Source: Isosphaera pallida ATCC 43644 (lineage in GTDB: Bacteria; Planctomycetota; Planctomycetia; Isosphaerales; Isosphaeraceae). From it: 64,000 bases of DNA. The DNA lies in contig NC_014962.1 of assembly GCF_000186345.1 (NCBI RefSeq), positions 4,740,450 to 4,804,449 of the forward strand, given 5' to 3'. Positions within the stretch are counted from its first letter, which is position 1, and every line of letters starts with the position of its first letter. This document shows positions 1 through 64,000 of the stretch, piece by piece. A program made the position numbers and the translations under genes. The notes beneath the pieces were generated by a model. The model was not told the origin of the DNA, did not search any database, and saw only the letters and a list, made by a program, of their open reading frames with translations.

Positions 1-857
1 TAGAGAGTCCCCGCGGTTGGCCCTCACTCCAGTTTGGGTCGCGTTTGCCTTACTTGGCTTGCCTAACCAGCCCATTTCCGATCCTTTCTCTGGATTCAGT
101 TCCGACGGGCCGAAACTCGGCCGTCCGAACCGCTGGGCTCGGTGGGTCCATAGCCGGAATTGTGCATGGAATCGGTCGCTTCGACAATCCCCGTTTGAAT
201 TGACCGAAACCACAGGAGTTCCGACCAACTCCACCAATCTGCCCCCCCCGCGCCGGCGGGAAAGACCTCTCCCAAAGCGCGTCGAGCATCGACTTCTCCG
301 ATAAGGAAAAGTACGATGGCGACGGTTTCGCCTATTCGAGGGATTTTGGGCTTTTGGCTTGACGGACCACTGGATTTGGCTTTAGAGTCAAGAAGGGTAA
401 TCGAGGAGATCACCCTCCAAGATTCCCCAAAATACGTCAACGCCATCGGTTCGAGGATTTAACCTCCCTTCACCAGTCTCCAGCCGGATTGTGTGCAACC
501 ACCATATCGAGGTTGACGCTCGGCCGCGACCGCAGCGTCGTGACGACGGAGTCGGACCCCGCAGGTCTCGATGCGGGATCATCCCGCGCGTGTCGTCATC
601 GCACAAATCGAGCGGGAGCAATTTCCACTCCATCTCACTCATAAAAGATGAGATGAAGATGAGAAGAAGATATGGAGAAGTGAAACCAGCTGGGATGTCG
701 GAGGAATCGGTGGTTTCGACTCGTTGACCTTCCGCAAGCAGTTCGTTGATCGATTGCGCTATCCCTTCACGCTTGTTATCTAGAACCGGTCTGCTCCACC
801 GCGCGCTCGCGTCGGTCGGTATTGACGACTTGCTTCACCCGCGAGGAATCCGCCACC
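1..857. other. Long upstream region with no supported gene
   Basis: No reading frame here has convincing protein character. The short frames on both strands are rich in Arg, Pro and Ser and have no recognisable domain. The stretch holds a nested inverted repeat (541-598) and a purine-rich, lower-GC tract at about 646-690 (repeated GATGA/GAAGA words). It is the leader and promoter region of the repeat-protein gene that begins at 858. I could not place a confident -35/-10 pair. Confidence 0.5.
541..598. other. Nested inverted repeat (hairpin)
   Basis: The arms TGACGAC (541-547) and GTCGTCA (592-598) enclose a second perfect pair, GCGGGAT (573-579) and ATCCCGC (581-587), separated by one base. 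It could be a terminator of an upstream gene outside the window, a structured leader or a protein-binding palindrome. No U-tract follows, so it is not a classic intrinsic terminator. Confidence 0.35.
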
Positions 858-3800
858 ATGTCGCCGAATTCGCCGTCCGAGTTGTCTTTCGAGTCGAATC
901 GTCCCCGCCGCCGTCGCGCTTGGCAACCTCAGCGACGCCTGGCCGCGCTCTCGCCTTCGGCCGGTGTGGTTCGCCGCTTCCGCTCGCTGCCGACCTTCGA
1001 GACGCTCGAATCCAAGACTCTCCTCACCACGTCGGTCGAGTTCCTGGGGGGGACGCTGCTGATTCAAGGCAATACCGCCAACAACGTCATCGAAGTGTCC
1101 ACGTTGGACAACGGACGGATTGAGGTCATGGTGGACGGCCAGCTGCGGACCGCGCCTGGCGGCGGCCCGCTGGCTTCTGAAGTGACCGAGTTGCGGGTGC
1201 TGGGCCGCGCAGGCCGCGACCTGATCGACGTGTCGCGCGTCACCGGCCTGTCCTCCAACGCCGTGGTCGTGCTAGATGGCGGCCAAGACGCCGACACCAT
1301 CCTCGGCGGCCTCGCGGCTGAGCGGATTCTCGGCGGCTCGGGCGACGATGTGATTCTCGGCGGCGACGGTGACGACACCATCCTCGGCGGCTCCGGCGAC
1401 GACTCGATCGAGGGTGGCGACGGTCACGATTACATCGAAGGTGGTACGGGCAACGACACCATCCTCGGCGGCGCAGGCAACGACACCATCTACGGCGGCG
1501 ACGACTCCGACACCATCCTCGGCGGCTCCGGCGACGACTTCCTCGACGGTGGTGACGCCAACGATTCAATCGACGGCGATGCGGGCGACGATACGATCGT
1601 GGCCATCGCGGGTAACAACACCATTGAGGGTGGTCTCGGCAACGACGTCGTCCTCGGCGGCGACGACGATGACTTCATCACCGATATCGACGGCGGCGTC
1701 TTCACCGGCGGCCGGGGCAACGATACCATCCTCGGCGGCTCCGGCGGCAACTTCATCGACGGCGGCTCGGGCGACGATTCCTTGGTGGGCGGCGCAGGCA
1801 ACGACACCATCCTCGGCGGCGCAGGCAACGACACCATCCTCGGCGGCGCAGGCAACGACTCGCTGTTCGGCGGTGACGGTGAGGATCTTATCGAGGGTGG
1901 CGACGGTCACGATAACATCGAAGGTGGTGCCGGCAACGACACCGTCTTCGGCGACGCCGGCGACGACACCATCTTCGGCGACGCCGGCGACGACCTGATT
2001 TACGGCGGCGCGGGCACCGACTCGATCGAGGGTGGCTCCGGCAACGATGTGCTGGATGCTGGTCAACCCGGCACGGTCCGTGAGAACACCAACGACACCC
2101 TGATCGGCGGCGACGGCAACGACACCTTGTTCGGCTCGGACGGGGCCAACTCGCTCCTCGGTGGCGACGGCAACGACCTGATCTTCGGCTTCGGAGGCGA
2201 CGACCTGGTCGATGGCGGTCGGGGTAACGACTCAATCGAGGGCGGCGATGGAGCCGACTTCCTGCGTGGCGGCGAGGGCGATGACACGGTCTTTGGCGGC
2301 GCAGGCAACGACACCATCTTCGGCGGGTTGGGCAACGACTCGCTTGAGGGTGGCGCGGGCAACGACGTGCTGGACGCCGTGGACGAGTTTTCGGACGGCA
2401 CGCCGGATGAAATGAACACCTTGATCGGCGGCGATGGGAACGACTCGTTGTTCGGCTCGCTGGGCGACGACCTGATGGAAGGTGGCGCGGGCGAGGATTT
2501 CCTGGACGCCTACGAAGGTGACGACACCCTCATCGGCGGCGAGGGCAACGACACCCTGCTGGGTGGCGCGGGCAACGACTCAATCGAGGGCGGCTCGGGC
2601 GACGATTCGATCGACGGCGGGTCGGGCGATGATCAAATCGACGATCTGGAAGGGAACAATACCCTGCTGGGCGGCGAGGGCAACGACACCATCTTCGGCG
2701 GGTTGGGCAACGACCTGATTGACGGCGGCTCCGGCGACGACTTCCTCGATGGTGTCGCGGGCAACAACACGATTTTCGGCGGCGACGGCAACGACCTGAT
2801 CTTTGGCGGCGTCGGCAATGATTCGATCGACGGCGGCGCGGGCGACGATACGATCGACGGCGGCGCGGGCGACGATTCGATCGAGGGCGGCTCCGGCGAC
2901 GACTCGATCGACGGCGGGTCGGGCGATGATCAAATCGACGATCTGGAAGGGAACAATACCCTGCTGGGCGGCGAGGGCAACGACACCATCTTCGGCGGGT
3001 TGGGCAACGACCTGATTGACGGCGGCTCCGGCGACGACTTCCTCGATGGTGTCGCGGGCAACAACACGATTTTCGGCGGCGACGGCAACGACCTGATCTT
3101 TGGCGGCGTCGGCAATGATTCGATCGACGGCGGCGCGGGCGACGATACGATCGACGGCGGCGCGGGTGACGACGTGCTGTTTGGTGGTCCCGGCAACGAC
3201 TCGATCCTAGGTGGCGAGGGCGATGACCTGATCCATACGTCTTCGCCCGACGATCCTGGCTCACCTGAGGAGGTCAACACTGCGCGTGGCGGTGAAGGCA
3301 ACGATACCATCGTGGGCAGTGTAGGCCGCGACTTCCTCGACGGCGGGTTGGGTCAGGATTCGCTCATTGGTGGCGACGGTGACGACACCATCTTCGCTGG
3401 TGACGGGGACGACCTGGTCGATGGCGGTCGGGGCAACGACCTCCTTGAGGGTGGGTTAGGCAACGACTTCCTGCGTGGCGGCGAGGGCGATGACACGGTC
3501 TTGGGCAACTTCGGCGACGACACGCTCTTTGGCGGGTTGGGCAACGACTCGATCGAGGGCGGTCCCGGCAACGACTTGATCCGAGCGGTGGATGAGTTCT
3601 CGGATGGACCAGCGTTAGCGAATGAGTCGAACACAATTTTCGGCGGCGACGGCGACGATACGATCATCGGCTCGAATGGTCCCGACCTGATCGATGGCGG
3701 GTTGGGTCAGGATTCGCTCATTGGTGGCGACGGTGACGACACCATCTTCGCTGGTGACGGGGACGACCTGGTCGATGGCGGTCGGGGCAACGACCTCCTT

Positions 3801-6503
3801 GAGGGTGGGTTAGGCAACGACTTCCTGCGTGGCGGCGAGGGCGATGACACGGTCTTGGGCAACTTCGGCGACGACACGCTCTTTGGCGGGTTGGGCAACG
3901 ACTCGATCGAGGGCGGTCCCGGCAACGACTTGATCCGAGCGGTGGATGAGTTCTCGGATGGACCAGCGTTAGCGAATGAGTCGAACACAATTTTCGGCGG
4001 CGACGGCGACGATACGATCATCGGCTCGAATGGTCCCGACCTGATCGATGGCGGGTTGGGTCAGGATTCGCTCATTGGTGGCGACGGTGACGACACCCTC
4101 ATCGGCGGCGCGGGCAACAACACCCTGTTGGGTGGCGCGGGCAACGACTCGATCGAGGGCGGCGACGGCGACGATTCGATCGACGGCGGCTCCGGCGACG
4201 ACTTCCTCGATGGTGTCGCGGGCAATAACACGATTTTTGGCGGCGACGGCGACGATACAATTTTTGGCGGCGACGGCGACGATTCGATCGACGGCGGCAT
4301 GGGTAACGATCGGGTCGAGGGCGGCGACGGCGACGATTTGATCGACGGCGGCGATGGCAACGACACGATCTTCGGCGGCATGGGGCGCGACACCATTTTG
4401 GGTGGCATGGGCGACGATACGCTCGACGGCGGCTTGGGCGAGGATTTCCTCGACGGCGGCGACGGCGAGGATCGTCTAGTTGATCCCGACCAAGCCACTC
4501 TTCTTGGAGGCGCGGGCAACGACACGATCACGGGGGCGGGCGCTCCGATCTTCGCCGACGGCGGGTCGGGCGACGACCTGATCGTGGGCGGCAATGGTAA
4601 CGACACCCTGTGGGGCGGTCTCGGCAGCGACACCCTATTTGGTCGTGGCGGCGACGACTTGATCTTCGGCTTCCAGCCCGGCGACCTCGGCGACGATTCG
4701 CCCAACCTCATCCACGGCGACGACGGCAACGATACCCTGGTGGGGTCCGACGGGCGCGACACGATCCGGGGCGGCGCGGGCAACGATACGATCGAGGGGC
4801 TTGGAGGTGACGACTCCCTCGAGGGCAACGCTGGCGACGACTTGATCGAAGGCGGCGCAGGCAACGACCTGATTGAAGGCGGCGACGGTGACGACCGCCT
4901 TTATGGTCACACCACCACTTCCGCAGGCGATCCCGATCAGTCCGACACCTTGATCGGCAGCGACGGCAATGATTTGCTAGCCGGCTCGGATGGTCCCGAC
5001 CTGCTCGACGGCGGTGCGGGTGACGACGCCCTCTTTGGCAACGGCGGCAACGACACCATCGTGGGCGGCAACGGTAACGACTCGATCTCCGGCGGCGCGG
5101 GCGACGACCTGATTTACACCGTCGCGCCCGACGATCCCGGCATCCCCGGCGAAATCAACGCCGCTCGGGGCGACGCGGGCAACGACACCTTGATCGGTGG
5201 GGCCAGCGACGAGCTGCTCGACGGCGGCGCGGGCGACGATACGATCGACGGCGGCGCGGGTGACGACGTGCTGTTTGGTGGTCCCGGCAACGACTCGATC
5301 CTAGGTGGCGAGGGCGATGACCTGATCCATACGTCTTCGCCCGACGATCCTGGCTCACCTGAGGAGGTCAACACTGCGCGTGGCGGCGAAGGCAACGACA
5401 CCATCGTGGGCAGTGTGGGCCGCGACTTCCTCGACGGCGGGTTGGGTCAGGATTCGCTCATTGGTGGCGACGGTGACGACACCATCTTCGCTGGTGACGG
5501 GGACGACCTGGTCGATGGCGGTCGGGGCAACGACCTCCTTGAGGGTGGGTTAGGCAACGACTTCCTGCGTGGCGGCGAGGGCGATGACACGGTCTTGGGC
5601 AACTTCGGCGACGACACGCTCTTTGGCGGGTTGGGCAACGACTCGATCGAGGGCGGTCCCGGCAACGACTTGATCCGAGCGGTGGATGAGTTCTCGGATG
5701 GACCAGCGTTAGCGAATGAGTCGAACACAATTTTCGGCGGCGACGGCGACGATACGATCATCGGCTCGAATGGTCCCGACCTGATCGATGGCGGGTTGGG
5801 TCAGGATTCGCTCATTGGTGGCGACGGTGACGACACCATCTTCGCTGGTGACGGGGACGACCTGGTCGATGGCGGTCGGGGCAACGACTCAATCGAGGGC
5901 GGCGAGGGAGCCGACTTCCTGCGTGGCGGCGAGGGCGACGATACGGTCTTGGGCGGCGCGGGCAACGACACCATCTACGGCGGGTTGGGCAACGACTCGC
6001 TTGAGGGTGGCGCGGGCAACGACGTGCTGGACGCGGTGGACGAGTTTTCGGACGGCACGCCGGATGAAATGAACACCTTGATTGGTGGCGAGGGGAACGA
6101 CTCGTTGTTCGGCTCGCAGGGCGGCGACCTGATGGAGGGCGGCGCGGGCGAGGATTTCCTGGACGCCTACGAAGGTGACGACACCCTGATCGGCGGCGAC
6201 GGCAACGACACCCTGTTGGGTGGCAACGGCGACGATGCGCTGGATGGCGGTCCAGGCCTGGATGAGGTCAACGGCAACGCGGGCGACGACATCGTCTTCG
6301 GCGGTTACGACGACCTCCCCGACACCCTGGTGGGTGGTCCCGGCAACGACCTGTTCTTCCTGGTCGCTGGGTTCGAGGATCAGGACCTTCGTCCGGATTT
6401 CAACCCCATCACGGATCAGGCACAGGTCATCCCGTTCGTGCCACCAACCCCGGAAAACCCTCGTCCGACTCCTTTGCCGTTGGAACCCACCACCGAGTTC
6501 TGA
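858..6503 (+). CDS. Giant RTX-like (hemolysin-type) Asp/Gly repeat protein, LEPR-XLL-type N-terminus
   Basis: About 1881 residues, presumed cell-surface or secreted. The ATG at 858 is chosen because GAGGAA lies 10 bases upstream; the frame extends to a TTG at 822 without support. Residues about 1-46 are Arg/Ser-rich and are followed by FETLESKTLLTT (47-58), which matches the LEPR-XLL-type motif found at the N-terminus of large planctomycete extracellular proteins. From about residue 130 to 1830 the protein is an almost unbroken series of nonapeptides of the form GGxGxDxLx, the calcium-binding beta-roll repeat. Short acidic linkers interrupt the series at irregular intervals, for example AVDEFSDGTPDEMNT. 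The tail is Pro-rich. Large segments are duplicated nearly identically at DNA level. No catalytic domain is visible, and no type I secretion genes are nearby. A structural, adhesive or calcium-binding role is inference. Confidence 0.93.
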   Translation: MSPNSPSELSFESNRPRRRRAWQPQRRLAALSPSAGVVRRFRSLPTFETLESKTLLTTSVEFLGGTLLIQGNTANNVIEVSTLDNGRIEVMVDGQLRTAPGGGPLASEVTELRVLGRAGRDLIDVSRVTGLSSNAVVVLDGGQDADTILGGLAAERILGGSGDDVILGGDGDDTILGGSGDDSIEGGDGHDYIEGGTGNDTILGGAGNDTIYGGDDSDTILGGSGDDFLDGGDANDSIDGDAGDDTIVAIAGNNTIEGGLGNDVVLGGDDDDFITDIDGGVFTGGRGNDTILGGSGGNFIDGGSGDDSLVGGAGNDTILGGAGNDTILGGAGNDSLFGGDGEDLIEGGDGHDNIEGGAGNDTVFGDAGDDTIFGDAGDDLIYGGAGTDSIEGGSGNDVLDAGQPGTVRENTNDTLIGGDGNDTLFGSDGANSLLGGDGNDLIFGFGGDDLVDGGRGNDSIEGGDGADFLRGGEGDDTVFGGAGNDTIFGGLGNDSLEGGAGNDVLDAVDEFSDGTPDEMNTLIGGDGNDSLFGSLGDDLMEGGAGEDFLDAYEGDDTLIGGEGNDTLLGGAGNDSIEGGSGDDSIDGGSGDDQIDDLEGNNTLLGGEGNDTIFGGLGNDLIDGGSGDDFLDGVAGNNTIFGGDGNDLIFGGVGNDSIDGGAGDDTIDGGAGDDSIEGGSGDDSIDGGSGDDQIDDLEGNNTLLGGEGNDTIFGGLGNDLIDGGSGDDFLDGVAGNNTIFGGDGNDLIFGGVGNDSIDGGAGDDTIDGGAGDDVLFGGPGNDSILGGEGDDLIHTSSPDDPGSPEEVNTARGGEGNDTIVGSVGRDFLDGGLGQDSLIGGDGDDTIFAGDGDDLVDGGRGNDLLEGGLGNDFLRGGEGDDTVLGNFGDDTLFGGLGNDSIEGGPGNDLIRAVDEFSDGPALANESNTIFGGDGDDTIIGSNGPDLIDGGLGQDSLIGGDGDDTIFAGDGDDLVDGGRGNDLLEGGLGNDFLRGGEGDDTVLGNFGDDTLFGGLGNDSIEGGPGNDLIRAVDEFSDGPALANESNTIFGGDGDDTIIGSNGPDLIDGGLGQDSLIGGDGDDTLIGGAGNNTLLGGAGNDSIEGGDGDDSIDGGSGDDFLDGVAGNNTIFGGDGDDTIFGGDGDDSIDGGMGNDRVEGGDGDDLIDGGDGNDTIFGGMGRDTILGGMGDDTLDGGLGEDFLDGGDGEDRLVDPDQATLLGGAGNDTITGAGAPIFADGGSGDDLIVGGNGNDTLWGGLGSDTLFGRGGDDLIFGFQPGDLGDDSPNLIHGDDGNDTLVGSDGRDTIRGGAGNDTIEGLGGDDSLEGNAGDDLIEGGAGNDLIEGGDGDDRLYGHTTTSAGDPDQSDTLIGSDGNDLLAGSDGPDLLDGGAGDDALFGNGGNDTIVGGNGNDSISGGAGDDLIYTVAPDDPGIPGEINAARGDAGNDTLIGGASDELLDGGAGDDTIDGGAGDDVLFGGPGNDSILGGEGDDLIHTSSPDDPGSPEEVNTARGGEGNDTIVGSVGRDFLDGGLGQDSLIGGDGDDTIFAGDGDDLVDGGRGNDLLEGGLGNDFLRGGEGDDTVLGNFGDDTLFGGLGNDSIEGGPGNDLIRAVDEFSDGPALANESNTIFGGDGDDTIIGSNGPDLIDGGLGQDSLIGGDGDDTIFAGDGDDLVDGGRGNDSIEGGEGADFLRGGEGDDTVLGGAGNDTIYGGLGNDSLEGGAGNDVLDAVDEFSDGTPDEMNTLIGGEGNDSLFGSQGGDLMEGGAGEDFLDAYEGDDTLIGGDGNDTLLGGNGDDALDGGPGLDEVNGNAGDDIVFGGYDDLPDTLVGGPGNDLFFLVAGFEDQDLRPDFNPITDQAQVIPFVPPTPENPRPTPLPLEPTTEF
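2205..2530 (+). repeat. Dispersed intragenic repeat with a diverged partner at 5862-6187
   Basis: At offset 3657 the block DLVDGGRGNDSIEGG through AGEDFLDAYEGDDTLIGG recurs near the 3' end of the gene. There are scattered substitutions (for example D/E, F/L and F/Y), so this copy is older than the 297- and 354-bp duplications. Confidence 0.75.
2584..3177 (+). repeat. Tandem 297-bp duplication inside the RTX gene
   Basis: The segment from 2584 is repeated from 2881 with an exact offset of 297 bases, equal to 99 residues or 11 nonapeptides. The copies share long identical runs including synonymous positions (for example the codons for GSGDDQIDDLEGNNTLLGG), so the duplication is recent or kept uniform by recombination. 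Confidence 0.9.
3125..3795 (+). repeat. Dispersed intragenic repeat, copy 1 (partner 5219-5889)
   Basis: About 670 bases recur 2094 bases downstream at 5219-5889. I saw only about three differences, all silent third-position changes (such as GGT/GGC and GTA/GTG near 3291-3324). The block contains the linker HTSSPDDPGSPEEVNTA and one 354-bp unit. Confidence 0.85.
3342..4049 (+). repeat. Tandem 354-bp duplication inside the RTX gene
   Basis: Two adjacent copies start at 3342 and 3696 and appear identical by eye. The unit is 118 residues: nonapeptides plus one linker (AVDEFSDGPALANESNT). A third copy lies at 5436-5789. Confidence 0.9.
5219..5889 (+). repeat. Dispersed intragenic repeat, copy 2 (partner 3125-3795)
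   Basis: This is the downstream copy at offset 2094. Its right edge lies where GACCTCCTTGAG in the first copy becomes GACTCAATCGAG. From there the sequence instead resembles the block at 2205-2530. Confidence 0.85.
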
Positions 6504-6556
6504 CCGTTTGAAAACGACCTCGTTTCAAGTTTCAAGTGTAAGTGGGTTGGGTTGAA

Positions 6557-6617
6557 TGACGGAGGATGACCAGGACGGCGCGACCTTCCTGGTGTCATCC
6601 TCCGTTCACCCATTTTT
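6557..6617 (+). terminator. Probable intrinsic terminator of the RTX gene
   Basis: Fifty bases after the stop codon, ACGGAGGATGA...CCAGGA (6559-6575) pairs with TCCTGG...TCATCCTCCGT (6587-6605), with a small bulge. The hairpin is followed by a TTTTT run at 6613-6617. Confidence 0.7.
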
Positions 6618-6984
6618 AGGGGTACGCGACATGTCATTCCACCGTGCCGATTGACGGCGTGGGTTCCCCGACTCCGGTGAGGTCGGGGATCACAGAATCG
6701 GTTGAGACCAAGTCGTGTCCCTCCTCACGGACCTTGGTTGAAATGACTCGGGTGATGGTCGGCACCACCCGGTTGGAAGCGGATCACGTCCCAACCATTG
6801 GTTTTCGGTTGGGACGACCTGGATGAGGGTTGGTTGGCCCAGACGAACCGAAACGACGAGACACGGTTGCCAGCCGCCGCGACCAACCGTGTTGTGAAAT
6901 GGAATCGGTGGGATCGAATGGGGAAATGGTGCTGGACGCTCAATTGCTGAACGTCCAGCACGAGCCTGGACGTTCGCGTTAGCG
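6618..6984. other. Convergent intergenic region with a perfect hairpin
   Basis: No supported gene. GTGCTGGACG (6929-6938) pairs perfectly with CGTCCAGCAC (6952-6961) across a 13-base loop, just beyond the 3' end of the minus-strand gene that ends at 6985. It may terminate that gene, although its T-tract is weak. The motif CTGGACGTT recurs immediately after it. Confidence 0.4.
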
Positions 6985-7653
6985 TCAAGGCATGATCCAT
7001 CCGCCGGTCCAGAGCGTTCTAGGGTCGTTGGGAACGCGGTCGAACCGGGCGCGGCGATGGCCGGCGCGATCGAGTTGCAACATCTCGACGGCGTAAACCA
7101 CGATCCGCACCGCGGCGAAGTGGGCGCGACCGGGCTGTACCTCCTCGCGAGTGAGACGATCGCCCCGCTCCAACACCCAGGCGGGCAGGTTGGGGTCGGG
7201 CGTGTCGGATTCCACTGGCGTGCCGGGAGGATGACCGCCCAAGTAGCCCCGCAAACTCAGGGGGGACGACTCGTTCCAGAGCGCCTCGGCCACCGCGTCG
7301 GCGCGATGGATCGTCGCGCGTCCGGCCAACCGAATCTGGAGACGTTCCCGGCGATCGTACCCCAACCACTCGACCGCCGGATCGGCCTCGATCTGGGCGA
7401 TCTTGGGACTGCGGGCATCGGTGTGGATCGTCAAGGCGGCCGCGTCCCGCTCGACCCGGCGCAGGATCACGGTTCGCAATCCGAAGGGGTCGCCTCCCGG
7501 AACGCGCGAGGTGGCGAAGACTCCCTCGCGCCAGGGGGCGTCGGGCTGATTGACCGACCGCTCTAGGCGGTCCCATACCATCTGCCACACCACAGCTAAC
7601 TCGCCCGCGATCGGTCTTGTCGTCGGTCTGGTCGAGTCGTGGGGGTGAGTCAT
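6985..7653 (-). CDS. Pyridoxamine 5'-phosphate oxidase-like FMN-binding protein
   Basis: About 222 residues. The fold signature of the PNPOx split-barrel family is visible: a strand and loop LRTVILRRVE, then HTDARSPKIAQIEADP, then WLGYDRRERLQIRLAGRATIH. In this family these segments bind FMN phosphate and form the barrel. The C-terminal half matches the Alr4036-type branch, with a WNESSPLSLRGYLG segment. The ATG at 7653 is preferred: the frame runs on to a TTG at 7770, but that would overlap the upstream gene. The substrate is unknown; the family includes pyridoxamine oxidases, heme-degrading proteins and F420- or FMN-dependent reductases. It follows the metallopeptidase gene by 91 bases on the same strand. 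Confidence 0.8.
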   Translation of the reverse strand: MTHPHDSTRPTTRPIAGELAVVWQMVWDRLERSVNQPDAPWREGVFATSRVPGGDPFGLRTVILRRVERDAAALTIHTDARSPKIAQIEADPAVEWLGYDRRERLQIRLAGRATIHRADAVAEALWNESSPLSLRGYLGGHPPGTPVESDTPDPNLPAWVLERGDRLTREEVQPGRAHFAAVRIVVYAVEMLQLDRAGHRRARFDRVPNDPRTLWTGGWIMP

Positions 7654-7744
7654 GGGATGTTCAAGCTCGCCGGCACAAGGAGGATCGGGGTTAGGCGGAA
7701 GGGGGGGGAATAAGAAACACGCCTTCGCGCAATGGGGTGGGGGG

Positions 7745-9217
7745 TCAACGACCGCGTTGTTCGCGTTCAAGTTCCACCCGTTTGGTTTGCAGCCAGGTCA
7801 ACCAGTCGCGTTCAAGTTGGTCAATCTCCTTGCCGAACCATTCGCGGCAGCGTTCCGGGTCGGTCATGTCGGTGGAGCCAGTGTTGCGGAAATGGGCCAA
7901 CGCCTTGGCGAATCCCGGCTTCATGGCGGGATCGTCCAGCAGCCAATCGACCACCAGCTTGGCTTGGGGATAGTTGGGGATGCCGATGGGTTTGCCGTTG
8001 AGCAAGGTCGCCAGCGGAACCCGGCGGTTGCGGTCGTTGAGCATTTGATCGACCCGGCGGCGGATGTCCTCGCGGGTGAACTCGAGTTGATACCGCACCG
8101 CCAGACCTTCCATCAGCCACTCGCCCTGGTTAGCGATCCCCAGACACTGATGCAATAGCGCATGGTTAGTTTCATGAACGTAAGTGGCGCGAACCCGATC
8201 GGGCGGCGTATCTACTGAGGCGGTGGCGACCCCTAGCGCCGAGAATCCCTGAGCCTGGGGCGGATCGATGATCCCTAGATATTTGCCGGCGAACCGCGGC
8301 CAGAACGCCCGGTATTCCTCGGGGCTACGGAAGATGAGCAACGGCACGGGGCGACTCGGATCGGGCAGGCCGGGAAAGTCCCGTTTGACCGCTCGGCGCA
8401 TCGCTTCCAGGGCATCCAGCACCTTGGGACCATCCACGGCCGCCACGTCGGTCAGCACCACGAACGGCGAGCCGGCCCGCTGGTGGCGATGAATCCGATT
8501 GAGGTTTTCCGGGCCGAAGGCCCAACCGGCCAATTCCTCCAGGTCGAGATAGGCCGCGCCGGGACGATCGCCCCGGATCAACTCGATGTGGTCGAGCTCG
8601 ATCTCGCCGGGGGTGCGGAACCAGAACCCCAGCAATTCAACCTGTTCCCACTCGGGAGCCAGGCCGCCGCCGTCGCGGAAGTCGTTCAGCTTTAACTCGA
8701 CCTGTTGCCAGCCGGGACGGTCGAGCGTGAGTTTACGCCACCACCAAGCGCGTCGTCCTCCCTCGTAGAACCGGACCTCCAGCACCACCGGCTCTTGGTC
8801 GGCGGAGCGGGGCCGCACCCAAAACCGTAGCAGGCCACAATCGGCCAACGCGGGACGCTCCTTGACTTGGTCAGCCTCGACGAGCCGTCGGGCCGCGACC
8901 GTGCCCGGCCGCGCTACGATCCGTAACGCCCGACCCGCCACCGCCGTTCGCGCTTGGTCGCGGGTCTCGGGCGCGACCTGCTCCAGCGACTCGACCTCGA
9001 CCGGCTCCAAGGCCAACTGAATCGACCCAGCGGCGGTCCAGAATCGCCTGAGTCCGCCCTCGACCCGAACATCGAAGTCCTCAAGGAACTCGACGCGCCG
9101 CTGCTTTGCGGGCGGTTCCTGAGCGCGAGAGGTCGAAAGCGTCCCCATCGCGTGGATCAGTACCCATCCGACCAGGATCATTGAAAGCGGTCGCGTGTGG
9201 CTTCGACGCAATCGCAT
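7745..9217 (-). CDS. Secreted HExxH metallopeptidase-like protein
   Basis: About 490 residues. The ATG at 9217 has GGAGA about 11 bases upstream and begins a signal peptide (MRLRRSHTRPLSMILVGWVL, cleavage likely near SRAQE). Residues about 35-230 look like a beta-sandwich binding domain (WQQVELKLNDF, LDHIELIRGDRPG). The C-terminal part has H348-E-T-N-H352 and then E370 in WLMEGLAV, which is the HExxH...E ligand pattern of gluzincin (peptidase MA-like or DUF1570-like) metallopeptidases. It is probably active outside the cytoplasm; the substrate is unknown. It is divergent from the secreted transglutaminase-like gene at 9471, and the two share a 253-base promoter region. Confidence 0.75.
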   Translation of the reverse strand: MRLRRSHTRPLSMILVGWVLIHAMGTLSTSRAQEPPAKQRRVEFLEDFDVRVEGGLRRFWTAAGSIQLALEPVEVESLEQVAPETRDQARTAVAGRALRIVARPGTVAARRLVEADQVKERPALADCGLLRFWVRPRSADQEPVVLEVRFYEGGRRAWWWRKLTLDRPGWQQVELKLNDFRDGGGLAPEWEQVELLGFWFRTPGEIELDHIELIRGDRPGAAYLDLEELAGWAFGPENLNRIHRHQRAGSPFVVLTDVAAVDGPKVLDALEAMRRAVKRDFPGLPDPSRPVPLLIFRSPEEYRAFWPRFAGKYLGIIDPPQAQGFSALGVATASVDTPPDRVRATYVHETNHALLHQCLGIANQGEWLMEGLAVRYQLEFTREDIRRRVDQMLNDRNRRVPLATLLNGKPIGIPNYPQAKLVVDWLLDDPAMKPGFAKALAHFRNTGSTDMTDPERCREWFGKEIDQLERDWLTWLQTKRVELEREQRGR

Positions 9218-9470
9218 TGGTATGACGTTCTCCGTATTCGGTAGGACGAAACCCGGTTGGAAACCGATCAAGGCTTTCATAATGGCGTTCAAAGTCTAAT
9301 CGGGTCTAGAGGGCGGTGTGGTCGCCGCGCTTGATTCAACCATCGCGCTGCGGCATGATCGACAGTCTTAAACCAGACCACCCGCAGATGGATTCGGTCG
9401 TCTTGTTTGCCCGGAGGGAATTGGGGCGTCTCCCAACGAACGAAGCGAAAAGGGAAGGAAAATCCACGCC

Positions 9471-11594
9471 ATGACGACCAAGATGACGATGACCAAGACG
9501 GCAACACCAGGCAACCGCGCAGGACGGCGGGGATGGAATAGCGTTCTCATCGGTCTCTGGGCGATTCCAGCGATTCTGGCGGTTACTTCTCCGCTCTGCT
9601 GGGGACAACTCGGCGACGTGACCTTGCGCAGCGATCACCCGGTCTATCCTGGCGAAGGGGCGTTTCAGACCGCCGAAGACTGCGTGAGGTTCGCGGTCGA
9701 GTCGGCCCGTGCTCGCAACGACCAGGAAAAAGCGCTCGCGGTCTTCGACTGGCTGCTGACACATCAATGGCATCTCGCCTCACCTCAAGAGTTCCGCGTC
9801 CCCGGCAAGGTTCCCGGTTCGGGGTCAGATGATGATCTGATCGTCTACGACGCGGCGCGGGGACGTTTCAGCTACGGCTACGGGCTTTGCGGCACGGTCC
9901 ACGCTTGGAACGAGCCGTATTGGCGGGTCCTAGGATTCGACGTGAGGCGCAGAGCCTTTCCCGGCCACGTCAACTCCGAGGTGTTCCACGACGGAGCCTG
10001 GCGAATGTACGACACCGACATGGCGGGCGTCGTTTTCAAACGGGATGGCACCGTCGCCGGTTACGCTGACATCGTGGCGGATCTCGATCTTTTGACCCTC
10101 GAAGGACCGCCAAGGCCGCGCTACCCCTTCGCCTGGCCAAGCGACTTCAAGACAATGCGCGACGGCTGGCGCGAGGTGGCCCGGCAAGGGGAGTCCTCCT
10201 GGTACGCCATGCACCACGGGGGTTACGAGGCCGCGCCCGGGATCGTCTCGCTGCGCCGGGGCGAGTCGATGCAACGTCTGTTCGATCGCGACGCCTTTGG
10301 TGGTCCGAACCGTCGGCGGTTCTGGCATGTTCAAGCGGGGGGACCGTCACGCAACTGGACCTTCGCCAACGCCGCCTCGGGTCGTCCCGAGCACCGGGGC
10401 GCGACCTCCAACGCCCGCAACGAGGCCACCTACGCCAACGTCGTCTTCGACCTTCGGCCCGACCCGACCGACCCCACTTGGCTGACCCAACCCCAGGTGG
10501 CGGCCTCAGGAGTGGCCGCCTTTCCCGATGGCTGGATCGCCCGCGGCGGCGGAACGGCTGTCTTGACGCTGGATCATACCTCTCCCTACGTCATCGCCGG
10601 CGACCCAGTGGACGACGCCGACCCAATCCGTGGCCGGGCCACCGACGGCCTGGTGGTCTCCGGAGTCGTGCAACCCGATCCAGCCCACCCCAACGGAGCC
10701 GCGGCCACGGTCCATCTGGAGGTTTCGCCCGACGGCGGCCAAACCTGGACCGAGTCGCATCGGCTGAAGGGACCCTTCCGGCTGGATCTGACCGAGGCGG
10801 TCAAAGGCCGCGACCAGTGGCGGGTGCGTCTGAGTTGGTCAGGCGCGACCCGGATTGAGTCGCTGCGTTGCGTGACCACCTGTCAATCTTCGCAGGCGAT
10901 GCCGCCCCGTCTGACTCCTGGAGGCTGCCGCGTCCTCTTCCGCAGCCGCCCCCGCGCCGTGGTGTCCGTTCGTCCCTTGCTGGCCGACGAGAAGGAGACC
11001 ACCGAGCTCTTCGAGGTGGCCTCCCAACGCTCGGCCAACCTGCAATTCGTGGGACGAACCGCCAAGAACCGTATCGCCTACAAGGTGAATGGTCCCCGCC
11101 CGGCCCAAGTGGTCTTCCGCGTGCCCGCCAGAGCCGAGCGACGTCTGGTCGGTCTCTCGGCCGCGGCGCGGTTCGGAGTACGCTCGCCCACCCCCAAGGG
11201 AGCCAAGTTCGGCCTGGAGGTCTCGACCGACCAGGGAGCCAGCTGGTCCCCCCTGGCCCTCGTCGAGCCGCCGGAAACCAACGCATTCTCAAGCGGATGG
11301 GTGGCGGGTCGAGTTTCTTTGGAGGAGTCCCGGCCCGCCCAAGCCTGGGTCAAGGTGACGCTCGACGGCGGCGGCTACCCAACGAGTTTGCTCGCCTTCG
11401 AGGCTTACGGCTTGGTTGAAACCCCGCCGCCGGGACCAGCCCGGATCGTCCACGAGTGGCGCGAGAAGGATCAAGCACGCCACCACGTCGTCGAGGTGCC
11501 CGCCGGCTCCGAAGTCTTCGAATACGAGGTGCCCACCGGCCAGGTCGAACCCAGTGACTTGCACGACCTGGCAGTGCGGATCGAGGCGCTGTGA
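9471..11594 (+). CDS. Secreted transglutaminase-like (papain-fold) protein
   Basis: About 707 residues. GGGAAGGA lies about 10 bases before the ATG. A hydrophobic segment at about 22-43 (VLIGLWAIPAILAVTSPLCWG) is a signal peptide. The N-terminal domain has C140 in GLCGTVHAWNE, H166 in GHVNSEVFHDGAWRMYDTD and D181, which fits the Cys-His-Asp triad of the transglutaminase-like superfamily. The rest (about 300-707) is a series of beta-rich segments with WTESHRL- and ASWSPLALVE-type motifs, plausibly sialidase-like or Ig-like binding modules. The family includes peptidases, amidases and crosslinking enzymes, so the reaction cannot be named. Pairing with a divergent secreted peptidase suggests a shared extracellular role (inference). 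Confidence 0.7.
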   Translation: MTTKMTMTKTATPGNRAGRRGWNSVLIGLWAIPAILAVTSPLCWGQLGDVTLRSDHPVYPGEGAFQTAEDCVRFAVESARARNDQEKALAVFDWLLTHQWHLASPQEFRVPGKVPGSGSDDDLIVYDAARGRFSYGYGLCGTVHAWNEPYWRVLGFDVRRRAFPGHVNSEVFHDGAWRMYDTDMAGVVFKRDGTVAGYADIVADLDLLTLEGPPRPRYPFAWPSDFKTMRDGWREVARQGESSWYAMHHGGYEAAPGIVSLRRGESMQRLFDRDAFGGPNRRRFWHVQAGGPSRNWTFANAASGRPEHRGATSNARNEATYANVVFDLRPDPTDPTWLTQPQVAASGVAAFPDGWIARGGGTAVLTLDHTSPYVIAGDPVDDADPIRGRATDGLVVSGVVQPDPAHPNGAAATVHLEVSPDGGQTWTESHRLKGPFRLDLTEAVKGRDQWRVRLSWSGATRIESLRCVTTCQSSQAMPPRLTPGGCRVLFRSRPRAVVSVRPLLADEKETTELFEVASQRSANLQFVGRTAKNRIAYKVNGPRPAQVVFRVPARAERRLVGLSAAARFGVRSPTPKGAKFGLEVSTDQGASWSPLALVEPPETNAFSSGWVAGRVSLEESRPAQAWVKVTLDGGGYPTSLLAFEAYGLVETPPPGPARIVHEWREKDQARHHVVEVPAGSEVFEYEVPTGQVEPSDLHDLAVRIEAL

Positions 11595-11991
11595 AGAGAA
11601 AATGAAGACGTGGCCTTACAACCATAACTCCGCAACCCTGCTTGGATTAACACCACCGAGTTTGGAGCGAAGGGAGGTTAGTTCTCGGGGTTCCAACCAA
11701 AGAATCCCTCTTGGGCGGCGAACTCACTTTTGTGAACCCCGGGAAGCCTCCTCCCCCGCGGCAACCCGTCCCTTTACCGAACCAACCCAGCTGGTTAGGA
11801 TGAAAGCCCATTGCCGACGCGAGCGGTTCACGCCGTCTCCCGTCGCGGCGAGGGAGTGGACCTGGGAAGGGAGTGGACCTGGGGTTGAGCGCGTCCCGGA
11901 TCCACCGCGTCGCTCCTGACGCCGGCTCGATTCGCACGCGCTCCCTTTTCAAATGATCCCATTCCGCCCTCTCTCAGGAGCGCGCTTGTCC
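11595..11991. other. Intergenic region with a short tandem repeat
   Basis: No supported gene. GGGAGTGGACCTGGG occurs twice with a 17-base period (11852-11866 and 11869-11883). An SD-like CAGGAG lies at 11975-11980, ahead of the next gene. Confidence 0.5.
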
Positions 11992-12843
11992 ATGTCCCAC
12001 GCCGATAAAGACTTCGATCCCAACGTTCCCAAAGGTGAGTCGTCCCAACCATCCACCGAAAAACCACAATCTATCAAGATTTTCTCTTACCCCAAAGTGA
12101 TTTACCTGTATCCATCGGCCATCGTCGGTTTGATTTGCGGCGTGCTGATGATCTTCCGTCCCGACGAGGAACCTCCGGTCCCGCCAACGTCCGCGCCCGC
12201 CCCCGTGACCGCCAAAGCCGAAGACGCCACCGAGACGTCCGAGACCACCAAAGAGACCCCCACCACAGCCGCGGCGTCAACACCTCGTTCCAAGACCCGG
12301 GTTGGCTCCTACGTCAACATCGTCGGCTCCGTCTTTATGTTAGTCCTCGGCATCAACCTGGTCATCATGTCGCTAGATTTCCCTAGGTTCACCATCTTCG
12401 GTGGCCTGTTCCTGGGAACCACCATCGTTTTGCTGCTGATCCTCCTGGGGGAGCAATACGACCTGATCAGCTTCTTCTCGCTGATCTTTGGCAAGCTCTA
12501 CATCGAAGCCAACGCCACATTCTATTTTGTATTTTCAAGCATTCTAATCTTTATTTTCATTATTGTCTATTTCGCTCGCTATTTGGATTATTGGGAAATC
12601 CGACCCAACGAGATCCTGCATCACCACGGTCCGTTTTCCGACCTGGACCGCTATCCCACGCTTTACTTCAGCTTCAGCAAGGAGATCCCGGACATTCTCG
12701 AGTTCATGATGGCGGGTTCGGGCCGCCTGGTGCTCAAGATTCAGGGCGAGGATCGGCTCATCGTGCTGGAGAACGTGCTGCAGATCAACAAGAAGGAAGA
12801 GGAGCTCAAGCAGCTTCTCAGCCGTCTCCAGGTCGACAAGTAA
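11992..12843 (+). CDS. Four-helix integral membrane protein of unknown function
   Basis: About 283 residues. The ATG at 11992 follows CAGGAG by 11 bases; an in-frame ATG at 11953 lacks such a site. An acidic or hydrophilic N-terminus is followed by four hydrophobic segments: VIYLYPSAIVGLICGVLMIF, IVGSVFMLVLGINLVIMSL, IFGGLFLGTTIVLLLILLG and FYFVFSSILIFIFIIVYFA. A Pro/Thr/Ala-rich loop lies between helices 1 and 2. The C-terminal 80 residues are soluble (WEIRPNEILHHHGPFSDLDR) and end in a charged helix (NKKEEELKQLLSRLQ). The last helix is encoded by a locally AT-rich stretch (12510-12585). I do not recognise the family; it looks like a planctomycete conserved membrane protein. Confidence 0.75.
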   Translation: MSHADKDFDPNVPKGESSQPSTEKPQSIKIFSYPKVIYLYPSAIVGLICGVLMIFRPDEEPPVPPTSAPAPVTAKAEDATETSETTKETPTTAAASTPRSKTRVGSYVNIVGSVFMLVLGINLVIMSLDFPRFTIFGGLFLGTTIVLLLILLGEQYDLISFFSLIFGKLYIEANATFYFVFSSILIFIFIIVYFARYLDYWEIRPNEILHHHGPFSDLDRYPTLYFSFSKEIPDILEFMMAGSGRLVLKIQGEDRLIVLENVLQINKKEEELKQLLSRLQVDK

Positions 12844-13054
12844 GTCAGTCAGTGATCTCAGCGGAACGTTGGTTCCTGCCTCGCTACCGCTTGTTGGTGC
12901 TTGCACCCCAGTCTGTTCGCGTTTGGTCGCTTCGCTGGACGCGGATGGGTCAACCTCGTTGGATCTGGCGATTCACAACCCAACCTGGTCGAGCCGAGTC
13001 GTGTTCGACCGAATTCGACTAAACCGAAGCGGTTTCACGTGCTTGGGATGAGGA

Positions 13055-13999
13055 TCAACGACCCGCGGCGCGGTTGAGATACTCGTTGGTCTTGGGGTTC
13101 AGGCGGGTGATTCGCGGCGTGGGGGATTCGTTGGCTGGGGTGGTCTTGTCGCAAGGCGTTGGCAACGCCAGGTGGGGCGTGGGCAGGGAGGCCGGATCGT
13201 GAGCGAAGGTCAAAGGCAACCCAGAGGCCAATTCCTCCTGGGGACGCTCCAGATCCTCGGTCAGTTCCCGGAGGATCGCGGCATGCAGCGTGTCCTCCAC
13301 GTCGCGGAGCCGACGGGCCACGAACGCGCCGTCCATCACGCGATGATCGTAAACCAACTTGACCATCACCCGGCCTTGGGCGTCAATCGGGCCGTAGGTC
13401 AGCGTGACCGCCAGGGGGGAAATCGGGTGGAGCGACTCGGCCCCAAGCGAGCCATAGCTGGTCACGCCGAAGGTGCCTAGCCGCTTGGCGCGTTTGAAGC
13501 CGGAGAAATTCAAGGTGGTCCACCAGAGGAAGCGGCGCGCTGGTCCTGGCAGACGGCTGATCCGCAACATCTGGCGATAGACCCCGACCTGATCGGTGGG
13601 TAGGGTTTTGTAAAGTTCCAGAGCCGTTTGCAACTGAACCAGAGATTGCGACTCTGGGGCGCGGAACATCCCCACGAAGATGCCCGGTTCCCCCTGATAT
13701 TCGCGTTCAATCGCCAGCGAGGCGATCGATTGAGGATGCTCGTAGAGGCGGGCGACGGGATATTTGAGGTAGGCACGGCGCAGCGCCGGATGCTCGACGG
13801 CGACCAAGGCAAACGCCTTCATGAATAGGACTGACCAGGAGGGACGCGCCGGATGGGCCCGGCGACTCGGCTCCAGGGTGGCGACGTCGAAGACCCGGCC
13901 GACCGGGATGGTCGGGATCTGGCTGGCCTGAGTGACCAGATCGATCACGAACCGCCTCGTGGGCGACAGCGGCACCGTTCTACCGATCGGCTCACGCAT
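13055..13999 (-). CDS. Free-standing 2-oxoacid dehydrogenase E2-type acyltransferase domain protein
   Basis: About 314 residues. The ATG at 13999 follows GAGGTGG closely. The C-terminal two-thirds resembles the catalytic domain of dihydrolipoamide acyltransferases. GTFGVTSYG and ISPLAVTLTYGPI precede YDHRVMDGA (H219 and D223), which matches the DHRxxDG active-site motif where His acts as the general base. No lipoyl domain or E3-binding domain is present, and no E1 or E3 gene lies beside it, so it is not a normal pyruvate dehydrogenase E2. It may be a CoA-dependent acyltransferase of the E2/chloramphenicol acetyltransferase fold with another acceptor. The substrate is unknown. Confidence 0.75.
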   Translation of the reverse strand: MREPIGRTVPLSPTRRFVIDLVTQASQIPTIPVGRVFDVATLEPSRRAHPARPSWSVLFMKAFALVAVEHPALRRAYLKYPVARLYEHPQSIASLAIEREYQGEPGIFVGMFRAPESQSLVQLQTALELYKTLPTDQVGVYRQMLRISRLPGPARRFLWWTTLNFSGFKRAKRLGTFGVTSYGSLGAESLHPISPLAVTLTYGPIDAQGRVMVKLVYDHRVMDGAFVARRLRDVEDTLHAAILRELTEDLERPQEELASGLPLTFAHDPASLPTPHLALPTPCDKTTPANESPTPRITRLNPKTNEYLNRAAGR

Positions 14000-14240
14000 C
14001 CCGCCACCTCGCCCCGGCCCTCGCGGGGAGCTTGCTAAGTGTCACGCCGCCTGAGATCCGACCCGCGCCCAACGCGATCGGAGAGGGATGACAAACGCTG
14101 CTCAGCCCGCTTGAGAGGACCGTCTTCCTTGACTTCAGCTACCATTGGGGGGTCCTCGGCGCGATCCACCGCGCCGCTGTTTCTCCATCGGTCGCAGCCA
14201 AGCCCGATCGTCACCCAAAACCGGGTGACCCTCTCCGATC

Positions 14241-15266
14241 ATGATCATTGAGTTCCGCCCCGATTTCCGATCTTCGCAACTTACCACCATGTCCACGCAT
14301 CCGTTGACCAATTCCCACGAGGTGCCCGCGCGATCTTCGTCCGATGGCTCGGCGGTCGCGTTGAGAGTTCGCGGTCTTGCGACCTCCGAATGCGTGGGTA
14401 GGGGCACGGTTCTCGATCTGGCCGGTCTCCAGGCCGAAACCAAGACCACGAGGGTTTGGGCCGTGGTCTTCGACGTGCTGAGGGCGACCACAGTGATCGT
14501 CCGGGCGATCGAATCGGGCGCGTTGGGCGTGCGTCCCTGCTTGACAATCGACCAAGCGCGCGCTGTTGCGACCGCTCAACCATCATCAAGCCGTGTGCTG
14601 GGCGGCGAGCGGGGCGGCAAGGCGATTGACGGGTTCGACCTGGGCAACTCCCCCGCTGAGTATACCCCCGAACGTTGCCGGGGACGTTTGGTCGTCCTCA
14701 CCACCACCAACGGCACCCGCGCTTTGGAGGCGGCAGCGGGAGCCGAGCGGGTTTTCGTCGCCGCCTTCGTCAATCTCGCCGCCACCGCCCGGCATTTGGT
14801 CGCTTGTCTGGAGCGGGAACTCCAAGCCGCCCCCATCCGGGACTCGTGGGCCCCTCCCCTGTTGCTGCTGGTGCCAGCCGGCACCGACGGCCGCGTGAGT
14901 CAGGAGGACGTGCTGGCCGCCGGCGGTCTGATCGCCGCTTTGCAAGACCAAGTCCAAGCCGCGGAGCCGGCGCGGCCACCGCGTCTCCGATTCACTTGCG
15001 ACGACGATGAAACCCTGCTGGCCCACCTGGCCTGGCGGGCTGTTGCGGCGGAACGCCAAACCGCCGCCACCGCGACCGACCGCGACGCGATTCTGGCGGA
15101 ACGGCTAAAATGGGGACGCGGCGGACGCAACCTCCTCGACCTGGGATTCGGCCGCGACCTGGAGGACTGCGCCCGGGTCGATTCCCTGCCCCGCGTCGTG
15201 GCCCGCGATCCCAACTCCGGCCTGCTGGTCGCCGAGGAATCTGACTCCCCCCCTTCGGTGGCCTAA
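14241..15266 (+). CDS. comB: ComB-type 2-phosphosulfolactate phosphatase
   Basis: About 341 residues. Diagnostic ComB motifs are present in order: VFDVLRATTVIVRA, GERGGKAIDGFDLGNSP, then TTTNGTRAL, and a C-terminal LLDLGFGRDLEDCARVD segment. The enzyme removes phosphate from 2-phosphosulfolactate, a step on the route to sulfolactate, sulfopyruvate and, in archaea, coenzyme M. It is Mg-dependent and cytoplasmic. The protein is longer than the usual 230-250 residues because of an N-terminal extension of about 60 residues; an ATG at 14289 would shorten it by 16. No other sulfolactate or coenzyme M genes are nearby. The glycyl-tRNA synthetase gene follows 92 bases downstream. Confidence 0.88.
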   Translation: MIIEFRPDFRSSQLTTMSTHPLTNSHEVPARSSSDGSAVALRVRGLATSECVGRGTVLDLAGLQAETKTTRVWAVVFDVLRATTVIVRAIESGALGVRPCLTIDQARAVATAQPSSSRVLGGERGGKAIDGFDLGNSPAEYTPERCRGRLVVLTTTNGTRALEAAAGAERVFVAAFVNLAATARHLVACLERELQAAPIRDSWAPPLLLLVPAGTDGRVSQEDVLAAGGLIAALQDQVQAAEPARPPRLRFTCDDDETLLAHLAWRAVAAERQTAATATDRDAILAERLKWGRGGRNLLDLGFGRDLEDCARVDSLPRVVARDPNSGLLVAEESDSPPSVA

Positions 15267-15358
15267 ACCACGACTCGACCGGCTCCACCTTGCTTTTACT
15301 TTTCCCTTCCCTTGACTTGGTTTGGGCGGACCCCCACCGCCGCGAGGACGCGCAACTC

Positions 15359-16900
15359 ATGGACATGGAGAAACTCGTTTCACTGTGCAAACGGCGAGGG
15401 TTCATCTTCCCGTCGAGCGAAATCTACGGTGGACTCAACGGCTTTTGGGATTACGGGCCGCTCGGTGTCGAACTCAAGCGCAACATCAAGGAGGCATGGT
15501 GGCGGGATAACGTTACCGCACGCGACGATATGGTGGGGCTGGATTGCTCGATCATCATGAATCCCAAGGTTTGGGAAGCCTCCGGGCACGTTGGTGGTTT
15601 TTCCGACCCGATGGTTGATTGCAAAGCCACTCAAGGCCGCTACCGCGCCGATCAGATGTATGTCTTCACCTACGCCGATCCCCGCGACCCCAACCGGACG
15701 GTGTTGCTCGCCGGTCTGGGCTCCAACCCCGAGGAGGCGGCCGAGGGGCTGGACCGCAAGGCGGCTAAGATGCTCAAGATCAAGCCCGCCGAGGTGCCCG
15801 CTCCCTCAAGCGTCACCCCCTATCTGGACATTCCCGACGACCAACGCGATCGGGTCGTCGGTCCCCAGACCGACGAACCTGGCACGCTGACTCCGCCCCG
15901 CGCCTTCAATCTGATGTTCAAAACCTACGTCGGGGCATTGGAAAGCGCGTCGAATATCGCCTACTTACGGCCCGAGACCGCCCAAGGGATTTTCGCCAAC
16001 TTCAAGAATGTCTGCGATACCACCCGGCTGAAAATCCCCTTCGGCATCGCTCAAATCGGCAAGAGCTTCCGCAACGAGATCAATCCGCGGAACTTCACCT
16101 TTCGATCCCGCGAATTCGAGCAGATGGAGATCGAGTTCTTCTGCCACCCCGATGAGGCCGCCACCTGGTACCGCTATTGGCGGGACGCCCGGTTCGCCTG
16201 GTACGTCCGCCACGGCTTGCGGTCGGATCGTCTGAGGCTGCGGGACCACGACCCGGCCGAATTGGCGTTTTACTCCACCGCCACCGCCGACATCGAATAC
16301 GCCTTCCCCTTCGGCGTCAGTGAACTCGAGGGGATCGCGCATCGGGGCGACTACGACCTAACACAACATCAGAAGTTTAGCGGCAAGGATTTGTCCTACT
16401 TCGACGACGAGACCAAACAGCGGTTCGTCCCGCACGTCATCGAACCCTCTGCCGGGGCCGATCGAGCCACCTTGGCGTTTTTGTGCGAGGCGTACCACGA
16501 GGACGAGGTCGGCGGCGAGGCCCGCACGGTGCTGAAATTCCACCCCCGTCTAGCTCCGATCAAGGCGGCGGTCCTCCCGCTGGTCAAAAAGGACGGGATG
16601 CCCGAAATGGCCGCCAAGATCTATCGCGAGCTCAAAACCCATTACAACGTCTTCTACGACGAGAAGGGAGCCATTGGACGGCGCTACCGTCGTCAGGACG
16701 AGGTGGGCACGCCCTTCTGTCTGACAATCGACGGCCAGAGTCTCCAGGATGGCACGGTGACGATCCGCGACCGGGATGATTGCCGCCAGTGGCGCGTCCC
16801 CTCGGCCAACATCGTGGGTGTGCTGGCGTCGCTCATGGCGGGCGAGCCGGTCCGCGGCGAGCCGGCCGCGGCCTCCGCGCCCACTGAGGCGGAGGGATGA
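15359..16900 (+). CDS. glyQS: Glycyl-tRNA synthetase, homodimeric (class II)
   Basis: About 513 residues. It charges tRNA-Gly with glycine in the cytoplasm. The start at 15359 (MDMEKLVSLCKRRGF) follows GAGGA by 10 bases; the frame extends to a TTG at 15290 without support. Class II motifs are clear: GGLNGFWDYGPLG, RPETAQGIFANF, QIGKSFRNEINPRNFTFRSR, EFEQMEIEFF and GVSELEGIAHRGDYDL. The C-terminal anticodon-binding (HGTP) domain begins around APIKAAVLPLVKK and ends with DDCRQWRVP. It is the single-chain alpha2 type, not the alpha2beta2 GlyQ/GlyS type. The next gene starts 4 bases after its stop, so the two are probably co-transcribed. Confidence 0.96.
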   Translation: MDMEKLVSLCKRRGFIFPSSEIYGGLNGFWDYGPLGVELKRNIKEAWWRDNVTARDDMVGLDCSIIMNPKVWEASGHVGGFSDPMVDCKATQGRYRADQMYVFTYADPRDPNRTVLLAGLGSNPEEAAEGLDRKAAKMLKIKPAEVPAPSSVTPYLDIPDDQRDRVVGPQTDEPGTLTPPRAFNLMFKTYVGALESASNIAYLRPETAQGIFANFKNVCDTTRLKIPFGIAQIGKSFRNEINPRNFTFRSREFEQMEIEFFCHPDEAATWYRYWRDARFAWYVRHGLRSDRLRLRDHDPAELAFYSTATADIEYAFPFGVSELEGIAHRGDYDLTQHQKFSGKDLSYFDDETKQRFVPHVIEPSAGADRATLAFLCEAYHEDEVGGEARTVLKFHPRLAPIKAAVLPLVKKDGMPEMAAKIYRELKTHYNVFYDEKGAIGRRYRRQDEVGTPFCLTIDGQSLQDGTVTIRDRDDCRQWRVPSANIVGVLASLMAGEPVRGEPAAASAPTEAEG

Positions 16901-16904
16901 CCTC

Positions 16905-17852
16905 ATGACCTCCTCTTCGATCGCCAACCCCAACCCCAACGCCAACCACGGTGCCAACGCCAATCCGGGAAGCTCGCCCCGCTCGTGGCGGACCTGTCTG
17001 GCCCAGGTCACGCTTCGAGCCGAGGGTTGGGAGTCGGAATGCGAGGCGATCGCCAAGGGAGGTTGGGACGCCGTCGAGCTGGACGCCGACCGGATGGCCC
17101 GCCAGGTCGAGGCGGGACGGCCCGCCGCACCACTCGCCCGCTTCGCCGCCGATCGCGGTCTGACCCTCGCGGCGCTCAGCGGTTTGAAGGGACCGGGACC
17201 GGCCGAAGTGCTGGGACACGACGAGGAGGCCGCCCAACGAGCCCGCGACCGGTTTCGTCAACGGCTCGACCTGGCGGTGGAACTGGGGGTTCCCCGGGTG
17301 ATCCTCACTGCCGACCCCACTCCCCTGCCCGCCTCGGCCCCCGGCGTCGTGCCCGAAGCCGACGCCTCGCTGTTCGGCCGCTGGATGGAGGCGTTGCGGT
17401 TCCAAGTCGAGCAGGCTCGGCAACGCCACCTCGCCCTGAGCCTGGAGTTTCATCGCGGGTCGCGGTTCTGTGCCTCGCTGGACACCGCCGCGGCGGTCGT
17501 GGCCGCTCTGGGCGGAGCCGAGTCGGGCCTGAGCGTGGCTTTCGACGCCTTCCATTATCATTGCGGACCCAGTAAGTTCGACGACCTCAGCCTGCTCCAC
17601 CCTCGCAACCTAGGCTGGGTTCAGGTTTGCGACCTTCTGGGAGTGCCCCGCGAACTGGCCGGCGACGGCGATCGCATCCTCCCCGGCGAGGGCGACTTTC
17701 GCCTGGGTCCCCTTTTGGAGACCCTCGCCGCCTTGGGGTATGATGGAATGATCTCGTTGGAGGTGCCCGCTCGCGGCTTCGCCACCATCCCCGCCGATCG
17801 GGTGGCTATGATCGCGTGGCATGCCCTTCAACGCACCCTCGAACTCACTTAA
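16905..17852 (+). CDS. Sugar phosphate isomerase/epimerase-like TIM barrel
   Basis: About 315 residues. The ATG at 16905 lies 4 bases after the glycyl-tRNA synthetase stop and follows GGAGGG, so translation is probably coupled. After an Asn/Pro/Ala-rich start (NPNPNANHGANANPG), the chain shows the xylose isomerase-like (AP endonuclease 2) pattern: GGWDAVELDADRM, DLAVELGVPRVILTADP, LSLEFHRG with a metal-ligand Glu, VAFDAFHYHCGPS with Asp and His, VQVCDLLG, LPGEGDF and MISLEVPARGF with a final Glu. The family includes IolE-, hydroxypyruvate isomerase- and tagatose epimerase-type enzymes. The substrate cannot be assigned. Pairing with glyQS is probably incidental. Confidence 0.85.
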   Translation: MTSSSIANPNPNANHGANANPGSSPRSWRTCLAQVTLRAEGWESECEAIAKGGWDAVELDADRMARQVEAGRPAAPLARFAADRGLTLAALSGLKGPGPAEVLGHDEEAAQRARDRFRQRLDLAVELGVPRVILTADPTPLPASAPGVVPEADASLFGRWMEALRFQVEQARQRHLALSLEFHRGSRFCASLDTAAAVVAALGGAESGLSVAFDAFHYHCGPSKFDDLSLLHPRNLGWVQVCDLLGVPRELAGDGDRILPGEGDFRLGPLLETLAALGYDGMISLEVPARGFATIPADRVAMIAWHALQRTLELT

Positions 17853-18038
17853 CCTCGCTAACCAACGACCCAACAAACGGCCGCTCGCCTTCCTCGCTCG
17901 CATCTCTCTCCCTTGCGAGAGGATCCCCCCGATCCTCTTCCACCCCATCGCTCAAACAAACGAGAGGGGAAAGAAGGGATCAAGGTGGGATGAGGAGGAC
18001 GCAGGCGGGCCCGTTCAAGACCGGGAGGATGAAGCGAC

Positions 18039-18533
18039 GTGTCTTCGGTAGCGTCGATTCCCTCCCCGGCCCTGATCTACCGCGAAGATCAACTCTTTCA
18101 CTGCGGGCTCTATTTCGTCCCGGCCGTCACTGTGTTGGTGGCCGCCGCCGCCCTCGCCAACCGCCTCGATTCCTCCTGGGTGCGTGATCTGATGGGTCTG
18201 GCGGGGTTGGGGCTGGGAAGTGGTCTGGGGCTGGCTCTGAGGATGACCACCATCGTCGATCCCTTGACCATCCAAGTCTCCTACGGCTGGATTCCCCTGC
18301 TGCGACGGAATTTCGATCCGCGGCGTCTCAGGGCCGTCGAGGTGGTCGCCTTCCGCCCCTGGCGCGACCACGGCGGTTGGGGACCTCTGCGCGGCCATCG
18401 GGGCGAGCGGGTCTACTCGGCTCGCGGTTGCCGCGGGGTCCGGCTGACCTTCGTGGATGGTTCCCAGGTGATTCTGGGCAGTCAACAACCCGAAAAACTG
18501 GCACGCTGCCTCAACGACCTCATCTCTTCCTAG
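18039..18533 (+). CDS. Small membrane protein of unknown function
   Basis: About 164 residues starting at GTG, with GGAGG (18022-18026) placed 12 bases upstream; an out-of-frame ATG lies at 18029. There are two hydrophobic segments, FVPAVTVLVAAAALANRL and LMGLAGLGLGSGLGLAL. A soluble C-terminal half of beta-strand character follows (TIVDPLTIQVSYGWIPLLRR, GVRLTFVDGSQVILGSQQPEKL). The alternating pattern resembles the PH-like domains of small bacterial membrane proteins, but the match is weak. It is convergent with the giant kinase gene. Confidence 0.65.
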   Translation: MSSVASIPSPALIYREDQLFHCGLYFVPAVTVLVAAAALANRLDSSWVRDLMGLAGLGLGSGLGLALRMTTIVDPLTIQVSYGWIPLLRRNFDPRRLRAVEVVAFRPWRDHGGWGPLRGHRGERVYSARGCRGVRLTFVDGSQVILGSQQPEKLARCLNDLISS

Positions 18534-18705
18534 GTGCCGCTCCACCGACAATCCCCCGGAGGATTCACGGCCGGAGGACGGATCCATCCGATCCGATCCA
18601 CAGATCACAAGATCCCATCAAACTGAGCCAGACCCGAGATCGAGTCTGATCCCCAGCGGCTTGCCGCGTTGCTTCCTCAATCCACGACGGGATACCACTT
18701 CCACT

Positions 18706-21700
18706 TCAACGAGGCGCAACGGTGGAACCCTCGGTTCCCGTTCCTTGGGTTCCCACCGCCGGCAACCGCTTGGGATCGGCCCCGCGATCGCTCCCCCGAG
18801 CTTCGGCAGGGCGTTCCAGGTCAGCGGGGGTCACGGTCCAGAACGATCGCGCGTCCGAAGGAGGCGTGATCAGCCCGAGGTCGCCGTGAAGCGCGTCGCG
18901 GTCAGACTCGCCCAGAGTTTGACTCCAGGCCGCTTGGGTCCAGTCGGTGGTGATCGCGGTTTCGACCGGCTCGATCATCAGGTTAGGATCGACTTCGGCA
19001 GGGACGGGAATTTCATCACGTCGATAGATTTGAATTTGATGATACCCTACCCCGCGGCCGATCCAGTTGAACCGGCGTCGGAACGGGTTGGAGTCGTCCG
19101 CGGCCACCAGACGAACCAAAGGGGTGGTAGAACTGGTGGTGGTCACCAAGCTGGACACGACCTCAACCTCGACGAAGGGAGGCTCGGGCTGAGCGCTTTG
19201 GGTTATCACTTGGATCAATGGTCCGCGGGTCAAGGTGGTAACCCGATTCAAACTCAGCTTGATTTCCGGGATCGGGTCGTCTCGGGGCACGCCGCGCGCG
19301 TTCAAGAGCGTGGCAGAACCAGCCAGAGCGACCTGGGACAGTTCGGCCCGCAACCCTACGCCCGACGGGAGGTTGAACAGATCCCCACCGCCCCGAATGA
19401 GGCAGTTTTGGATCGCCACTCGGGCTGGAGCTGGGTCCGAATCGACCATTGTGATCGAAGCGTCGGCCGGGATCAGACCGATCACCGCCGTCTCCTCGGC
19501 GTGGGCGATCGTCACTAGGCAATCCTCCAGCCGCAGCGACGCGCCTGGCGCCACCGAAAACGGCACCGCGATCCCAGGGCGACCTTCCCGATCAATCGAC
19601 AACCGAACTTCCACACCTTGGAGAATCAACTCGCCGGCCTGGACATGAATGAGTCCGCGGGGCAGCGCGAAACCGTCGAGGGCGCGCGGAGCGGCTTCCC
19701 CTTGCTCCAGCACCAGAATCGGCCGCGGCTGTGCCGAGTTGGGGTCGGCTTGGGCGTCGGAGCGATTGGCAGCCATTCCTGCCTCAGCGGCGGGGGCGAG
19801 AATGAGGCGGCCCGTTCCCTTGAACTCGAAACCCGAGGTGGACAAGGGACCGGCGGCCAATCTCAAAATCCGCTCCCCGGCACGGGTTCGAGGCGCGGCG
19901 ATCGCTCGAAAGAGATCCCGACCGTCCCGGATCGTCGCTGTGGAGGGATCGCGGTTCGAGTCCTCCACGGCGGCATTGGAAGCGTGGGACGGTTCTCCCG
20001 ACACTTTCTCGGACTTGGAAGAATCTCGGGTGGTTGAAGGCGGGGAAGGGTTGGGGGAGGTCAGTCGAGTGTCGTTACGGTTGAGATTTTGACCAAGTTG
20101 GTCCAGCAACTCCATCATGTCCACGTCCATCTCGGCTGGTTGCGGCTCCGGTTTGGCAAGCGTCAGGGTGGGAGTAGAGTTGGTGGCCGCCACCGGCTGT
20201 TCCGGTTCCTTGGGTTTGGACCCGACCTGGGCAGGCGTGGGCAAGGGTTTGGAGTCGGCCTCAACCAGGTTGGGGCGCTCGCGGTCGGCGACCGCGTCGG
20301 GGGGAGGCAGTCGCAGCGCCGCGGGTCCTTCGCCCAGATTGAGTCCGCTCAGCCCCAAACTTCTTTGAGGGGTCGTGACTGGAGCGAGGGGGCGATCGGA
20401 ACCTGACGGAGCCGCTGCCGACTCGGGCGAAGGTCGGTCCGACGCGGGACCAGGGGGGGAGTCGATCCGCTCGGCTGGGGTGGTGGGATTGGTTGCGACG
20501 GTTGGAGCAGGAGGGGGCGGGCCGACCCGGGAAGGGCGCGGGGTGTTGCCAGGATCGGGTTGGGAGGCGGCCGCGGCCAACGAAGGCGATGGGTTGGCAA
20601 GCGGTTGGCGCGGGGAGGGTTGCTCCTCGCGGCGCGGAGGATCAAGGTCGTTTCGAGCGACCGCCTCCACGGTGACGTGGGGTGGAACGGGAACCGCTTG
20701 GGACTCGACTTCCCAACGCGGGTTGAGCGTCAGGGCGACGGTGCCGGACTCCGACACAGGGATCGCCGAGGGATCGCGCCAGCGATCGAACTCGTCGATC
20801 CGCGGCGCGTTGGGTTGGGAGCCATCGAGGAAGCGGGCCAGACCGACGTAGAGGTTGCGAACCCCTCGCCAAAGGGGGCCGGCGGGATCGTCCGTTCTCA
20901 CCAGGACAAGGCGTCCAGCGTAGGGGCCGGCTTCGACGCGACACTCGCTGAGTTCCAGGACCGGAACCGTCCCGCCTAGGTCGAAAACGACGGGGCTTGG
21001 GGCTGCGCCGTTGCCAACCGCGCTCTCCTGCCGGGGTTGGATCACGACCCGAGTCAGTTCGATCCGAGCCGAACCGAACGCGGACGCGGACGTTGGGTCG
21101 CCGGAAGCGAGCGACGCGGCGAGGCCACTGACGTTGGAGAAGCTTCCAAACCAGGGCCGATGGATCACTGCCGGAGCCAAACCGAGGAATTGACTGTCCC
21201 GGATTGTCAGGGTGACAGGACCGATGAGGCGAAGGCCGCGTTGAGCCGAACCGAACCCGCATTCCAGGATCAGGCCAGAGGCCCCCTGGCGCGATGGGAG
21301 TCCACTCGAGTCGGTTGAACGGGTCGCTCGCAGTTCGACCGCGACCCAGTTGGGGTCGGCGTCGCCGTCGATGGTTCGGAAGAGGCAGTTGATCAGTTCT
21401 AAACGTCCGTCGTCCAACCTGAGAGCAGGCGACGCGCCGAGGGGCTCGCCGCGGGCCGCATTGGCGTTGGCGTTGCCGTTGCCGTTGCCGCGCAGGGCGG
21501 CCTCAGCGGCGTCGAGGCGAGGTTCGCGGATCCATTCGACCCCTTCCATCCGCACCCAACCGTCGCGTAGGACGGCCCCGCCGTCGAGACGGATCACGGG
21601 ACGGTTGCCCGCAGCGCGGTTGGGATCAGGACGCAAACGGAGGTGGCGTCCTTTAAGGTCGATCGGCTCGTTGGAACGCTTCCAACGGTAAGGTTCCAAG

Positions 21701-23406
21701 CGGGTTAGCACAAGTTCAATCGTGGCGGCCGGTCGCTCCTTCAACAAGGTCGGCAGATCAATGAGTTCCTCGTTGAGTTCGATCACGATCAGACCAGCGC
21801 GGGGACCAGTCGGGTCGGGTGCGACCGGGTTGAAGGGCGGGGGGAGTTCCGGGGCGATGCCGGACATCGGACCGCCGATCCGGTTGTCGCCCAGACCGAT
21901 CGCCTCCAGGCCGTCGTCGGGGACGGTGCGGGCGGCGTTGAGATCAAAGCCGACCAGAGCCAGCAGCAGCACCAGCAGCCCGACCACTGGGACGGTCCAG
22001 GCCAGCGCCCGGCCCCAAACCTCGGAGCCGGCCTGTGGAACGACCAGACCTTCCGATCCCTCGCCCACCCGCAACCCCAGGGTCGCGGCCACCTCACGCA
22101 GGTCGCGGGCCAGTTGCTCGGGAGTCTGATGACGACGAGCCGGATCTTTGGCCATCAACTTGATCGTGACCGCCGCCAGCGCCTGGGGCACTGCGGGATT
22201 GATCGCGCGGGGATCGGGCGGGGGATCCTCCTGGTGCTGAAGTAGCTTTTGCAGCACCGTTCCCTCAGGAAACGGTGGGCGACCTGTTAGCATGTGAAAT
22301 AGCGTGCATCCTAGGCTGTAAAGATCGCCTCGCACATCGACAGTCCTGGGGTCACGGGCTTGTTCGGGGCTGATGTAGTCGAAGGTGCCCAAGGTCATGT
22401 TGCTTTGGGTCAGGCCGCCGGTGTCGTCGCCGCCGCGCTCGAAGTGGCGGGCCAGGCCCATATCGACCAGTTTGGCCCGATCGCCGGTGGTGACGATGAT
22501 GTTGGAAGGCTTGATGTCGCGGTGAACCACGCCGCGGGAGGAGGCGTGGGCCAGGGCGTGGGCCACCTGAAGGGTGTAGTGGATCGCGGTGGCCGGCGGC
22601 AGCGGCCCGTTCTCTTCGACGAGTTGCCGGAGGTTGATCCCTTCGATGAACTCGAAGGCGATGTAGTGATACTGGCCGTCATGGCCAATGGTGTGGACCC
22701 GCGCGATGTGTTCATGGTCCAGTTTGGCCGCGGCCCGTGCCTCCTGATAGAACCGTTGCACCACGTCGGCGTCGCGCGAGTGGGCCGGAGGCAGGACTTT
22801 GAGCGCTACGGGGCGTTCCAGGCGGATGTCTTCGGCCAAATAGACCGCTCCCATGCCGCCCACGCCGATCGGCCGCACGATCACGAAACCGTCGATTCGA
22901 TCGCCGGGAACCGGGGGATCCGGCGGGGTCCGCGGGTCGGTCGAACCAGCTTCCCGCTCCCGTCCCGACAGCGACGAGCCAGGGCGGGCGGGTGTAGAGG
23001 CCTCTTGTTCCTCCAGCGTGGAGGACGGTGAGGGGTCCGCTTGGGAGCGAACCGAAATCACCGTCGGATTGGGATCCACCGGCAGAGGAAGCCCGTTGTC
23101 CGCGGTGGACTCGGTGGCCTGATCTAAAGGCGAGGGGGATCGCCAGGACCCCGTGGAGTCGGACGCGGCGGAGGTGGGCGTGTCGGGGCTTGGGTTGGAC
23201 CCGGCGGCCTGATCCCAAGGCGAGGGGGATCGCCAGGACCCCGTGGAGTCGGACGCCTCGGAAGCGGAGGAACGGGAAGGAGGAGTGGCACTGGACACGA
23301 TCGAGCTTCCTCGGGCCGAAACCAGACACGAAGCGCGACTTCCGGTCGCCCGTGCGGGGTGGAAAAAACGGTGAGTCGCCTGCGAACGACTCACTGGTCG
23401 GTTCAT
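18706..23406 (-). CDS. Giant membrane Ser/Thr protein kinase with a large extracytoplasmic domain
   Basis: About 1566 residues. Residues 1-165 are a Ser/Pro-rich low-complexity region with a duplicated 30-residue unit. The kinase domain (about 170-430) has the glycine loop IGVGGMG, K203 in VALKVL, H295-R-D297 in VVHRDIKPSN, KLVDMGLAR (DMG in place of DFG) and an SPEQ activation-segment end. A single helix (VVGLLVLLLALVGF, about 457-478) separates it from roughly 1000 residues. That remainder contains two regions of parallel beta-helix or pectate-lyase-like character (LRPDPNRAAGNRPVIRLDGG, ELINCLFRTIDG, LEDCLVTIAHAEETAVIG) flanking a long Pro/Ser/Ala-rich linker. It probably senses an outside cue and phosphorylates cytoplasmic proteins (inference). 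No SD is evident before the ATG. A GGCAAC-type hexamer tract encodes NGNGNANANA (about 21460-21490). Confidence 0.9.
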   Translation of the reverse strand: MNRPVSRSQATHRFFHPARATGSRASCLVSARGSSIVSSATPPSRSSASEASDSTGSWRSPSPWDQAAGSNPSPDTPTSAASDSTGSWRSPSPLDQATESTADNGLPLPVDPNPTVISVRSQADPSPSSTLEEQEASTPARPGSSLSGREREAGSTDPRTPPDPPVPGDRIDGFVIVRPIGVGGMGAVYLAEDIRLERPVALKVLPPAHSRDADVVQRFYQEARAAAKLDHEHIARVHTIGHDGQYHYIAFEFIEGINLRQLVEENGPLPPATAIHYTLQVAHALAHASSRGVVHRDIKPSNIIVTTGDRAKLVDMGLARHFERGGDDTGGLTQSNMTLGTFDYISPEQARDPRTVDVRGDLYSLGCTLFHMLTGRPPFPEGTVLQKLLQHQEDPPPDPRAINPAVPQALAAVTIKLMAKDPARRHQTPEQLARDLREVAATLGLRVGEGSEGLVVPQAGSEVWGRALAWTVPVVGLLVLLLALVGFDLNAARTVPDDGLEAIGLGDNRIGGPMSGIAPELPPPFNPVAPDPTGPRAGLIVIELNEELIDLPTLLKERPAATIELVLTRLEPYRWKRSNEPIDLKGRHLRLRPDPNRAAGNRPVIRLDGGAVLRDGWVRMEGVEWIREPRLDAAEAALRGNGNGNANANAARGEPLGASPALRLDDGRLELINCLFRTIDGDADPNWVAVELRATRSTDSSGLPSRQGASGLILECGFGSAQRGLRLIGPVTLTIRDSQFLGLAPAVIHRPWFGSFSNVSGLAASLASGDPTSASAFGSARIELTRVVIQPRQESAVGNGAAPSPVVFDLGGTVPVLELSECRVEAGPYAGRLVLVRTDDPAGPLWRGVRNLYVGLARFLDGSQPNAPRIDEFDRWRDPSAIPVSESGTVALTLNPRWEVESQAVPVPPHVTVEAVARNDLDPPRREEQPSPRQPLANPSPSLAAAASQPDPGNTPRPSRVGPPPPAPTVATNPTTPAERIDSPPGPASDRPSPESAAAPSGSDRPLAPVTTPQRSLGLSGLNLGEGPAALRLPPPDAVADRERPNLVEADSKPLPTPAQVGSKPKEPEQPVAATNSTPTLTLAKPEPQPAEMDVDMMELLDQLGQNLNRNDTRLTSPNPSPPSTTRDSSKSEKVSGEPSHASNAAVEDSNRDPSTATIRDGRDLFRAIAAPRTRAGERILRLAAGPLSTSGFEFKGTGRLILAPAAEAGMAANRSDAQADPNSAQPRPILVLEQGEAAPRALDGFALPRGLIHVQAGELILQGVEVRLSIDREGRPGIAVPFSVAPGASLRLEDCLVTIAHAEETAVIGLIPADASITMVDSDPAPARVAIQNCLIRGGGDLFNLPSGVGLRAELSQVALAGSATLLNARGVPRDDPIPEIKLSLNRVTTLTRGPLIQVITQSAQPEPPFVEVEVVSSLVTTTSSTTPLVRLVAADDSNPFRRRFNWIGRGVGYHQIQIYRRDEIPVPAEVDPNLMIEPVETAITTDWTQAAWSQTLGESDRDALHGDLGLITPPSDARSFWTVTPADLERPAEARGSDRGADPKRLPAVGTQGTGTEGSTVAPR
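23116..23256 (-). repeat. 90-base tandem repeat in the kinase N-terminus
   Basis: Bases 23116-23166 and 23206-23256 are nearly identical at a 90-base offset (two differences seen). They encode DSTGSWRSPSPxDQA twice. This is a recent in-frame duplication in the disordered N-terminal segment. Confidence 0.85.
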
Positions 23407-24156
23407 CCATCGAACCGGAACCCGCCCGGTGGACTCCTTTCAGGATCGTGGAGAAAATGGAAATCGATGGCGCAAGGTGGTCGGGAACAAAGTGACACCC
23501 GATGGTTGCGGCCTTTTGTTCACCGGTCCGCCAGTTTGCCAACGTCGAGCAGAAGCACCGACGCACGGGGACGCGATGAACCAAACTCCGCAAATGGATC
23601 CAGGGACGTGTCGTGAAGCGGACCGTTTCCTTGGACAACTCTTTGATACGATGGTCGGCTCCCCCAACGCTGGTCAAGAGGATTTGCAATCGTGGGAACA
23701 GGTGGAGGCAGAGGTGTGAGGTGAGGAAACCTCAAAATCCCACCTTCGAGAAAAACCAGAACGACGGTCGCCATATGAAGACGGCGGCGAGCCGAACGGG
23801 CAGCAGCAATGGCGATGACAGGATCCAGGTGGAGGACTGGAGAAAACCGAGTGGCCTGCGGCGATCGATCAGAAGGGCTGGTCAACTCTAGGCGAAGGGA
23901 TCGACTTCGTCAACGCCGGCGGCGAACCGGGGCCATCCCGACTCGAAGCATTCCTCTCCAGTCTTGACCCGCCGACCCACAACCACCCAGAGCGCTTGAG
24001 AAACCCGCGACGGCGGAAAATGCAGCGGCCGCGCGATGTTCCGGCCGATCGCTCTTGTTTTTGCCACAACTCGCCGCAATGATGGATGCATGGTCGAGGC
24101 GATCGGTTCCGTCAGGATGTTTGATTCGAGATGAAATGGGAAAGGGGGGCTCCCTG
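23407..24156. other. 750-base divergent intergenic region
   Basis: This separates the minus-strand kinase gene from the plus-strand small gene at 24157. Apart from the doubtful 47-residue frame at 23576 it contains no credible coding region, hairpin or repeat that I can support. It should hold the kinase promoter. Confidence 0.45.
23576..23719 (+). CDS. Possible small protein (47 residues)
   Basis: ATG with GGGGA about 5 bases upstream. The product is acidic and not low-complexity: MNQTPQMDPGTCREADRF, then LGQLFDTMVGSPNAGQEDL and a Glu-rich end. No family is recognised. It is short enough to be chance. Confidence 0.22.
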   Translation: MNQTPQMDPGTCREADRFLGQLFDTMVGSPNAGQEDLQSWEQVEAEV

Positions 24157-24507
24157 ATGGCGACGCCGGAACCCATGACGGCCGCGGAGTCCTGGAGGCT
24201 CTCAAAGTCGCGCGCTCGGGTCGCAACTGGGGAGCGGGAGCGGGACGACGTGCTGGTGTCGGGTTGGATCGTCGATTCTTGGCTGGAGGGTTGTCTCACC
24301 GCGCCGCGGCGGCTGGTGTTGCAAGTAGCCCCTCGTAATCGTTGGGGGCCATTGTGGATTGTGGAGGCTTCGCCCAGTCTGGTGAGCGATCGGTCCTGGT
24401 TGGAGGACTTGGGCGAAAATCTCTGTCACGGCAGTCTGGTTGACGCTGTCGGACGAACCGACCGAACCGGCACGGTGGTCGCTACGTCCTTAAAATTGGT
24501 TCGCTGA
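24157..24507 (+). CDS. Hypothetical protein (116 residues)
   Basis: The ATG at 24157 follows an AAGGGGGG run; the frame continues upstream only to a TTG. The sequence has ordinary globular character: VLVSGWIVDSWLEG, RRLVLQVAPRNRWGPLWIVE, then HGSLVDAVGRTDRTGTVVAT. Many predicted strands suggest a small beta-barrel or OB-like fold, but I do not recognise a family. Codon use (G/C third positions) resembles that of neighbouring genes. Confidence 0.5.
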   Translation: MATPEPMTAAESWRLSKSRARVATGERERDDVLVSGWIVDSWLEGCLTAPRRLVLQVAPRNRWGPLWIVEASPSLVSDRSWLEDLGENLCHGSLVDAVGRTDRTGTVVATSLKLVR

Positions 24508-24889
24508 GGCTTTGGAGCGCGAGTTCGTTCTAGCAAGGAGGGGTTGGGCGGCGGTTTGAGAAACCCTTGCTGGCGCGAAGCGATGATCGAGCCAGGATTG
24601 TCCAAACCGGGAGGAATGTCCTCGAAAAAACGGGTTGGTCCGAGTGAATTTTTTGAGGGTCCGCCGTATTGCGACTCTTGAACTTGGAACGCCGAGACGA
24701 CAAGTTGAAAGGGTCGATCAGCCGACCCCCGGACTGGACGGGTGAACCCCCGGCGCGATTCTCGCAGCATAACGTGGGAGCCGCGTGATGATGGGCCGAG
24801 ACTCTCACGCAGGTGTTGGAGAGAGTCAAGCTCGGGATCGACGTCTGGTCGTAGACCGGAGGCGCTGAGCCGGCGGGAGTGGGAGTCCT
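24508..24889. other. 382-base intergenic region
   Basis: No gene, repeat or clear promoter is visible. Short AT-rich islands (AAAAAACGGG near 24626 and GAATTTTTTGAG near 24645) could be promoter or terminator elements, but no hairpin accompanies them. Confidence 0.4.
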
Positions 24890-27559
24890 ATGCGAATCGC
24901 GCGTCGGGACGTAAGATTGGGGCAATCCTCCGGAGACGCTCCGTCAACTCGACGGGTCGGGAGCCGTCGCGGCTCCGTGGAACCCGACGGCGCGACCGGC
25001 TCGGAGACGGAGTCTCGCAACGGGACTGAGACCGACCACACGCGAACGGGGAGGGATTCCGGTGGGGCCGGAACCGACAACCCGATGGACTGGACCGCCG
25101 CCGCCGCTCATTTCCGCGATCGTCTCCGCCAGTCTCTGCAGGTAGCGCGTCGCGCTTTGGACCTGGCCACCCATCCTCGCGCCGAGGTGGATCCCAGCGC
25201 CATTCTGGCCCTCAAAGCTCTCATCCCCCCCCTGGAGCGTCAGCTGGGCCGCCTGGAGCGCGGTGAGTTCCGCATCGCCGTGGTCGGCCTGGAGAAGGCG
25301 GGTAAAAGCACTCTGGTCAACGCCTGGTTAGAGCATGACTTGCTCCCCAGCGACAGCGCCCGCTGCACCTTCACCACCACCCGGGTCCACGCGGTCGCTC
25401 AGGAGGCCGAGCAGCGTCTGGAAATCGATCCCTTCACCCCCGAGGAGTTCCAGAAGCTCCAGGACGATCTGGCTCGGATCGCCCAGGCCAACACTGAGGA
25501 GGGACGCCGTGCTCAGGCCGATCTTGACGCGATCGCCGCGATGCGCGGCGCGCTCAATGTGGTCATCGACGAAGGGGAACGAGTGCTGCCGTTTCAGAAC
25601 CTCGAGGAGATCGCCGAGCCTCTGAGGCGGGCGGTGGCTGACCCCGCCCAGGCTTACGCTGTCAAGGAGGTGCGCCTCTTCACCAACCGCCTGGCCGCCC
25701 CGCCCGGCGTGGTCTTCCAGGATGTGCCGGGACTCAACTCCGGTTTGGCCAAGCATGTCGAGGAGTCGCGGGCGATGCTGGCCGACTGCGACGCGGTCAT
25801 TTTGGTCCAGCGCTCGAGTACGCCCTCGATCGAGGCCAGCGAACAGCGGCTCATCGAATTCGTCCATCAAGGGGACGACCGAGTGGGGGTCGCCGGCAAG
25901 CTCTTCGTCTTCCTCGGGCGGATTGACCAGGAAGGATCGGCCGAGTCGTTGCGGGACAACCTCGAACTGGCCACCCGCGATTGGGAAGCCCGCGGCCGCC
26001 TCACCCCCGATCGGATCGTGGTCGGCTCAGCCGCCGCTTTTCTCGTCCTCAAAAACCTCGCCAAGGACAACCTGCTCAAGAACGCGGGCAACCGCGACAA
26101 GCTGCTGGCCAACCTCCGTCACGTCACCCGCTGCGGCGAGGGATACGAGGACCTCCTTCAAGCCACCGGCATCCCCCGCCTCAAAGAGCGGGTTCAACGC
26201 TATCTGGAACACGAACGGGTCGAGGCGCTGCGGCTGCGGTGCGAGGAGGCCATCGACGACATTTTACGCATTTCCACCGATATTCATTCCGATGTTCGTC
26301 ATCGTTTTCCCGAAGACCCCGAGTTGGCTCGGCAACTCTTCGAGGACGAGCGGCGCATCCGGTTCTCGAACTGGTGGCCAGGCTATTGGGATCGGGTCCG
26401 GGCCGAACTCAACCGCCATTATGAGCGCGAGGTCATCCGCCGCACCCCCGAATCCCCCTCGGCGCGACCGCTGGCCCTGGAGGAACTCCGCACTCGCTAC
26501 GTCGCTGCCGTCGAGGAGGGACTCAACCACCTGCCGGCGCTCCAGCCCGAACGCCGCGACACCATCTTCGACTCGGGCACGGTGTTCGACTCCACCCGCG
26601 CCAACCTCGATTGGCGGCGCGAACTGTATCGCCAGATCGCCGACCTGCTCGACGACGTCGCCCGGGCCCTGGCTTTGGAACTGGAGCGGGAGGCGACCTC
26701 GTTGGTCGATGTGATGAGCGACCTGCTCTTCCGCGCCCCCCGCGTCCGCGCTGAAATGAAGAAGGTGCCCGAGTCGATCCGTCTGACGATGGAACACGGC
26801 CTCCGCGCGTTGTTTCTACGATTCGCCCGGCCAATCGCCGAGGCGCTGATTCGTGGTCCCCTCGGCTCAGAGACCCGTCAAGGCACCGTGGTGCGGTTGG
26901 GTCCGGACATCGATCTGATCGACCATTACTATGAGGGGGGAGACCCCACCTACGCCTCGCTCAAGCGGTATCTCACCTATGGGCCCCGCCCCCCTGCTGA
27001 CGCTCGGGAGGAGGAACGCGGTTCAACGAGGCGATCCTCAGTCAACGTCAACGGCGCGACCGATCACCCCGCTGGCGGTCCGGCCGACTCGGCAACCTCA
27101 ACTGGTCGCAGGGCCGCCGCGTCACTCTCGCGGCTGGTTGGGCGACGCCGCAACAAAACCGTCACGTCGGCCAACGCCGTCCCCCCCTCCTCGGCCGCAG
27201 CGGATCTCGCCCCGCCGATTCCCGCCACCCGCCGCGAGGACATCATCCGCGAGGTCCACGCCGATCTGGAGGCGCTGCGGCAGTACCTGTTGCACGCCGT
27301 CTTCCACGCCGCCGGCTTCGCCGCCTTCTGCGAACAGGAACTCGGGCGATTACGCGACCGCTTTCTCGAACTGGAAAGCACCTGGAGAGGCGTGGCCGAG
27401 AACGAGTGGCTTCAGGGCAATCCCCGGTTGCTGGCCGTGGTGCCGCCGGAGTTGCGCGACTCTTCGGGCGATACCGAGATTTGCGATCGCCTCAAACGGT
27501 TGGGAGCGGCGCTGCGCGAAGCCTGGATGGCCGACACCGAAGAGGACGAGTCGTCGTGA
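24890..27559 (+). CDS. Dynamin-like GTPase
   Basis: About 889 residues. G1 is VVGLEKAGKSTLVNAW (P-loop, residues about 131-146), a conserved Thr run TFTTTRV fits G2, and G3 is DVPGLN (about 279). The usual G4 N/TKxD is replaced by FLGRIDQE. Dynamin family proteins hydrolyse GTP while remodelling or tethering membranes. The helical middle and C-terminal parts fit a stalk, and a basic/Ser-rich insert (about 705-780, GRRAAASLSRLVGRRRNK) could touch lipid. The ATG at 24890 has GGGAG 5 bases upstream; the first 65 residues are hydrophilic and poorly conserved-looking, so an ATG at 25085 is an alternative. It lies 74 bases ahead of crcB. Confidence 0.85.
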   Translation: MRIARRDVRLGQSSGDAPSTRRVGSRRGSVEPDGATGSETESRNGTETDHTRTGRDSGGAGTDNPMDWTAAAAHFRDRLRQSLQVARRALDLATHPRAEVDPSAILALKALIPPLERQLGRLERGEFRIAVVGLEKAGKSTLVNAWLEHDLLPSDSARCTFTTTRVHAVAQEAEQRLEIDPFTPEEFQKLQDDLARIAQANTEEGRRAQADLDAIAAMRGALNVVIDEGERVLPFQNLEEIAEPLRRAVADPAQAYAVKEVRLFTNRLAAPPGVVFQDVPGLNSGLAKHVEESRAMLADCDAVILVQRSSTPSIEASEQRLIEFVHQGDDRVGVAGKLFVFLGRIDQEGSAESLRDNLELATRDWEARGRLTPDRIVVGSAAAFLVLKNLAKDNLLKNAGNRDKLLANLRHVTRCGEGYEDLLQATGIPRLKERVQRYLEHERVEALRLRCEEAIDDILRISTDIHSDVRHRFPEDPELARQLFEDERRIRFSNWWPGYWDRVRAELNRHYEREVIRRTPESPSARPLALEELRTRYVAAVEEGLNHLPALQPERRDTIFDSGTVFDSTRANLDWRRELYRQIADLLDDVARALALELEREATSLVDVMSDLLFRAPRVRAEMKKVPESIRLTMEHGLRALFLRFARPIAEALIRGPLGSETRQGTVVRLGPDIDLIDHYYEGGDPTYASLKRYLTYGPRPPADAREEERGSTRRSSVNVNGATDHPAGGPADSATSTGRRAAASLSRLVGRRRNKTVTSANAVPPSSAAADLAPPIPATRREDIIREVHADLEALRQYLLHAVFHAAGFAAFCEQELGRLRDRFLELESTWRGVAENEWLQGNPRLLAVVPPELRDSSGDTEICDRLKRLGAALREAWMADTEEDESS

Positions 27560-27633
27560 GTCGGCCCGCCCATGATCCCCAGCCGCGTCCGCATCCGCTC
27601 ACCGCTCCGGCTGGCCCCTCGCGAGTCCGACGG

Positions 27634-28032
27634 ATGACCGACCAACTGACTTTAATTGCCGCGATCTCCCTAGGCGCGGTCCTGGGAGCCAACGCCCGCT
27701 ATTTTCTCAACCTCTGGTGCGCCCGCCACTTGGGGACCGAGTTTCCCTGGGGCATCTTCTTGGTCAACGTGACCGGCTCGTTCCTGATGGGGTGCGTCGC
27801 GGCGCTGCTGGCCAAGATCAGTTTGCCTCCCCAGTTCGGCGTGCTGGCGACCGTGGGCACCTTGGGCAGCTTCACCACGTTCTCGACCTATTCGTTGGAT
27901 GGCGTGCGGTTGTTGGAACGAGGCGACTGGACACGCGCGGCCGCCTACCTCGGCGGCAGCGCGATACTGGGGGTTCTCGCCGCTCTGGCCGGACTCGCGC
28001 TGATTTCCTTCTTGGTTGGCCCCGAATCGTGA
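27634..28032 (+). CDS. crcB: CrcB/Fluc fluoride channel
   Basis: About 132 residues with four hydrophobic helices. Family motifs are clear: GAVLGANARYFLN near the N-terminus, FLVNVTGSFLMG in helix 2 and VGTLGSFTTFSTYSLD in helix 3 with the Phe-box and Thr-rich break. Fluc proteins form dual-topology dimers in the inner membrane that let F- leave the cell. Only one copy is present here, consistent with a homodimer. The ATG at 27634 gives the usual length. I looked for a fluoride riboswitch in the 74 bases upstream and saw none. Confidence 0.93.
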   Translation: MTDQLTLIAAISLGAVLGANARYFLNLWCARHLGTEFPWGIFLVNVTGSFLMGCVAALLAKISLPPQFGVLATVGTLGSFTTFSTYSLDGVRLLERGDWTRAAAYLGGSAILGVLAALAGLALISFLVGPES

Positions 28033-28252
28033 ATCCAACCAAGCTGAGCCGCAACCTGACCCGACCCGAGGAAGTAGGTGGGCGGGCGACACCCACCCCT
28101 GTTTTGCCTAGTGCCCGTCCATCCCGCGTGGCCAAGGCAGAGCCACCCCGATGACATGGCGTATGGAATCATTTCATTGGGGTTGGAGAGGAAAGGGGAG
28201 AAGGCCACGCGCTTCTGCACGCGGCGTGGCTCCCGACTTCACCATCGGGGCA

Positions 28253-28280
28253 TTGACACCTGTGCATCAAGGGGTATTCT
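28253..28280 (+). promoter_or_regulatory. Probable sigma-70-type promoter
   Basis: TTGACA (28253-28258) is followed after 16 bases by TATTCT (28275-28280), about 70 bases before the glycosyltransferase start codon. It is one of the few near-consensus pairs in an intergenic region of this window. Confidence 0.5.
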
Positions 28281-28351
28281 TGAGTGTCCACCCCACTTTG
28301 TTGTCTTTGGTCCTGTCCTCTGTTGCCCTTCGGCGAGGCTTGTGCGCCACA

Positions 28352-29182
28352 ATGGTTTCCTCCGACGCCGACGCCTCCGCGACTGCCCCACTGACCGGGT
28401 CGGTTTCACGTCCCTTGGCCGAAATTGTGGTGGGCATCCCCTGCTACAACGAGGCCCCCGCCCTTCCCGCGGTGGTGGCCGAGTGGCGAGCGGCGCTGCC
28501 CGAGGCCCGGCTGATCGTCTTCGACAACAACTCCACTGACGGCACCGCCGAGGTCGCCCACGCGCTGGGAGTCGAGGTGCGCTTTGTCGCCGCCCAAGGC
28601 AAGGGGCACGTGGTTCAGGCGATGTTCCGCGACCTGCTGGATCATCCCATCCTCGTTATGGTCGATGGCGACGGCACGTATCCCGCCTCCGAGGCGGTTC
28701 GCCTAGTCGAGCCGATTCGGGCCGGACGCGCCGACATGACCGTAGGCGCGCGTCGGCCGGTGGATGAACTCGGCGCGATGGCTCCGACCCGTCGGGTGGG
28801 CAACCTTCTGATTCGCGCGGCGTTCCGGGTGCTGATCGGTCCGGGAGCCTCCGACCTGCTGTCGGGCTACCGGGCGTTCAACCAGGCGTTCCGGCGCGCG
28901 ATCCAACCCCGCTCGCCGGGGTTCGCCATTGAAACCGAACTGGCCGCCGAAGCGGTCACCGGCGGCTGGCGGGTCGAGTCGGTTCCGGTCCCCTACCACC
29001 CCCGCGCCGCGGGAACCGTCAGCAAGCTCAACGCCGTCCGCGACGGTTTGCGCATCCTCGCCCGGATGATCCAACACACGTGGAAACATCGTCCTCACCG
29101 TCTGCTGTTCCTGGGCCTGATGACCCTGGCGTTGGTCAGCGCGGCGATCGAGGTCGCCGCGCTCGTGAGGACGGTGTGGTAA
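28352..29182 (+). CDS. Family 2 glycosyltransferase (GT-A fold)
   Basis: About 276 residues; start ATG 28352. The GT2 core is visible: VVGIPCYNEAPALPAVV, VFDNNSTDGTAEVA, GKGHVVQAMF, then MVDGDGTYPASE (the DxD-type metal/nucleotide motif), RRVGNLLIRAAF and DLLSGYRAFN. A C-terminal hydrophobic helix (LLFLGLMTLALVSAAIEVAALV) anchors it to the membrane. The pattern resembles dolichyl- or undecaprenyl-phosphate sugar synthases, which pass a sugar from a nucleotide donor to a lipid carrier; the exact donor is not readable. It has its own promoter-like sequence upstream. Confidence 0.88.
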   Translation: MVSSDADASATAPLTGSVSRPLAEIVVGIPCYNEAPALPAVVAEWRAALPEARLIVFDNNSTDGTAEVAHALGVEVRFVAAQGKGHVVQAMFRDLLDHPILVMVDGDGTYPASEAVRLVEPIRAGRADMTVGARRPVDELGAMAPTRRVGNLLIRAAFRVLIGPGASDLLSGYRAFNQAFRRAIQPRSPGFAIETELAAEAVTGGWRVESVPVPYHPRAAGTVSKLNAVRDGLRILARMIQHTWKHRPHRLLFLGLMTLALVSAAIEVAALVRTVW

Positions 29183-29349
29183 AAAGATTCTCATTGGCAA
29201 GGAGTCTCATACCCTAGCTCCACGGGATCGATCTTCTCGGCTTTGAGCAGTTCGCTGGCATAGCACAAGCAAGCCAACGCATCTTCATGGGTTATACTGG
29301 GAGGCTCGGCCAGGATGGATCAAGGGGGGGTGGAGAGGGGGAGGAATGC

Positions 29350-30543
29350 TCACGCGGAGGTTGTTTTCTGGCTCCCAATGCCCGGCGAAGCCGAGAGGGT
29401 CTTAAGCGCCAGGGCTTTGCACAGCGCTTCGACGAAGAAGTAATCGCCGAAGATGACCGACTCATCGACGCCGAGCTTTTTATGGAAATGATAGACGCCG
29501 CGTTTGAGGATTCCCTCCCAGCCGGGGGTCTGGTCGGCCAGGAAGGAGGGCTGACAAAGGGCGCGGAGGATCGCCAGGGCGGCGGCGCGGTAGCGTCGGG
29601 CCGCCTCGGGGTCAGCGGGGTCGGCGTGATCGGCCACGAGGTCGGCCAGCTGGAGCAGGCCGGAGGCGGCGATCGCGCCGGCGGAGCTGTCGGGGATGCG
29701 GTCAGGTCCCTCGGGCACGTCGAAGTCCCAGGGGGGCACAAACGAGTCGTCCAGACGTTCGAGGAAATGGTCGGCGTTGCGGCGGGCGATGTTGAGGTCG
29801 TCGGGGTCGTGGGTGTAGGTGAAGACGGTGCCAAAGCCGTAGAGCGACCAGGCTAGGCCGCGGGTCCAGTCGGAGTCGCCCCGCAGCCCCTGGTGGGTGG
29901 TTTGTTTGAGGAATTCGCCAGTGTCGAGGTTGAAGATGCCCTCGTGCGCGGTGCCGCCGTCGGGACGCACCAAGTAGGTGGCGGTGGTTCGGCAGTGAGC
30001 TTTGGCCAATTCGAAGAGGTCCGGGTCGCCAGTCTCGCGGGCGGCCCGGAAAATGATCGGCACATTCATCATGATGTCGATGAAGAGACTCTCGGGCGCG
30101 ACGAATGAGCGTAGGTAGCGGCCCTTGGGCATGAACCGCAGCGCCAGAGTCTTGCCAGCGGTGATGAGCACCTGATTGAGCGCGGGGTCGTGGGTCAGTT
30201 CGTACCAGGGCAGATAGGTAGAAAGGAAGATGAACCCCAGATCATGCACATCGCGGTCGTGCTGTTTGGATTCGAGGCGTTTGGAGAGGAGTTCGGCCTT
30301 TTCGCGCATCCAGGGGTCGCCGGAGTAGCGATGAAGCTGCCACATGATGCCGGGGAAGAACCCTTTGCACCAGTCGGTCCACTGCTCGCCGTCGTGCTTC
30401 CAACGTCCTACGCGGGTGTACATCGGATAAAAGTCGGGGTCCGCCTCGTGGGTCGTGCGGACCTGCGAGGCGGCGAACTCCAGGGCGTGCTGGAACAGTT
30501 GGCGAACCGCGTCCAGGGTTAGGTCGAGGGGGGGCTGGGCCAT
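29350..30543 (-). CDS. GH88-type unsaturated glucuronyl hydrolase
   Basis: About 397 residues, an (alpha/alpha)6 barrel. GAGGAG lies 8 bases ahead of the ATG. Family GH88 features: WTDWCKGFFPGIMWQL, then HDLGFIF with D101, SLFIDIMMN with D156 (positions of the two catalytic Asp residues of the family), SDWTRGLAWSLYGF, DSSAGAIAASGLLQL and GDYFFVEAL. These enzymes remove the 4,5-unsaturated uronic acid left by polysaccharide lyases. No signal peptide is visible, so it probably acts on imported oligosaccharides in the cytoplasm. It sits 48 bases downstream of maf on the same strand; no lyase gene is adjacent. Confidence 0.9.
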   Translation of the reverse strand: MAQPPLDLTLDAVRQLFQHALEFAASQVRTTHEADPDFYPMYTRVGRWKHDGEQWTDWCKGFFPGIMWQLHRYSGDPWMREKAELLSKRLESKQHDRDVHDLGFIFLSTYLPWYELTHDPALNQVLITAGKTLALRFMPKGRYLRSFVAPESLFIDIMMNVPIIFRAARETGDPDLFELAKAHCRTTATYLVRPDGGTAHEGIFNLDTGEFLKQTTHQGLRGDSDWTRGLAWSLYGFGTVFTYTHDPDDLNIARRNADHFLERLDDSFVPPWDFDVPEGPDRIPDSSAGAIAASGLLQLADLVADHADPADPEAARRYRAAALAILRALCQPSFLADQTPGWEGILKRGVYHFHKKLGVDESVIFGDYFFVEALCKALALKTLSASPGIGSQKTTSA

Positions 30544-30591
30544 GAGGGCGGACTCCTCGGGGGGGATGAACGGACGCAGGCTGCGTCGGTG

Positions 30592-31194
30592 TCAGGGGAG
30601 GGTCAGGCCGCAGAGTCGCAGAACATCCACGAGCGCGATCAAAGGCAGACCGATGATGGCGGTGAAGTCGTCGGTTTCGATCCGCTCGAACAGGGCGATG
30701 CCGCGGGACTCGATTTTATAGGCCCCTGCGCAGTCCCAGGAGGCGTCGGCGCGGACAACGCGGGCGATTGCCTCGGGATCAAGCGGTCTCATGGTCATAA
30801 GAGTGACGTTGGTGTGACGGTGGCGGGCGTCGCGGTGGCGAACAGTCAGCGCAGTGACGAGTTCGTGGGTGGTGCCGGCCAACCGGGCCAGTTGATCGCA
30901 AGCCGCCTCGAACGAGCCGGGTTTGCCCAGAATGGCCCCATCGAACGCTACGAGCTGATCGGAGCCGACGACGATTGCCTCGGGATGGTCGCGGGCGACC
31001 GCCTCGGCTTTGGCGTCGGCCAGGAACTCGGCCAGATCCCGGGGCGACCGCGAGGGGGCGGTGTGCTTCAGGGCCTCCTCGTCCACCGGGGGGACGATTG
31101 CCCGGAAGGGAATCCCCAATCGCTCCAGAAGCGCCCGGCGGTGGGGCGAACCACTCGCCAGGATCAACTCCGGGACCGACGAGGCGCAGGACAT
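30592..31194 (-). CDS. maf: Maf-family nucleoside triphosphate pyrophosphatase
   Basis: About 200 residues. Family motifs: LILASGSPHRRALLERLG at the N-terminus, AKAEAVA, VVGSDQLVAFDGAILGKP with the catalytic Asp region, and WDCAGAYKIESRG near the C-terminus. Maf proteins hydrolyse dTTP, UTP or modified pyrimidine triphosphates to the monophosphate and pyrophosphate, acting as a house-cleaning enzyme; they were first linked to septum formation. It is the first gene of a likely two-gene unit with the GH88 hydrolase. Confidence 0.93.
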   Translation of the reverse strand: MSCASSVPELILASGSPHRRALLERLGIPFRAIVPPVDEEALKHTAPSRSPRDLAEFLADAKAEAVARDHPEAIVVGSDQLVAFDGAILGKPGSFEAACDQLARLAGTTHELVTALTVRHRDARHRHTNVTLMTMRPLDPEAIARVVRADASWDCAGAYKIESRGIALFERIETDDFTAIIGLPLIALVDVLRLCGLTLP

Positions 31195-31377
31195 GGTTCG
31201 AGGCTCCCGAACCGGTTGGCAAGGTGAGCGGGCCGGATCGCGGCGATTCGAGTCGGGCAGGGTCGATCGTATGCGGCGGTTTGGTCACTCACAAGCCCCT
31301 CGCGGCAGCGACGCGGCACCGTTAGGATGACCCCTCTACCATTCCCTTCCCTGCCGCCACCTGGATCCGCCCGCCCG

Positions 31378-32856
31378 ATGACTTCGATCGACCTCGTGAT
31401 TGTCGCCGTCTATGTGGTCGGTTGTACGGTCTTGGGAGCCTGGCTGGGCCGCTCGACCGCCACCCAGGGACTCCAGGGCTATTTCTTGGGGGCGCGGGCC
31501 GCGCCAACCTGGGCGATTATGTTGTCAATCGTGGCGACCGAGACCAGCACAGTCACGTTTTTGAGCCTCCCCGGAGCCGCTTACAAAGAGGGCGGCGACC
31601 TCCGCTACCTCCAACTGACCATCGGCTACATCTTGGGCCGGTTCCTGGTGGCCGGGGTGCTGCTGCCAGCCTACTTCCGGGGCGAGATCTATTCGGCCTA
31701 CGAGGTGTTGGGACAACGATTCGGCGGGTCGGTCAAAACGGTCGCCTCGCTCATGTTCTTGACCATGCGCTCGCTGGGCGATGGACTCAGATTGGCTCTC
31801 ACATCACAGGTGATTCATCTGTTGACTGGTCTGGACATGACCGCCTCAATCCTGGTCATGGGTGGGGCGACAATCCTCTACACCTATCTGGGTGGCATGA
31901 CGGCGGTGATCTGGACCGACGTGATCCAGTTCGTGGTGTACATATTGGGAGGAGGTTTGGCTCTGGGGATTTTGACCCAGGCGGTCGGCGGGTTCGAGGC
32001 GATCATCTTGGCCGAGCCGGAGAAGTTTCGGGTGTTCCACCTCAATTTCGCTTGGAGCGACCCGTTCAACCTCTGGGCCGGGATCGGTGGCGGCATGGTT
32101 CTCAGCATGGCGACCCACGGCACCGATCAATTGATGGTCCAACGTTACCTAGCCGCACGCGGTCCCCGCCAAGCAGCCGCGGCTTTGATCACCAGCGGCT
32201 TCGTGGTGGCTGGTCAGTTCGCTTTGTTCCTGGTCATCGGCGTGGCGCTGGCGGCCTACTTCGCCTCCGATCCCGCGCTGGCGGTCACCGCCCCGGCCAA
32301 AGCCGACGCCGCCTTCGCTACCTTTCTAACTTCGCCGGCGATGCCCACGGGTGTTCGAGGCGTGATCGTCGCGGCCCTCATCGCCGCGGCGATGAGCACC
32401 TTGTCCAGTTCGTTGACCGCCTCTTCGGCCTCGACAGTCTCCGACTTGATCCTGCCCTGCTTGCATCCCGAGGCGCGTCGGTCAAAGACGGTGTTGCGAT
32501 TGTCGATGGGGTTGACGGTGGTGTGGGGCCTAGTCCAGGTGGGTATTGGCTGGGCCTGCGTGGACATTCGCTCGCAAGCGATTGATAATGTGCTGGCGAT
32601 CGCCTCGCTTGGGGCCGGCTTGATTCTGGGGCTGTTCCTCTTGGGCACCTTCGTGGTTCCCGCCGGTCCCCGCGCCGCCCTCATCGGTCTGTTGACCGGT
32701 GCGGCGGTGATCTTCGGGGCCAAGTTCGGTCTGGATTTGGCCTTCCCCTGGTTCGCTCCCCTGGGCGCGGGCACCGTCTTTCTCGTCGGCGGCCTGCTGG
32801 CCGGTCCTGGCGGTTCCCCTCCCGGCTCGAGTTCAAGCCCTGGCGGAACGGCTTGA
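31378..32856 (+). CDS. Sodium:solute symporter (SSS family)
   Basis: About 492 residues with roughly 13 hydrophobic segments. The start at 31378 puts helix 1 (SIDLVIVAVYVVGCTVLGAWLG) at the N-terminus as usual; an ATG at 31327 would add 17 Pro-rich residues. Recognisable SSS features include AAPTWAIMLSIVATETSTVTFLSLPG, the GGMTAVIWTDVIQFVVYILG block, HGTDQLMVQRYLAARGPRQA and MSTLSSSLTASSASTVSDL with the Ser/Thr sodium-site region. It imports a small solute with Na+. The serine hydrolase-NamZ fusion gene starts 77 bases downstream, so a cell-wall sugar or peptide is a reasonable guess for the substrate (inference only). Confidence 0.9.
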   Translation: MTSIDLVIVAVYVVGCTVLGAWLGRSTATQGLQGYFLGARAAPTWAIMLSIVATETSTVTFLSLPGAAYKEGGDLRYLQLTIGYILGRFLVAGVLLPAYFRGEIYSAYEVLGQRFGGSVKTVASLMFLTMRSLGDGLRLALTSQVIHLLTGLDMTASILVMGGATILYTYLGGMTAVIWTDVIQFVVYILGGGLALGILTQAVGGFEAIILAEPEKFRVFHLNFAWSDPFNLWAGIGGGMVLSMATHGTDQLMVQRYLAARGPRQAAAALITSGFVVAGQFALFLVIGVALAAYFASDPALAVTAPAKADAAFATFLTSPAMPTGVRGVIVAALIAAAMSTLSSSLTASSASTVSDLILPCLHPEARRSKTVLRLSMGLTVVWGLVQVGIGWACVDIRSQAIDNVLAIASLGAGLILGLFLLGTFVVPAGPRAALIGLLTGAAVIFGAKFGLDLAFPWFAPLGAGTVFLVGGLLAGPGGSPPGSSSSPGGTA

Positions 32857-32933
32857 CCTTGACCCAACCTCTGACCGTCTCGTGATCGTCCTCCAACACC
32901 CCCCCTCGTTTCATCCGGTTGCGAGTCCCGCTC

Positions 32934-35303
32934 ATGCTTATGGTGGCGCGTTGTTGCACGATCCGGTTGACGCGGCTGGTTCTCCTCCTCGTTCTGGGGT
33001 TCGCGGGTCCAGAACCGGGGCGAATGGTCGCAGCGGCTCCCCAGGCTCCTGAAGCCACTCCCGAGCAAGTCGGCCTCGATCCGGCCAAGCTCGACGCCAT
33101 TGAAACAGCGCTCAGGGAGGCGATCGCCCGCGAGGCGATCCCCGGCGCGGTAGTGGGGGTGGGACGCTTCGGCAAACTCGCTTATGTCAAAGCGTTGGGG
33201 GATCGGGCGGTCCAACCCGACCGCGAGCCGATGACCCGCGACACGATCTTCGACCTGGCCAGCCTTACCAAGCCGATCGCCACGGCCTCGTCCATCCTGA
33301 GCCTGATCCACGAGGGCAAGCTCAAAACAACCGATCGGGTGGCGGATCACTTGCCGGAGTTCGCCCCCCACGGCAAGGAGGTCATCACGGTCGATCAGTT
33401 GTTGCGCCATCGCGCCGGTTTGATCGCCGACAACCCGTTGGAAGACTATGAACACGGTCCCGAGGCGGCGTGGAAGGCCATTTGCGACCTGACGCCGATC
33501 CATCCACCGGGCGAACGGTTCGTTTACACCGATGTCGGGTTCATCGTGCTGGGCAAACTCGTGGAGAAGCTAGACGGACGCCCGCTGGACCAAGCGGCCG
33601 CGGCGCGGGTGTTCGGTCCTTTGGGAATGAGCGACGCTCGCTTCAACCCGGACCAAACGCTCCAAGGACGGATCGCGCCCACCGAGGAGGAGCGCGGGGT
33701 GGGTGTGGTGCGAGGGGTCGTGCATGACCCCCGCGCCCGTTTGATGGGTGGGGTGGCCGGTCACGCTGGTCTGTTCGGCACGGTGGACGACCTGGCGGCC
33801 TACGCCTCGGCTCTGACCGGCCTGCTCCGGGGCGAGGCGCAGGCCGGACGCGGCTGGCTGACTCCGGAGGAGGCCCGAACCATGATCGACCCGGCCGACA
33901 CGCCGCCTAACCAGCGTCGCGGTCTAGGCTGGGATATTTCGACCCCCTACAGTTCGCCGCGGGGCGACCTCTTTGGACCCGCTAGCTTCGGCCACACCGG
34001 GTTCACCGGCACCAGCGTCTGGATCGACCCGGAATCGGACCTGTTCGTGATTCTGCTGACGAGCCGTTTGCATCCCCGAAACCGAGGCAACATCAACCCG
34101 ATTCGGTCCCAAGTGGCGACCCTGGCCGCCTCGGCCGTGATCAGCGACCCCCGGCCCGATCCCGGCCCGGTCGCTTGTGGCATCGACCGTCTGCTCCTCC
34201 AAGGCGGCGGTCCCCTGGTGGGCAAGCGGGTCGGTCTGGTCACCAACCACACCGGACGCACCCGCGATGGCCGCGCCACCATCGACGCCCTCCGTCACCT
34301 GCCTGGCGTGGACCTTGTGGCCCTCTTCAGCCCGGAACACGGCATCCGCGGCGAAGTGGACCGCGAAGTGGACGACGGCCGCGACGAACGCACCGGCTTG
34401 CCGATCTTCAGCCTCTACGGTAAGACCCGCAAACCGACCCCGGAGAGCCTCAAAGGAGTCGAAATTCTGGTCTACGACCTTCAAGATATCGGAACACGGT
34501 TTTATACTTACATCAGCACACTCAAACTGGTGATGAAGGCGGCCGCCGAGGCGGGGCTTCCCCTGGTGGTGCTGGATCGTCCCAACCCAATCGGCGGCGT
34601 CGAGGTGGCCGGTCCGGTGCGTGACCCGCGGTTCGACTCGTTCATCGCCTGTCACGCCCTGCCGGTACGTCACGGCATGACTGTGGGCGAACTCGCCCGG
34701 ATGTTCAACGAGGAGGATCAAATTGGCACCGACTTGACCGTGATCCCCTGTCAAGGCTGGCGGCGCAGCATGCTCTGGGACCAAACCGGTCTGGAGTGGG
34801 TCAACCCCTCGCCCAACATGCGAAGCCTCACCGAGGCATTGCTGTATCCTGGAGTGGGGCTTCTGGAAGCGACCAACCTGGCGACCGGTCGCGGCACCGA
34901 CACCCCGTTCGAGCGGATCGGCGCGCCCTGGATCGAACCGCGGCGGCTGGCCCGAGCGCTCAACGACCTGAAGTTGCCCGGCGTGGTCTTCGTACCGATC
35001 CGATTCACCCCCTCGGAGCGGCAATACGCCGGTGAAACCTGTGGCGGGGTGTTCCTCCAAATCACAAATCGGGATCAATTCGAACCGATTTCGCTGGCAA
35101 TCGGCTTGGCGATCGTTTTAAATCGGCTCTATCCTCGGCAGTGGGATTCCACCAAGCTCCAGGGCATGGTCGCCCATCAGGCGACCCTGGAGGCGATTTC
35201 GCAGGGACGAGATCTCGCCCAAATCCCTCGTCTCTGGGATGATGACCTGGACGAATTTCAGGCGCGCCGCGCCCGGTTCCTCATTAGTGGGTACGTCGAA
35301 TGA
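32934..35303 (+). CDS. Fusion of a beta-lactamase-fold serine hydrolase and a NamZ-type (DUF1343) muramidase
   Basis: About 789 residues. The ATG at 32934 begins a signal peptide (TRLVLLLVLGFAG); the frame extends to TTG 32919. Domain 1 (about 40-400) is a class C beta-lactamase/PBP-like serine hydrolase with S110-L-T-K113, Y198-T-D in FVYTDVGFIVLG and H354-T-G in GHTGFTGTSVW. Domain 2 (about 415-789) matches DUF1343/NamZ: VGLVTNHTGRTRDG, LFSPEHGIRGEVD, VYDLQDIGTRFYTYI, VLDRPNPIGG and ETCGGVFLQITNRDQF. NamZ enzymes release terminal N-acetylmuramic acid from glycan chains. The combination suggests a periplasmic enzyme acting on peptidoglycan stem peptides and glycan ends together. It probably shares an operon with the upstream symporter. 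Confidence 0.9.
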   Translation: MLMVARCCTIRLTRLVLLLVLGFAGPEPGRMVAAAPQAPEATPEQVGLDPAKLDAIETALREAIAREAIPGAVVGVGRFGKLAYVKALGDRAVQPDREPMTRDTIFDLASLTKPIATASSILSLIHEGKLKTTDRVADHLPEFAPHGKEVITVDQLLRHRAGLIADNPLEDYEHGPEAAWKAICDLTPIHPPGERFVYTDVGFIVLGKLVEKLDGRPLDQAAAARVFGPLGMSDARFNPDQTLQGRIAPTEEERGVGVVRGVVHDPRARLMGGVAGHAGLFGTVDDLAAYASALTGLLRGEAQAGRGWLTPEEARTMIDPADTPPNQRRGLGWDISTPYSSPRGDLFGPASFGHTGFTGTSVWIDPESDLFVILLTSRLHPRNRGNINPIRSQVATLAASAVISDPRPDPGPVACGIDRLLLQGGGPLVGKRVGLVTNHTGRTRDGRATIDALRHLPGVDLVALFSPEHGIRGEVDREVDDGRDERTGLPIFSLYGKTRKPTPESLKGVEILVYDLQDIGTRFYTYISTLKLVMKAAAEAGLPLVVLDRPNPIGGVEVAGPVRDPRFDSFIACHALPVRHGMTVGELARMFNEEDQIGTDLTVIPCQGWRRSMLWDQTGLEWVNPSPNMRSLTEALLYPGVGLLEATNLATGRGTDTPFERIGAPWIEPRRLARALNDLKLPGVVFVPIRFTPSERQYAGETCGGVFLQITNRDQFEPISLAIGLAIVLNRLYPRQWDSTKLQGMVAHQATLEAISQGRDLAQIPRLWDDDLDEFQARRARFLISGYVE

Positions 35304-35680
35304 ACGAGGCCCGCATCACCGCGACCCAATCGACTCACCCCAATCTGGCGAGATCGACCCATCCACGTGGACCTGTTGTGCAAACCATCGCGCTTCCCTT
35401 TCTCAGTCGCTCCCGCCCAACCGGACCAACCCACCCTTAACCCGGTCGCCGCCGCCCATGATGTGAAGGTGATGGAACGTCCTCCCCAGGCTCCAAGGAT
35501 GGGGGGTCAATGTCGTCGAACATCCCGGCTGGTTGTTCATTGTCATGGGGTCCGTGAGAATGAAAACCCAATCGTTCCACCGGCGCTCCCACGAGATGAC
35601 GCGACTTGGCGGTGACCATAAACCACACCGTCCGCGAATCCAGCCTTCTCGGGAGTCCTCGCTTTGAGTTGGCCAACGTG
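35304..35680. other. 377-base region upstream of the hybrid histidine kinase
   Basis: No separate gene is supported. The kinase frame continues upstream from 35681 to GTG 35612 and TTG 35606, so part of this stretch may be coding if one of those is used. No hairpin or strong promoter is visible. Confidence 0.4.
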
Positions 35681-38602
35681 ATGAATCGATCGACTTTCCA
35701 ACACCGGGCCGACTCCACGTTGGGATTCTGGAATCCCGGACTTCGGGCCGTTGTGTCCTCCTCCGACACCGAAGGCAGCGCCGCGCCACCCCCCACGTCG
35801 CCCTGGACGCCCTCCCGGCTGATGTTGGGCGCGATTGTCGCGGCCTTAGTCATTCAGATCGGCTTCAAGGCGCTGTTGAGCCAAACCAGCGTTCTTCAAG
35901 TGGCCTGGGTGGCTCGTTTGGTCGAGTCGGGATTCGATACCGTTCTGGCCACGCTGTTGAGTTTGGCGGTGGTCTGGCCCCTCGTGATCCGCCCGCTCAA
36001 ACGGGCGCTTGAGGTCGAGCGGGTCAAGGTCAACCAGATTTTGGAACGCTCGGCCGAGGCGATTGTTTCGCTGGACTCGGCGGGGCGGATCGTGTCAATC
36101 AACCCCTCGGCTGCCCGGATGTTCGGCTACAGCGCCTCGGAGGTGGTCGGGGAATCGTTCCTCAAGCTGTTCACCTTCAGTGGACAAGCGGCTCAGGACA
36201 TCAAGTCGTCACTCAAGGCCGCCACCTTCCAGCAAGTTCCACGCGGCCTCAAGAAGGACCAGACCACCTTCCCGATTGAATTGTCGATCACCGAGGTGAT
36301 GGTGGAAGGCCGTCGCCTGGTGACGCTGTTCGTGCGGGACCTGACCGAGGTTCAAAACTGGAAGCGCAGGCAGGAGGAAGCGGTCAACCAGTTGCGGTCG
36401 GTGCTGGACGCGGCCACCCGGTTCTCGATCGTGGCGACCGACGCGCACGGCGTTGTCGAGGTTTTCAACACCGGGGCCGAGCGGATGCTTGGTTACCAGG
36501 CGTCCGAGGTGATCGGGCGAATGAGGCTGGATCAACTCCACCTGCCCCAGGAGCTTAGGGAGGAGGCTCAGCGTCTGGAGACCAAGTTGGGCCAGCCGAT
36601 TGACCCGATCGAAGTGTTGTTCGAACCGGTTAGGCGTCTGGGCTTTCAAGAACGCACCTGGACCTATGTTCGCAAGGATGGCGGTACGTTACTGGTCAAT
36701 CTGGTGACCACGCCGCGGCGCGACTCGGCCGGGCGGATTGTTGGCTACGTGGGCATCGCCGACGACGTGACCGAACAGGTCCGCTATCAGGAGGAGATCC
36801 GCAGGGCGCGGGATCGCGCTGACGCGGCCAACCGGGCCAAGAGCGAATTCTTGGCCTCGATGAGCCACGAGATCCGCACCCCGATGACCTCGATTTTGGG
36901 GCACGCCGACATCCTCAACCTGCCCGACCTGACGCCTCAGCGTCTGGCCGAGGCCCGCGGGGCGATCCAAGCGGCGGGTCGTCACCTGCTGCGGATCATC
37001 AACGACATCCTCGATCTAGCTAAGATCGAGGCGGGCAAGCTCCCGATGGAAATCCTGCCATGCGACCCGTGGACCCTGGCCCGCGAGGTGGTCGCCGGGT
37101 TGCGGATCAACGCCACCCGCCGCGAATTGGCCTTGACCCTGGAAGCAGCTGGTCCTCTGCCTAAACAGATCCAGACCGATCCCAACCGCTTGCGTCAAGT
37201 GTTGTACAACCTAGTGGGCAACGCCATCAAATTTACTGAGAAAGGGGGGGTGCGGCTGATCGTGTCGTTTGACCCGTCGGCTTGTCGTTTGTCCTTCGAC
37301 GTCATCGACACCGGCGTGGGTATGACGCCCGAACAGGTCGGTAAGCTGTTCACGCCGTTCTATCAAGCTGAGCGGACCCACAACGCCGGCGGCACCGGGC
37401 TGGGTCTGGTCATCTCCAAACGTCTGGCCGAGCGCCTAGGCGGCACCATCAAGGTCCAAAGCCAACGCGGACGCGGCAGCGTCTTCTCGGTGCTCATTCC
37501 CGTGGATCCTGCCGCCGCGCGCGAGTTGGTCCCCAAAGCGGAACTAGAACGGATCGCCCGTGAACCCATCGACGCCGCCAATGAATCCACTCTGGCGTTG
37601 TTCACCACCAAACTCATCGGTCGTGTGCTGTTGGCCGAAGACACCCCCGAGATCCGCCAGGTCATCCTGTTCCACCTCCGCCGCCTGGGTCTGACCGTGG
37701 AAGCCGTCGAAAACGGCGAACTCGCCGTGGAAAAGGCGCTGGCCGGCCCTCCCTTCGACCTGATCCTGATGGATCTTCAGATGCCGATCACCGACGGCTA
37801 CGAAGCCACCGCGCGGCTGCGTGCCAGCGGCTTCGAGGGTCCCATTGTCGCCTTGACCGCCCACACCATGACCGGCGAGCGCGAACGCTGCCTCCGCGCC
37901 GGGTTCACCGACCATCTGGGTAAACCGATCGACCTCAACGAGTTCCTCACCCTGATGAATCGGTACCTCAAACCGGCCCCCAGACTCGTCGATCAAAGCG
38001 ATTCGCCGACCCAGCTCGAACACCCTACCGCCAAGGCGCTGGCTGCTCCAAACCAGGACGCCCCCGCTTCCGCTGCCGCTCCCGTTGCCGCCGCTCCCGT
38101 TGCCGCCGCCAACGGCGCGGTCCTTGCCGCATCTCGGCCGGAGGCCGCGGACGGCCGCGCGACTTCCTCCTCCCCCCCTCCCTCGGACGACGCCACGGCG
38201 AAGACATCCGCGACCGCTGTGGAACGCGGCCCAAACCATTCCGATTCCGGGATGATCCCGCTTCTAACGGTCGAACTCAAGCCTGGCGAGTCGCGCGACG
38301 ACATTGGCTTGGTTCACCTGCTGGCCCGCTACATTCAGGGTCTGCCTGCCCAAGCCACGCGCCTCCGCGACTTCTGGAGTCAAGGCGATTGGCAGAAGGT
38401 CGAGCAACTGGCCCACCGGGTTTTGGGATCCTCGGGGATGTACGGTCTCTCCGACCTCAATCGGATCGCCGCGCGGATCGAGCAGGCCGCCCGCCGCCAT
38501 GATGACATCGTGGCGGACGAACTCGACGCCCTCGACCGGGAAATCGAACGCCTCGGACAGCTTGGGCCACCCGTGAAACGTGGCTCCAGCGTTTCTGAAT
38601 AG
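35681..38602 (+). CDS. Hybrid sensor histidine kinase (PAS-PAS-HisKA-HATPase-REC-HPt)
   Basis: About 973 residues from ATG 35681. Two hydrophobic segments near the N-terminus (LMLGAIVAALVIQIGF and VLATLLSLAVVWPLVI) anchor it in the membrane. Two PAS domains follow (AIVSLDSAGRIVSINPSA, then VATDAHGVVEVFNTGA). HisKA has H396 in FLASMSHEIRTP. The ATPase has NLVGNAIKFT, DTGVGM and GTGLGLVISKRLAERLGG. The receiver has acidic residues in LLAEDTPEIRQ, D698 in LILMDLQMP and K in HLGKPID. An Ala/Pro-rich linker leads to an HPt domain with H912 in AHRVLGSSGMYGL. All phosphorelay stations are in one chain, so an output partner must be encoded elsewhere. The signal is unknown. Confidence 0.92.
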   Translation: MNRSTFQHRADSTLGFWNPGLRAVVSSSDTEGSAAPPPTSPWTPSRLMLGAIVAALVIQIGFKALLSQTSVLQVAWVARLVESGFDTVLATLLSLAVVWPLVIRPLKRALEVERVKVNQILERSAEAIVSLDSAGRIVSINPSAARMFGYSASEVVGESFLKLFTFSGQAAQDIKSSLKAATFQQVPRGLKKDQTTFPIELSITEVMVEGRRLVTLFVRDLTEVQNWKRRQEEAVNQLRSVLDAATRFSIVATDAHGVVEVFNTGAERMLGYQASEVIGRMRLDQLHLPQELREEAQRLETKLGQPIDPIEVLFEPVRRLGFQERTWTYVRKDGGTLLVNLVTTPRRDSAGRIVGYVGIADDVTEQVRYQEEIRRARDRADAANRAKSEFLASMSHEIRTPMTSILGHADILNLPDLTPQRLAEARGAIQAAGRHLLRIINDILDLAKIEAGKLPMEILPCDPWTLAREVVAGLRINATRRELALTLEAAGPLPKQIQTDPNRLRQVLYNLVGNAIKFTEKGGVRLIVSFDPSACRLSFDVIDTGVGMTPEQVGKLFTPFYQAERTHNAGGTGLGLVISKRLAERLGGTIKVQSQRGRGSVFSVLIPVDPAAARELVPKAELERIAREPIDAANESTLALFTTKLIGRVLLAEDTPEIRQVILFHLRRLGLTVEAVENGELAVEKALAGPPFDLILMDLQMPITDGYEATARLRASGFEGPIVALTAHTMTGERERCLRAGFTDHLGKPIDLNEFLTLMNRYLKPAPRLVDQSDSPTQLEHPTAKALAAPNQDAPASAAAPVAAAPVAAANGAVLAASRPEAADGRATSSSPPPSDDATAKTSATAVERGPNHSDSGMIPLLTVELKPGESRDDIGLVHLLARYIQGLPAQATRLRDFWSQGDWQKVEQLAHRVLGSSGMYGLSDLNRIAARIEQAARRHDDIVADELDALDREIERLGQLGPPVKRGSSVSE

Positions 38603-38923
38603 GTCTCATCAACTCAATCGAACACCGCCTCGAACCGCTCGGCTAGCGTCGCGGAGCGCTTTGGTATGACCGATCCGGCGGGTCGAGTTTGGATGGACGC
38701 GGCGGGCGGCTTCGGGGTAAAACAGATTTCGAGAACGACGCGACGGGGTCGTACACCAGCCGGAGACTTGGCGTCTCGGCCCACCCGGCGCGAAGATAAC
38801 AAGTCTGAGGCTCCACGTCTGGTAACCTTGGCTCTACCGTCTTGAATCCCTGGCTCTCCTCGCCACCCCGACCCGCCCAACGATCGCGGGATTGTCCAAC
38901 GGTTTGCGTTTCAAGGGGCGAAT
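38603..38923. other. 321-base intergenic region
   Basis: No gene or RNA is visible. AAGGGG at 38913-38918 is the presumed ribosome-binding site of the isomerase gene. Confidence 0.4.
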
Positions 38924-39931
38924 TTGAGCACCATGAGGAACCCGACCTTGGGTCCATTGCGGTTTCAACCGATCCTCAAACGTTTGATCTGGGGCGGACG
39001 ACGCCTGGGAACCACCCTGGGCAAAGGAATCGGGCCAGAATCGGACTACGCCGAATCGTGGGAGATCGCCGACCATGGCCACGACGTCAGCCGAGTCGCC
39101 AGCGGTCCCTGGATGGGCCGCGACCTGCGTGAGTTGCTTCGGCTGGGTCGCCGCGACCTGCTGGGCGAGGCGGTGGGCGATCGTGACCACTTCCCGCTTC
39201 TGGTCAAGTTCCTAGATGCCCGCCAAACCCTCTCGGTCCAAGTCCACCCCGACGACGACCTCGCCGCCCGCCTGGTCCAGGATCGCGGCAAGACCGAAGC
39301 CTGGGTCATCCTCGACGCCGAACCCGGCAGCCTGATCTACGCTGGACTCAAGCCCGGCGTCGATCGCGACCACTTCGCCCAGGCGATGAACCAAGGTACC
39401 GAGGCGGTCGAACCTCTGCTCCACCGCTTTGAACCCCGACCCGGCGACGTGGTGTTCATCCCCGCCGGCACCGTTCACGCTATTGGCGCGGGCATCCTGC
39501 TGACCGAGATTCAGCAAATGTCCGATGCCACCTTCCGGGTAGATGACTGGGGACGGCTTGACGCCCAGGGACAACCCCGACCCCTCCATCGCGCCGAAGC
39601 CCTCCAGGCCATCGACTTCAACCGCGGCCCGGTCGATCCCGTGCCCACCACCCCGCAACCCATCCCCGGCGGCACCTATGAGCGTTTGATCGAGTGCCCT
39701 TACTTCCTGATCGAACGTTGGGTTCTCCATCGCGCCACCGTGCTAGGTCGCCCCGACCGCTTTACGATCGTCGTCGGTTTAGAAGGCCGAGGCCGTCTGA
39801 TCGATCGGGACCATCTGGGACACCCCCTCAAAGCGGGCCAAACCCTGCTGCTGCCCGCCGCCGCCGGGCGCTGCCTGATGGCCCCCGAGGTCGATTGCAC
39901 CCTCCGCATCTTGACCTGCACTGTTCCTTGA
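38924..39931 (+). CDS. manA: Mannose-6-phosphate isomerase, class I
   Basis: About 335 residues. It interconverts mannose 6-phosphate and fructose 6-phosphate in the cytoplasm. Zn-cupin motifs: YAESWEIADH, PLLVKFLDARQTLSVQVHPDD, GKTEAWVIL, FIPAGTVHAIG and LTEIQQMSDATFRVDDWGR. TTG at 38924 has AAGGGG 5 bases upstream, which is ideal spacing; ATG 38933 (MRNPTLG) is 14 bases away, so either could be used. The shorter bacterial form lacks a C-terminal extension. It supplies mannose for GDP-mannose and surface glycans, possibly feeding the GT2 and GT87 enzymes in this window (inference). A membrane protein gene follows after 91 bases. Confidence 0.93.
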   Translation: MSTMRNPTLGPLRFQPILKRLIWGGRRLGTTLGKGIGPESDYAESWEIADHGHDVSRVASGPWMGRDLRELLRLGRRDLLGEAVGDRDHFPLLVKFLDARQTLSVQVHPDDDLAARLVQDRGKTEAWVILDAEPGSLIYAGLKPGVDRDHFAQAMNQGTEAVEPLLHRFEPRPGDVVFIPAGTVHAIGAGILLTEIQQMSDATFRVDDWGRLDAQGQPRPLHRAEALQAIDFNRGPVDPVPTTPQPIPGGTYERLIECPYFLIERWVLHRATVLGRPDRFTIVVGLEGRGRLIDRDHLGHPLKAGQTLLLPAAAGRCLMAPEVDCTLRILTCTVP

Positions 39932-40022
39932 AACCATCCCGTCCCGTCCTCGGCTCGAACGCATCGCCCCACCCACCAACGGCGAGCGCCAGGCAATCGC
40001 ATCGCAATGGAGTGCTCATCAC

Positions 40023-41201
40023 ATGACCGATTCCGCCTCCCCGGACCAACCCGCCTCGGCCATTGTGCCGCCGCCGTCGCTCACGCCGCCGCCCCCCGGC
40101 TTCGCGCGGCCCCACGAGGCCCCCGCCTGGCGACGCCTGGCCGAAGCGACCCCCCTGGCGTTCAAACTCAAATTCCTCCTGATTGCCGCCCTGGGGCTGC
40201 TGGCCCTCCAAGCCGGTTGGCGGACCCTCGACACCCTCGCGCCAGTCCCCGACCACTCGTGGGCCGCCCGTCTCGATTGGCCACTCGTCCCCGTCTCGCT
40301 GCGCGCGAGCGACTCCCTCGAGCGGCTGGTTCTCGATTTGTTCCGCAACGCTACGCGGCCGTTTCTCGTGGTCACCGAACCTCTGATCGCTTTGATCGGC
40401 CTGGATTCGACAATCCCCCTCGCCTCCGCCCTCGCCGCCCTGATCTGGGCCGGAATCGTTCAAGCCCTCTTGGGTTTGACTCTGGCGAAACTGACCAGTC
40501 ATCAAATCGCCCGGGGCGAAACCTGGTCGCTCAGACGAGCGGTCGGCTTTGCCTTGCGTCGGTGCCATCGGGTCGCGCTGGCGTTCCTCGTCCCCTTGCT
40601 GGTGTTGGCGATGCTGGGATTGGTGAGCGCCCCTCTGGGCCTGCTCGCCCAGCTTGGTGTCGTCGGCCAAATTCTGGCCGCCCTGGGCTTTGGCTTGGCC
40701 CTGCTGTTGGCCATCCCCATGACCATGATCTGGTTGGGCGTCCTGCTGGGCTGGCCTCTCATGGTCCTGACCGTCGCCGCCGAGGACGAAGACCACTTCG
40801 AGGCCATCAGCCGCGTCTTCTCCTATGTCTTTCAGAAGTTCGTCCCGCTGCTCACCCTGCTCGCCCTCAGCTTCCTGCTCACCTTCGCCACTCAGGGCCT
40901 CGCCGAACTCATCGCCCTGGTCCTCCAACGCCTGGCCCAATGGGGACCCGGATGGTTCAACGCCGCAACCCCCATCGCCAACTCCCCCGAGGCCGTCGCC
41001 CTCCTCGACCTCTGGAACACCACCCTCCGCCTGGCCGTCGCCGCCGTTCCCTTCAGCGCCTTTTGGTGCCTGATGACCGTGATCTACCTCACCCTGCGAC
41101 GACTCGTCGATGGCGTCCCCCTCGACGATCTCTCCGCCGCCGACGGTCCCACCGACTCCTTCGACAATTCCCCCCCACCCCCACCCCCCCAATCGTCCTA
41201 A
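40023..41201 (+). CDS. Multi-spanning membrane protein of unknown function
   Basis: About 392 residues. A Pro-rich cytoplasmic N-terminus (PPPSLTPPPPGFARP) precedes at least six hydrophobic segments, among them FLLIAALGLLALQAGW, LASALAALIWAGIVQALLGL, VALAFLVPLLVLAMLGL, ILAALGFGLALLLAIPMTMI, LLTLLALSFLLTFA and LAVAAVPFSAFWCLMTVIYL. The C-terminus is acidic with Ser/Pro. The motif GWPLMVLTVAAEDEDHFEAISRVFSYVFQK resembles planctomycete membrane proteins related to transporter permease or DUF-type families, but I cannot name it. It lies between manA and the topoisomerase genes. Confidence 0.75.
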   Translation: MTDSASPDQPASAIVPPPSLTPPPPGFARPHEAPAWRRLAEATPLAFKLKFLLIAALGLLALQAGWRTLDTLAPVPDHSWAARLDWPLVPVSLRASDSLERLVLDLFRNATRPFLVVTEPLIALIGLDSTIPLASALAALIWAGIVQALLGLTLAKLTSHQIARGETWSLRRAVGFALRRCHRVALAFLVPLLVLAMLGLVSAPLGLLAQLGVVGQILAALGFGLALLLAIPMTMIWLGVLLGWPLMVLTVAAEDEDHFEAISRVFSYVFQKFVPLLTLLALSFLLTFATQGLAELIALVLQRLAQWGPGWFNAATPIANSPEAVALLDLWNTTLRLAVAAVPFSAFWCLMTVIYLTLRRLVDGVPLDDLSAADGPTDSFDNSPPPPPPQSS

Positions 41202-41380
41202 ATTTCCAACGTCTTCGCTCGGCAATCTGAACTTTTGTTCGGTTTCGGGTTGCGGAATGGGGTACGATGGTTTAGGATGACCAGGAAGACATGACATGAC
41301 AGGGTGATCGATTCCCCGGAGCGGGGCAACCCGCGCGATTTGAGAAACGTTCGGGGTTCACGCTCGGAAACGGTGGAGCG

Positions 41381-44101
<2,721 letters not shown>

Positions 44102-44206
44102 TCGGATCGCCTCGGATCGAAACGCCACCCAAGGGGACGCCCCACCCCCACCCCCCCCGCGCCGGCCTTCCATGAAGCCAATCCGAATCGTCGTCCGTGA
44201 AAGAGT

Positions 44207-46174
<1,968 letters not shown>

Positions 46175-46554
46175 CCCTTCGCCACCGATCAATCCCCCAC
46201 TCATTGAAACTCATTGAAATAAGAAATAGGTTACGATCGACTGTTCGGCTGTCGGCCGATCTTGTCTTATTTCGTTCCCACCCCTTAACGATGCCAACGG
46301 CACCACTGCGATGGTGCGGCGGCGGCCATTCCTGGAGGGTAACCCCGCCTTCAACGTCCTCAACAGCGGCGTCTTCTACGGTCCCAACTGGACCGGATCG
46401 GCTCGTGGGCGGTTTTCGCCCTACTGAACGAATCGACGCCCGCAATCCTTGCGACCGGATGGGAGCAGGGCGCGGGCGTTGGCGTTGGCGTTGATTGTTT
46501 GATGCTTTGACATGATACCGGTTCGGAACCGAGTCGATACCGGGTGGCGGGTGT
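46175..46554. other. 380-base convergent region
   Basis: Between the topoisomerase B gene and the dockerin gene. It has a short direct repeat CTCATTGAAA/CTCATTGAAA at about 46200-46219 and an AT-rich stretch up to 46230. A possible coding remnant (46230-46427) and a GGCGTT hexamer tract near 46475-46492 follow. Confidence 0.45.
46230..46427 (+). pseudogene. Possible gene remnant
   Basis: An open stretch without a good start codon encodes NDANGTTAMVRRRPFLEG, then NPAFNVLNSGVFYGPNWTGS and ARGRFSPY before a TGA. The aromatic/Asn/Gly pattern looks like the end of a secreted or beta-rich protein rather than random sequence. There is no ATG until 46311, and upstream the frame is closed by TAG at 46227. 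I do not recognise a parent family. Confidence 0.25.
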
Positions 46555-47820
46555 TTACCGAGCGTTCGGAAGGTTGGGACGGACTGGATTTTCGCGTTGG
46601 GTTTGAGTCACGGCCAAGCTGGGACGGACACGCTCGCCGGGGGTGGAACGATTGACGTTGGGACGGTTGGGCGGCGTCGGGGCCAACGGACGTTCGCCGC
46701 GCACCTGGTTGGGCGGAATTGGCCGGGTTCCCAGGGTGGGACGAGTCGGCAGATTCGGACGATTGACTGGACGACTTGGTTGACCAGGCGTCGGCGCGGG
46801 TTGGGGAGTCGGAAGCACTGGGTTGGATGGGACCGGTTCCCGTTCGACCGCTTGCGGGTCGAAGGTCACTGGCGCAAGTTTGCCGTTGAAGGTTTGTCCA
46901 AACGGGTCGGTCGCCGTGACGTTGATCTGATTTTCGCCTTCAGCGAGCGTCAGCACGGCTTCATAAGTGCCGTCGCGGCCTACCGTCACTTCGACCGGCT
47001 CGAACTTGCCGTTCTCCTCGGTGAAGGTGATGACCGCTCCCACGCTGGCCTGTCCGGCGAAGGTGACTTGTCGGGTCGCCACGATGCGGTCGGCATCCCT
47101 ATCCTGGCCCTCGGCCAGATTGGCCGAGATCACCGGCGAGATTCCGGTCCGCGCGCCGTGGTTGAGTTGCGTCAACCGCAGGTCGTTTTGGTCGATGACG
47201 CCGTTACGGTCCGCGTCGGCGTCGAACAGGTAAGTGGGGTCGCCGCGACGCGCGCCAAGAATCGTGCGGACCAAACGCGCATCTTGGGGATCGACCTTCC
47301 GATCGCCGTTGGCGTCGCCGGGCAGGTAGAAGCCGGTCAGGGTCGAACCGGTTCCTGCCTCCCGTCCCGCCACTTGGGCGTGGAACTGGGCCCGATCACC
47401 GGCGCGGGGCAGATTGATCTGCACCAGGCTGGCGCGATCGGCTTCGGCGTTGAGCTTGGGCAGGCTGCGGCCGGTCTCGTCCCGAACCTCTTGGACCATC
47501 GGGTTGAGCCGCGACACTCCGTGGTCGATCACGTCGATCCCAATCACCATCGAGCGTCCGGGACTGCTGAACGATGTCCGGTCGATCGTGAAAGGAACCT
47601 CCACCACCTCGCCAGGGTTTTCCACGGGACGAGCCACTAGCGCGAAGTTGTTGCCCACTCCGGGGGTGGTTGTCAACAACGCGCGTTGTTCCAACGACTC
47701 CATCTGGGGACGCCCGCGACGAACGCGACGACGGGCGCGGGCATGGGTGTCGGTGGGTGGCGGAGACGACTCGGAGCGATCGGACGATTCCCCCCGTGGG
47801 GACGTGGCGTCGGTCATCAT
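46555..47820 (-). CDS. Secreted dockerin type I protein with LEPR-XLL-type N-terminus
   Basis: About 421 residues; AAGGAG lies 7 bases before the ATG at 47820. An Arg-rich segment and MESLEQRALLTTTP (about 40-53) form the same N-terminal signature as in the giant RTX protein at 858. A beta-sandwich of about 100 residues follows (VVEVPFTIDRTS, SMVIGIDVIDHG). Next comes a dockerin type I pair, GDANGDRKVDPQDARLVRTI and DADRNGVIDQNDLRLTQLNHG, with Ca-binding Asp/Asn positions. An Ig-like domain follows (VGAVITFTEENGKFEPVEVTV, LAEGENQINVTATDPFGQT), and the tail is about 100 residues rich in Pro, Arg and Asn. Dockerins bind cohesins in surface complexes; no cohesin gene is seen nearby. Confidence 0.88.
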   Translation of the reverse strand: MMTDATSPRGESSDRSESSPPPTDTHARARRRVRRGRPQMESLEQRALLTTTPGVGNNFALVARPVENPGEVVEVPFTIDRTSFSSPGRSMVIGIDVIDHGVSRLNPMVQEVRDETGRSLPKLNAEADRASLVQINLPRAGDRAQFHAQVAGREAGTGSTLTGFYLPGDANGDRKVDPQDARLVRTILGARRGDPTYLFDADADRNGVIDQNDLRLTQLNHGARTGISPVISANLAEGQDRDADRIVATRQVTFAGQASVGAVITFTEENGKFEPVEVTVGRDGTYEAVLTLAEGENQINVTATDPFGQTFNGKLAPVTFDPQAVEREPVPSNPVLPTPQPAPTPGQPSRPVNRPNLPTRPTLGTRPIPPNQVRGERPLAPTPPNRPNVNRSTPGERVRPSLAVTQTQRENPVRPNLPNAR

Positions 47821-47901
47821 TCGTTTCTCCTTAGAAAACGGGGTTTTGATGTCTGGATTGGACGCGACTGAGGAAACACCGCACCGAACCGATTCGATCG
47901 T

Positions 47902-49689
47902 TCAGACTTCATTGACGTGAGAATTGGTCAAATCCGCTTGATCGCGTTCCCGCCTCGAACCATGTTGGGGCAAGGTGGTAGCGGGAAGGCCGGAAGGGAC
48001 CGCTGGATGTCCTGGATCGATCCGCCAGCCGGTTGCGAATGCCTTCAGGTTCGGCGCGGCGTGGGAGTGGCTCTCGGCTATGAGCGAAGGTTCGATCGAG
48101 CCGCGCTCGACGACAAGACGCCAAGCGGTCGCCAGATAGAAGACGACTCCCCCCCAGAAGTACGCCCCATAACCCTGGGCGTATTTATGCCACCGTTCCT
48201 CGTGAAACACTGTTCCCACGACCAGCGCCAGGGCGACGACCAACACCGTCACCCCCGCTGTTTTGGCGAGGTCGCCACGGAAGGCCGAGGGGGTCAGTGC
48301 GCCTTGGCGGCAGCGACGTTGGGTGGTGGCGATCAACCACCAACCGAGCAACGGAAACGCAAGCATGGGAACGATCAGATAGCCTCCCTCGCTTGAGGTT
48401 AGCACGATTAGGACCGCCGCCCAGGCCATTGCCCCGGCGATGACCGCCTTGGATCGGAGCGAAACCCGTTCGGGTGGGGCGCACAGCCGCGCTACCAGGT
48501 AGGACACCGGAAACAACAGGGTCACATAATGATGTTTCCAACTGCGTTCTGAAACGAACAGCATAGTCAGCGCGACCAGGGCGAACTCGCCGACCAGGCG
48601 TGGATCGTCGCGGCGATCGACTCGGGTGCGGCAAAGCACCAGCAGCACCAAGCCCAGTCCAATCGACAGCAATTTCAGGCCAAACACCACCCAAGGGCGA
48701 TCCCATTCGACTAGGTTGAGCGGCAATTCGGCACGGTACTTGTCGGTCGAGGGCTCTTTGGTGGTCAGGCGGGTTAGGACGCCGATCATCGACTGATTGA
48801 CCTCCTGAGCACCGACGATGCCGCCCTCAGCGTAGGGACGGATGATCCGATGCCACCAGGTGGCCAGCATCTCGTGGTTGGAGGCGGTTCCGAAGAATCC
48901 CGAGGGGATCCATTCCAGGAAGAGAACGAAGCCCAATCCCAGCGCCACTAAGACGCGGGGCGTCGCGCCGAAGGCCGGTCGGGTAGCGCGGTCGCCCACG
49001 AGACTCCAAACCCAGCGCCAACCCAAATAGACCGCGAACAGAGCGGGGGTCACCTTGGAGCAGATCGCCAGCGCCAGGAGGATTCCGGCGACCAGGTCAC
49101 GTCGGCGGACCCAGGCGTATAACGTGGAGGTCACCAGGAAAAGGATCATGAGGTTGGTATTGGCGTGGTGCAGATCGCTGAAAAAGGGTCGTGCCACGAA
49201 GACCCAGACCAGTGCTTCGGCCCAGGCAGGCAACCGTCGCCCCGGTCCGGCCGCCAGGCTCATCACCATGAGGGTCGAGGCGGCGGCCATCGCCACTTTG
49301 AGACCAAACCAGGTCATCGCGCCCAGGAGAGGCGGCAGCTTCATCAGCGGGTACAGCATCAGCGGTACAATCGGCGGGGTAGGGAACAACATTTCATCGT
49401 AGATGTTGACCCCATGATCCATCAGGAGGATTTGATCCCGCCAACGCAGAAACGCGCCTCGATCCTCGGCGGCCTTGAGACCGTGGAAGATCGCGGCCAG
49501 GATAACGAGAGCCCAGGCGGTTTGTCGAACTCGGGCGCGGAGCCAGGCGTCGTCGCCCAGCCGGTCGATCAACCAGCGAATCCAAGTTGGAGCCACGTCG
49601 CGAATCGAGGGCGTGGCTGGGGCCGGGGCGGGAACGGGAGGGGACTCCCAATCCGAGGGGGGGGATGGATGGCGGGGGATGGAGGACAC
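47902..49689 (-). CDS. Membrane glycosyltransferase, GT87 (DUF2029)-like
   Basis: About 595 residues. GTG at 49689 is chosen because AAGGAGG (49707-49701) lies 11 bases upstream; the frame reaches a TTG at 49770. There are about 10-12 hydrophobic helices. GT87-like features: a lumenal loop after helix 1 with RWRDQILLMDHGVNIYDEM (acidic residues), FPTPPIVPLMLYPLMKLPPLLGA, ARPFFSDLHHANTNLMILFLV, GILLALAICSKVTPALF and VSERSWKHHYVTLLFP. GT87 enzymes use polyprenyl-phosphate-mannose to extend glycans or glycolipids outside the cytoplasmic membrane. It starts 300 bases downstream of the intron-containing tRNA; those 300 bases hold no other visible feature. The dockerin gene follows after 81 bases. 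Confidence 0.82.
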   Translation of the reverse strand: MSSIPRHPSPPSDWESPPVPAPAPATPSIRDVAPTWIRWLIDRLGDDAWLRARVRQTAWALVILAAIFHGLKAAEDRGAFLRWRDQILLMDHGVNIYDEMLFPTPPIVPLMLYPLMKLPPLLGAMTWFGLKVAMAAASTLMVMSLAAGPGRRLPAWAEALVWVFVARPFFSDLHHANTNLMILFLVTSTLYAWVRRRDLVAGILLALAICSKVTPALFAVYLGWRWVWSLVGDRATRPAFGATPRVLVALGLGFVLFLEWIPSGFFGTASNHEMLATWWHRIIRPYAEGGIVGAQEVNQSMIGVLTRLTTKEPSTDKYRAELPLNLVEWDRPWVVFGLKLLSIGLGLVLLVLCRTRVDRRDDPRLVGEFALVALTMLFVSERSWKHHYVTLLFPVSYLVARLCAPPERVSLRSKAVIAGAMAWAAVLIVLTSSEGGYLIVPMLAFPLLGWWLIATTQRRCRQGALTPSAFRGDLAKTAGVTVLVVALALVVGTVFHEERWHKYAQGYGAYFWGGVVFYLATAWRLVVERGSIEPSLIAESHSHAAPNLKAFATGWRIDPGHPAVPSGLPATTLPQHGSRRERDQADLTNSHVNEV

Positions 49690-49989
49690 GGCGGAACTTC
49701 CCTCCTTGGAGTCCAATCCAATCCAGGACAGCTTGGGACGCGGGGGGCGATCCTTCGCCACCCGAGCCAACGGGCGTCTCGTTTGGTCCCGGCGACTCGC
49801 GCGGGATTGAATCGGAGCAAGCCTTCGGGGTTGGGGTGGTATCGCGCCTGGCGCGGCTCGTCAACCCCGAACCGAACCGGACCTCCAACCAAGGCGAGGC
49901 GACCAAGCGGGTCGCCTCATCCGACCAGGGAGGGGAACAGATCGGAGATGGGGCGATTGGTTGAGTGTTGTTCGGATGAGATAAGAAAG

Positions 49990-50432
49990 TGCGGCCCGTG
50001 GGATTCGAACCCACAACCAAGGGATTCAAGGGCCCCCGCGTTTCCACGGGGCTTGGACTATCTCATCCTCCCTCATCCGACCCTCTGGGTGGGAATCAGG
50101 GAGGCTGGGCGCTCGCGGCGGGGATTATGGTTTGGGTCTCACCCCGCTAGTCTCTGAACCTTCCCGGCGACCGGACGCCCCGCCGGGCTTGGCTGCGGAT
50201 TGCCGTGTCGAACCGTCGGACGTTTTCCCTCTCACGCGTCGCTCGGAGAACCACGCGACCGGGATCGCAAATCGCCGCGATGGAGTTCGAGTTAGGTTTC
50301 CCGCAATTCACCCAGTTCGCGCGCGGAGGTTCCCCTCCGCCGCCACCTGGACCCAACTTGCTCAACCGAAGTCGGTCGGATGGGATGGGTCGGTTTGATG
50401 AGTCCCCTGCTCTGCCGTTGAGCTAGAGCCGC
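49990..50432 (-). tRNA. tRNA with CAU anticodon (Met or Ile2), interrupted by a group I intron
   Basis: Exon 1 is 50432-50398 (35 nt) and exon 2 is 50026-49990 (37 nt). Joined, they give a standard 72-nt cloverleaf. Acceptor stem GCGGCTC pairs with GGGCCGC (one U-G). The D-arm is GCTC-AACGGCA-GAGC. Anticodon stem GGGGA pairs with TCCCT around loop CUCAUAA. The variable loop is UGGUU and the T-arm is GTGGG-TTCGAAT-CCCAC. The discriminator is A and CCA is not encoded. Anticodon CAU can be elongator tRNA-Met or, after lysidine modification by TilS, tRNA-Ile; the three G-C pairs typical of initiator tRNA are absent. The 371-nt gap between exons carries a group I intron core. Splicing between nucleotides 36 and 37 restores the tRNA. 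Confidence 0.9.
50027..50397 (-). ncRNA. Group I intron (IC3-like) in the tRNA anticodon loop
   Basis: 371 nt, no internal protein gene. Conserved core pieces in order on the minus strand: P AATTGCGGGAAACC (50308-50295), Q AATCCGCAGCCAAGCC (50201-50186), R TTCAGAGACTA (50158-50148) and S ATGAGATAGTCC (50066-50055), with GACTA/TAGTC forming P7. P2 is GCGGAGG-GGAA-CCTCCGC (50340-50323), P6 is CCCGGCG/CGCCGGG (50187-50163) and P9 is a GGAA-capped hairpin (50051-50034). GNRA loops on P2 and P9 fit subgroup IC3. Exon 1 ends in U and the intron ends in G, as the group I mechanism requires. About 90 nt between P and Q suggest an enlarged P5 extension. P1 pairing is not settled. Confidence 0.9.
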
Positions 50433-50624
50433 GTGAATCGCAACAACAGTTGGATGGAGGAACCACGACGACACCGCTTCACGGGCGACGCTGAGTGGGT
50501 CGGAACCGTGGAGCGGCATCGTCATTATGGAGTTGGCGAGCCGGTTGAACAAGAGGGTTGGGACGACGGGGATTCGATCCGGTTGGAGGACGTCGCGTCG
50601 CCCATCGTATCGTCCGCCGATCGA
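50433..50624. other. Region between the desaturase and tRNA genes
   Basis: 192 bases that must hold the tRNA promoter and the 3' end of the desaturase transcript. I see no clear -35/-10 pair or terminator. Confidence 0.35.
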
Positions 50625-51728
50625 TCAAACGCCGACCGGCTTGGCGTCCGACCCGGTGGTGGTCAGGTTGGGGACGGTGACATGAGGCAGAGTGACATGA
50701 GGCAGGGTGATGATCGGGGCCGAGCGATTTGGTTTAGGATCGTTCGAGGCGGAGGCGGGGGCGGTCCCACCCTTGGCTGTTTCGTTGGCAACCGCTTTGG
50801 CGCGGGTGAGCTTGGGGTGCTTGATCGAGTGGAAAATGCCGAACGCCTCGAAGAACCGGATCGTCAAATAGGTGGGGTCAATTTCCCAACGGCGAATGCC
50901 GTGGCGGGCCGAGGTCTGGAAGGCGTGGTGATTGTTGTGCCAGCCTTCGCCGTAGGTCAGCAGGGCGACCCACCAGAGGTTGGTGGAGCGGTCGCGGGTC
51001 TCGTAGTTGCGGTAGCCCCAAACATGGGTGGCTGAGTTGACCAGCCAGGTCGAATGCAACAGGCTCACCGTGCCCACGAAGAAGCCCCAGACCAGCCAGG
51101 ACATGCCGCCCAGGCTGTACAGAATCCAGGCATACATCAATGGAAACAGGAAGTGAATCGAATTGAAGACCCGCATGACTGGATCTTTGCAAAGATCGGG
51201 AGCCCAGCGCTTGAGGTAGTCGGGGGTGTGGCGCGAGGTGATGTCCGGGGTCATCCACCAGAACATGTGGGCCCAGCCGAAGCCGCGGTTGGGGGAGTGG
51301 GTATCGTCTTCCTCATCGGAGTGGGCGTGATGGCGGCGGTGGTCGGCCACCCAGCTGATCGGGCCGCCTTCCGAGGCCAGGCAGCCGAAGCCGGTGATCA
51401 CATATTCCAGCCACTTAGGACGGGTGGCGAAGCTCCGATGGGTTAACAACCGGTGATAACCCATGCAAATCCCGATCCCGCCTGCGATCCAGTGGGTGAA
51501 GAACGCCAGGGCCAGACCGCTCCATGAAAAATAGGCGGGGTTCAACGCCAACAGCGCACCCAGATGGAGCGCCGCCATCCAGGCTAGCGGGGCCCAGGCG
51601 ATGTACTGCGAGGTCGATTGAGGTGAGGGGGCGGAAGAAATATTGACATCGTTAGTCGCAGAGGAAAGGGACGCCAAATGCGGGGAGAGTATGGAAGGAG
51701 AGGTGGGGGAAATCGTCGCCTTGGACAT
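50625..51728 (-). CDS. Acyl-CoA (delta-9 type) fatty acid desaturase
   Basis: About 367 residues from ATG 51728; the frame extends to TTG 51899 through non-coding-looking sequence. It is a membrane di-iron enzyme that inserts a cis double bond in acyl chains. The three His boxes are H92-RLLT-H97, H130-RRHH134 and HNNHH in GYGEGWHNNHHAFQ (GEGWHN in ours follows TY). Hydrophobic helices include MAALHLGALLALNPAYF, LALAFFTHWIAGGIGICMGY and WLVWGFFVGTVSLLHS. The substrate is acyl-CoA or acyl-ACP. The C-terminal tail is hydrophilic with an internal short repeat (TLPHVTLPHVTVPNL). A role in membrane fluidity is typical for the family; no regulator is adjacent. Confidence 0.92.
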   Translation of the reverse strand: MSKATISPTSPSILSPHLASLSSATNDVNISSAPSPQSTSQYIAWAPLAWMAALHLGALLALNPAYFSWSGLALAFFTHWIAGGIGICMGYHRLLTHRSFATRPKWLEYVITGFGCLASEGGPISWVADHRRHHAHSDEEDDTHSPNRGFGWAHMFWWMTPDITSRHTPDYLKRWAPDLCKDPVMRVFNSIHFLFPLMYAWILYSLGGMSWLVWGFFVGTVSLLHSTWLVNSATHVWGYRNYETRDRSTNLWWVALLTYGEGWHNNHHAFQTSARHGIRRWEIDPTYLTIRFFEAFGIFHSIKHPKLTRAKAVANETAKGGTAPASASNDPKPNRSAPIITLPHVTLPHVTVPNLTTTGSDAKPVGV

Positions 51729-52133
51729 GCGTAGTCTCGTCGGTTCAATGAGGTTTAGGCAACTATAGACCGCACGCGCGGTCCAACGGCCAAACCGAGG
51801 GGCGACGCCAAGACTCATCCGTGACGACGAGGCGCGAAGAGCCAACGACGACGAAGGCGGAACGAGCTTGGCCGGAGAGGGGAGGATGGTCCGAACCAAT
51901 AACCCAATCCCGCCAGGAATCCAAGGCGGGTTGGCGACTCATCCTGGAGTCGGGGCGGTCGGTCTTCCAACCAACCCGATCCGATTCGTCGGGCTGACAC
52001 TCGGTTGACGATCCGCTTCAGGAACATCTCATCCCGGAACCGTGAACCGAAATGCAACCTGACGCTCGGAATCGCAAGGGCGAGCCGTTACGATAGGACT
52101 GCTTTGGTTCCTCTTCTCGCTTGGCGATCGAAT
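51729..52133. other. 405-base divergent promoter region
   Basis: It lies between the minus-strand desaturase and the plus-strand dehydrogenase and should contain both promoters. No clear operator palindrome or riboswitch was found. Upstream extensions of both flanking frames enter it only through weak starts. Confidence 0.4.
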
Positions 52134-53096
52134 ATGAAGGCGATTTTTTGCGATGGGGTCTCAGCGCGGCTTCGCACCGACCTTCCCGAGCCGACTCCCG
52201 CGCCGGGGGAGGTTCTGCTCAAGGTGCTGCGCGCCGGTATTTGCGACACCGATCTTCAATTGGCGCGAGGATACATGGGGTTCCGAGGCATCCTAGGCCA
52301 TGAGTTTTTGGCGTTGGACGACCAGGGACGGCGGGTCACCGCCGAGATCAACCAGGCGTGCCGGGCGTGTCCGACCTGCGCGGCCGGGCAATTCGGCCAC
52401 TGTCCTCACCGGGTGGTACTGGGGATTTGGAGGCACGACGGCGCAATGGCTCCTTGGATCGCGGTTGATCCCCGCACCGTGCATCGGGTGCCCGACGCCA
52501 TTGACGATCGACGTGCCATCTTCATCGAACCACTGGCGGCCGCCTTCCGCATCCTCGAACAAACTCGGGTTGATTCCCATGATCGGGTCGCGGTTTTGGG
52601 CGACGGCAAGCTCGGACTTCTGTGCGCCTGGGTGTTGCGTTCAACTGGAGCCCGAGTGACGTTGGTGGGGAAACATGCCGCCAAGCTCGCCCTAGCTGGC
52701 CCCGAGATTGAATCCCGGTTCAAGGAAGAAGTCGAGTCTCAAGTTCAGACCGCCGGCGGTTCGGATCGAGCGCGTTTCGATCTAGTAGTGGACGCCACCG
52801 GCTCGGCCAGCGGACTTCCGTTGGCCCTCAAGCTGGTTCGGCCTTTGGGCCGGATCGTGTTGAAAACCACCCTCGCCGCCGAAACCAGCTTGGCAATGGC
52901 GGGAATCGTTATCGACGAGGTGACGGTCATCGGCTCGCGTTGCGGTCCTTTCCCCCGCGCTATCGAGGCCTTGGCGCGGGGCGAGATTGATCCGGTGGGG
53001 CTGCTGGGCCCCGAGTTTCCCCTAGAACGCGGTGAGGAGGCGTTCGCCGCCGCGGCCCGACCCGGAGCCGGCAAAGTCGTGTTGAGGATCAGTTGA
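52134..53096 (+). CDS. Zn-dependent alcohol dehydrogenase-like oxidoreductase (MDR family)
   Basis: About 320 residues; ATG 52134 gives MKAIFCDGVSARL, the usual N-terminus of the medium-chain dehydrogenase family. The catalytic Zn ligands are Cys in RAGICDTDLQL and His-Glu in GILGHEF. The structural Zn cysteines are in CRACPTCAAGQFGHCPH. The Rossmann part is VAVLGDGKLGLLCAWVLRS followed by FDLVVDATGSASGLPLAL. It would oxidise an alcohol or polyol with NAD(P)+. The GICDTDLQLARGYMGF signature is like that of threonine dehydrogenase or sorbitol-type relatives, but the substrate is open. No operon partner is seen; it is convergent with the Gfo/Idh/MocA gene. Confidence 0.9.
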   Translation: MKAIFCDGVSARLRTDLPEPTPAPGEVLLKVLRAGICDTDLQLARGYMGFRGILGHEFLALDDQGRRVTAEINQACRACPTCAAGQFGHCPHRVVLGIWRHDGAMAPWIAVDPRTVHRVPDAIDDRRAIFIEPLAAAFRILEQTRVDSHDRVAVLGDGKLGLLCAWVLRSTGARVTLVGKHAAKLALAGPEIESRFKEEVESQVQTAGGSDRARFDLVVDATGSASGLPLALKLVRPLGRIVLKTTLAAETSLAMAGIVIDEVTVIGSRCGPFPRAIEALARGEIDPVGLLGPEFPLERGEEAFAAAARPGAGKVVLRIS

Positions 53097-53112
53097 TTCC
53101 AGCAAGCAGGTT

Positions 53113-53172
53113 GGAGGAGGTTCTTCCAAACAAAAGAAAAAATTTGAGGAGGTTCTTCCAACAAAAGAAAAT
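53113..53172. repeat. Tandem direct repeat, about 33-base period
   Basis: GAGGAGGTTCTTCCAA(A)CAAAAGAAAA occurs twice in a row just after the dehydrogenase stop codon. The copies differ by small indels in the A-runs. The purine/A-rich composition differs from the GC-rich surroundings. It lies in a convergent intergenic region. Confidence 0.75.
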
Positions 53173-53300
53173 TGATGGGAGGCGTGGGGACAACGCTCGA
53201 GGACTTCGACCCAGCCCGCCGCGCTGCCGAGAAGGGAAGCGCGGCGGGTGGGCATCAGCCCACCGGTTGGGCGAGCCAGTCCAACGCGAACCACGCGGTC

Positions 53301-54659
53301 CTAGTCCAGCTTAGGCAACTCGAAGCCCTGGCGTGGTTCGCGGAAGAGCAGCGCGTTGGCCTCCTTGTCGTTGACGAAGGTTTCGCTTTCGAAGTCCCAC
53401 TCCAGGGTGCGGCCTACCTTGTAGGCGATGTTGCCCAGGTGGCAGGTGTTGGTGGACCAGTGGGCGATTTCAATGTCGCAGATGGGTCGTTTGCGGTCGC
53501 GCATGCAGTCCAGGAAGTTCTTGACATGAGGGGTCTGGCCGTCGTCGCCGGGCATCTTCTCGGCCTTGAGGTTGATCTTGCGGGTCTCGCGGTTCCCCTT
53601 GGTCAATTGAATGCCGTAGGGCAGGATCGTTTGGTCGGGGATGATCTCGAAGCCGTCGCGGTCCAGCATCAGGCTGCCGTCGGTGCCGCAGAACAAAATC
53701 CCGTAGCTCTTGCCGTTGAACTTCAGACCGTTGCCTTTGCGCATCGAGTAGGTCAGGACGCACTCGGGGAACTCGTAAACCACCTGAAGGGTGTCGGGGG
53801 TGTCGCGGTTGTCCTCCAGGGTGAAGATGCCGCCTCGGGCCGAGACGGTGCGAGGCGCTTTTTGATCCAGCGCCCACAGCACGATGTCGTTGAGGTGAAC
53901 TCCCCAGTCGCTCATCATGCCGCCGGCGTAGTCGAAGAACCAGCGGAACAGCAGATGGAAGCGGTTGATGTTGAACGGCACCTTGGGCGCGGGGCCCAGC
54001 CAGAGATCCCAATCGACGTAGGGCGGCGGGTCGGTGTCTTCGGCTGGTCCCATGCCAGTGGGCGAGATATTCTCAAAGTTCCAGGTCTGCACCCAAAAGA
54101 TTTTGCCGAGTTTGCCCGAGCGGACGATCTCGACAGCTTTCTGGAAGTGATTGCTGGAGCGTTGTTGAGTGCCGACGGCCACGACCCGATCGTACTTGCG
54201 GGCCGCCTTGACCATCGCTCGGCCTTCGACCACGTTGTGCGCTACCGGCTTCTCGACGTAAACATCCTTGCCGTTCATGCAGGCGTGGATCGTCGGCAGG
54301 GCGTGCCAGTGGTCGGGAGTGGCGATCACCACGCCATCGATCTCCTTGGATTCAATGATGCAGCGGTAGTCGCGCACGACCTGGGGGGTTTTGCCGCCGT
54401 TTTTCTCCTTGATCCGGTTAGCGGTGCGTTCAGCCTGGCGGTCGTCGGGGTCGGTCACCGCGACAAACCGAGCCTCGGGAAAGTTGAAGAAGCTGTCTAG
54501 GAGTTGGTTGCCCCGGCTGCCCGCCCCGATCAGAGCCAGACGGATCTGGTCGTTGGGGCCGTTGCGCAGCACCGCGCCGCGCGAGGTCGCCGGCAGGGCG
54601 GCGGTCGCCGCGGCCGTTCCTAGGAAAACCCGCCGAGACACATTCGGAGAGGAGTTCAT
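53301..54659 (-). CDS. Tat-exported Gfo/Idh/MocA family oxidoreductase
   Basis: About 452 residues. ATG 54659 follows GGTGA and begins a twin-arginine signal (VSRRVFLGTAAATAALPATS), so the protein is exported folded with its cofactor. The N-terminal Rossmann domain has IRLALIGAGSRGNQLL, FVAVTDPDDRQ, VVIATPDHWHALPTI and DVYVEKPVAHNVVEG, with the EKP motif near the active site. The C-terminal alpha/beta domain has GGMMSDWGVHLNDIVLWAL. The family acts on sugars, inositols and amino sugars with NAD(P). Planctomycetes carry many exported paralogues of unknown substrate. It is followed upstream by a NIPSNAP gene on the same strand. Confidence 0.93.
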   Translation of the reverse strand: MNSSPNVSRRVFLGTAAATAALPATSRGAVLRNGPNDQIRLALIGAGSRGNQLLDSFFNFPEARFVAVTDPDDRQAERTANRIKEKNGGKTPQVVRDYRCIIESKEIDGVVIATPDHWHALPTIHACMNGKDVYVEKPVAHNVVEGRAMVKAARKYDRVVAVGTQQRSSNHFQKAVEIVRSGKLGKIFWVQTWNFENISPTGMGPAEDTDPPPYVDWDLWLGPAPKVPFNINRFHLLFRWFFDYAGGMMSDWGVHLNDIVLWALDQKAPRTVSARGGIFTLEDNRDTPDTLQVVYEFPECVLTYSMRKGNGLKFNGKSYGILFCGTDGSLMLDRDGFEIIPDQTILPYGIQLTKGNRETRKINLKAEKMPGDDGQTPHVKNFLDCMRDRKRPICDIEIAHWSTNTCHLGNIAYKVGRTLEWDFESETFVNDKEANALLFREPRQGFELPKLD

Positions 54660-54847
54660 CGGATCACCTACGTTATCTACTTGGAGACGCGGAGGAGGGG
54701 GAAAATTGGAGGCGATCGAAGTTCGCGCCGCGGCAGCGATCTGACCTCCGATCGACCCATTCCGTTTGACCGCCACCCGGTTTCGGGTTGCGACCATCCG
54801 GGCTCATGCGATGCGGCGAGAGCGTCGCCGGGAACCAAACAGGCAGG

Positions 54848-55312
54848 TTAGCGGATCGGGCTATAGTCGGTGGGGTCGAGCCACACCGACTCCACTTTGG
54901 TCACGATTTTGCCGCCCGCCTTCTCATGGCTCTCGGCGAACACTCGTTGCCACTCGGGGTCGTCGCGGAAGGCGCGCCACGAGGCTTCCGCCGCCTCCTT
55001 GGAAGGGAAGGCCAGCAGATAGATCAGTTTGGTCGGATCGTCCCGAGGAATCCAGAAGCCCACCAGGTCCATGCCATGTTTTCGAAACAGCCGGCAGGTA
55101 TGGTCGCGGAAGCGGGCGTGCATGGCGCGGGCCATGTCAGCGTTGTCGGTATCATAGGTGCGCATCTCAAAGACCCGGGCGGCGGGGGCCGGAGTCGGCT
55201 TCGAGGCGACCGACTCGGCGGAAACAGTGGTGGGGGGGTCAGCAACCCATCCCGCCACGCTCACGGCGCAGGCCAGAGCGCAGACGACCATCATTGACCA
55301 GAGATACGACAT
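54848..55312 (-). CDS. Exported NIPSNAP-family protein
   Basis: About 154 residues; GAGG lies 8 bases before the ATG. A signal peptide (MSYLWSMMVVCALACAVSVAG) and a Pro/Ala linker precede a ferredoxin-like domain: VFEMRTYDTDNADMARAM, FRKHGMDLVGFWIP, LIYLLAFPSKEAAEASWRAF and DDPEWQRV, all typical of NIPSNAP. The biochemical role of the family is not settled. In planctomycetes such genes often accompany exported oxidoreductases, as here (188 bases from the Gfo/Idh/MocA gene). Confidence 0.88.
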   Translation of the reverse strand: MSYLWSMMVVCALACAVSVAGWVADPPTTVSAESVASKPTPAPAARVFEMRTYDTDNADMARAMHARFRDHTCRLFRKHGMDLVGFWIPRDDPTKLIYLLAFPSKEAAEASWRAFRDDPEWQRVFAESHEKAGGKIVTKVESVWLDPTDYSPIR

Positions 55313-55429
55313 GTGTCAACCTCATGGGGAAAAAGAGTAAGTCAATGTGAACACGCTCATCTCAGATGATAGGGGGAGTTGAAGGCGGTCGGGGCGGTGG
55401 CCCTCCCCCCCCGATTGCCGCGGTCTGGT

Positions 55430-58400
55430 CTAGTCTCGATGTCGATCCTGGTGAGCCGGATCGGATCGAACCGGACCGCGCTGGATGGGGATTGACTCGT
55501 CGTCGGCTTCGGCGACGGGGGCCTTGGTCTTGACCGGGTCGGCTGGTTTGGAGGGCAACACCCGCGGGTCCTCGGCGATTCGCTTGAGGACTTCGACGAC
55601 GCCGCGTTCCAGTTGTGGGTCAGAGCCGTTGACCAGGCTGGCCGGGTCATTCTCGACTTCAATATCGGGAACCACTCCCTCGCCTTCGATGATGTAGGAG
55701 CCGTCCACATCGTTGGTGCTGAACTCGGGCACGTTGACTGTGCCGCCGTCGATGAGGGGGCCGTGACTGGTGATCCCCACCACCCCTCCCCACGATCTCT
55801 TGCCAATCAGCGGGCCGAGTTTGGCCTTGCGGAACCGCGCTGGGAAGATGTCGCCGTCGGAGGCGGAGTTCTCGTTGAGCAGGCAGACCAGATGGCCGTG
55901 GAAGGTCTCGTTGGGATAGGTGCGCGCTTGGGAGCCGGTGCGGGAGAACCGGGTGCCCAGCAGTTCCCGGCGTAGCCGTTCCAGCAGCATTTGCGAGACG
56001 TTACCGCCGCCGTTGTAGCGCACGTCGATCACCAGACCCTGCTTGCGGATTTGGGGATAGAAGGTCTTGATGAACTCGCGGATGCCATTATCGATCATGT
56101 CGGGGATATGGATGTAACCGACCTTGCCGTCGCTGAGTTCCGCAACCTTGCGACGATTGCGTTCCACCCATTCCAGGTAGAGCAGATTCGACTCGTCGTC
56201 GATGGGGGTGATCGTCACTTCGCGGACGCCCTCGCCGGAGGGGTCGGCGGTGGGGCCCACGGTGAGTTTCACCGGACGGTCGGCCTTGTACTTGAGTAGG
56301 CGGTAGGGATCGTCGTCGGCTTTGAGCGGTTGACCGTCGATCGCCAGCAGGAACTCCCCTTGCTCGACATTGACTCCCACTTCGGTCAGCGGGGAACGAT
56401 AAAGCGGCTCCTGGTTCTGACCGGGGAGAATCCGGCTGATCCGATAGGCGTTGGCCATCTCGTCGTAGGTCAAGCGTGCGCCTAGCAGCGCCACCTTAGG
56501 ACGGGCGGGCAAGCCCAGGTCGCCGCCGGTGACGTAGGCGTGGCCGACGTTGAGCTCGGAGATCATCTCGCCCATGAGATGGTTCAGGTCGGCGCGGTGG
56601 GCCACGTCCTTGAGCAGTGGACGGTATTGGTCGCGGATCGCTGCCCAGTCGTAGCCGTGCATGTTCTCCACGTAAAAGAAGTCGCGATAGCGCCGCCAAA
56701 CCTCGTCGAAGATCTGCTCCCATTCCTCGACTGGCACCCGTTCGACCATCAGACCGGCAGTCGAGACCGGCTTCTTGGAGGCCGCCCCCTTGGTTGAAAC
56801 GTCAAACAGGCCGAATGCCGCACCCTGGCGGATCAGCGCTTTCTTGCCGTCGTGGGACAGGGCGTAGCCCGCCACATCCTCGGCCAGGGTTGCCTCCTTG
56901 CGCTCCTTGAGGTCGAAGACCCGCAGCGAGGGCTTGGAGTCGGCGGGACGACCATAGAAAAACGGCGGAGTTCGCGCAAACACGAGATGGCCGGGCGTCG
57001 CGGCCAGACCCCTTAGATTGCCCGACTCGATCGGCACCCGCGCCACCCGCTGGGCCAGGCCGTCGAAGTCGATCCGAATTGGCTTGACCTTGCGGTTGCT
57101 CTTTTCCAGTTGGGGAGTCTTGTCGGCGTCGTCTTTGGGCTTGTCGGCGTCGTCTTTGGGCTTGTCGGCGTTGATGTCGGGTTGAGCTTCGATCGTCACC
57201 TCGTCGCTGCGGGGTGGGAAGGGGTGGGGGACATCCTTCCTTAGGGCCAGGGCGAACGCGCAGGTCATGAGGTTGCCGGCGTAGTTCCACTCGATCGCCG
57301 AGATTTGCGGGGCGAAGTCGTGGTTGGCTAGATAATAGAGGTAATTGCCTTCGGGATCCCAGGCTGGCTCGAAGGCGTCGAAAAACTCATCGGTGATCTG
57401 TTGAAGGGCCGCTTCAGGGTTCTCGGCGTCACGCGACCAGATGAACAGAGCCCGGTTGCCGTTGGGCCGAGGCAAGCTGAAGGCGAGGAACCGCGAGTCG
57501 GGCGACCAAACATGGTCGGTGGAGCGTTCCTCGGGAGAGTCGGCGGCTTCGACGAGGTTGCCGGTGGCGACGTCGGCCACTAGGAGTTTGCCGTCTTTAT
57601 CGACGAAAGCGATGGCCGAGCCGTCGGGGGACCAACGGGGCGCGAACCGCATGGCGCGGCCGCCGTGGGTGAGTTGACGGGGCGGCTTGGAGCCGTCCTG
57701 AGCGACCAACCAGAGTTCCTCCTCGCCCGAGGCGTCGGAGAGGTAAGCGATTGTCGATCCGTCCGGCGACCAGATCGGAGCCTTGGCGTGAACCTTGGAG
57801 GAGTTGACCAGGGCGCGGGTCGTCCCGTTTTCGATAGGAACGGTGAAAACCTCGCCACGGGCAGCAAACAACGCCCGTTCACCCTTGGGCGACAGGCCGA
57901 AATCCTCGATCAGCCCCGCCGCGGAGACTCGTTCAGGACGGCGGGTCAGGCCGTCGTCGGGCACTTCGATGGTCAGACCGCGATCCTCGCCGGAGGAGAC
58001 CGTGACGATCCGCAAGGTGCCGTCGAACTCGTAAACGATCCGGCCGTCGTTGGACTGGCTGGGCCAGCGGACGTCCCAGGTGGTCGAGCGGGTCAGCGGG
58101 ACGACCTCGTTGGTGGCTGGATCGACCTTGTACAGGTTGAAGGTGCCCGAGCGATCCGAGTTGAAGGCCAGGGTGTCGTCGGCGAACCACATCGGGTCGC
58201 GTTCGGTGCGGACCGTATGGGCGATCGGTTTGCGCTCGAGGGTCTTCAAGTCGATGATGAACAAATTCTGAGCCCAACCGCCCTGATAACGCTTCCAGGT
58301 GCGGAAATCACGCGCCAGCGGCGAGTAGAAGAGCCGCGAGCCATCGGGCGAGAAGGTCGCCGCGCCGGAGGAGGGAGGCGGCAGGAGCTTGGCCGGGCCG

Positions 58401-58990
58401 CCTCCGACGGGAACGGTGTAGAGTCGCCCCTCGGCGATGGTCCAGGAGTCGCGCAACGAGCGGAACAGAATGCTCTTGCCGTCGGGAGTCCAGCCCATGA
58501 CCTGATGGTCGTATCCCCAGCGGGCCGGCAGCGGCCCCCGCGCCGGGTAGTAGGTCAGTTGTTTGGGGACGCCGCCGGTGGCGGGGATAACATAAACTTG
58601 CTCATCGCCGTCGTACTGGCCGGTGAAGGCGATCATCGAGCCGTCGGGCGAGAACTTGGGGAAGAGTTCCAGGCCGGGATGCGCGGTCAAGCGGGTGGCA
58701 CGCCCACCCTGGTCCGAGACACTCCAAAGATCGCCGGCGTAGCTGAACACCACGGTGTCGCCGTGAAGGTCGGGGTAGCGCAGCATCCGAGTCTGACCCA
58801 GGGCCGGAGTCGCCGCCAAAGCAGCTAGCGCCCCAAGGATCGCCACGCCTGTAGGAGCGACTCGCGTCCGGCGGTCCGACACACGGGGGGTGGGGATCGG
58901 GGCCGTCGCGGAGGGAAGCAAACCGCGAGTCGCGGTGCCGAGGGCCGTTGGGACCGGCCGAAGCAGAAGCAAGATGTCGAGCATGAACAT
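55430..58990 (-). CDS. Exported tricorn-type S41 protease with WD40-like propellers and PDZ
   Basis: About 1186 residues from ATG 58990 (MFMLDILLLLRPV); a TTG at 59209 would add 73 residues. A hydrophobic segment VAILGALAALAATPALGQ marks export. Two beta-propellers follow (repeated FSPDG, WSPDG and TPDGKSI motifs, about 65-640). An acidic linker has a duplicated KPKDDAD. The catalytic C-terminal half has MHGYDWAAIRDQYRPLL with the active-site His region, a PDZ domain (about 850-940), GYIHIPDM, LVIDVRYNGGGN and NENSASDGDIF with the nucleophilic Ser, then IEGEGVVPDIEVEND. Tricorn proteases cut peptides downstream of larger proteases. It is probably periplasmic. The gene is divergent from a sensor kinase. 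Confidence 0.93.
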   Translation of the reverse strand: MFMLDILLLLRPVPTALGTATRGLLPSATAPIPTPRVSDRRTRVAPTGVAILGALAALAATPALGQTRMLRYPDLHGDTVVFSYAGDLWSVSDQGGRATRLTAHPGLELFPKFSPDGSMIAFTGQYDGDEQVYVIPATGGVPKQLTYYPARGPLPARWGYDHQVMGWTPDGKSILFRSLRDSWTIAEGRLYTVPVGGGPAKLLPPPSSGAATFSPDGSRLFYSPLARDFRTWKRYQGGWAQNLFIIDLKTLERKPIAHTVRTERDPMWFADDTLAFNSDRSGTFNLYKVDPATNEVVPLTRSTTWDVRWPSQSNDGRIVYEFDGTLRIVTVSSGEDRGLTIEVPDDGLTRRPERVSAAGLIEDFGLSPKGERALFAARGEVFTVPIENGTTRALVNSSKVHAKAPIWSPDGSTIAYLSDASGEEELWLVAQDGSKPPRQLTHGGRAMRFAPRWSPDGSAIAFVDKDGKLLVADVATGNLVEAADSPEERSTDHVWSPDSRFLAFSLPRPNGNRALFIWSRDAENPEAALQQITDEFFDAFEPAWDPEGNYLYYLANHDFAPQISAIEWNYAGNLMTCAFALALRKDVPHPFPPRSDEVTIEAQPDINADKPKDDADKPKDDADKTPQLEKSNRKVKPIRIDFDGLAQRVARVPIESGNLRGLAATPGHLVFARTPPFFYGRPADSKPSLRVFDLKERKEATLAEDVAGYALSHDGKKALIRQGAAFGLFDVSTKGAASKKPVSTAGLMVERVPVEEWEQIFDEVWRRYRDFFYVENMHGYDWAAIRDQYRPLLKDVAHRADLNHLMGEMISELNVGHAYVTGGDLGLPARPKVALLGARLTYDEMANAYRISRILPGQNQEPLYRSPLTEVGVNVEQGEFLLAIDGQPLKADDDPYRLLKYKADRPVKLTVGPTADPSGEGVREVTITPIDDESNLLYLEWVERNRRKVAELSDGKVGYIHIPDMIDNGIREFIKTFYPQIRKQGLVIDVRYNGGGNVSQMLLERLRRELLGTRFSRTGSQARTYPNETFHGHLVCLLNENSASDGDIFPARFRKAKLGPLIGKRSWGGVVGITSHGPLIDGGTVNVPEFSTNDVDGSYIIEGEGVVPDIEVENDPASLVNGSDPQLERGVVEVLKRIAEDPRVLPSKPADPVKTKAPVAEADDESIPIQRGPVRSDPAHQDRHRD

Positions 58991-59441
58991 AGAGGGAGAT
59001 CTCGGAGGGACGAAGAGATCGCAACCGATCGCGCCGTCCGTCGCCGCGGGAAGAATACGGCCGTGAACAAAGGGACAATGGTTTGATTCAGGACCATCGC
59101 CGACTCGATCCAAGCGGGGTCGATCGGAACCGTCGCGGCGGGTGGAGCGGACTGGGGTTTGAGTGTAACGACCCAATCCCGTCCTGGTCCATGACGGCGC
59201 GATGGTCAACTCCGGAGTCCGAAAGAAACGGTCCTGATGACTCTGAGACTGTTTGCAACCGCCTGATTAACCGCCTAGGATAGTTTTGATGGCCAAACCG
59301 TGGTGCCTGCCGCGTCCTGAGAGCGCAAGAAGACACCCGTTTGGTTGGGCCGCGACGCCGAGGTTGCATCGATCCGTTCCTTCGCGGGCCGGAGCGCCAA
59401 GCGAAGCGAACCCACCAACGGTGAGAGTCGGAACCGACGTG
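58991..59441. other. Divergent region between protease and sensor kinase
   Basis: 451 bases. Both neighbouring frames can be extended into it (59209 on minus, 59289 on plus), so the starts are uncertain. No clear operator is visible. Confidence 0.4.
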
Positions 59442-62400
59442 ATGAATTGTTGGTCGATTGCCCTGACGCTCACACTGTTGATTGGAACCTGGCCGCCGAC
59501 GGCTTGGTCCAAGCCGATCCGGTCCTTGCCCGTTCGGACCTCCCAACCCCCATTGGGACAGATCGAGGCGGCCGAGGATGCTCTTCGGATCCGTCCCTAT
59601 CGGCCCGAGATTCGTTCCGATCCCCGCCGCTCGACGTTCGACTTCACGGACGACGCCGGTTTGACCAAGACCGTTGCATTGAACATCGCCTTCGAGAGCG
59701 ACGGCCAGACCGTCTGGGTGGCCTCGGCCAACGGCGTCCGAAAGTACGACGGCTATCAATGGATCTCTTACAACGTCGCGGAGGGACTTCCCAGCCGGTT
59801 CTGCCGTTCGGTTCATGTCGATGGCCACGGCACAGTCTGGGTTGGCACCGACCTTGGAGTCGCCACCCTCGACCGCGAGACCAACCGCTTTGTGCCCGCC
59901 GAAGCGATCAACCGCCAACTCGCCGGTCTCACGGTTCGGCGGATTCGCGGCGGCTCGGATGGCTCGATCTGGTTTTGCTGCGACCGCTGGCCCAGCCCCG
60001 ACCAACCGGCCGGCCTCTGCCGACTCGATCCCCAAACCGGCGACCTCGTGATCTACCACCAAAGCGACGGCCTTCCGGATGACCATGTCTATGACACGTT
60101 CGTGGATTCCCAAGGCGTGCGTTACGCCCTGACCTCGCGGGGACCAGCTCAATTCGATCCGCAATCCCAGCGTTGGTTCAACCCCCTGGCCGGGAGCGGG
60201 CTGGAAGGGATCGACGACCCGTGCTGGAACGGAGTCGAGTCGAGTCGCTTCGGCGTCATGCTCATCAGCAACGGCAGCATGTTTGTGCGGCCTCCCGCGG
60301 CCCTCAAGATCGCCGGCGACCAGGATTCGCCTTCATTCACCCGCTCCGCCATTGGCTGGCGACGCTACCCCCTGCCCTCGAAGATCAACGCCCTGGTCGT
60401 CACGCCCGATGGGCGGGTTTACACGGCCAACAACCAGTCCCACACACGCCTGGTCGAGTTCCACGAATGGGATGGACGCCGCTTCGTGCCAGTGACCACC
60501 GATGACCTCGACCTCTCAAGAAGCGGAGTGTGGTTGGAGGAACTGGCCCTGGGCACTGGCAACGCCATTTGGGTCGTCGCCGGCTCGGTATTGGTTCGTT
60601 GGGAATGGGAAGGGGCTGAATGGCGCGAATATCCCGGGCTTCCCCCGCCCCGCTTCCAAGACCAATCGGGCCGAGTCTGGTTCGTGGACGAACGCGGAGC
60701 CACCCGGGTGACCCCCCAAAACCAATGGGATCGCATCGAAGGCTTCACCTGGCCCAACTGTTTGGTGGACGCTCAAGGACAAGTCTGGCGTTGGACCGCC
60801 CGCTTCGCCGAACGCTGGGATGATCGCTCCCCCTTACGATTCCATCTCGACGACCTGCACGCCACCACCCCTGACTCCTCCTGGGATCAGCTGCTGGGAC
60901 TCATCGCCACCCACGACGGCGCAGTTTGGGCTTATGGGCAACTCCGGCACCACCCCCAAGCCGCGGAGAAAGACACTGGGTTCGGCTTCCGACGCTGGAA
61001 CGGCCGCGATTGGCGAATCGTCCCCTCCCTAACCTACGCCGATCTCATCGCCTATCTCGGAGCCACTTCGCCCGCCGATCAGACGGAGGTGGAACTGGTC
61101 GATCTGGTGGATGATCGCCGCGGCGGTCTTTGGATTCTGGTCAAACTCACCTTCCAAAACCGTGTCGATCATCGCCTCCTGGTTCACCTGGAGGAAAATA
61201 GTCCCACCACCGATTCGGTTCCTCGTCCCCGCATCGAAAACATCGACGACCAGTTCAACTATAACGATCTTAACTGGTTTCAACGCAAAACCAAAACGAA
61301 CAACATCTTCGACCCGCGACTCGCGGTAGACGGTCAGGGACGTCCCTGGTTATTTGGTCTAGTCGGTCTATCGCGTCGTTCCGAGGATGGAACCTGGGAG
61401 CGGATTCCCGAAGATCGATTGCCGGGTCGGATGATCCGCGAGGTCTTCGGCGCGGGGGGAGCGATGTGGTTTTTCACTTCGAGCGTGTTGGGCGGCGAGG
61501 ATGGGCTGGCGACCTTCCGTAACGACTCCTGGAGCACGCCCCGCTCCTGTCAAAACCTTCCCAATCTACTAGGACGTCGGTTGAGTGACGGCATAGTGAT
61601 TCTCCGAATCGACGACCAGGTGCTGGTGGAGCGCGATCGAGCGGGCGACGCTAAGCCGCTGCAACTTCACGTGCCGGAGGCGGCCAAACTCAATTCGGCG
61701 GTGATAACCACCGACGGCACGCTCTGGCTGGGCGATTCCACGGGAGCCCGCCGCTATCGCGGCGACGGCCTCCCTCCCCGAACTCTGGCCGATCTGGTTT
61801 CCAACCGCTTGAGGGTGGGTGAACCCCTCCAACCTCAGGTGGTGGGCATCGAGCGATTCCGGCCCTTGGGAGGCGAGCGGACCTTCCGTTTCTCCTGGCG
61901 GCTCAATCGCGGCCCCTGGAGCGACTTTCAGGAAACAATCCCTCCCCTTGCAACCGAGTCGCTTCGACCCGGCACCCATCGCCTAGAAGTCGTTTCCATG
62001 GACGAGGGAGGGGATATTGACCCCATTCCGGCCCTCGTCGAGTTTCAGCTTGACCCCATCCCGCTGCAGGAGCGAGGCTGGTTTCTGCCGGTGGTCGGCG
62101 CGGTGGGGATCACGCTAATGAGCCTGGCGTTCGCCTCGATCCGTTCGGCGTTGGGCATGAAGCGGGCCAAACTGGCGGCCGAGGCGGCCAGCCAAGCCAA
62201 AACCATCTTCCTCGCCGCCATCAGCCACGAACTGCGCACCCCGCTCAACGCCGTGTTGGGAATGACCCGACTGCTCTCCGATTCAACCCTAGAAACGCAT
62301 CAACGCGAACAAGTCCGCGAGATTGAACTGGGGGCCGGACGCTTGCTCCGAGTCCTTAACGACTTGATCGACTTCACTGCCCTGGAAACTGGTCGGCTTC

Positions 62401-63722
62401 ACTTGGACATTCGTCCGGTTCGGCTGCACGACCTGCTGGCCGAATCCCTGGCGTCCTCGCGGGAAATAGCTGCTCAGCGTGGTCTGGAGTTTCAGATTCA
62501 CTTGCCAGCACGCGATTGGGTCCGGGTCGTAACCGATCCCACCCGCTTGGGTCAAGTGATCGACAACCTGGCGGGCAACGCCGTCAAGTACACCCTTAAA
62601 GGGTCGATTGACCTGACCATCACCTTCGACCCGTTCCACCGTCAGGACACCCTTCCCGAGGAACTGGCGGAACGAGTGGCTCAGTACTCCTTGGCCGAGG
62701 CGCGGCAAGCCGACCATCTGGCTCAGATGGTCATCCAAGTGCGCGATACGGGAGTCGGGATCGCTCCGGATCGCTTGGAGACGATTTTCCTGCCCTTTGG
62801 CGGTTCAACCCCCTCCCTTGAAACCGGAGCGCGGCCCGCGGGATCGAGCCGGATTGGCCGCGGCACGACCAACAACGGCCTGGGTCTGGCGGTGAGCCGC
62901 CGTCTGGTCGAACGCATGGGCGGCACCATTGAAGTCAGCAGCATCGTGGGCCAGGGTTCGGTGTTTACCGTGAGACTTCCCGTCGGTCTGTTCGAGGAAG
63001 CATGCTCCGAAGACCATTCCCTGATGGGCGAACCCGCGTTGGGAGGTTCGAACTCCGCCGAGGCCGCCCTGCTCGCGGCCACGACGGCGTCAGCCAACCC
63101 AACCGCCAACGGTCAAGCCGAGTCGTCCCCACCGAGCGAGGACGCCAACCCGGCGGCCGTGGTTCCTCCGGCGGTCAATCCCAACGAGTCGCCCCTACGC
63201 ACGGGCGAATTCGGCGTGACCGGCAATCGTCCGGTGGTCGATTTGCGCAGTCGCACCTTCGACCCCGAAATGGGGCGTCGCTTCCCTCTGGAAGTCCTGG
63301 TGGCCGACGATGTTGCGGTTAACCAAAAGCTGCTGGCCTCGATGCTGGAACGGTTCGGCTATCACGCCGATGTCGTGGCCGATGGACGTCAGGCGCTCGA
63401 CGCTCTGGCCGCCAAGTCCTACGACCTGGTAATGCTGGATATTCATATGCCGGTGATGGACGGCGTCGAGGCAGCCCGCCAGATTGCCCGCGCCTGGCCG
63501 GAGACCCGCCGGCCACGTTTAGTGGCCGTCACTGCCAACGCCCGCGGCGAGGAAAGCGCCGCCTGGATGAACGAGGGATTTGTCGATATCCTCTCCAAAC
63601 CAATCCAACCTCACGAATTGGCCGAAACCTTGGAACGCACGGGACGCTGGGCCCGCAAACGCCGCGCCACGCCCGAAGCCAGCGAAACCGACGCGCTGGT
63701 CAACGACAGTCCCGACAACTAA
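59442..63722 (+). CDS. Hybrid two-component sensor with a periplasmic beta-propeller (HTCS-like)
   Basis: About 1426 residues. ATG 59442 begins a signal-like segment (CWSIALTLTLLIGTWPPTAW); ATG 59289 is an alternative. Residues about 60-780 contain two-component-regulator propeller repeats, for example TVWVASANGVRKYDGYQW, TVWVGTDLGVATLDRETN and TLWLGDSTGARRYRG. A Y_Y_Y-like domain follows (RTFRFSWRLNRGPWSDFQE), then one helix (FLPVVGAVGITLMSLAFASI). HisKA has H929 in AAISHELRTPLN. The ATPase has NLAGNAVKYT, DTGVGIA and NGLGLAVSRRLVERMGG. The receiver has VADDVAVNQ, D1333 in VMLDIHMP and SKPIQP. There is no HPt or DNA-binding domain, so the output is separate. Such sensors often detect glycans (inference). 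Confidence 0.92.
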   Translation: MNCWSIALTLTLLIGTWPPTAWSKPIRSLPVRTSQPPLGQIEAAEDALRIRPYRPEIRSDPRRSTFDFTDDAGLTKTVALNIAFESDGQTVWVASANGVRKYDGYQWISYNVAEGLPSRFCRSVHVDGHGTVWVGTDLGVATLDRETNRFVPAEAINRQLAGLTVRRIRGGSDGSIWFCCDRWPSPDQPAGLCRLDPQTGDLVIYHQSDGLPDDHVYDTFVDSQGVRYALTSRGPAQFDPQSQRWFNPLAGSGLEGIDDPCWNGVESSRFGVMLISNGSMFVRPPAALKIAGDQDSPSFTRSAIGWRRYPLPSKINALVVTPDGRVYTANNQSHTRLVEFHEWDGRRFVPVTTDDLDLSRSGVWLEELALGTGNAIWVVAGSVLVRWEWEGAEWREYPGLPPPRFQDQSGRVWFVDERGATRVTPQNQWDRIEGFTWPNCLVDAQGQVWRWTARFAERWDDRSPLRFHLDDLHATTPDSSWDQLLGLIATHDGAVWAYGQLRHHPQAAEKDTGFGFRRWNGRDWRIVPSLTYADLIAYLGATSPADQTEVELVDLVDDRRGGLWILVKLTFQNRVDHRLLVHLEENSPTTDSVPRPRIENIDDQFNYNDLNWFQRKTKTNNIFDPRLAVDGQGRPWLFGLVGLSRRSEDGTWERIPEDRLPGRMIREVFGAGGAMWFFTSSVLGGEDGLATFRNDSWSTPRSCQNLPNLLGRRLSDGIVILRIDDQVLVERDRAGDAKPLQLHVPEAAKLNSAVITTDGTLWLGDSTGARRYRGDGLPPRTLADLVSNRLRVGEPLQPQVVGIERFRPLGGERTFRFSWRLNRGPWSDFQETIPPLATESLRPGTHRLEVVSMDEGGDIDPIPALVEFQLDPIPLQERGWFLPVVGAVGITLMSLAFASIRSALGMKRAKLAAEAASQAKTIFLAAISHELRTPLNAVLGMTRLLSDSTLETHQREQVREIELGAGRLLRVLNDLIDFTALETGRLHLDIRPVRLHDLLAESLASSREIAAQRGLEFQIHLPARDWVRVVTDPTRLGQVIDNLAGNAVKYTLKGSIDLTITFDPFHRQDTLPEELAERVAQYSLAEARQADHLAQMVIQVRDTGVGIAPDRLETIFLPFGGSTPSLETGARPAGSSRIGRGTTNNGLGLAVSRRLVERMGGTIEVSSIVGQGSVFTVRLPVGLFEEACSEDHSLMGEPALGGSNSAEAALLAATTASANPTANGQAESSPPSEDANPAAVVPPAVNPNESPLRTGEFGVTGNRPVVDLRSRTFDPEMGRRFPLEVLVADDVAVNQKLLASMLERFGYHADVVADGRQALDALAAKSYDLVMLDIHMPVMDGVEAARQIARAWPETRRPRLVAVTANARGEESAAWMNEGFVDILSKPIQPHELAETLERTGRWARKRRATPEASETDALVNDSPDN

Positions 63723-63826
63723 ACCCCTCGACTCGACACACGGCAACAACCCCTCTTCCTAGATGAGATCGGGGAACGAGCGCAACGCGAGCGGGGTTGA
63801 GGACTGCGTGGCTGGCCCTGGTCGGT

Positions 63827-64000
63827 TCAGATCGCCTTGGGTTCGTCGGGGGTGTCAGGACCAGGAGCGTGTCCGAAGCGTTGGAGGACCAGTACCATGA
63901 CGGCGACTAGGGCGTAGCCAGCGGCCCAATGCCAGGGTGTCTGATACCAAGCGGTTTCAAGGCGTCCCTGCTGTGCGAGTTGGGCGACGATTGACCAGGG
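63827..64000 (-). CDS. C-terminal part of a membrane protein (truncated by window end)
   Basis: An open frame from the window edge to TGA at 63829-63827 gives 57 residues. It includes TAWYQTPWHWAAGYALVAVM and a following VLVLQRFGH, which form one hydrophobic helix, then an acidic/Pro tail. The composition and third-position GC are gene-like. The family cannot be named from this piece. Confidence 0.6.
   Translation of the reverse strand, partial: PWSIVAQLAQQGRLETAWYQTPWHWAAGYALVAVMVLVLQRFGHAPGPDTPDEPKAI

Follow-up and report, generated by a model that had tools for sequence, protein, structure and literature searches.

The muropeptide rescue operon of B. subtilis (murQRP-amiE-nagZ-ybbC), in the available parts of its description, combines an extracellular amidase of the S12 family, which acts ahead of sugar uptake, with a NamZ gene and an intracellular MurQ; we take ybbC to be the gene later named namZ. 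AmiE (YbbE) belongs to PF00144, and nagZ and ybbC are neighbours of its gene. The ampG-ybbC-murT-murK-murQ operon of T. forsythia carries a ybbC-labelled gene, a MurNAc transporter reported as a sodium symporter, a MurNAc kinase and MurQ (PMC5388701, PMC5790795), and one T. forsythia paper, in its accessible sections, names MurT a sodium symporter in the introduction and a major facilitator in the discussion. RmNag3-type GH3-beta-lactamase fusions of Rhodothermus marinus are described, in the excerpt available, as an exo-glycosidase joined to S12 with a signal peptide (PMC6987092). In the accessible portion of a 2008 serine protease survey, DDPept-DUF1343 (YP_439122.1) occupies a single table row labelled cell wall biosynthesis, with DUF1343 defined as of unknown function (PMC2605481).

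Here, a 64,000-nucleotide stretch of Isosphaera pallida ATCC 43644 (the window) was analyzed, in which a sodium:solute symporter (SSS) gene precedes an S12-NamZ fusion. In B. subtilis, AmiE and NamZ are separate proteins, NagZ is present and uptake is by the PTS protein MurP, whereas here an SSS and a kinase are found; a GH3 NagZ would be expected in rescue of that type, and a search of this genome at E 1e-3 gave no GH3 (PF00933) match. The T. forsythia operon differs in having AmpG and, in the text available, no amidase fusion is listed for it. RmNag3 follows the same logic as the present fusion, with a GH3 partner that removes GlcNAc and the reverse domain order. DDPept-DUF1343 has the same architecture as the present fusion, which was thus already tabulated once, in the part of the 2008 survey available (PMC2605481); in the open-licence literature no report was found on the function of the fusion or on planctomycete MurNAc salvage.

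Locus layout and gene calls

The predicted gene pair, an SSS and a probably exported S12-NamZ fusion 77 bases apart, was confirmed by Pfam and by the sequence:

31378..32856, + strand: sodium:solute symporter (SSS), proposed MurNAc importer (PF00474, TIGR00813, murQ linkage of the subfamily)
32857..32933, no strand: gap from the SSS stop to the fusion start (77 bases to ATG, 62 to TTG)
32919..35303, + strand: fusion of an amidase-like domain and a predicted NamZ exo-muramidase, probably exported (Pfam, AlphaFold)

The SSS gene runs from ATG 31378 to a stop ending at 32856 (492 aa), with an alternative in-frame ATG upstream at 31327. The fusion starts at TTG 32919 or ATG 32934 and ends at 35303; its residues were numbered from the TTG (P0001). 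An AlphaFold model of the fusion had a mean pLDDT of 92.3 and a pTM of 0.59, and because of the latter value no claim is made for how the two active sites face each other.

The S12 domain

32934..33053, + strand: probable signal peptide region, extent estimated (hydrophobic stretch)
33105..34088, + strand: S12/beta-lactamase-fold domain, proposed MurNAc-L-Ala amidase (PF00144)
33261..33272, + strand: SLTK (S115, K118); S and K in 66/66 aligned fusions
33525..33533, + strand: YTD (Y203, D205); Y and D in 66/66 fusions, common to E. coli YfeW
33993..34001, + strand: HTG (H359-G361); H and G in 66/66 fusions, T in 59/66

The N-terminus contains a strongly hydrophobic stretch (mean Kyte-Doolittle 2.84 across 11 residues), and it is from this signal-peptide-like start, the one basis for the call, that the fusion is read as probably exported, as had been proposed. 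PF00144 spans residues 63-390 (E 6.9e-66, far over cut-off), and the SxxK, Y and HTG-type motifs named in the original prediction are all present as S115-L-T-K118, Y203-T-D205 and H359-T-G361, the second being Y-x-D, not Y-x-N. A PF00144 domain with this motif set is what an AmiE-type amidase would be expected to show. In the alignment, E. coli YfeW and the fusions had S115, K118, H164, YxD, D270 and HTG in common; 65 of 79 one-frame fusions entered the model alignment, incomplete, late-start and up to four named loci having been dropped.

The best NCBIfam match of the domain, among those listed, was to PBP4B/YfeW (PRK03642, 'penicillin binding protein PBP4B', 6.6e-37), yet at 127.4 bits it did not reach the equivalog cut-off of 385, and by sequence the domain matched the D-alanyl-D-alanine carboxypeptidase 1sde in the PDB (1.1e-12). 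Both matches would fit a D,D-carboxypeptidase of the PBP4B/YfeW or PBP4* kind, cutting D-Ala from stem peptides, with NamZ acting on other fragments. We judge this distinctly unlikely: the E. coli PBP4B gene itself sits in a MurNAc operon, AmiE, a member of that Pfam family, is, in the description available, a MurNAc-L-Ala amidase, and NamZ would still need MurNAc free of peptide. The domain is best read, from its sequence and by analogy, not as a peptide trimmer but as a MurNAc-L-alanine amidase of the AmiE/YfeW type, because AmiE shares its Pfam family and the ybbC neighbourhood and because yfeW comes after murQ-murP in the E. coli genome. The likeness to AmiE is thus one of Pfam family and gene setting, YfeW being the sequence that was compared. 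The 'peptide-trimming' activity first proposed is better taken as detachment of the entire stem peptide from MurNAc.

By structure, the closest neighbours of the modelled domain were acyltransferases and esterases (6kjh, Z 40.8; EstG 7u1c, Z 40.2), with EstB and AmpC enzymes also among them, and many weak NCBIfam matches were to class C beta-lactamases. An enzyme of esterase, acyltransferase or beta-lactamase type, such as one that removes MurNAc O-acetyl groups or protects against antibiotics, would account for these neighbours but is highly improbable, since the beta-lactamase matches lay far under cut-off among the 25 of 38 families listed, 79 of the 80 named loci, a set retrieved through its similarity to the fusion, encode S12 and NamZ in a single frame (L120 being the exception), and a MurNAc-route gene lay within 9 kb in 34 of these 80.

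The NamZ part of the fusion

34230..34829, + strand: NamZ_N domain, residues 438-637 (Pfam, 4.3e-86)
34839..35285, + strand: NamZ_C domain, residues 641-789 (Pfam, 5.5e-45)
34335..34340, + strand: E473-H474 in a PEHG motif, candidate NamZ catalytic site (invariant, 66 fusions)

Both domains were complete and over curated thresholds (NamZ_N 287.9 bits, cut-off 26.9; NamZ_C 154.3 bits, cut-off 25). Residues 374-753 of the model superposed on the B. fragilis DUF1343 protein 4k05 with Z 48.6 (rmsd 2.2, 373 aligned), and 4jja gave Z 39.1; this part of the model has the NamZ (DUF1343) fold. The NamZ-like assignment was thereby borne out, and MurNAc release is its predicted activity.

The symporter and its subfamily

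The SSS protein matched Pfam SSF (PF00474, 1.9e-36) and scored 207.1 bits against TIGR00813, over the cut-off of 184. Two marks were seen on alignment with SiaT:

31540..31542, + strand: SSS Glu55, aligned with SiaT Thr58 (E in 43/45 cluster/orthologous SSS, 0/20 paralogues)
31768..31791, + strand: SSS stretch aligned to SiaT TM3, with Arg131 and Arg138 (conservation vs paralogues)

Arg131 was found in 43 and Arg138 in 44 of the 45 cluster/orthologous SSS, which were chosen by score from fetched loci, and each in 3/20 paralogues. The two flank the position of SiaT Arg135, about one turn to either side; an Arg135 like that of SiaT was rejected for the subfamily, as Ala or Gly stands there in 43/45 (Arg in 16/20 paralogues). 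A Gln common to SiaT and the SSS is not claimed, SiaT Gln82 being aligned with Thr81. In an arbitrarily rooted tree 43 of the 45 formed a clade (support 0.984) with L116 and L173 outside, and 3/20 paralogues fell inside the group joining all 45.

The phylum search covered 392 genomes drawn from a larger group. Subfamily members (at least 298 bits; next score 228) were found in 30, at most four SSS candidates having been scored in most genomes, so that members could be missed. NamZ was present in 25 of these 30 genomes versus 79/392 overall (Fisher 8e-15, relatedness ignored) and missing in five; murQ lay within 2 kb of the subfamily SSS in 24/30, and at least one of murQ, anmK, nagZ and the fusion was near it in 28/30. 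Of the 79 genomes with NamZ, 54 had no subfamily member, and of the 33 with the fusion, 12 had none. Sixty places were fetched, hand-picked from about 100 listed NamZ matches and taking in every own-class match and every match with an open frame >700 aa; 33 fusions were flagged, window included. As a control, SSS, MurQ, MurK, NagZ, AnmK and NamZ matched in 0/20 arbitrary stretches (to E 1e-4), all planctomycete and at hand-picked places, none from Acidobacteriota; there was one weak match to the S12 domain. Chance neighbourhood of the genes was made unlikely by this control on planctomycete stretches.

The importer proposal gains support from this co-occurrence with NamZ and adjacency to murQ in relatives, and the SSS, likened to T. 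forsythia MurT by description, may be a MurT-like MurNAc importer; its gene is not next to murK/murQ in this genome, murQ being within 2 kb in 24 of the 30 genomes with the subfamily. L226 (G377), from the family to which the window belongs, has SSS and AnmK matches 16 bases apart, and six more loci have an AnmK match (L048, L049, L051, L052, L223, L224), which would suit an SSS that takes in anhydroMurNAc, or GlcNAc, a disaccharide or a stem-peptide product, at another step of the same route. This we consider unlikely, as AnmK was not found in this genome, murQ linkage is commoner, and the MurNAc transporter of T. forsythia has been reported, in the sections available, as a sodium symporter (PMC5790795).

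Distribution of the fusion

Acidobacteriota, Verrucomicrobiota and Gammaproteobacteria are all represented among the 80 named loci (the named set and the G-numbered genome set overlap in part, as in L063/L143). The fusion was therefore rejected as a planctomycete speciality, and its having been called notable in this phylum is not borne out. SSS, MurQ, MurK and NagZ were all absent in 12 of the 32 named loci having 8 kb on each side. A Pyrinomonadaceae locus (L172) holds a five-gene run murK-murQ-SSS-nagZ-fusion; L172 and L076 carry GH3 NagZ, and in L170 murQ and the fusion have a GH3-S12 protein as neighbour. The refuting case named with the original prediction, no such pairing in near relatives, holds as far as strict SSS-fusion adjacency goes. 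Checked for conservation, this adjacency was missing in the nearest loci seen, namely L034 (same family) and L098-L101 (the four best-matching named loci, two on short contigs), and the pairing was present in other families and phyla.

Remaining genes of the route

A murQ (TIGR00274, 374.7 bits, over cut-off), a BadF-type kinase, putatively a MurNAc kinase (PF01869, 117 bits, 1.9e-33), and a second namZ whose product has no evident signal peptide were located away from the window, at C2:3.98 Mb. The 'compact' system first envisaged is thus incomplete at the locus. The genome holds both a MurNAc-6P etherase and a BadF-type kinase, the pair of MurK-MurQ catabolism; a GH20 glucosaminidase was not found.

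Proposed mechanism and implications

The gene pair probably forms the outer arm of a pathway for salvaging MurNAc. From the observed domains, motifs, linkage, co-occurrence and inner genes, which support the proposed wall-salvage role, we infer activities, a pump substrate, an order of steps and locations as follows. The amidase domain of the exported fusion would strip the stem peptide from MurNAc through an acyl-enzyme on Ser115, after which the NamZ domain would cleave MurNAc off the non-reducing end of the peptide-free sugar. MurNAc would be taken in by the Na+-coupled SSS, converted to MurNAc-6-phosphate inside the cell by the BadF-family kinase, and split by MurQ to GlcNAc-6-phosphate and D-lactate.

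MurA, Mur ligases C-F and SEDS, the three kinds searched for, were not recognised in this genome; therefore foreign wall may be food. The phylum's peptidoglycan, described earlier as long doubted, was demonstrated in four planctomycete strains in 2015, according to the accessible parts of the reports (PMC4432640, PMC5147048). It is conceivable, though we would lean against it, that the organism has no recognisable peptidoglycan route of its own while keeping a seemingly complete one for taking up and breaking down MurNAc, that the fusion and pump feed on the murein of other bacteria and do not recycle its own, and that the SSS represents a new transporter subfamily with carboxylated amino sugars as substrates (Glu55, Gln79, TM3 arginine pair), extending from Planctomycetota to Acidobacteriota.

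The salvage reading gives a testable function both to the fusion, which occurs in several phyla of soil and water, and to the murQ-linked SSS subfamily, and therefore predicts which uncultured bacteria can live on their neighbours' walls. If the genome is truly without wall synthesis, MurNAc salvage would here be separated from wall recycling, which would be relevant to the dispute over cell walls in this planctomycete family.

Genomic context and domain composition

The I. pallida genome (5,529,304 bases) comprises two contigs, one of 5,472,964 bases. The window carries the following gene pair:

31378-32856, same strand as the fusion gene: sodium:solute symporter (SSS), proposed MurNAc importer
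32919 (TTG) or 32934 (ATG) to 35303, same strand as the SSS gene: fusion of an S12 (beta-lactamase-fold) domain with NamZ_N and NamZ_C

The SSS gene lies 77 bases upstream of the fusion, as originally noted, when the ATG start is taken, and 62 bases upstream of the TTG. PF00144, NamZ_N and NamZ_C (Pfam profiles) each cover almost their full domain length in the fusion. A structure model was built from 66 fusions (mean pLDDT 92.3, pTM 0.59). The modelled C-terminal half matched B. fragilis DUF1343 structures 4k05 (Z 48.6) and 4jja (Z 39.1), and structural matches of the modelled N-terminal half were acyltransferases, esterases and AmpC enzymes.

GH88-like and Maf genes lie upstream of SSS (29350-31194, minus strand). 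A hybrid histidine kinase carrying PAS, receiver and Hpt domains (35606-38602, same strand) begins 302 bases downstream of the fusion. The regulator of the T. forsythia MurNAc operon is described as a hybrid two-component protein, which is at most a possible parallel for the kinase at 35606-38602.

Identity of the S12 domain

By sequence and analogy, three observations favour placing the S12 domain in the MurNAc amidase branch: the family and context of AmiE, the context of yfeW, and the residues common to YfeW. B. subtilis AmiE is described as a MurNAc-L-alanine amidase whose gene lies between murP and nagZ-ybbC (PMC5061867), and is included in a PF00144 listing (PMC10653849). The S12 domain was likened to AmiE by Pfam family and gene context, and its sequence was compared with E. 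coli YfeW. Its best NCBIfam match was the E. coli yfeW family, with a score below that model's cut-off; the E. coli gene order is murQ, murP, then yfeW. S115, K118, H164, Y203, D205, D270 and H359-T-G361 are identical in the window fusion and YfeW, and all of these are identical in 66/66 fusions except the Thr of HTG (59/66). NamZ needs peptide-free MurNAc, so an amidase step ahead of it would make sense.

Spread of the fusion

The named fusion set was the best 80 loci from one scan of genome contigs, with Planctomycetota, Acidobacteriota, Verrucomicrobiota, Gammaproteobacteria, Armatimonadota and Rokubacteria among the groups named in their titles. Both domains were present in 80/80 by selection, and in one frame at 79. 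Of these best 80 loci, 32 were flanked by 8 kb or more on each side; within 9 kb, SSS was found at 13, MurQ at 10, MurK at 3 and NagZ at 4, with at least one of the four at 20 loci and none at 12. As a control, 20 arbitrarily picked planctomycete stretches (19.7 kb each) gave 0 matches to SSS, MurQ, MurK, NagZ, NagK, AnmK and NamZ, and one weak match to the S12 domain. In 8/33 planctomycete fusions (window counted) and at 5 of the best 80 named loci (L103, L104, L115, L160, L168), the fusion was preceded on its own strand by an SSS match <600 bases away. The cleanest cluster was a five-gene run in a Pyrinomonadaceae bacterium (L172):

1703-2650: murK
2662-3501: murQ
3582-5111: SSS
5114-6967: GH3 NagZ
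6989-9505: S12-NamZ fusion

Variant architectures were also seen: a 1008-aa GH3-beta-lactamase fusion between murQ and the S12-NamZ fusion (L170:5795-8821), and S12-NamZ fusions with an added N-terminal part carrying FG-GAP repeats (L073:10431-14084, L077:2984-6784).

SSS subfamily and candidate substrate

The SSS sequence was searched in 392 phylum genomes, with few candidates scored per genome. Scores showed a clear gap: 30/392 genomes reached at least 298 bits, and the next genome 228 bits. NamZ was present in 25/30 of these genomes vs 79/392 overall (Fisher 8e-15, ignoring relatedness; nine of the 30 belong to a single genus), and the subfamily was missing from 54/79 NamZ genomes. A MurQ gene lay within 2 kb of SSS in 24/30. 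Among the six exceptions (the I. pallida genome, G016, G377, G249, G274, G109), the fusion was near SSS in I. pallida, G274 and G109, and anmK in G377; G016 and G249 had no murQ, fusion or anmK neighbour in the stretch read. Five SSS genomes were without NamZ (G016, G383, G155, G205, G125), four of them with murQ beside SSS. At the G205 locus (L224), a lone S12 domain directly follows SSS, and AnmK, MurK and MurQ matches also occur.

Four residues distinguish the subfamily from paralogues: Glu55 (43/45 vs 0/20), Gln79 (45/45 vs 4/20), Arg131 (43/45 vs 3/20) and Arg138 (44/45 vs 3/20). In the sialic acid symporter SiaT, the substrate carboxylate is reported to be held by Ser60, Thr63 and Arg135 (PMC5931594). 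SSS Ser57 and Thr60 align with SiaT Ser60 and Thr63, and are also frequent in paralogues (20/20, 13/20); SSS arginines 131 and 138 sit about one helical turn either side of the Arg135 position. MurNAc, or another amino sugar with a carboxylate, would fit as substrate.

Remainder of the proposed MurNAc route, and wall synthesis

Elsewhere on the I. pallida chromosome, at 3.98 Mb, a second NamZ gene shares one run with murQ and the gene for a BadF-family kinase; the start of this NamZ is without strong hydrophobicity. The second NamZ (L033:8130-9815) is also extended at its C-terminus by ~150 residues, which match a molybdopterin oxidoreductase domain with a score below threshold. Searches of the genome for AnmK, GH3 and GH20 found none. 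Other planctomycetes hold both arms in one cluster, with the murK-murQ and SSS-fusion pairs in divergent orientation (L047-L049, L051, L052, L068); at L047:4391-6298, MurQ-like and BadF-type kinase domains share a single 635-aa reading frame.

The search for wall-synthesis genes covered MurA, MurC-F and SEDS. In the I. pallida genome, AroA was the sole match for MurA (TIGR01072), the sole Mur ligase match (PF08245) was FolC-like, a label from reading its sequence and not from a model, and SEDS (PF01098) had no match. In a class sample of 118 genomes, SEDS matches occurred in 34, all of them outside the I. pallida family. The 30 genomes of that family each had between 1 and 4 matches to Mur ligase domains, with no E-value below 1e-22. 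In family f2 (29 genomes), every genome had a SEDS gene and 5 to 7 Mur ligase matches, the best of them at E 1.3e-37 or lower; family f3 genomes had 2 to 4 such matches and gave none for SEDS. Absence at this search sensitivity is not proof of missing wall genes, because Jeske et al. 2015 report, from more sensitive searches, essential genes in all species analysed, and wall components in Gemmata, Planctopirus, Rhodopirellula and one further strain (PMC4432640, PMC5147048). The I. pallida CAZyme set is described as strongly reduced (PMC5352709).

Precedents exist for both enzymes and for an SSS-type MurNAc transporter, and the DDPept-DUF1343 architecture was tabulated once, in 2008 (PMC2605481). 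What appears new is the fusion's occurrence in a genome in which wall-synthesis genes of three kinds went unrecognised, the functional reading of S12 and NamZ domains in one chain and its spread, and the fusion's linkage to the SSS subfamily and murQ across phyla.

Follow-up and report, generated by a model that had tools for sequence, protein, structure and literature searches.

How does Isosphaera pallida, with 47 tRNAs in its published annotation (PMC5352709), read the codon AUA? The locus considered here lies in a 64-kb stretch of I. pallida DNA, called the window below, in which ARAGORN run without introns called zero tRNAs. An earlier note had proposed that a tRNA(CAU) gene on its minus strand is split by a 371-nt group I intron. 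The coordinates of that proposal proved exact, and we investigated which tRNA the gene encodes, where its splice sites lie, how far the cell may depend on its splicing and how widely such introns occur. Positions are those of the window, and all features are on the minus strand.

The split gene and the fold of its intron

The 5' exon of tRNA-Ile2(CAU) (50432..50398, 35 nt) carries the 5' strand of the acceptor stem, the D arm and the 5' half of the anticodon arm; the last three bases of this exon are C-A-U. The 3' exon (50026..49990, 37 nt) begins with A37 and A38 and supplies the 3' half of the anticodon arm, the variable loop, the T arm, the 3' strand of the acceptor stem and the discriminator A; CCA is not encoded. 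Between them lie the 371 nt of the intron (50397..50027), whose first base is directly 3' of anticodon U36 and whose last is the terminal (omega) G. Joining the exons across the predicted junction (...CTCATAATCCC...) gives a 72-nt RNA with a complete cloverleaf, called as tRNA(cat) by ARAGORN, that has a seven-pair acceptor stem, the anticodon loop CTCATAA and a five-pair anticodon stem spanning the junction; as the earlier note had described, the anticodon arm exists only after joining. The 5' exon, adjoining the intron, recurs in identical or near-identical form in about 40 Isosphaeraceae genomes. A promoter scan gave no sigma-70-like candidate near the gene, although such scans are weak for planctomycetes.

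A search with the Rfam group I intron covariance model (RF00028), the check that the earlier note had proposed, matched 50378..50034 over the full model (1-253), scoring 59.8 bits (curated cut-off 50 bits; E 1.2e-12); this was the sole Rfam match above threshold across the window. The folding energy of the precursor is better than that of 100/100 dinucleotide shuffles (z -3.4). The P, Q, R and S elements, P7, the preceding U and the final G, all claimed beforehand, are present as a complete set, and in an alignment of 38 homologues the core helices P3, P4, P6, P7 and P8 form, together with P9.

P1 is built on the internal guide GGUG (50347..50344), which pairs with C34-A35-U36 and intron base 1 (50400..50397). 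Rfam places P1 wrongly (its match starts at 50378) because L1 of the I. pallida intron is enlarged to about 50 nt; homologues with a short L1 put the guide at GGUG. P2 (50319..50343) is a hairpin with a GNRA-type loop and double changes at several pairs, P3 joins 50315..50309 to 50111..50105, and the pairing of P4 (50305..50300 with 50199..50194) is invariant. The enlarged, variable extension of P5 (50296..50203) covaries, and P6 with its P6a hairpin (50158..50193) shows C-G to U-A exchanges at several pairs. The guanosine-binding helix P7 (50152..50148 with 50060..50056) is invariant in 38/38 homologues, with R and S matched by RF00028. An extra hairpin, P7.1 (50118..50147), is located between P7 and P3; it was placed from the 38-homologue alignment, as were P3 and the hairpins P8 (50067..50104) and P9 (50034..50051). 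P9.0 (50054..50053 with 50029..50028) positions the predicted terminal G at 50027. No homing-endonuclease gene was seen within the 371-nt intron. The Ile2 intron of one relative (G006, L027) is 416 nt long, with an insertion in P6.

Related genomes yielded 41 same-site introns; Isosphaeraceae contributed 40 of these, and the homologues are the 38 of those 40 that were aligned in anchored blocks. Over the 76 predicted pairs, 98.1% of cells are canonical compared with 92.7% when partners are shuffled, and both sides change in 25 pairs, whereas shuffling gave 13 on average and never more than 19. Neither the observed canonical fraction nor the double-change count was reached in any of 500 shuffles, a comparison that somewhat favours the fold, since the structure was predicted from that same alignment; the splice-site counts are direct. 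In P1, the C-G and A-U pairs and the splice-site U.G are invariant (38/38), while the pair with intron base 1 is C-G in 33 homologues, U-A in 3 and U-G in 2. The P9.0 pair 50054/50028 is A-U in 29/38 and G-C in 9/38, a change that identifies the terminal G as 50027. Together, the U.G in P1 and the compensatory change in P9.0 fix both predicted splice sites. A single junction satisfies the rule of a U before the intron and a G at its end (U/...G/, slashes marking splice sites). The junctions and isotypes suggested by intron-aware ARAGORN break this rule and contradict the covariation, and were rejected.

Splicing, decoding and the identity of the tRNA

Taken together with the copy number given below, the sequence leaves us in little doubt that the sole tRNA-Ile2(CAU) gene harbors, between U36 and A37, a putative group I ribozyme that would splice itself out, whereupon TilS would yield an AUA reader. 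In the precursor the exons would be pre-paired as the anticodon stem and the remaining cloverleaf, and the guide GGUG, pairing with CAU and the first intron base, would create the U.G at the 5' splice site. A guanosine bound by P7 would cleave there, and the freed end of the 5' exon would attack after the terminal G held by P9.0, joining the exons. TilS would then convert C34 to lysidine, and tRNA-Ile2, charged with isoleucine, would read AUA. The splicing reaction, its efficiency, its need for a cofactor and the dependence of the cell on it are what we infer from this arrangement.

It is conceivable, but in our judgment unlikely, that, with gene and intron as set out above, the ribozyme cannot splice without help from a host protein. 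Helpers are required by some group I introns (PMC3984707). The RNA is also elaborate, with its enlarged L1 and P5 and its P7.1, but its core is complete. Furthermore, the tRNA introns of Azoarcus and cyanobacteria self-splice in vitro, which argues against such a need.

The split tRNA is tRNA-Ile2, the lysidine tRNA that reads AUA, and not a methionine tRNA. In the I. pallida genome (G000), 5,472,964 of the 5,529,304 bases belong to the chromosome, sizes equal to those published for strain IS1B (5,472,964 + 56,340 bp; PMC3072084). This genome has three CAU tRNAs, namely an intact initiator Met, an intact elongator Met and the split Ile2, and the best E. coli match of the spliced form, at 79% identity, is an annotated tRNA-Ile with the loop CTCATAA. 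An Rfam tRNA search identified 47 intact tRNA genes above the cut-off plus two weak half-matches, which correspond to the split tRNA-Ile2 and to a second split gene, tRNA-Lys(UUU). The intact set includes initiator Met, elongator Met and Ile-GAU; intact Ile2 and Lys-UUU are both absent from it, and an intact second gene for the same tRNA, together with lack of expression of the split locus, is what the earlier note had named as counting against its reading. This genome also contains three consecutive low-scoring tRNA-like genes (50.7, 39.4 and 30.3 bits; L106, G000:C2:2598900-2599432), of which one has an unusual anticodon; they may be what is left of a tRNA array carried by a mobile element.

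Because Ile2 is single-copy and lacks an intact version, AUA decoding should depend on splicing. The earlier note had suggested that translation as a whole would depend on the ribozyme if the CAU tRNA were single-copy. Ile2 is indeed single-copy, but AUA is rare (3/240 isoleucine codons across nine ORFs in the window), and the dependence narrows to AUA-containing genes.

With AUA so rare, selection on its decoding could be weak, and the locus might be a decayed Ile2 pseudogene with a dead intron, AUA being read by another tRNA. We regard this as very improbable, as the exons and core are kept, with compensatory changes, in some 40 genomes from about 20 genera, none of the 47 intact tRNAs is an alternative AUA reader (0/47), and the genome has one gene for TilS, whose known substrate is Ile2. 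That the intron is real but bounded by another junction, making the tRNA Gln, Leu or Arg, has a negligible chance of being right: intron-aware ARAGORN gives Gln(ctg) or Arg(ccg) at these loci, with Gln or Leu calls too, but the CAU junction alone combines the U/...G/ rule, the P1 U.G and P9.0 (38/38 homologues), intact Gln, Leu and Arg genes are already in the genome, and in E. coli the nearest match is the tRNA-Ile gene described above.

Distribution and relatives of the Ile2 intron

A split tRNA-Ile2 with the intron after the anticodon and both halves readable is found in 40/45 Isosphaeraceae genomes, and in a forty-first (G016) it lies in pieces at contig ends. No intact Ile2 was detected in the 45 genomes with up to three mismatches allowed; each candidate inspected turned out to be the split gene or an elongator Met tRNA. 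Recognisable Ile2 halves were not found in 4/45, three of them (G007, G018 and G038) assemblies that are 64-77% complete and the fourth (G015) 96% complete in 620 contigs, and assembly gaps are a likely but unproven explanation. Elsewhere in the class, outside the family, intact Ile2 genes are common. The 40 Isosphaeraceae introns form one clade in the tree (support 100/99), within which intron groups mostly track genera, consistent with vertical descent. As it is free of an endonuclease, the intron is probably immobile and vertically inherited within the family. A planctomycete of another family (G056) has a same-site intron of a different type (L038), so that introns have probably entered the Ile2 site on more than one occasion.

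Public genomes were scanned for the tRNA half followed by sequence other than an intact anticodon arm, a procedure whose counts are lower bounds. The matches listed are from Isosphaeraceae (such as Singulisphaera acidiphila and Paludisphaera soli) and otherwise mostly from gammaproteobacteria. The gammaproteobacterial Ile2 introns (Lysobacter, Dyella, Rhodanobacter, Woeseiaceae and others) share the tRNA, the identical site, the guide and P7.1 with those of Isosphaeraceae and group with them against other planctomycete tRNA introns, but they are shorter (226-321 nt among those measured) and form a separate clade. Overall, Ile2 introns from elsewhere make up a second group in the tree, and both groups are separate from the Leu, fMet and U33-site introns of planctomycetes, with the deepest joins unsure because of long branches. 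By strict complementarity, P7.1 is present in 86/86 of the non-family Ile2 introns listed and in 38/40 from Isosphaeraceae, the remaining two looking like G.U variants; it was seen in 0/18 of the other tRNA introns compared. The hairpin is common to Ile2 introns of Proteobacteria and of one verrucomicrobial and one actinomycete record. The Ile2 intron of L198, whose record bears the name of a halobacterial archaeon, is nested within those of gammaproteobacteria; the record is probably a misassigned bin.

Other anticodon-loop group I introns occupy different tRNAs or positions, and the planctomycete ones are without P7.1 and branch apart. Among planctomycetes we observed introns in Ile2 after U33 or in Leu(UAA) after U34 (L041, L049, L047, L048, L055, L057, L059), as well as initiator tRNA-fMet genes split after U33 by introns of 645-654 nt (L050, L242) with an open frame reminiscent of the cyanobacterial fMet intron endonuclease. 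In distant planctomycetes, RF00028 matches fall in apparent tRNA-Arg genes (L237, L238, L246, L247) and in an apparent tRNA-Asn (L241). Group I intron matches were also seen within 23S rRNA-like sequence (L005 and L013, in G082 and G144).

As generally described, the intron of Azoarcus sp. BH72 pre-tRNA-Ile(CAU), a member of IC3, has the same insertion point after CAU, a GUG-type guide and the U.G pair; it is about 205 nt long and is not known to have P7.1. The likeness extends to the same tRNA and a group I core; compared with this description, the I. pallida intron is longer (371 nt), with enlarged L1 and P5 and a P7.1 hairpin. The compact IC3 fold, with no P5 extensions and no P7.1, is not that of the I. 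pallida intron, whose enlarged P5 and P7.1 make it a poor fit to the published description of IC3 introns, from which P5(a-d) is absent (PMC11835236).

The Azoarcus tRNA-Ile intron is a textbook case (PMC3984707), and 36 genomes with fMet or Ile2 hidden by group I introns have been reported, Acidovorax and Burkholderia being named (PMC8450103). Judged by description, the tRNA-Ile2 introns of these betaproteobacterial hosts are likewise group I and hide Ile2 from tRNAscan-SE. With site and mechanism already published, the I. pallida intron is therefore not a new kind. The earlier note knew of no description in this lineage; for Planctomycetota this stands, in that a literature search missing most subscription journals found none and the Isosphaeraceae genome papers (PMC3072084, PMC5352709) do not mention introns, but same-site introns occur in many gammaproteobacteria and the lineage-level novelty is modest.

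A second intron, in tRNA-Lys(UUU)

The sole tRNA-Lys(UUU) gene of I. pallida (G000:C2:2333077-2333475, which is L002:1433-1831, minus strand) is likewise split, here between U34 and U35, by a group I intron (325 nt) that differs from the one in Ile2, with the group I intron feature at G000:C2:2333152-2333406 and CTT/...G/TTAA junctions. RF00028 gives this intron 38 bits in I. pallida, and 57.2 and 54.1 bits, above the cut-off, in relatives. It is without P7.1 and belongs to a different intron lineage from the Ile2 intron. The split-Lys 3' junction is found in about 36/45 Isosphaeraceae genomes at up to two mismatches, a count in which a few may be other sequences, and tRNA-Lys(UUU) is intact in four genomes of genus g18. 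In one genome, two split-tRNA-Lys 3' halves lie about 6 kb apart (G003:C272:12698-19033). The literature search, with the coverage given above, yielded no bacterial precedent for a group I insertion in tRNA-Lys(UUU).

We consider it likely that reading of AUA across Isosphaeraceae, and probably of AAA in most genera, would depend on ribozymes, with single-copy Ile2 and Lys(UUU) split by different endonuclease-free, vertically kept introns, and that Lys(UUU) is a new bacterial insertion site. For I. pallida, the count of tRNAs rises to 49 compared with the 47 of the published annotation, which missed Ile2, and the split Ile2 accounts for the apparent inability of this organism to read AUA. In several phyla, introns of one P7.1-bearing structural type sit at the same site in tRNA-Ile2. 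While this kind of intron is known elsewhere in bacteria, here a whole family appears to carry it without an intact spare. In Isosphaeraceae a putative self-splicing intron looks fixed in an essential gene, with no mobility genes, so a hot-spring species that can be cultured and is moderately thermophilic would allow tests of how far a host depends on such an intron and of how 'neutral' introns are kept or lost.
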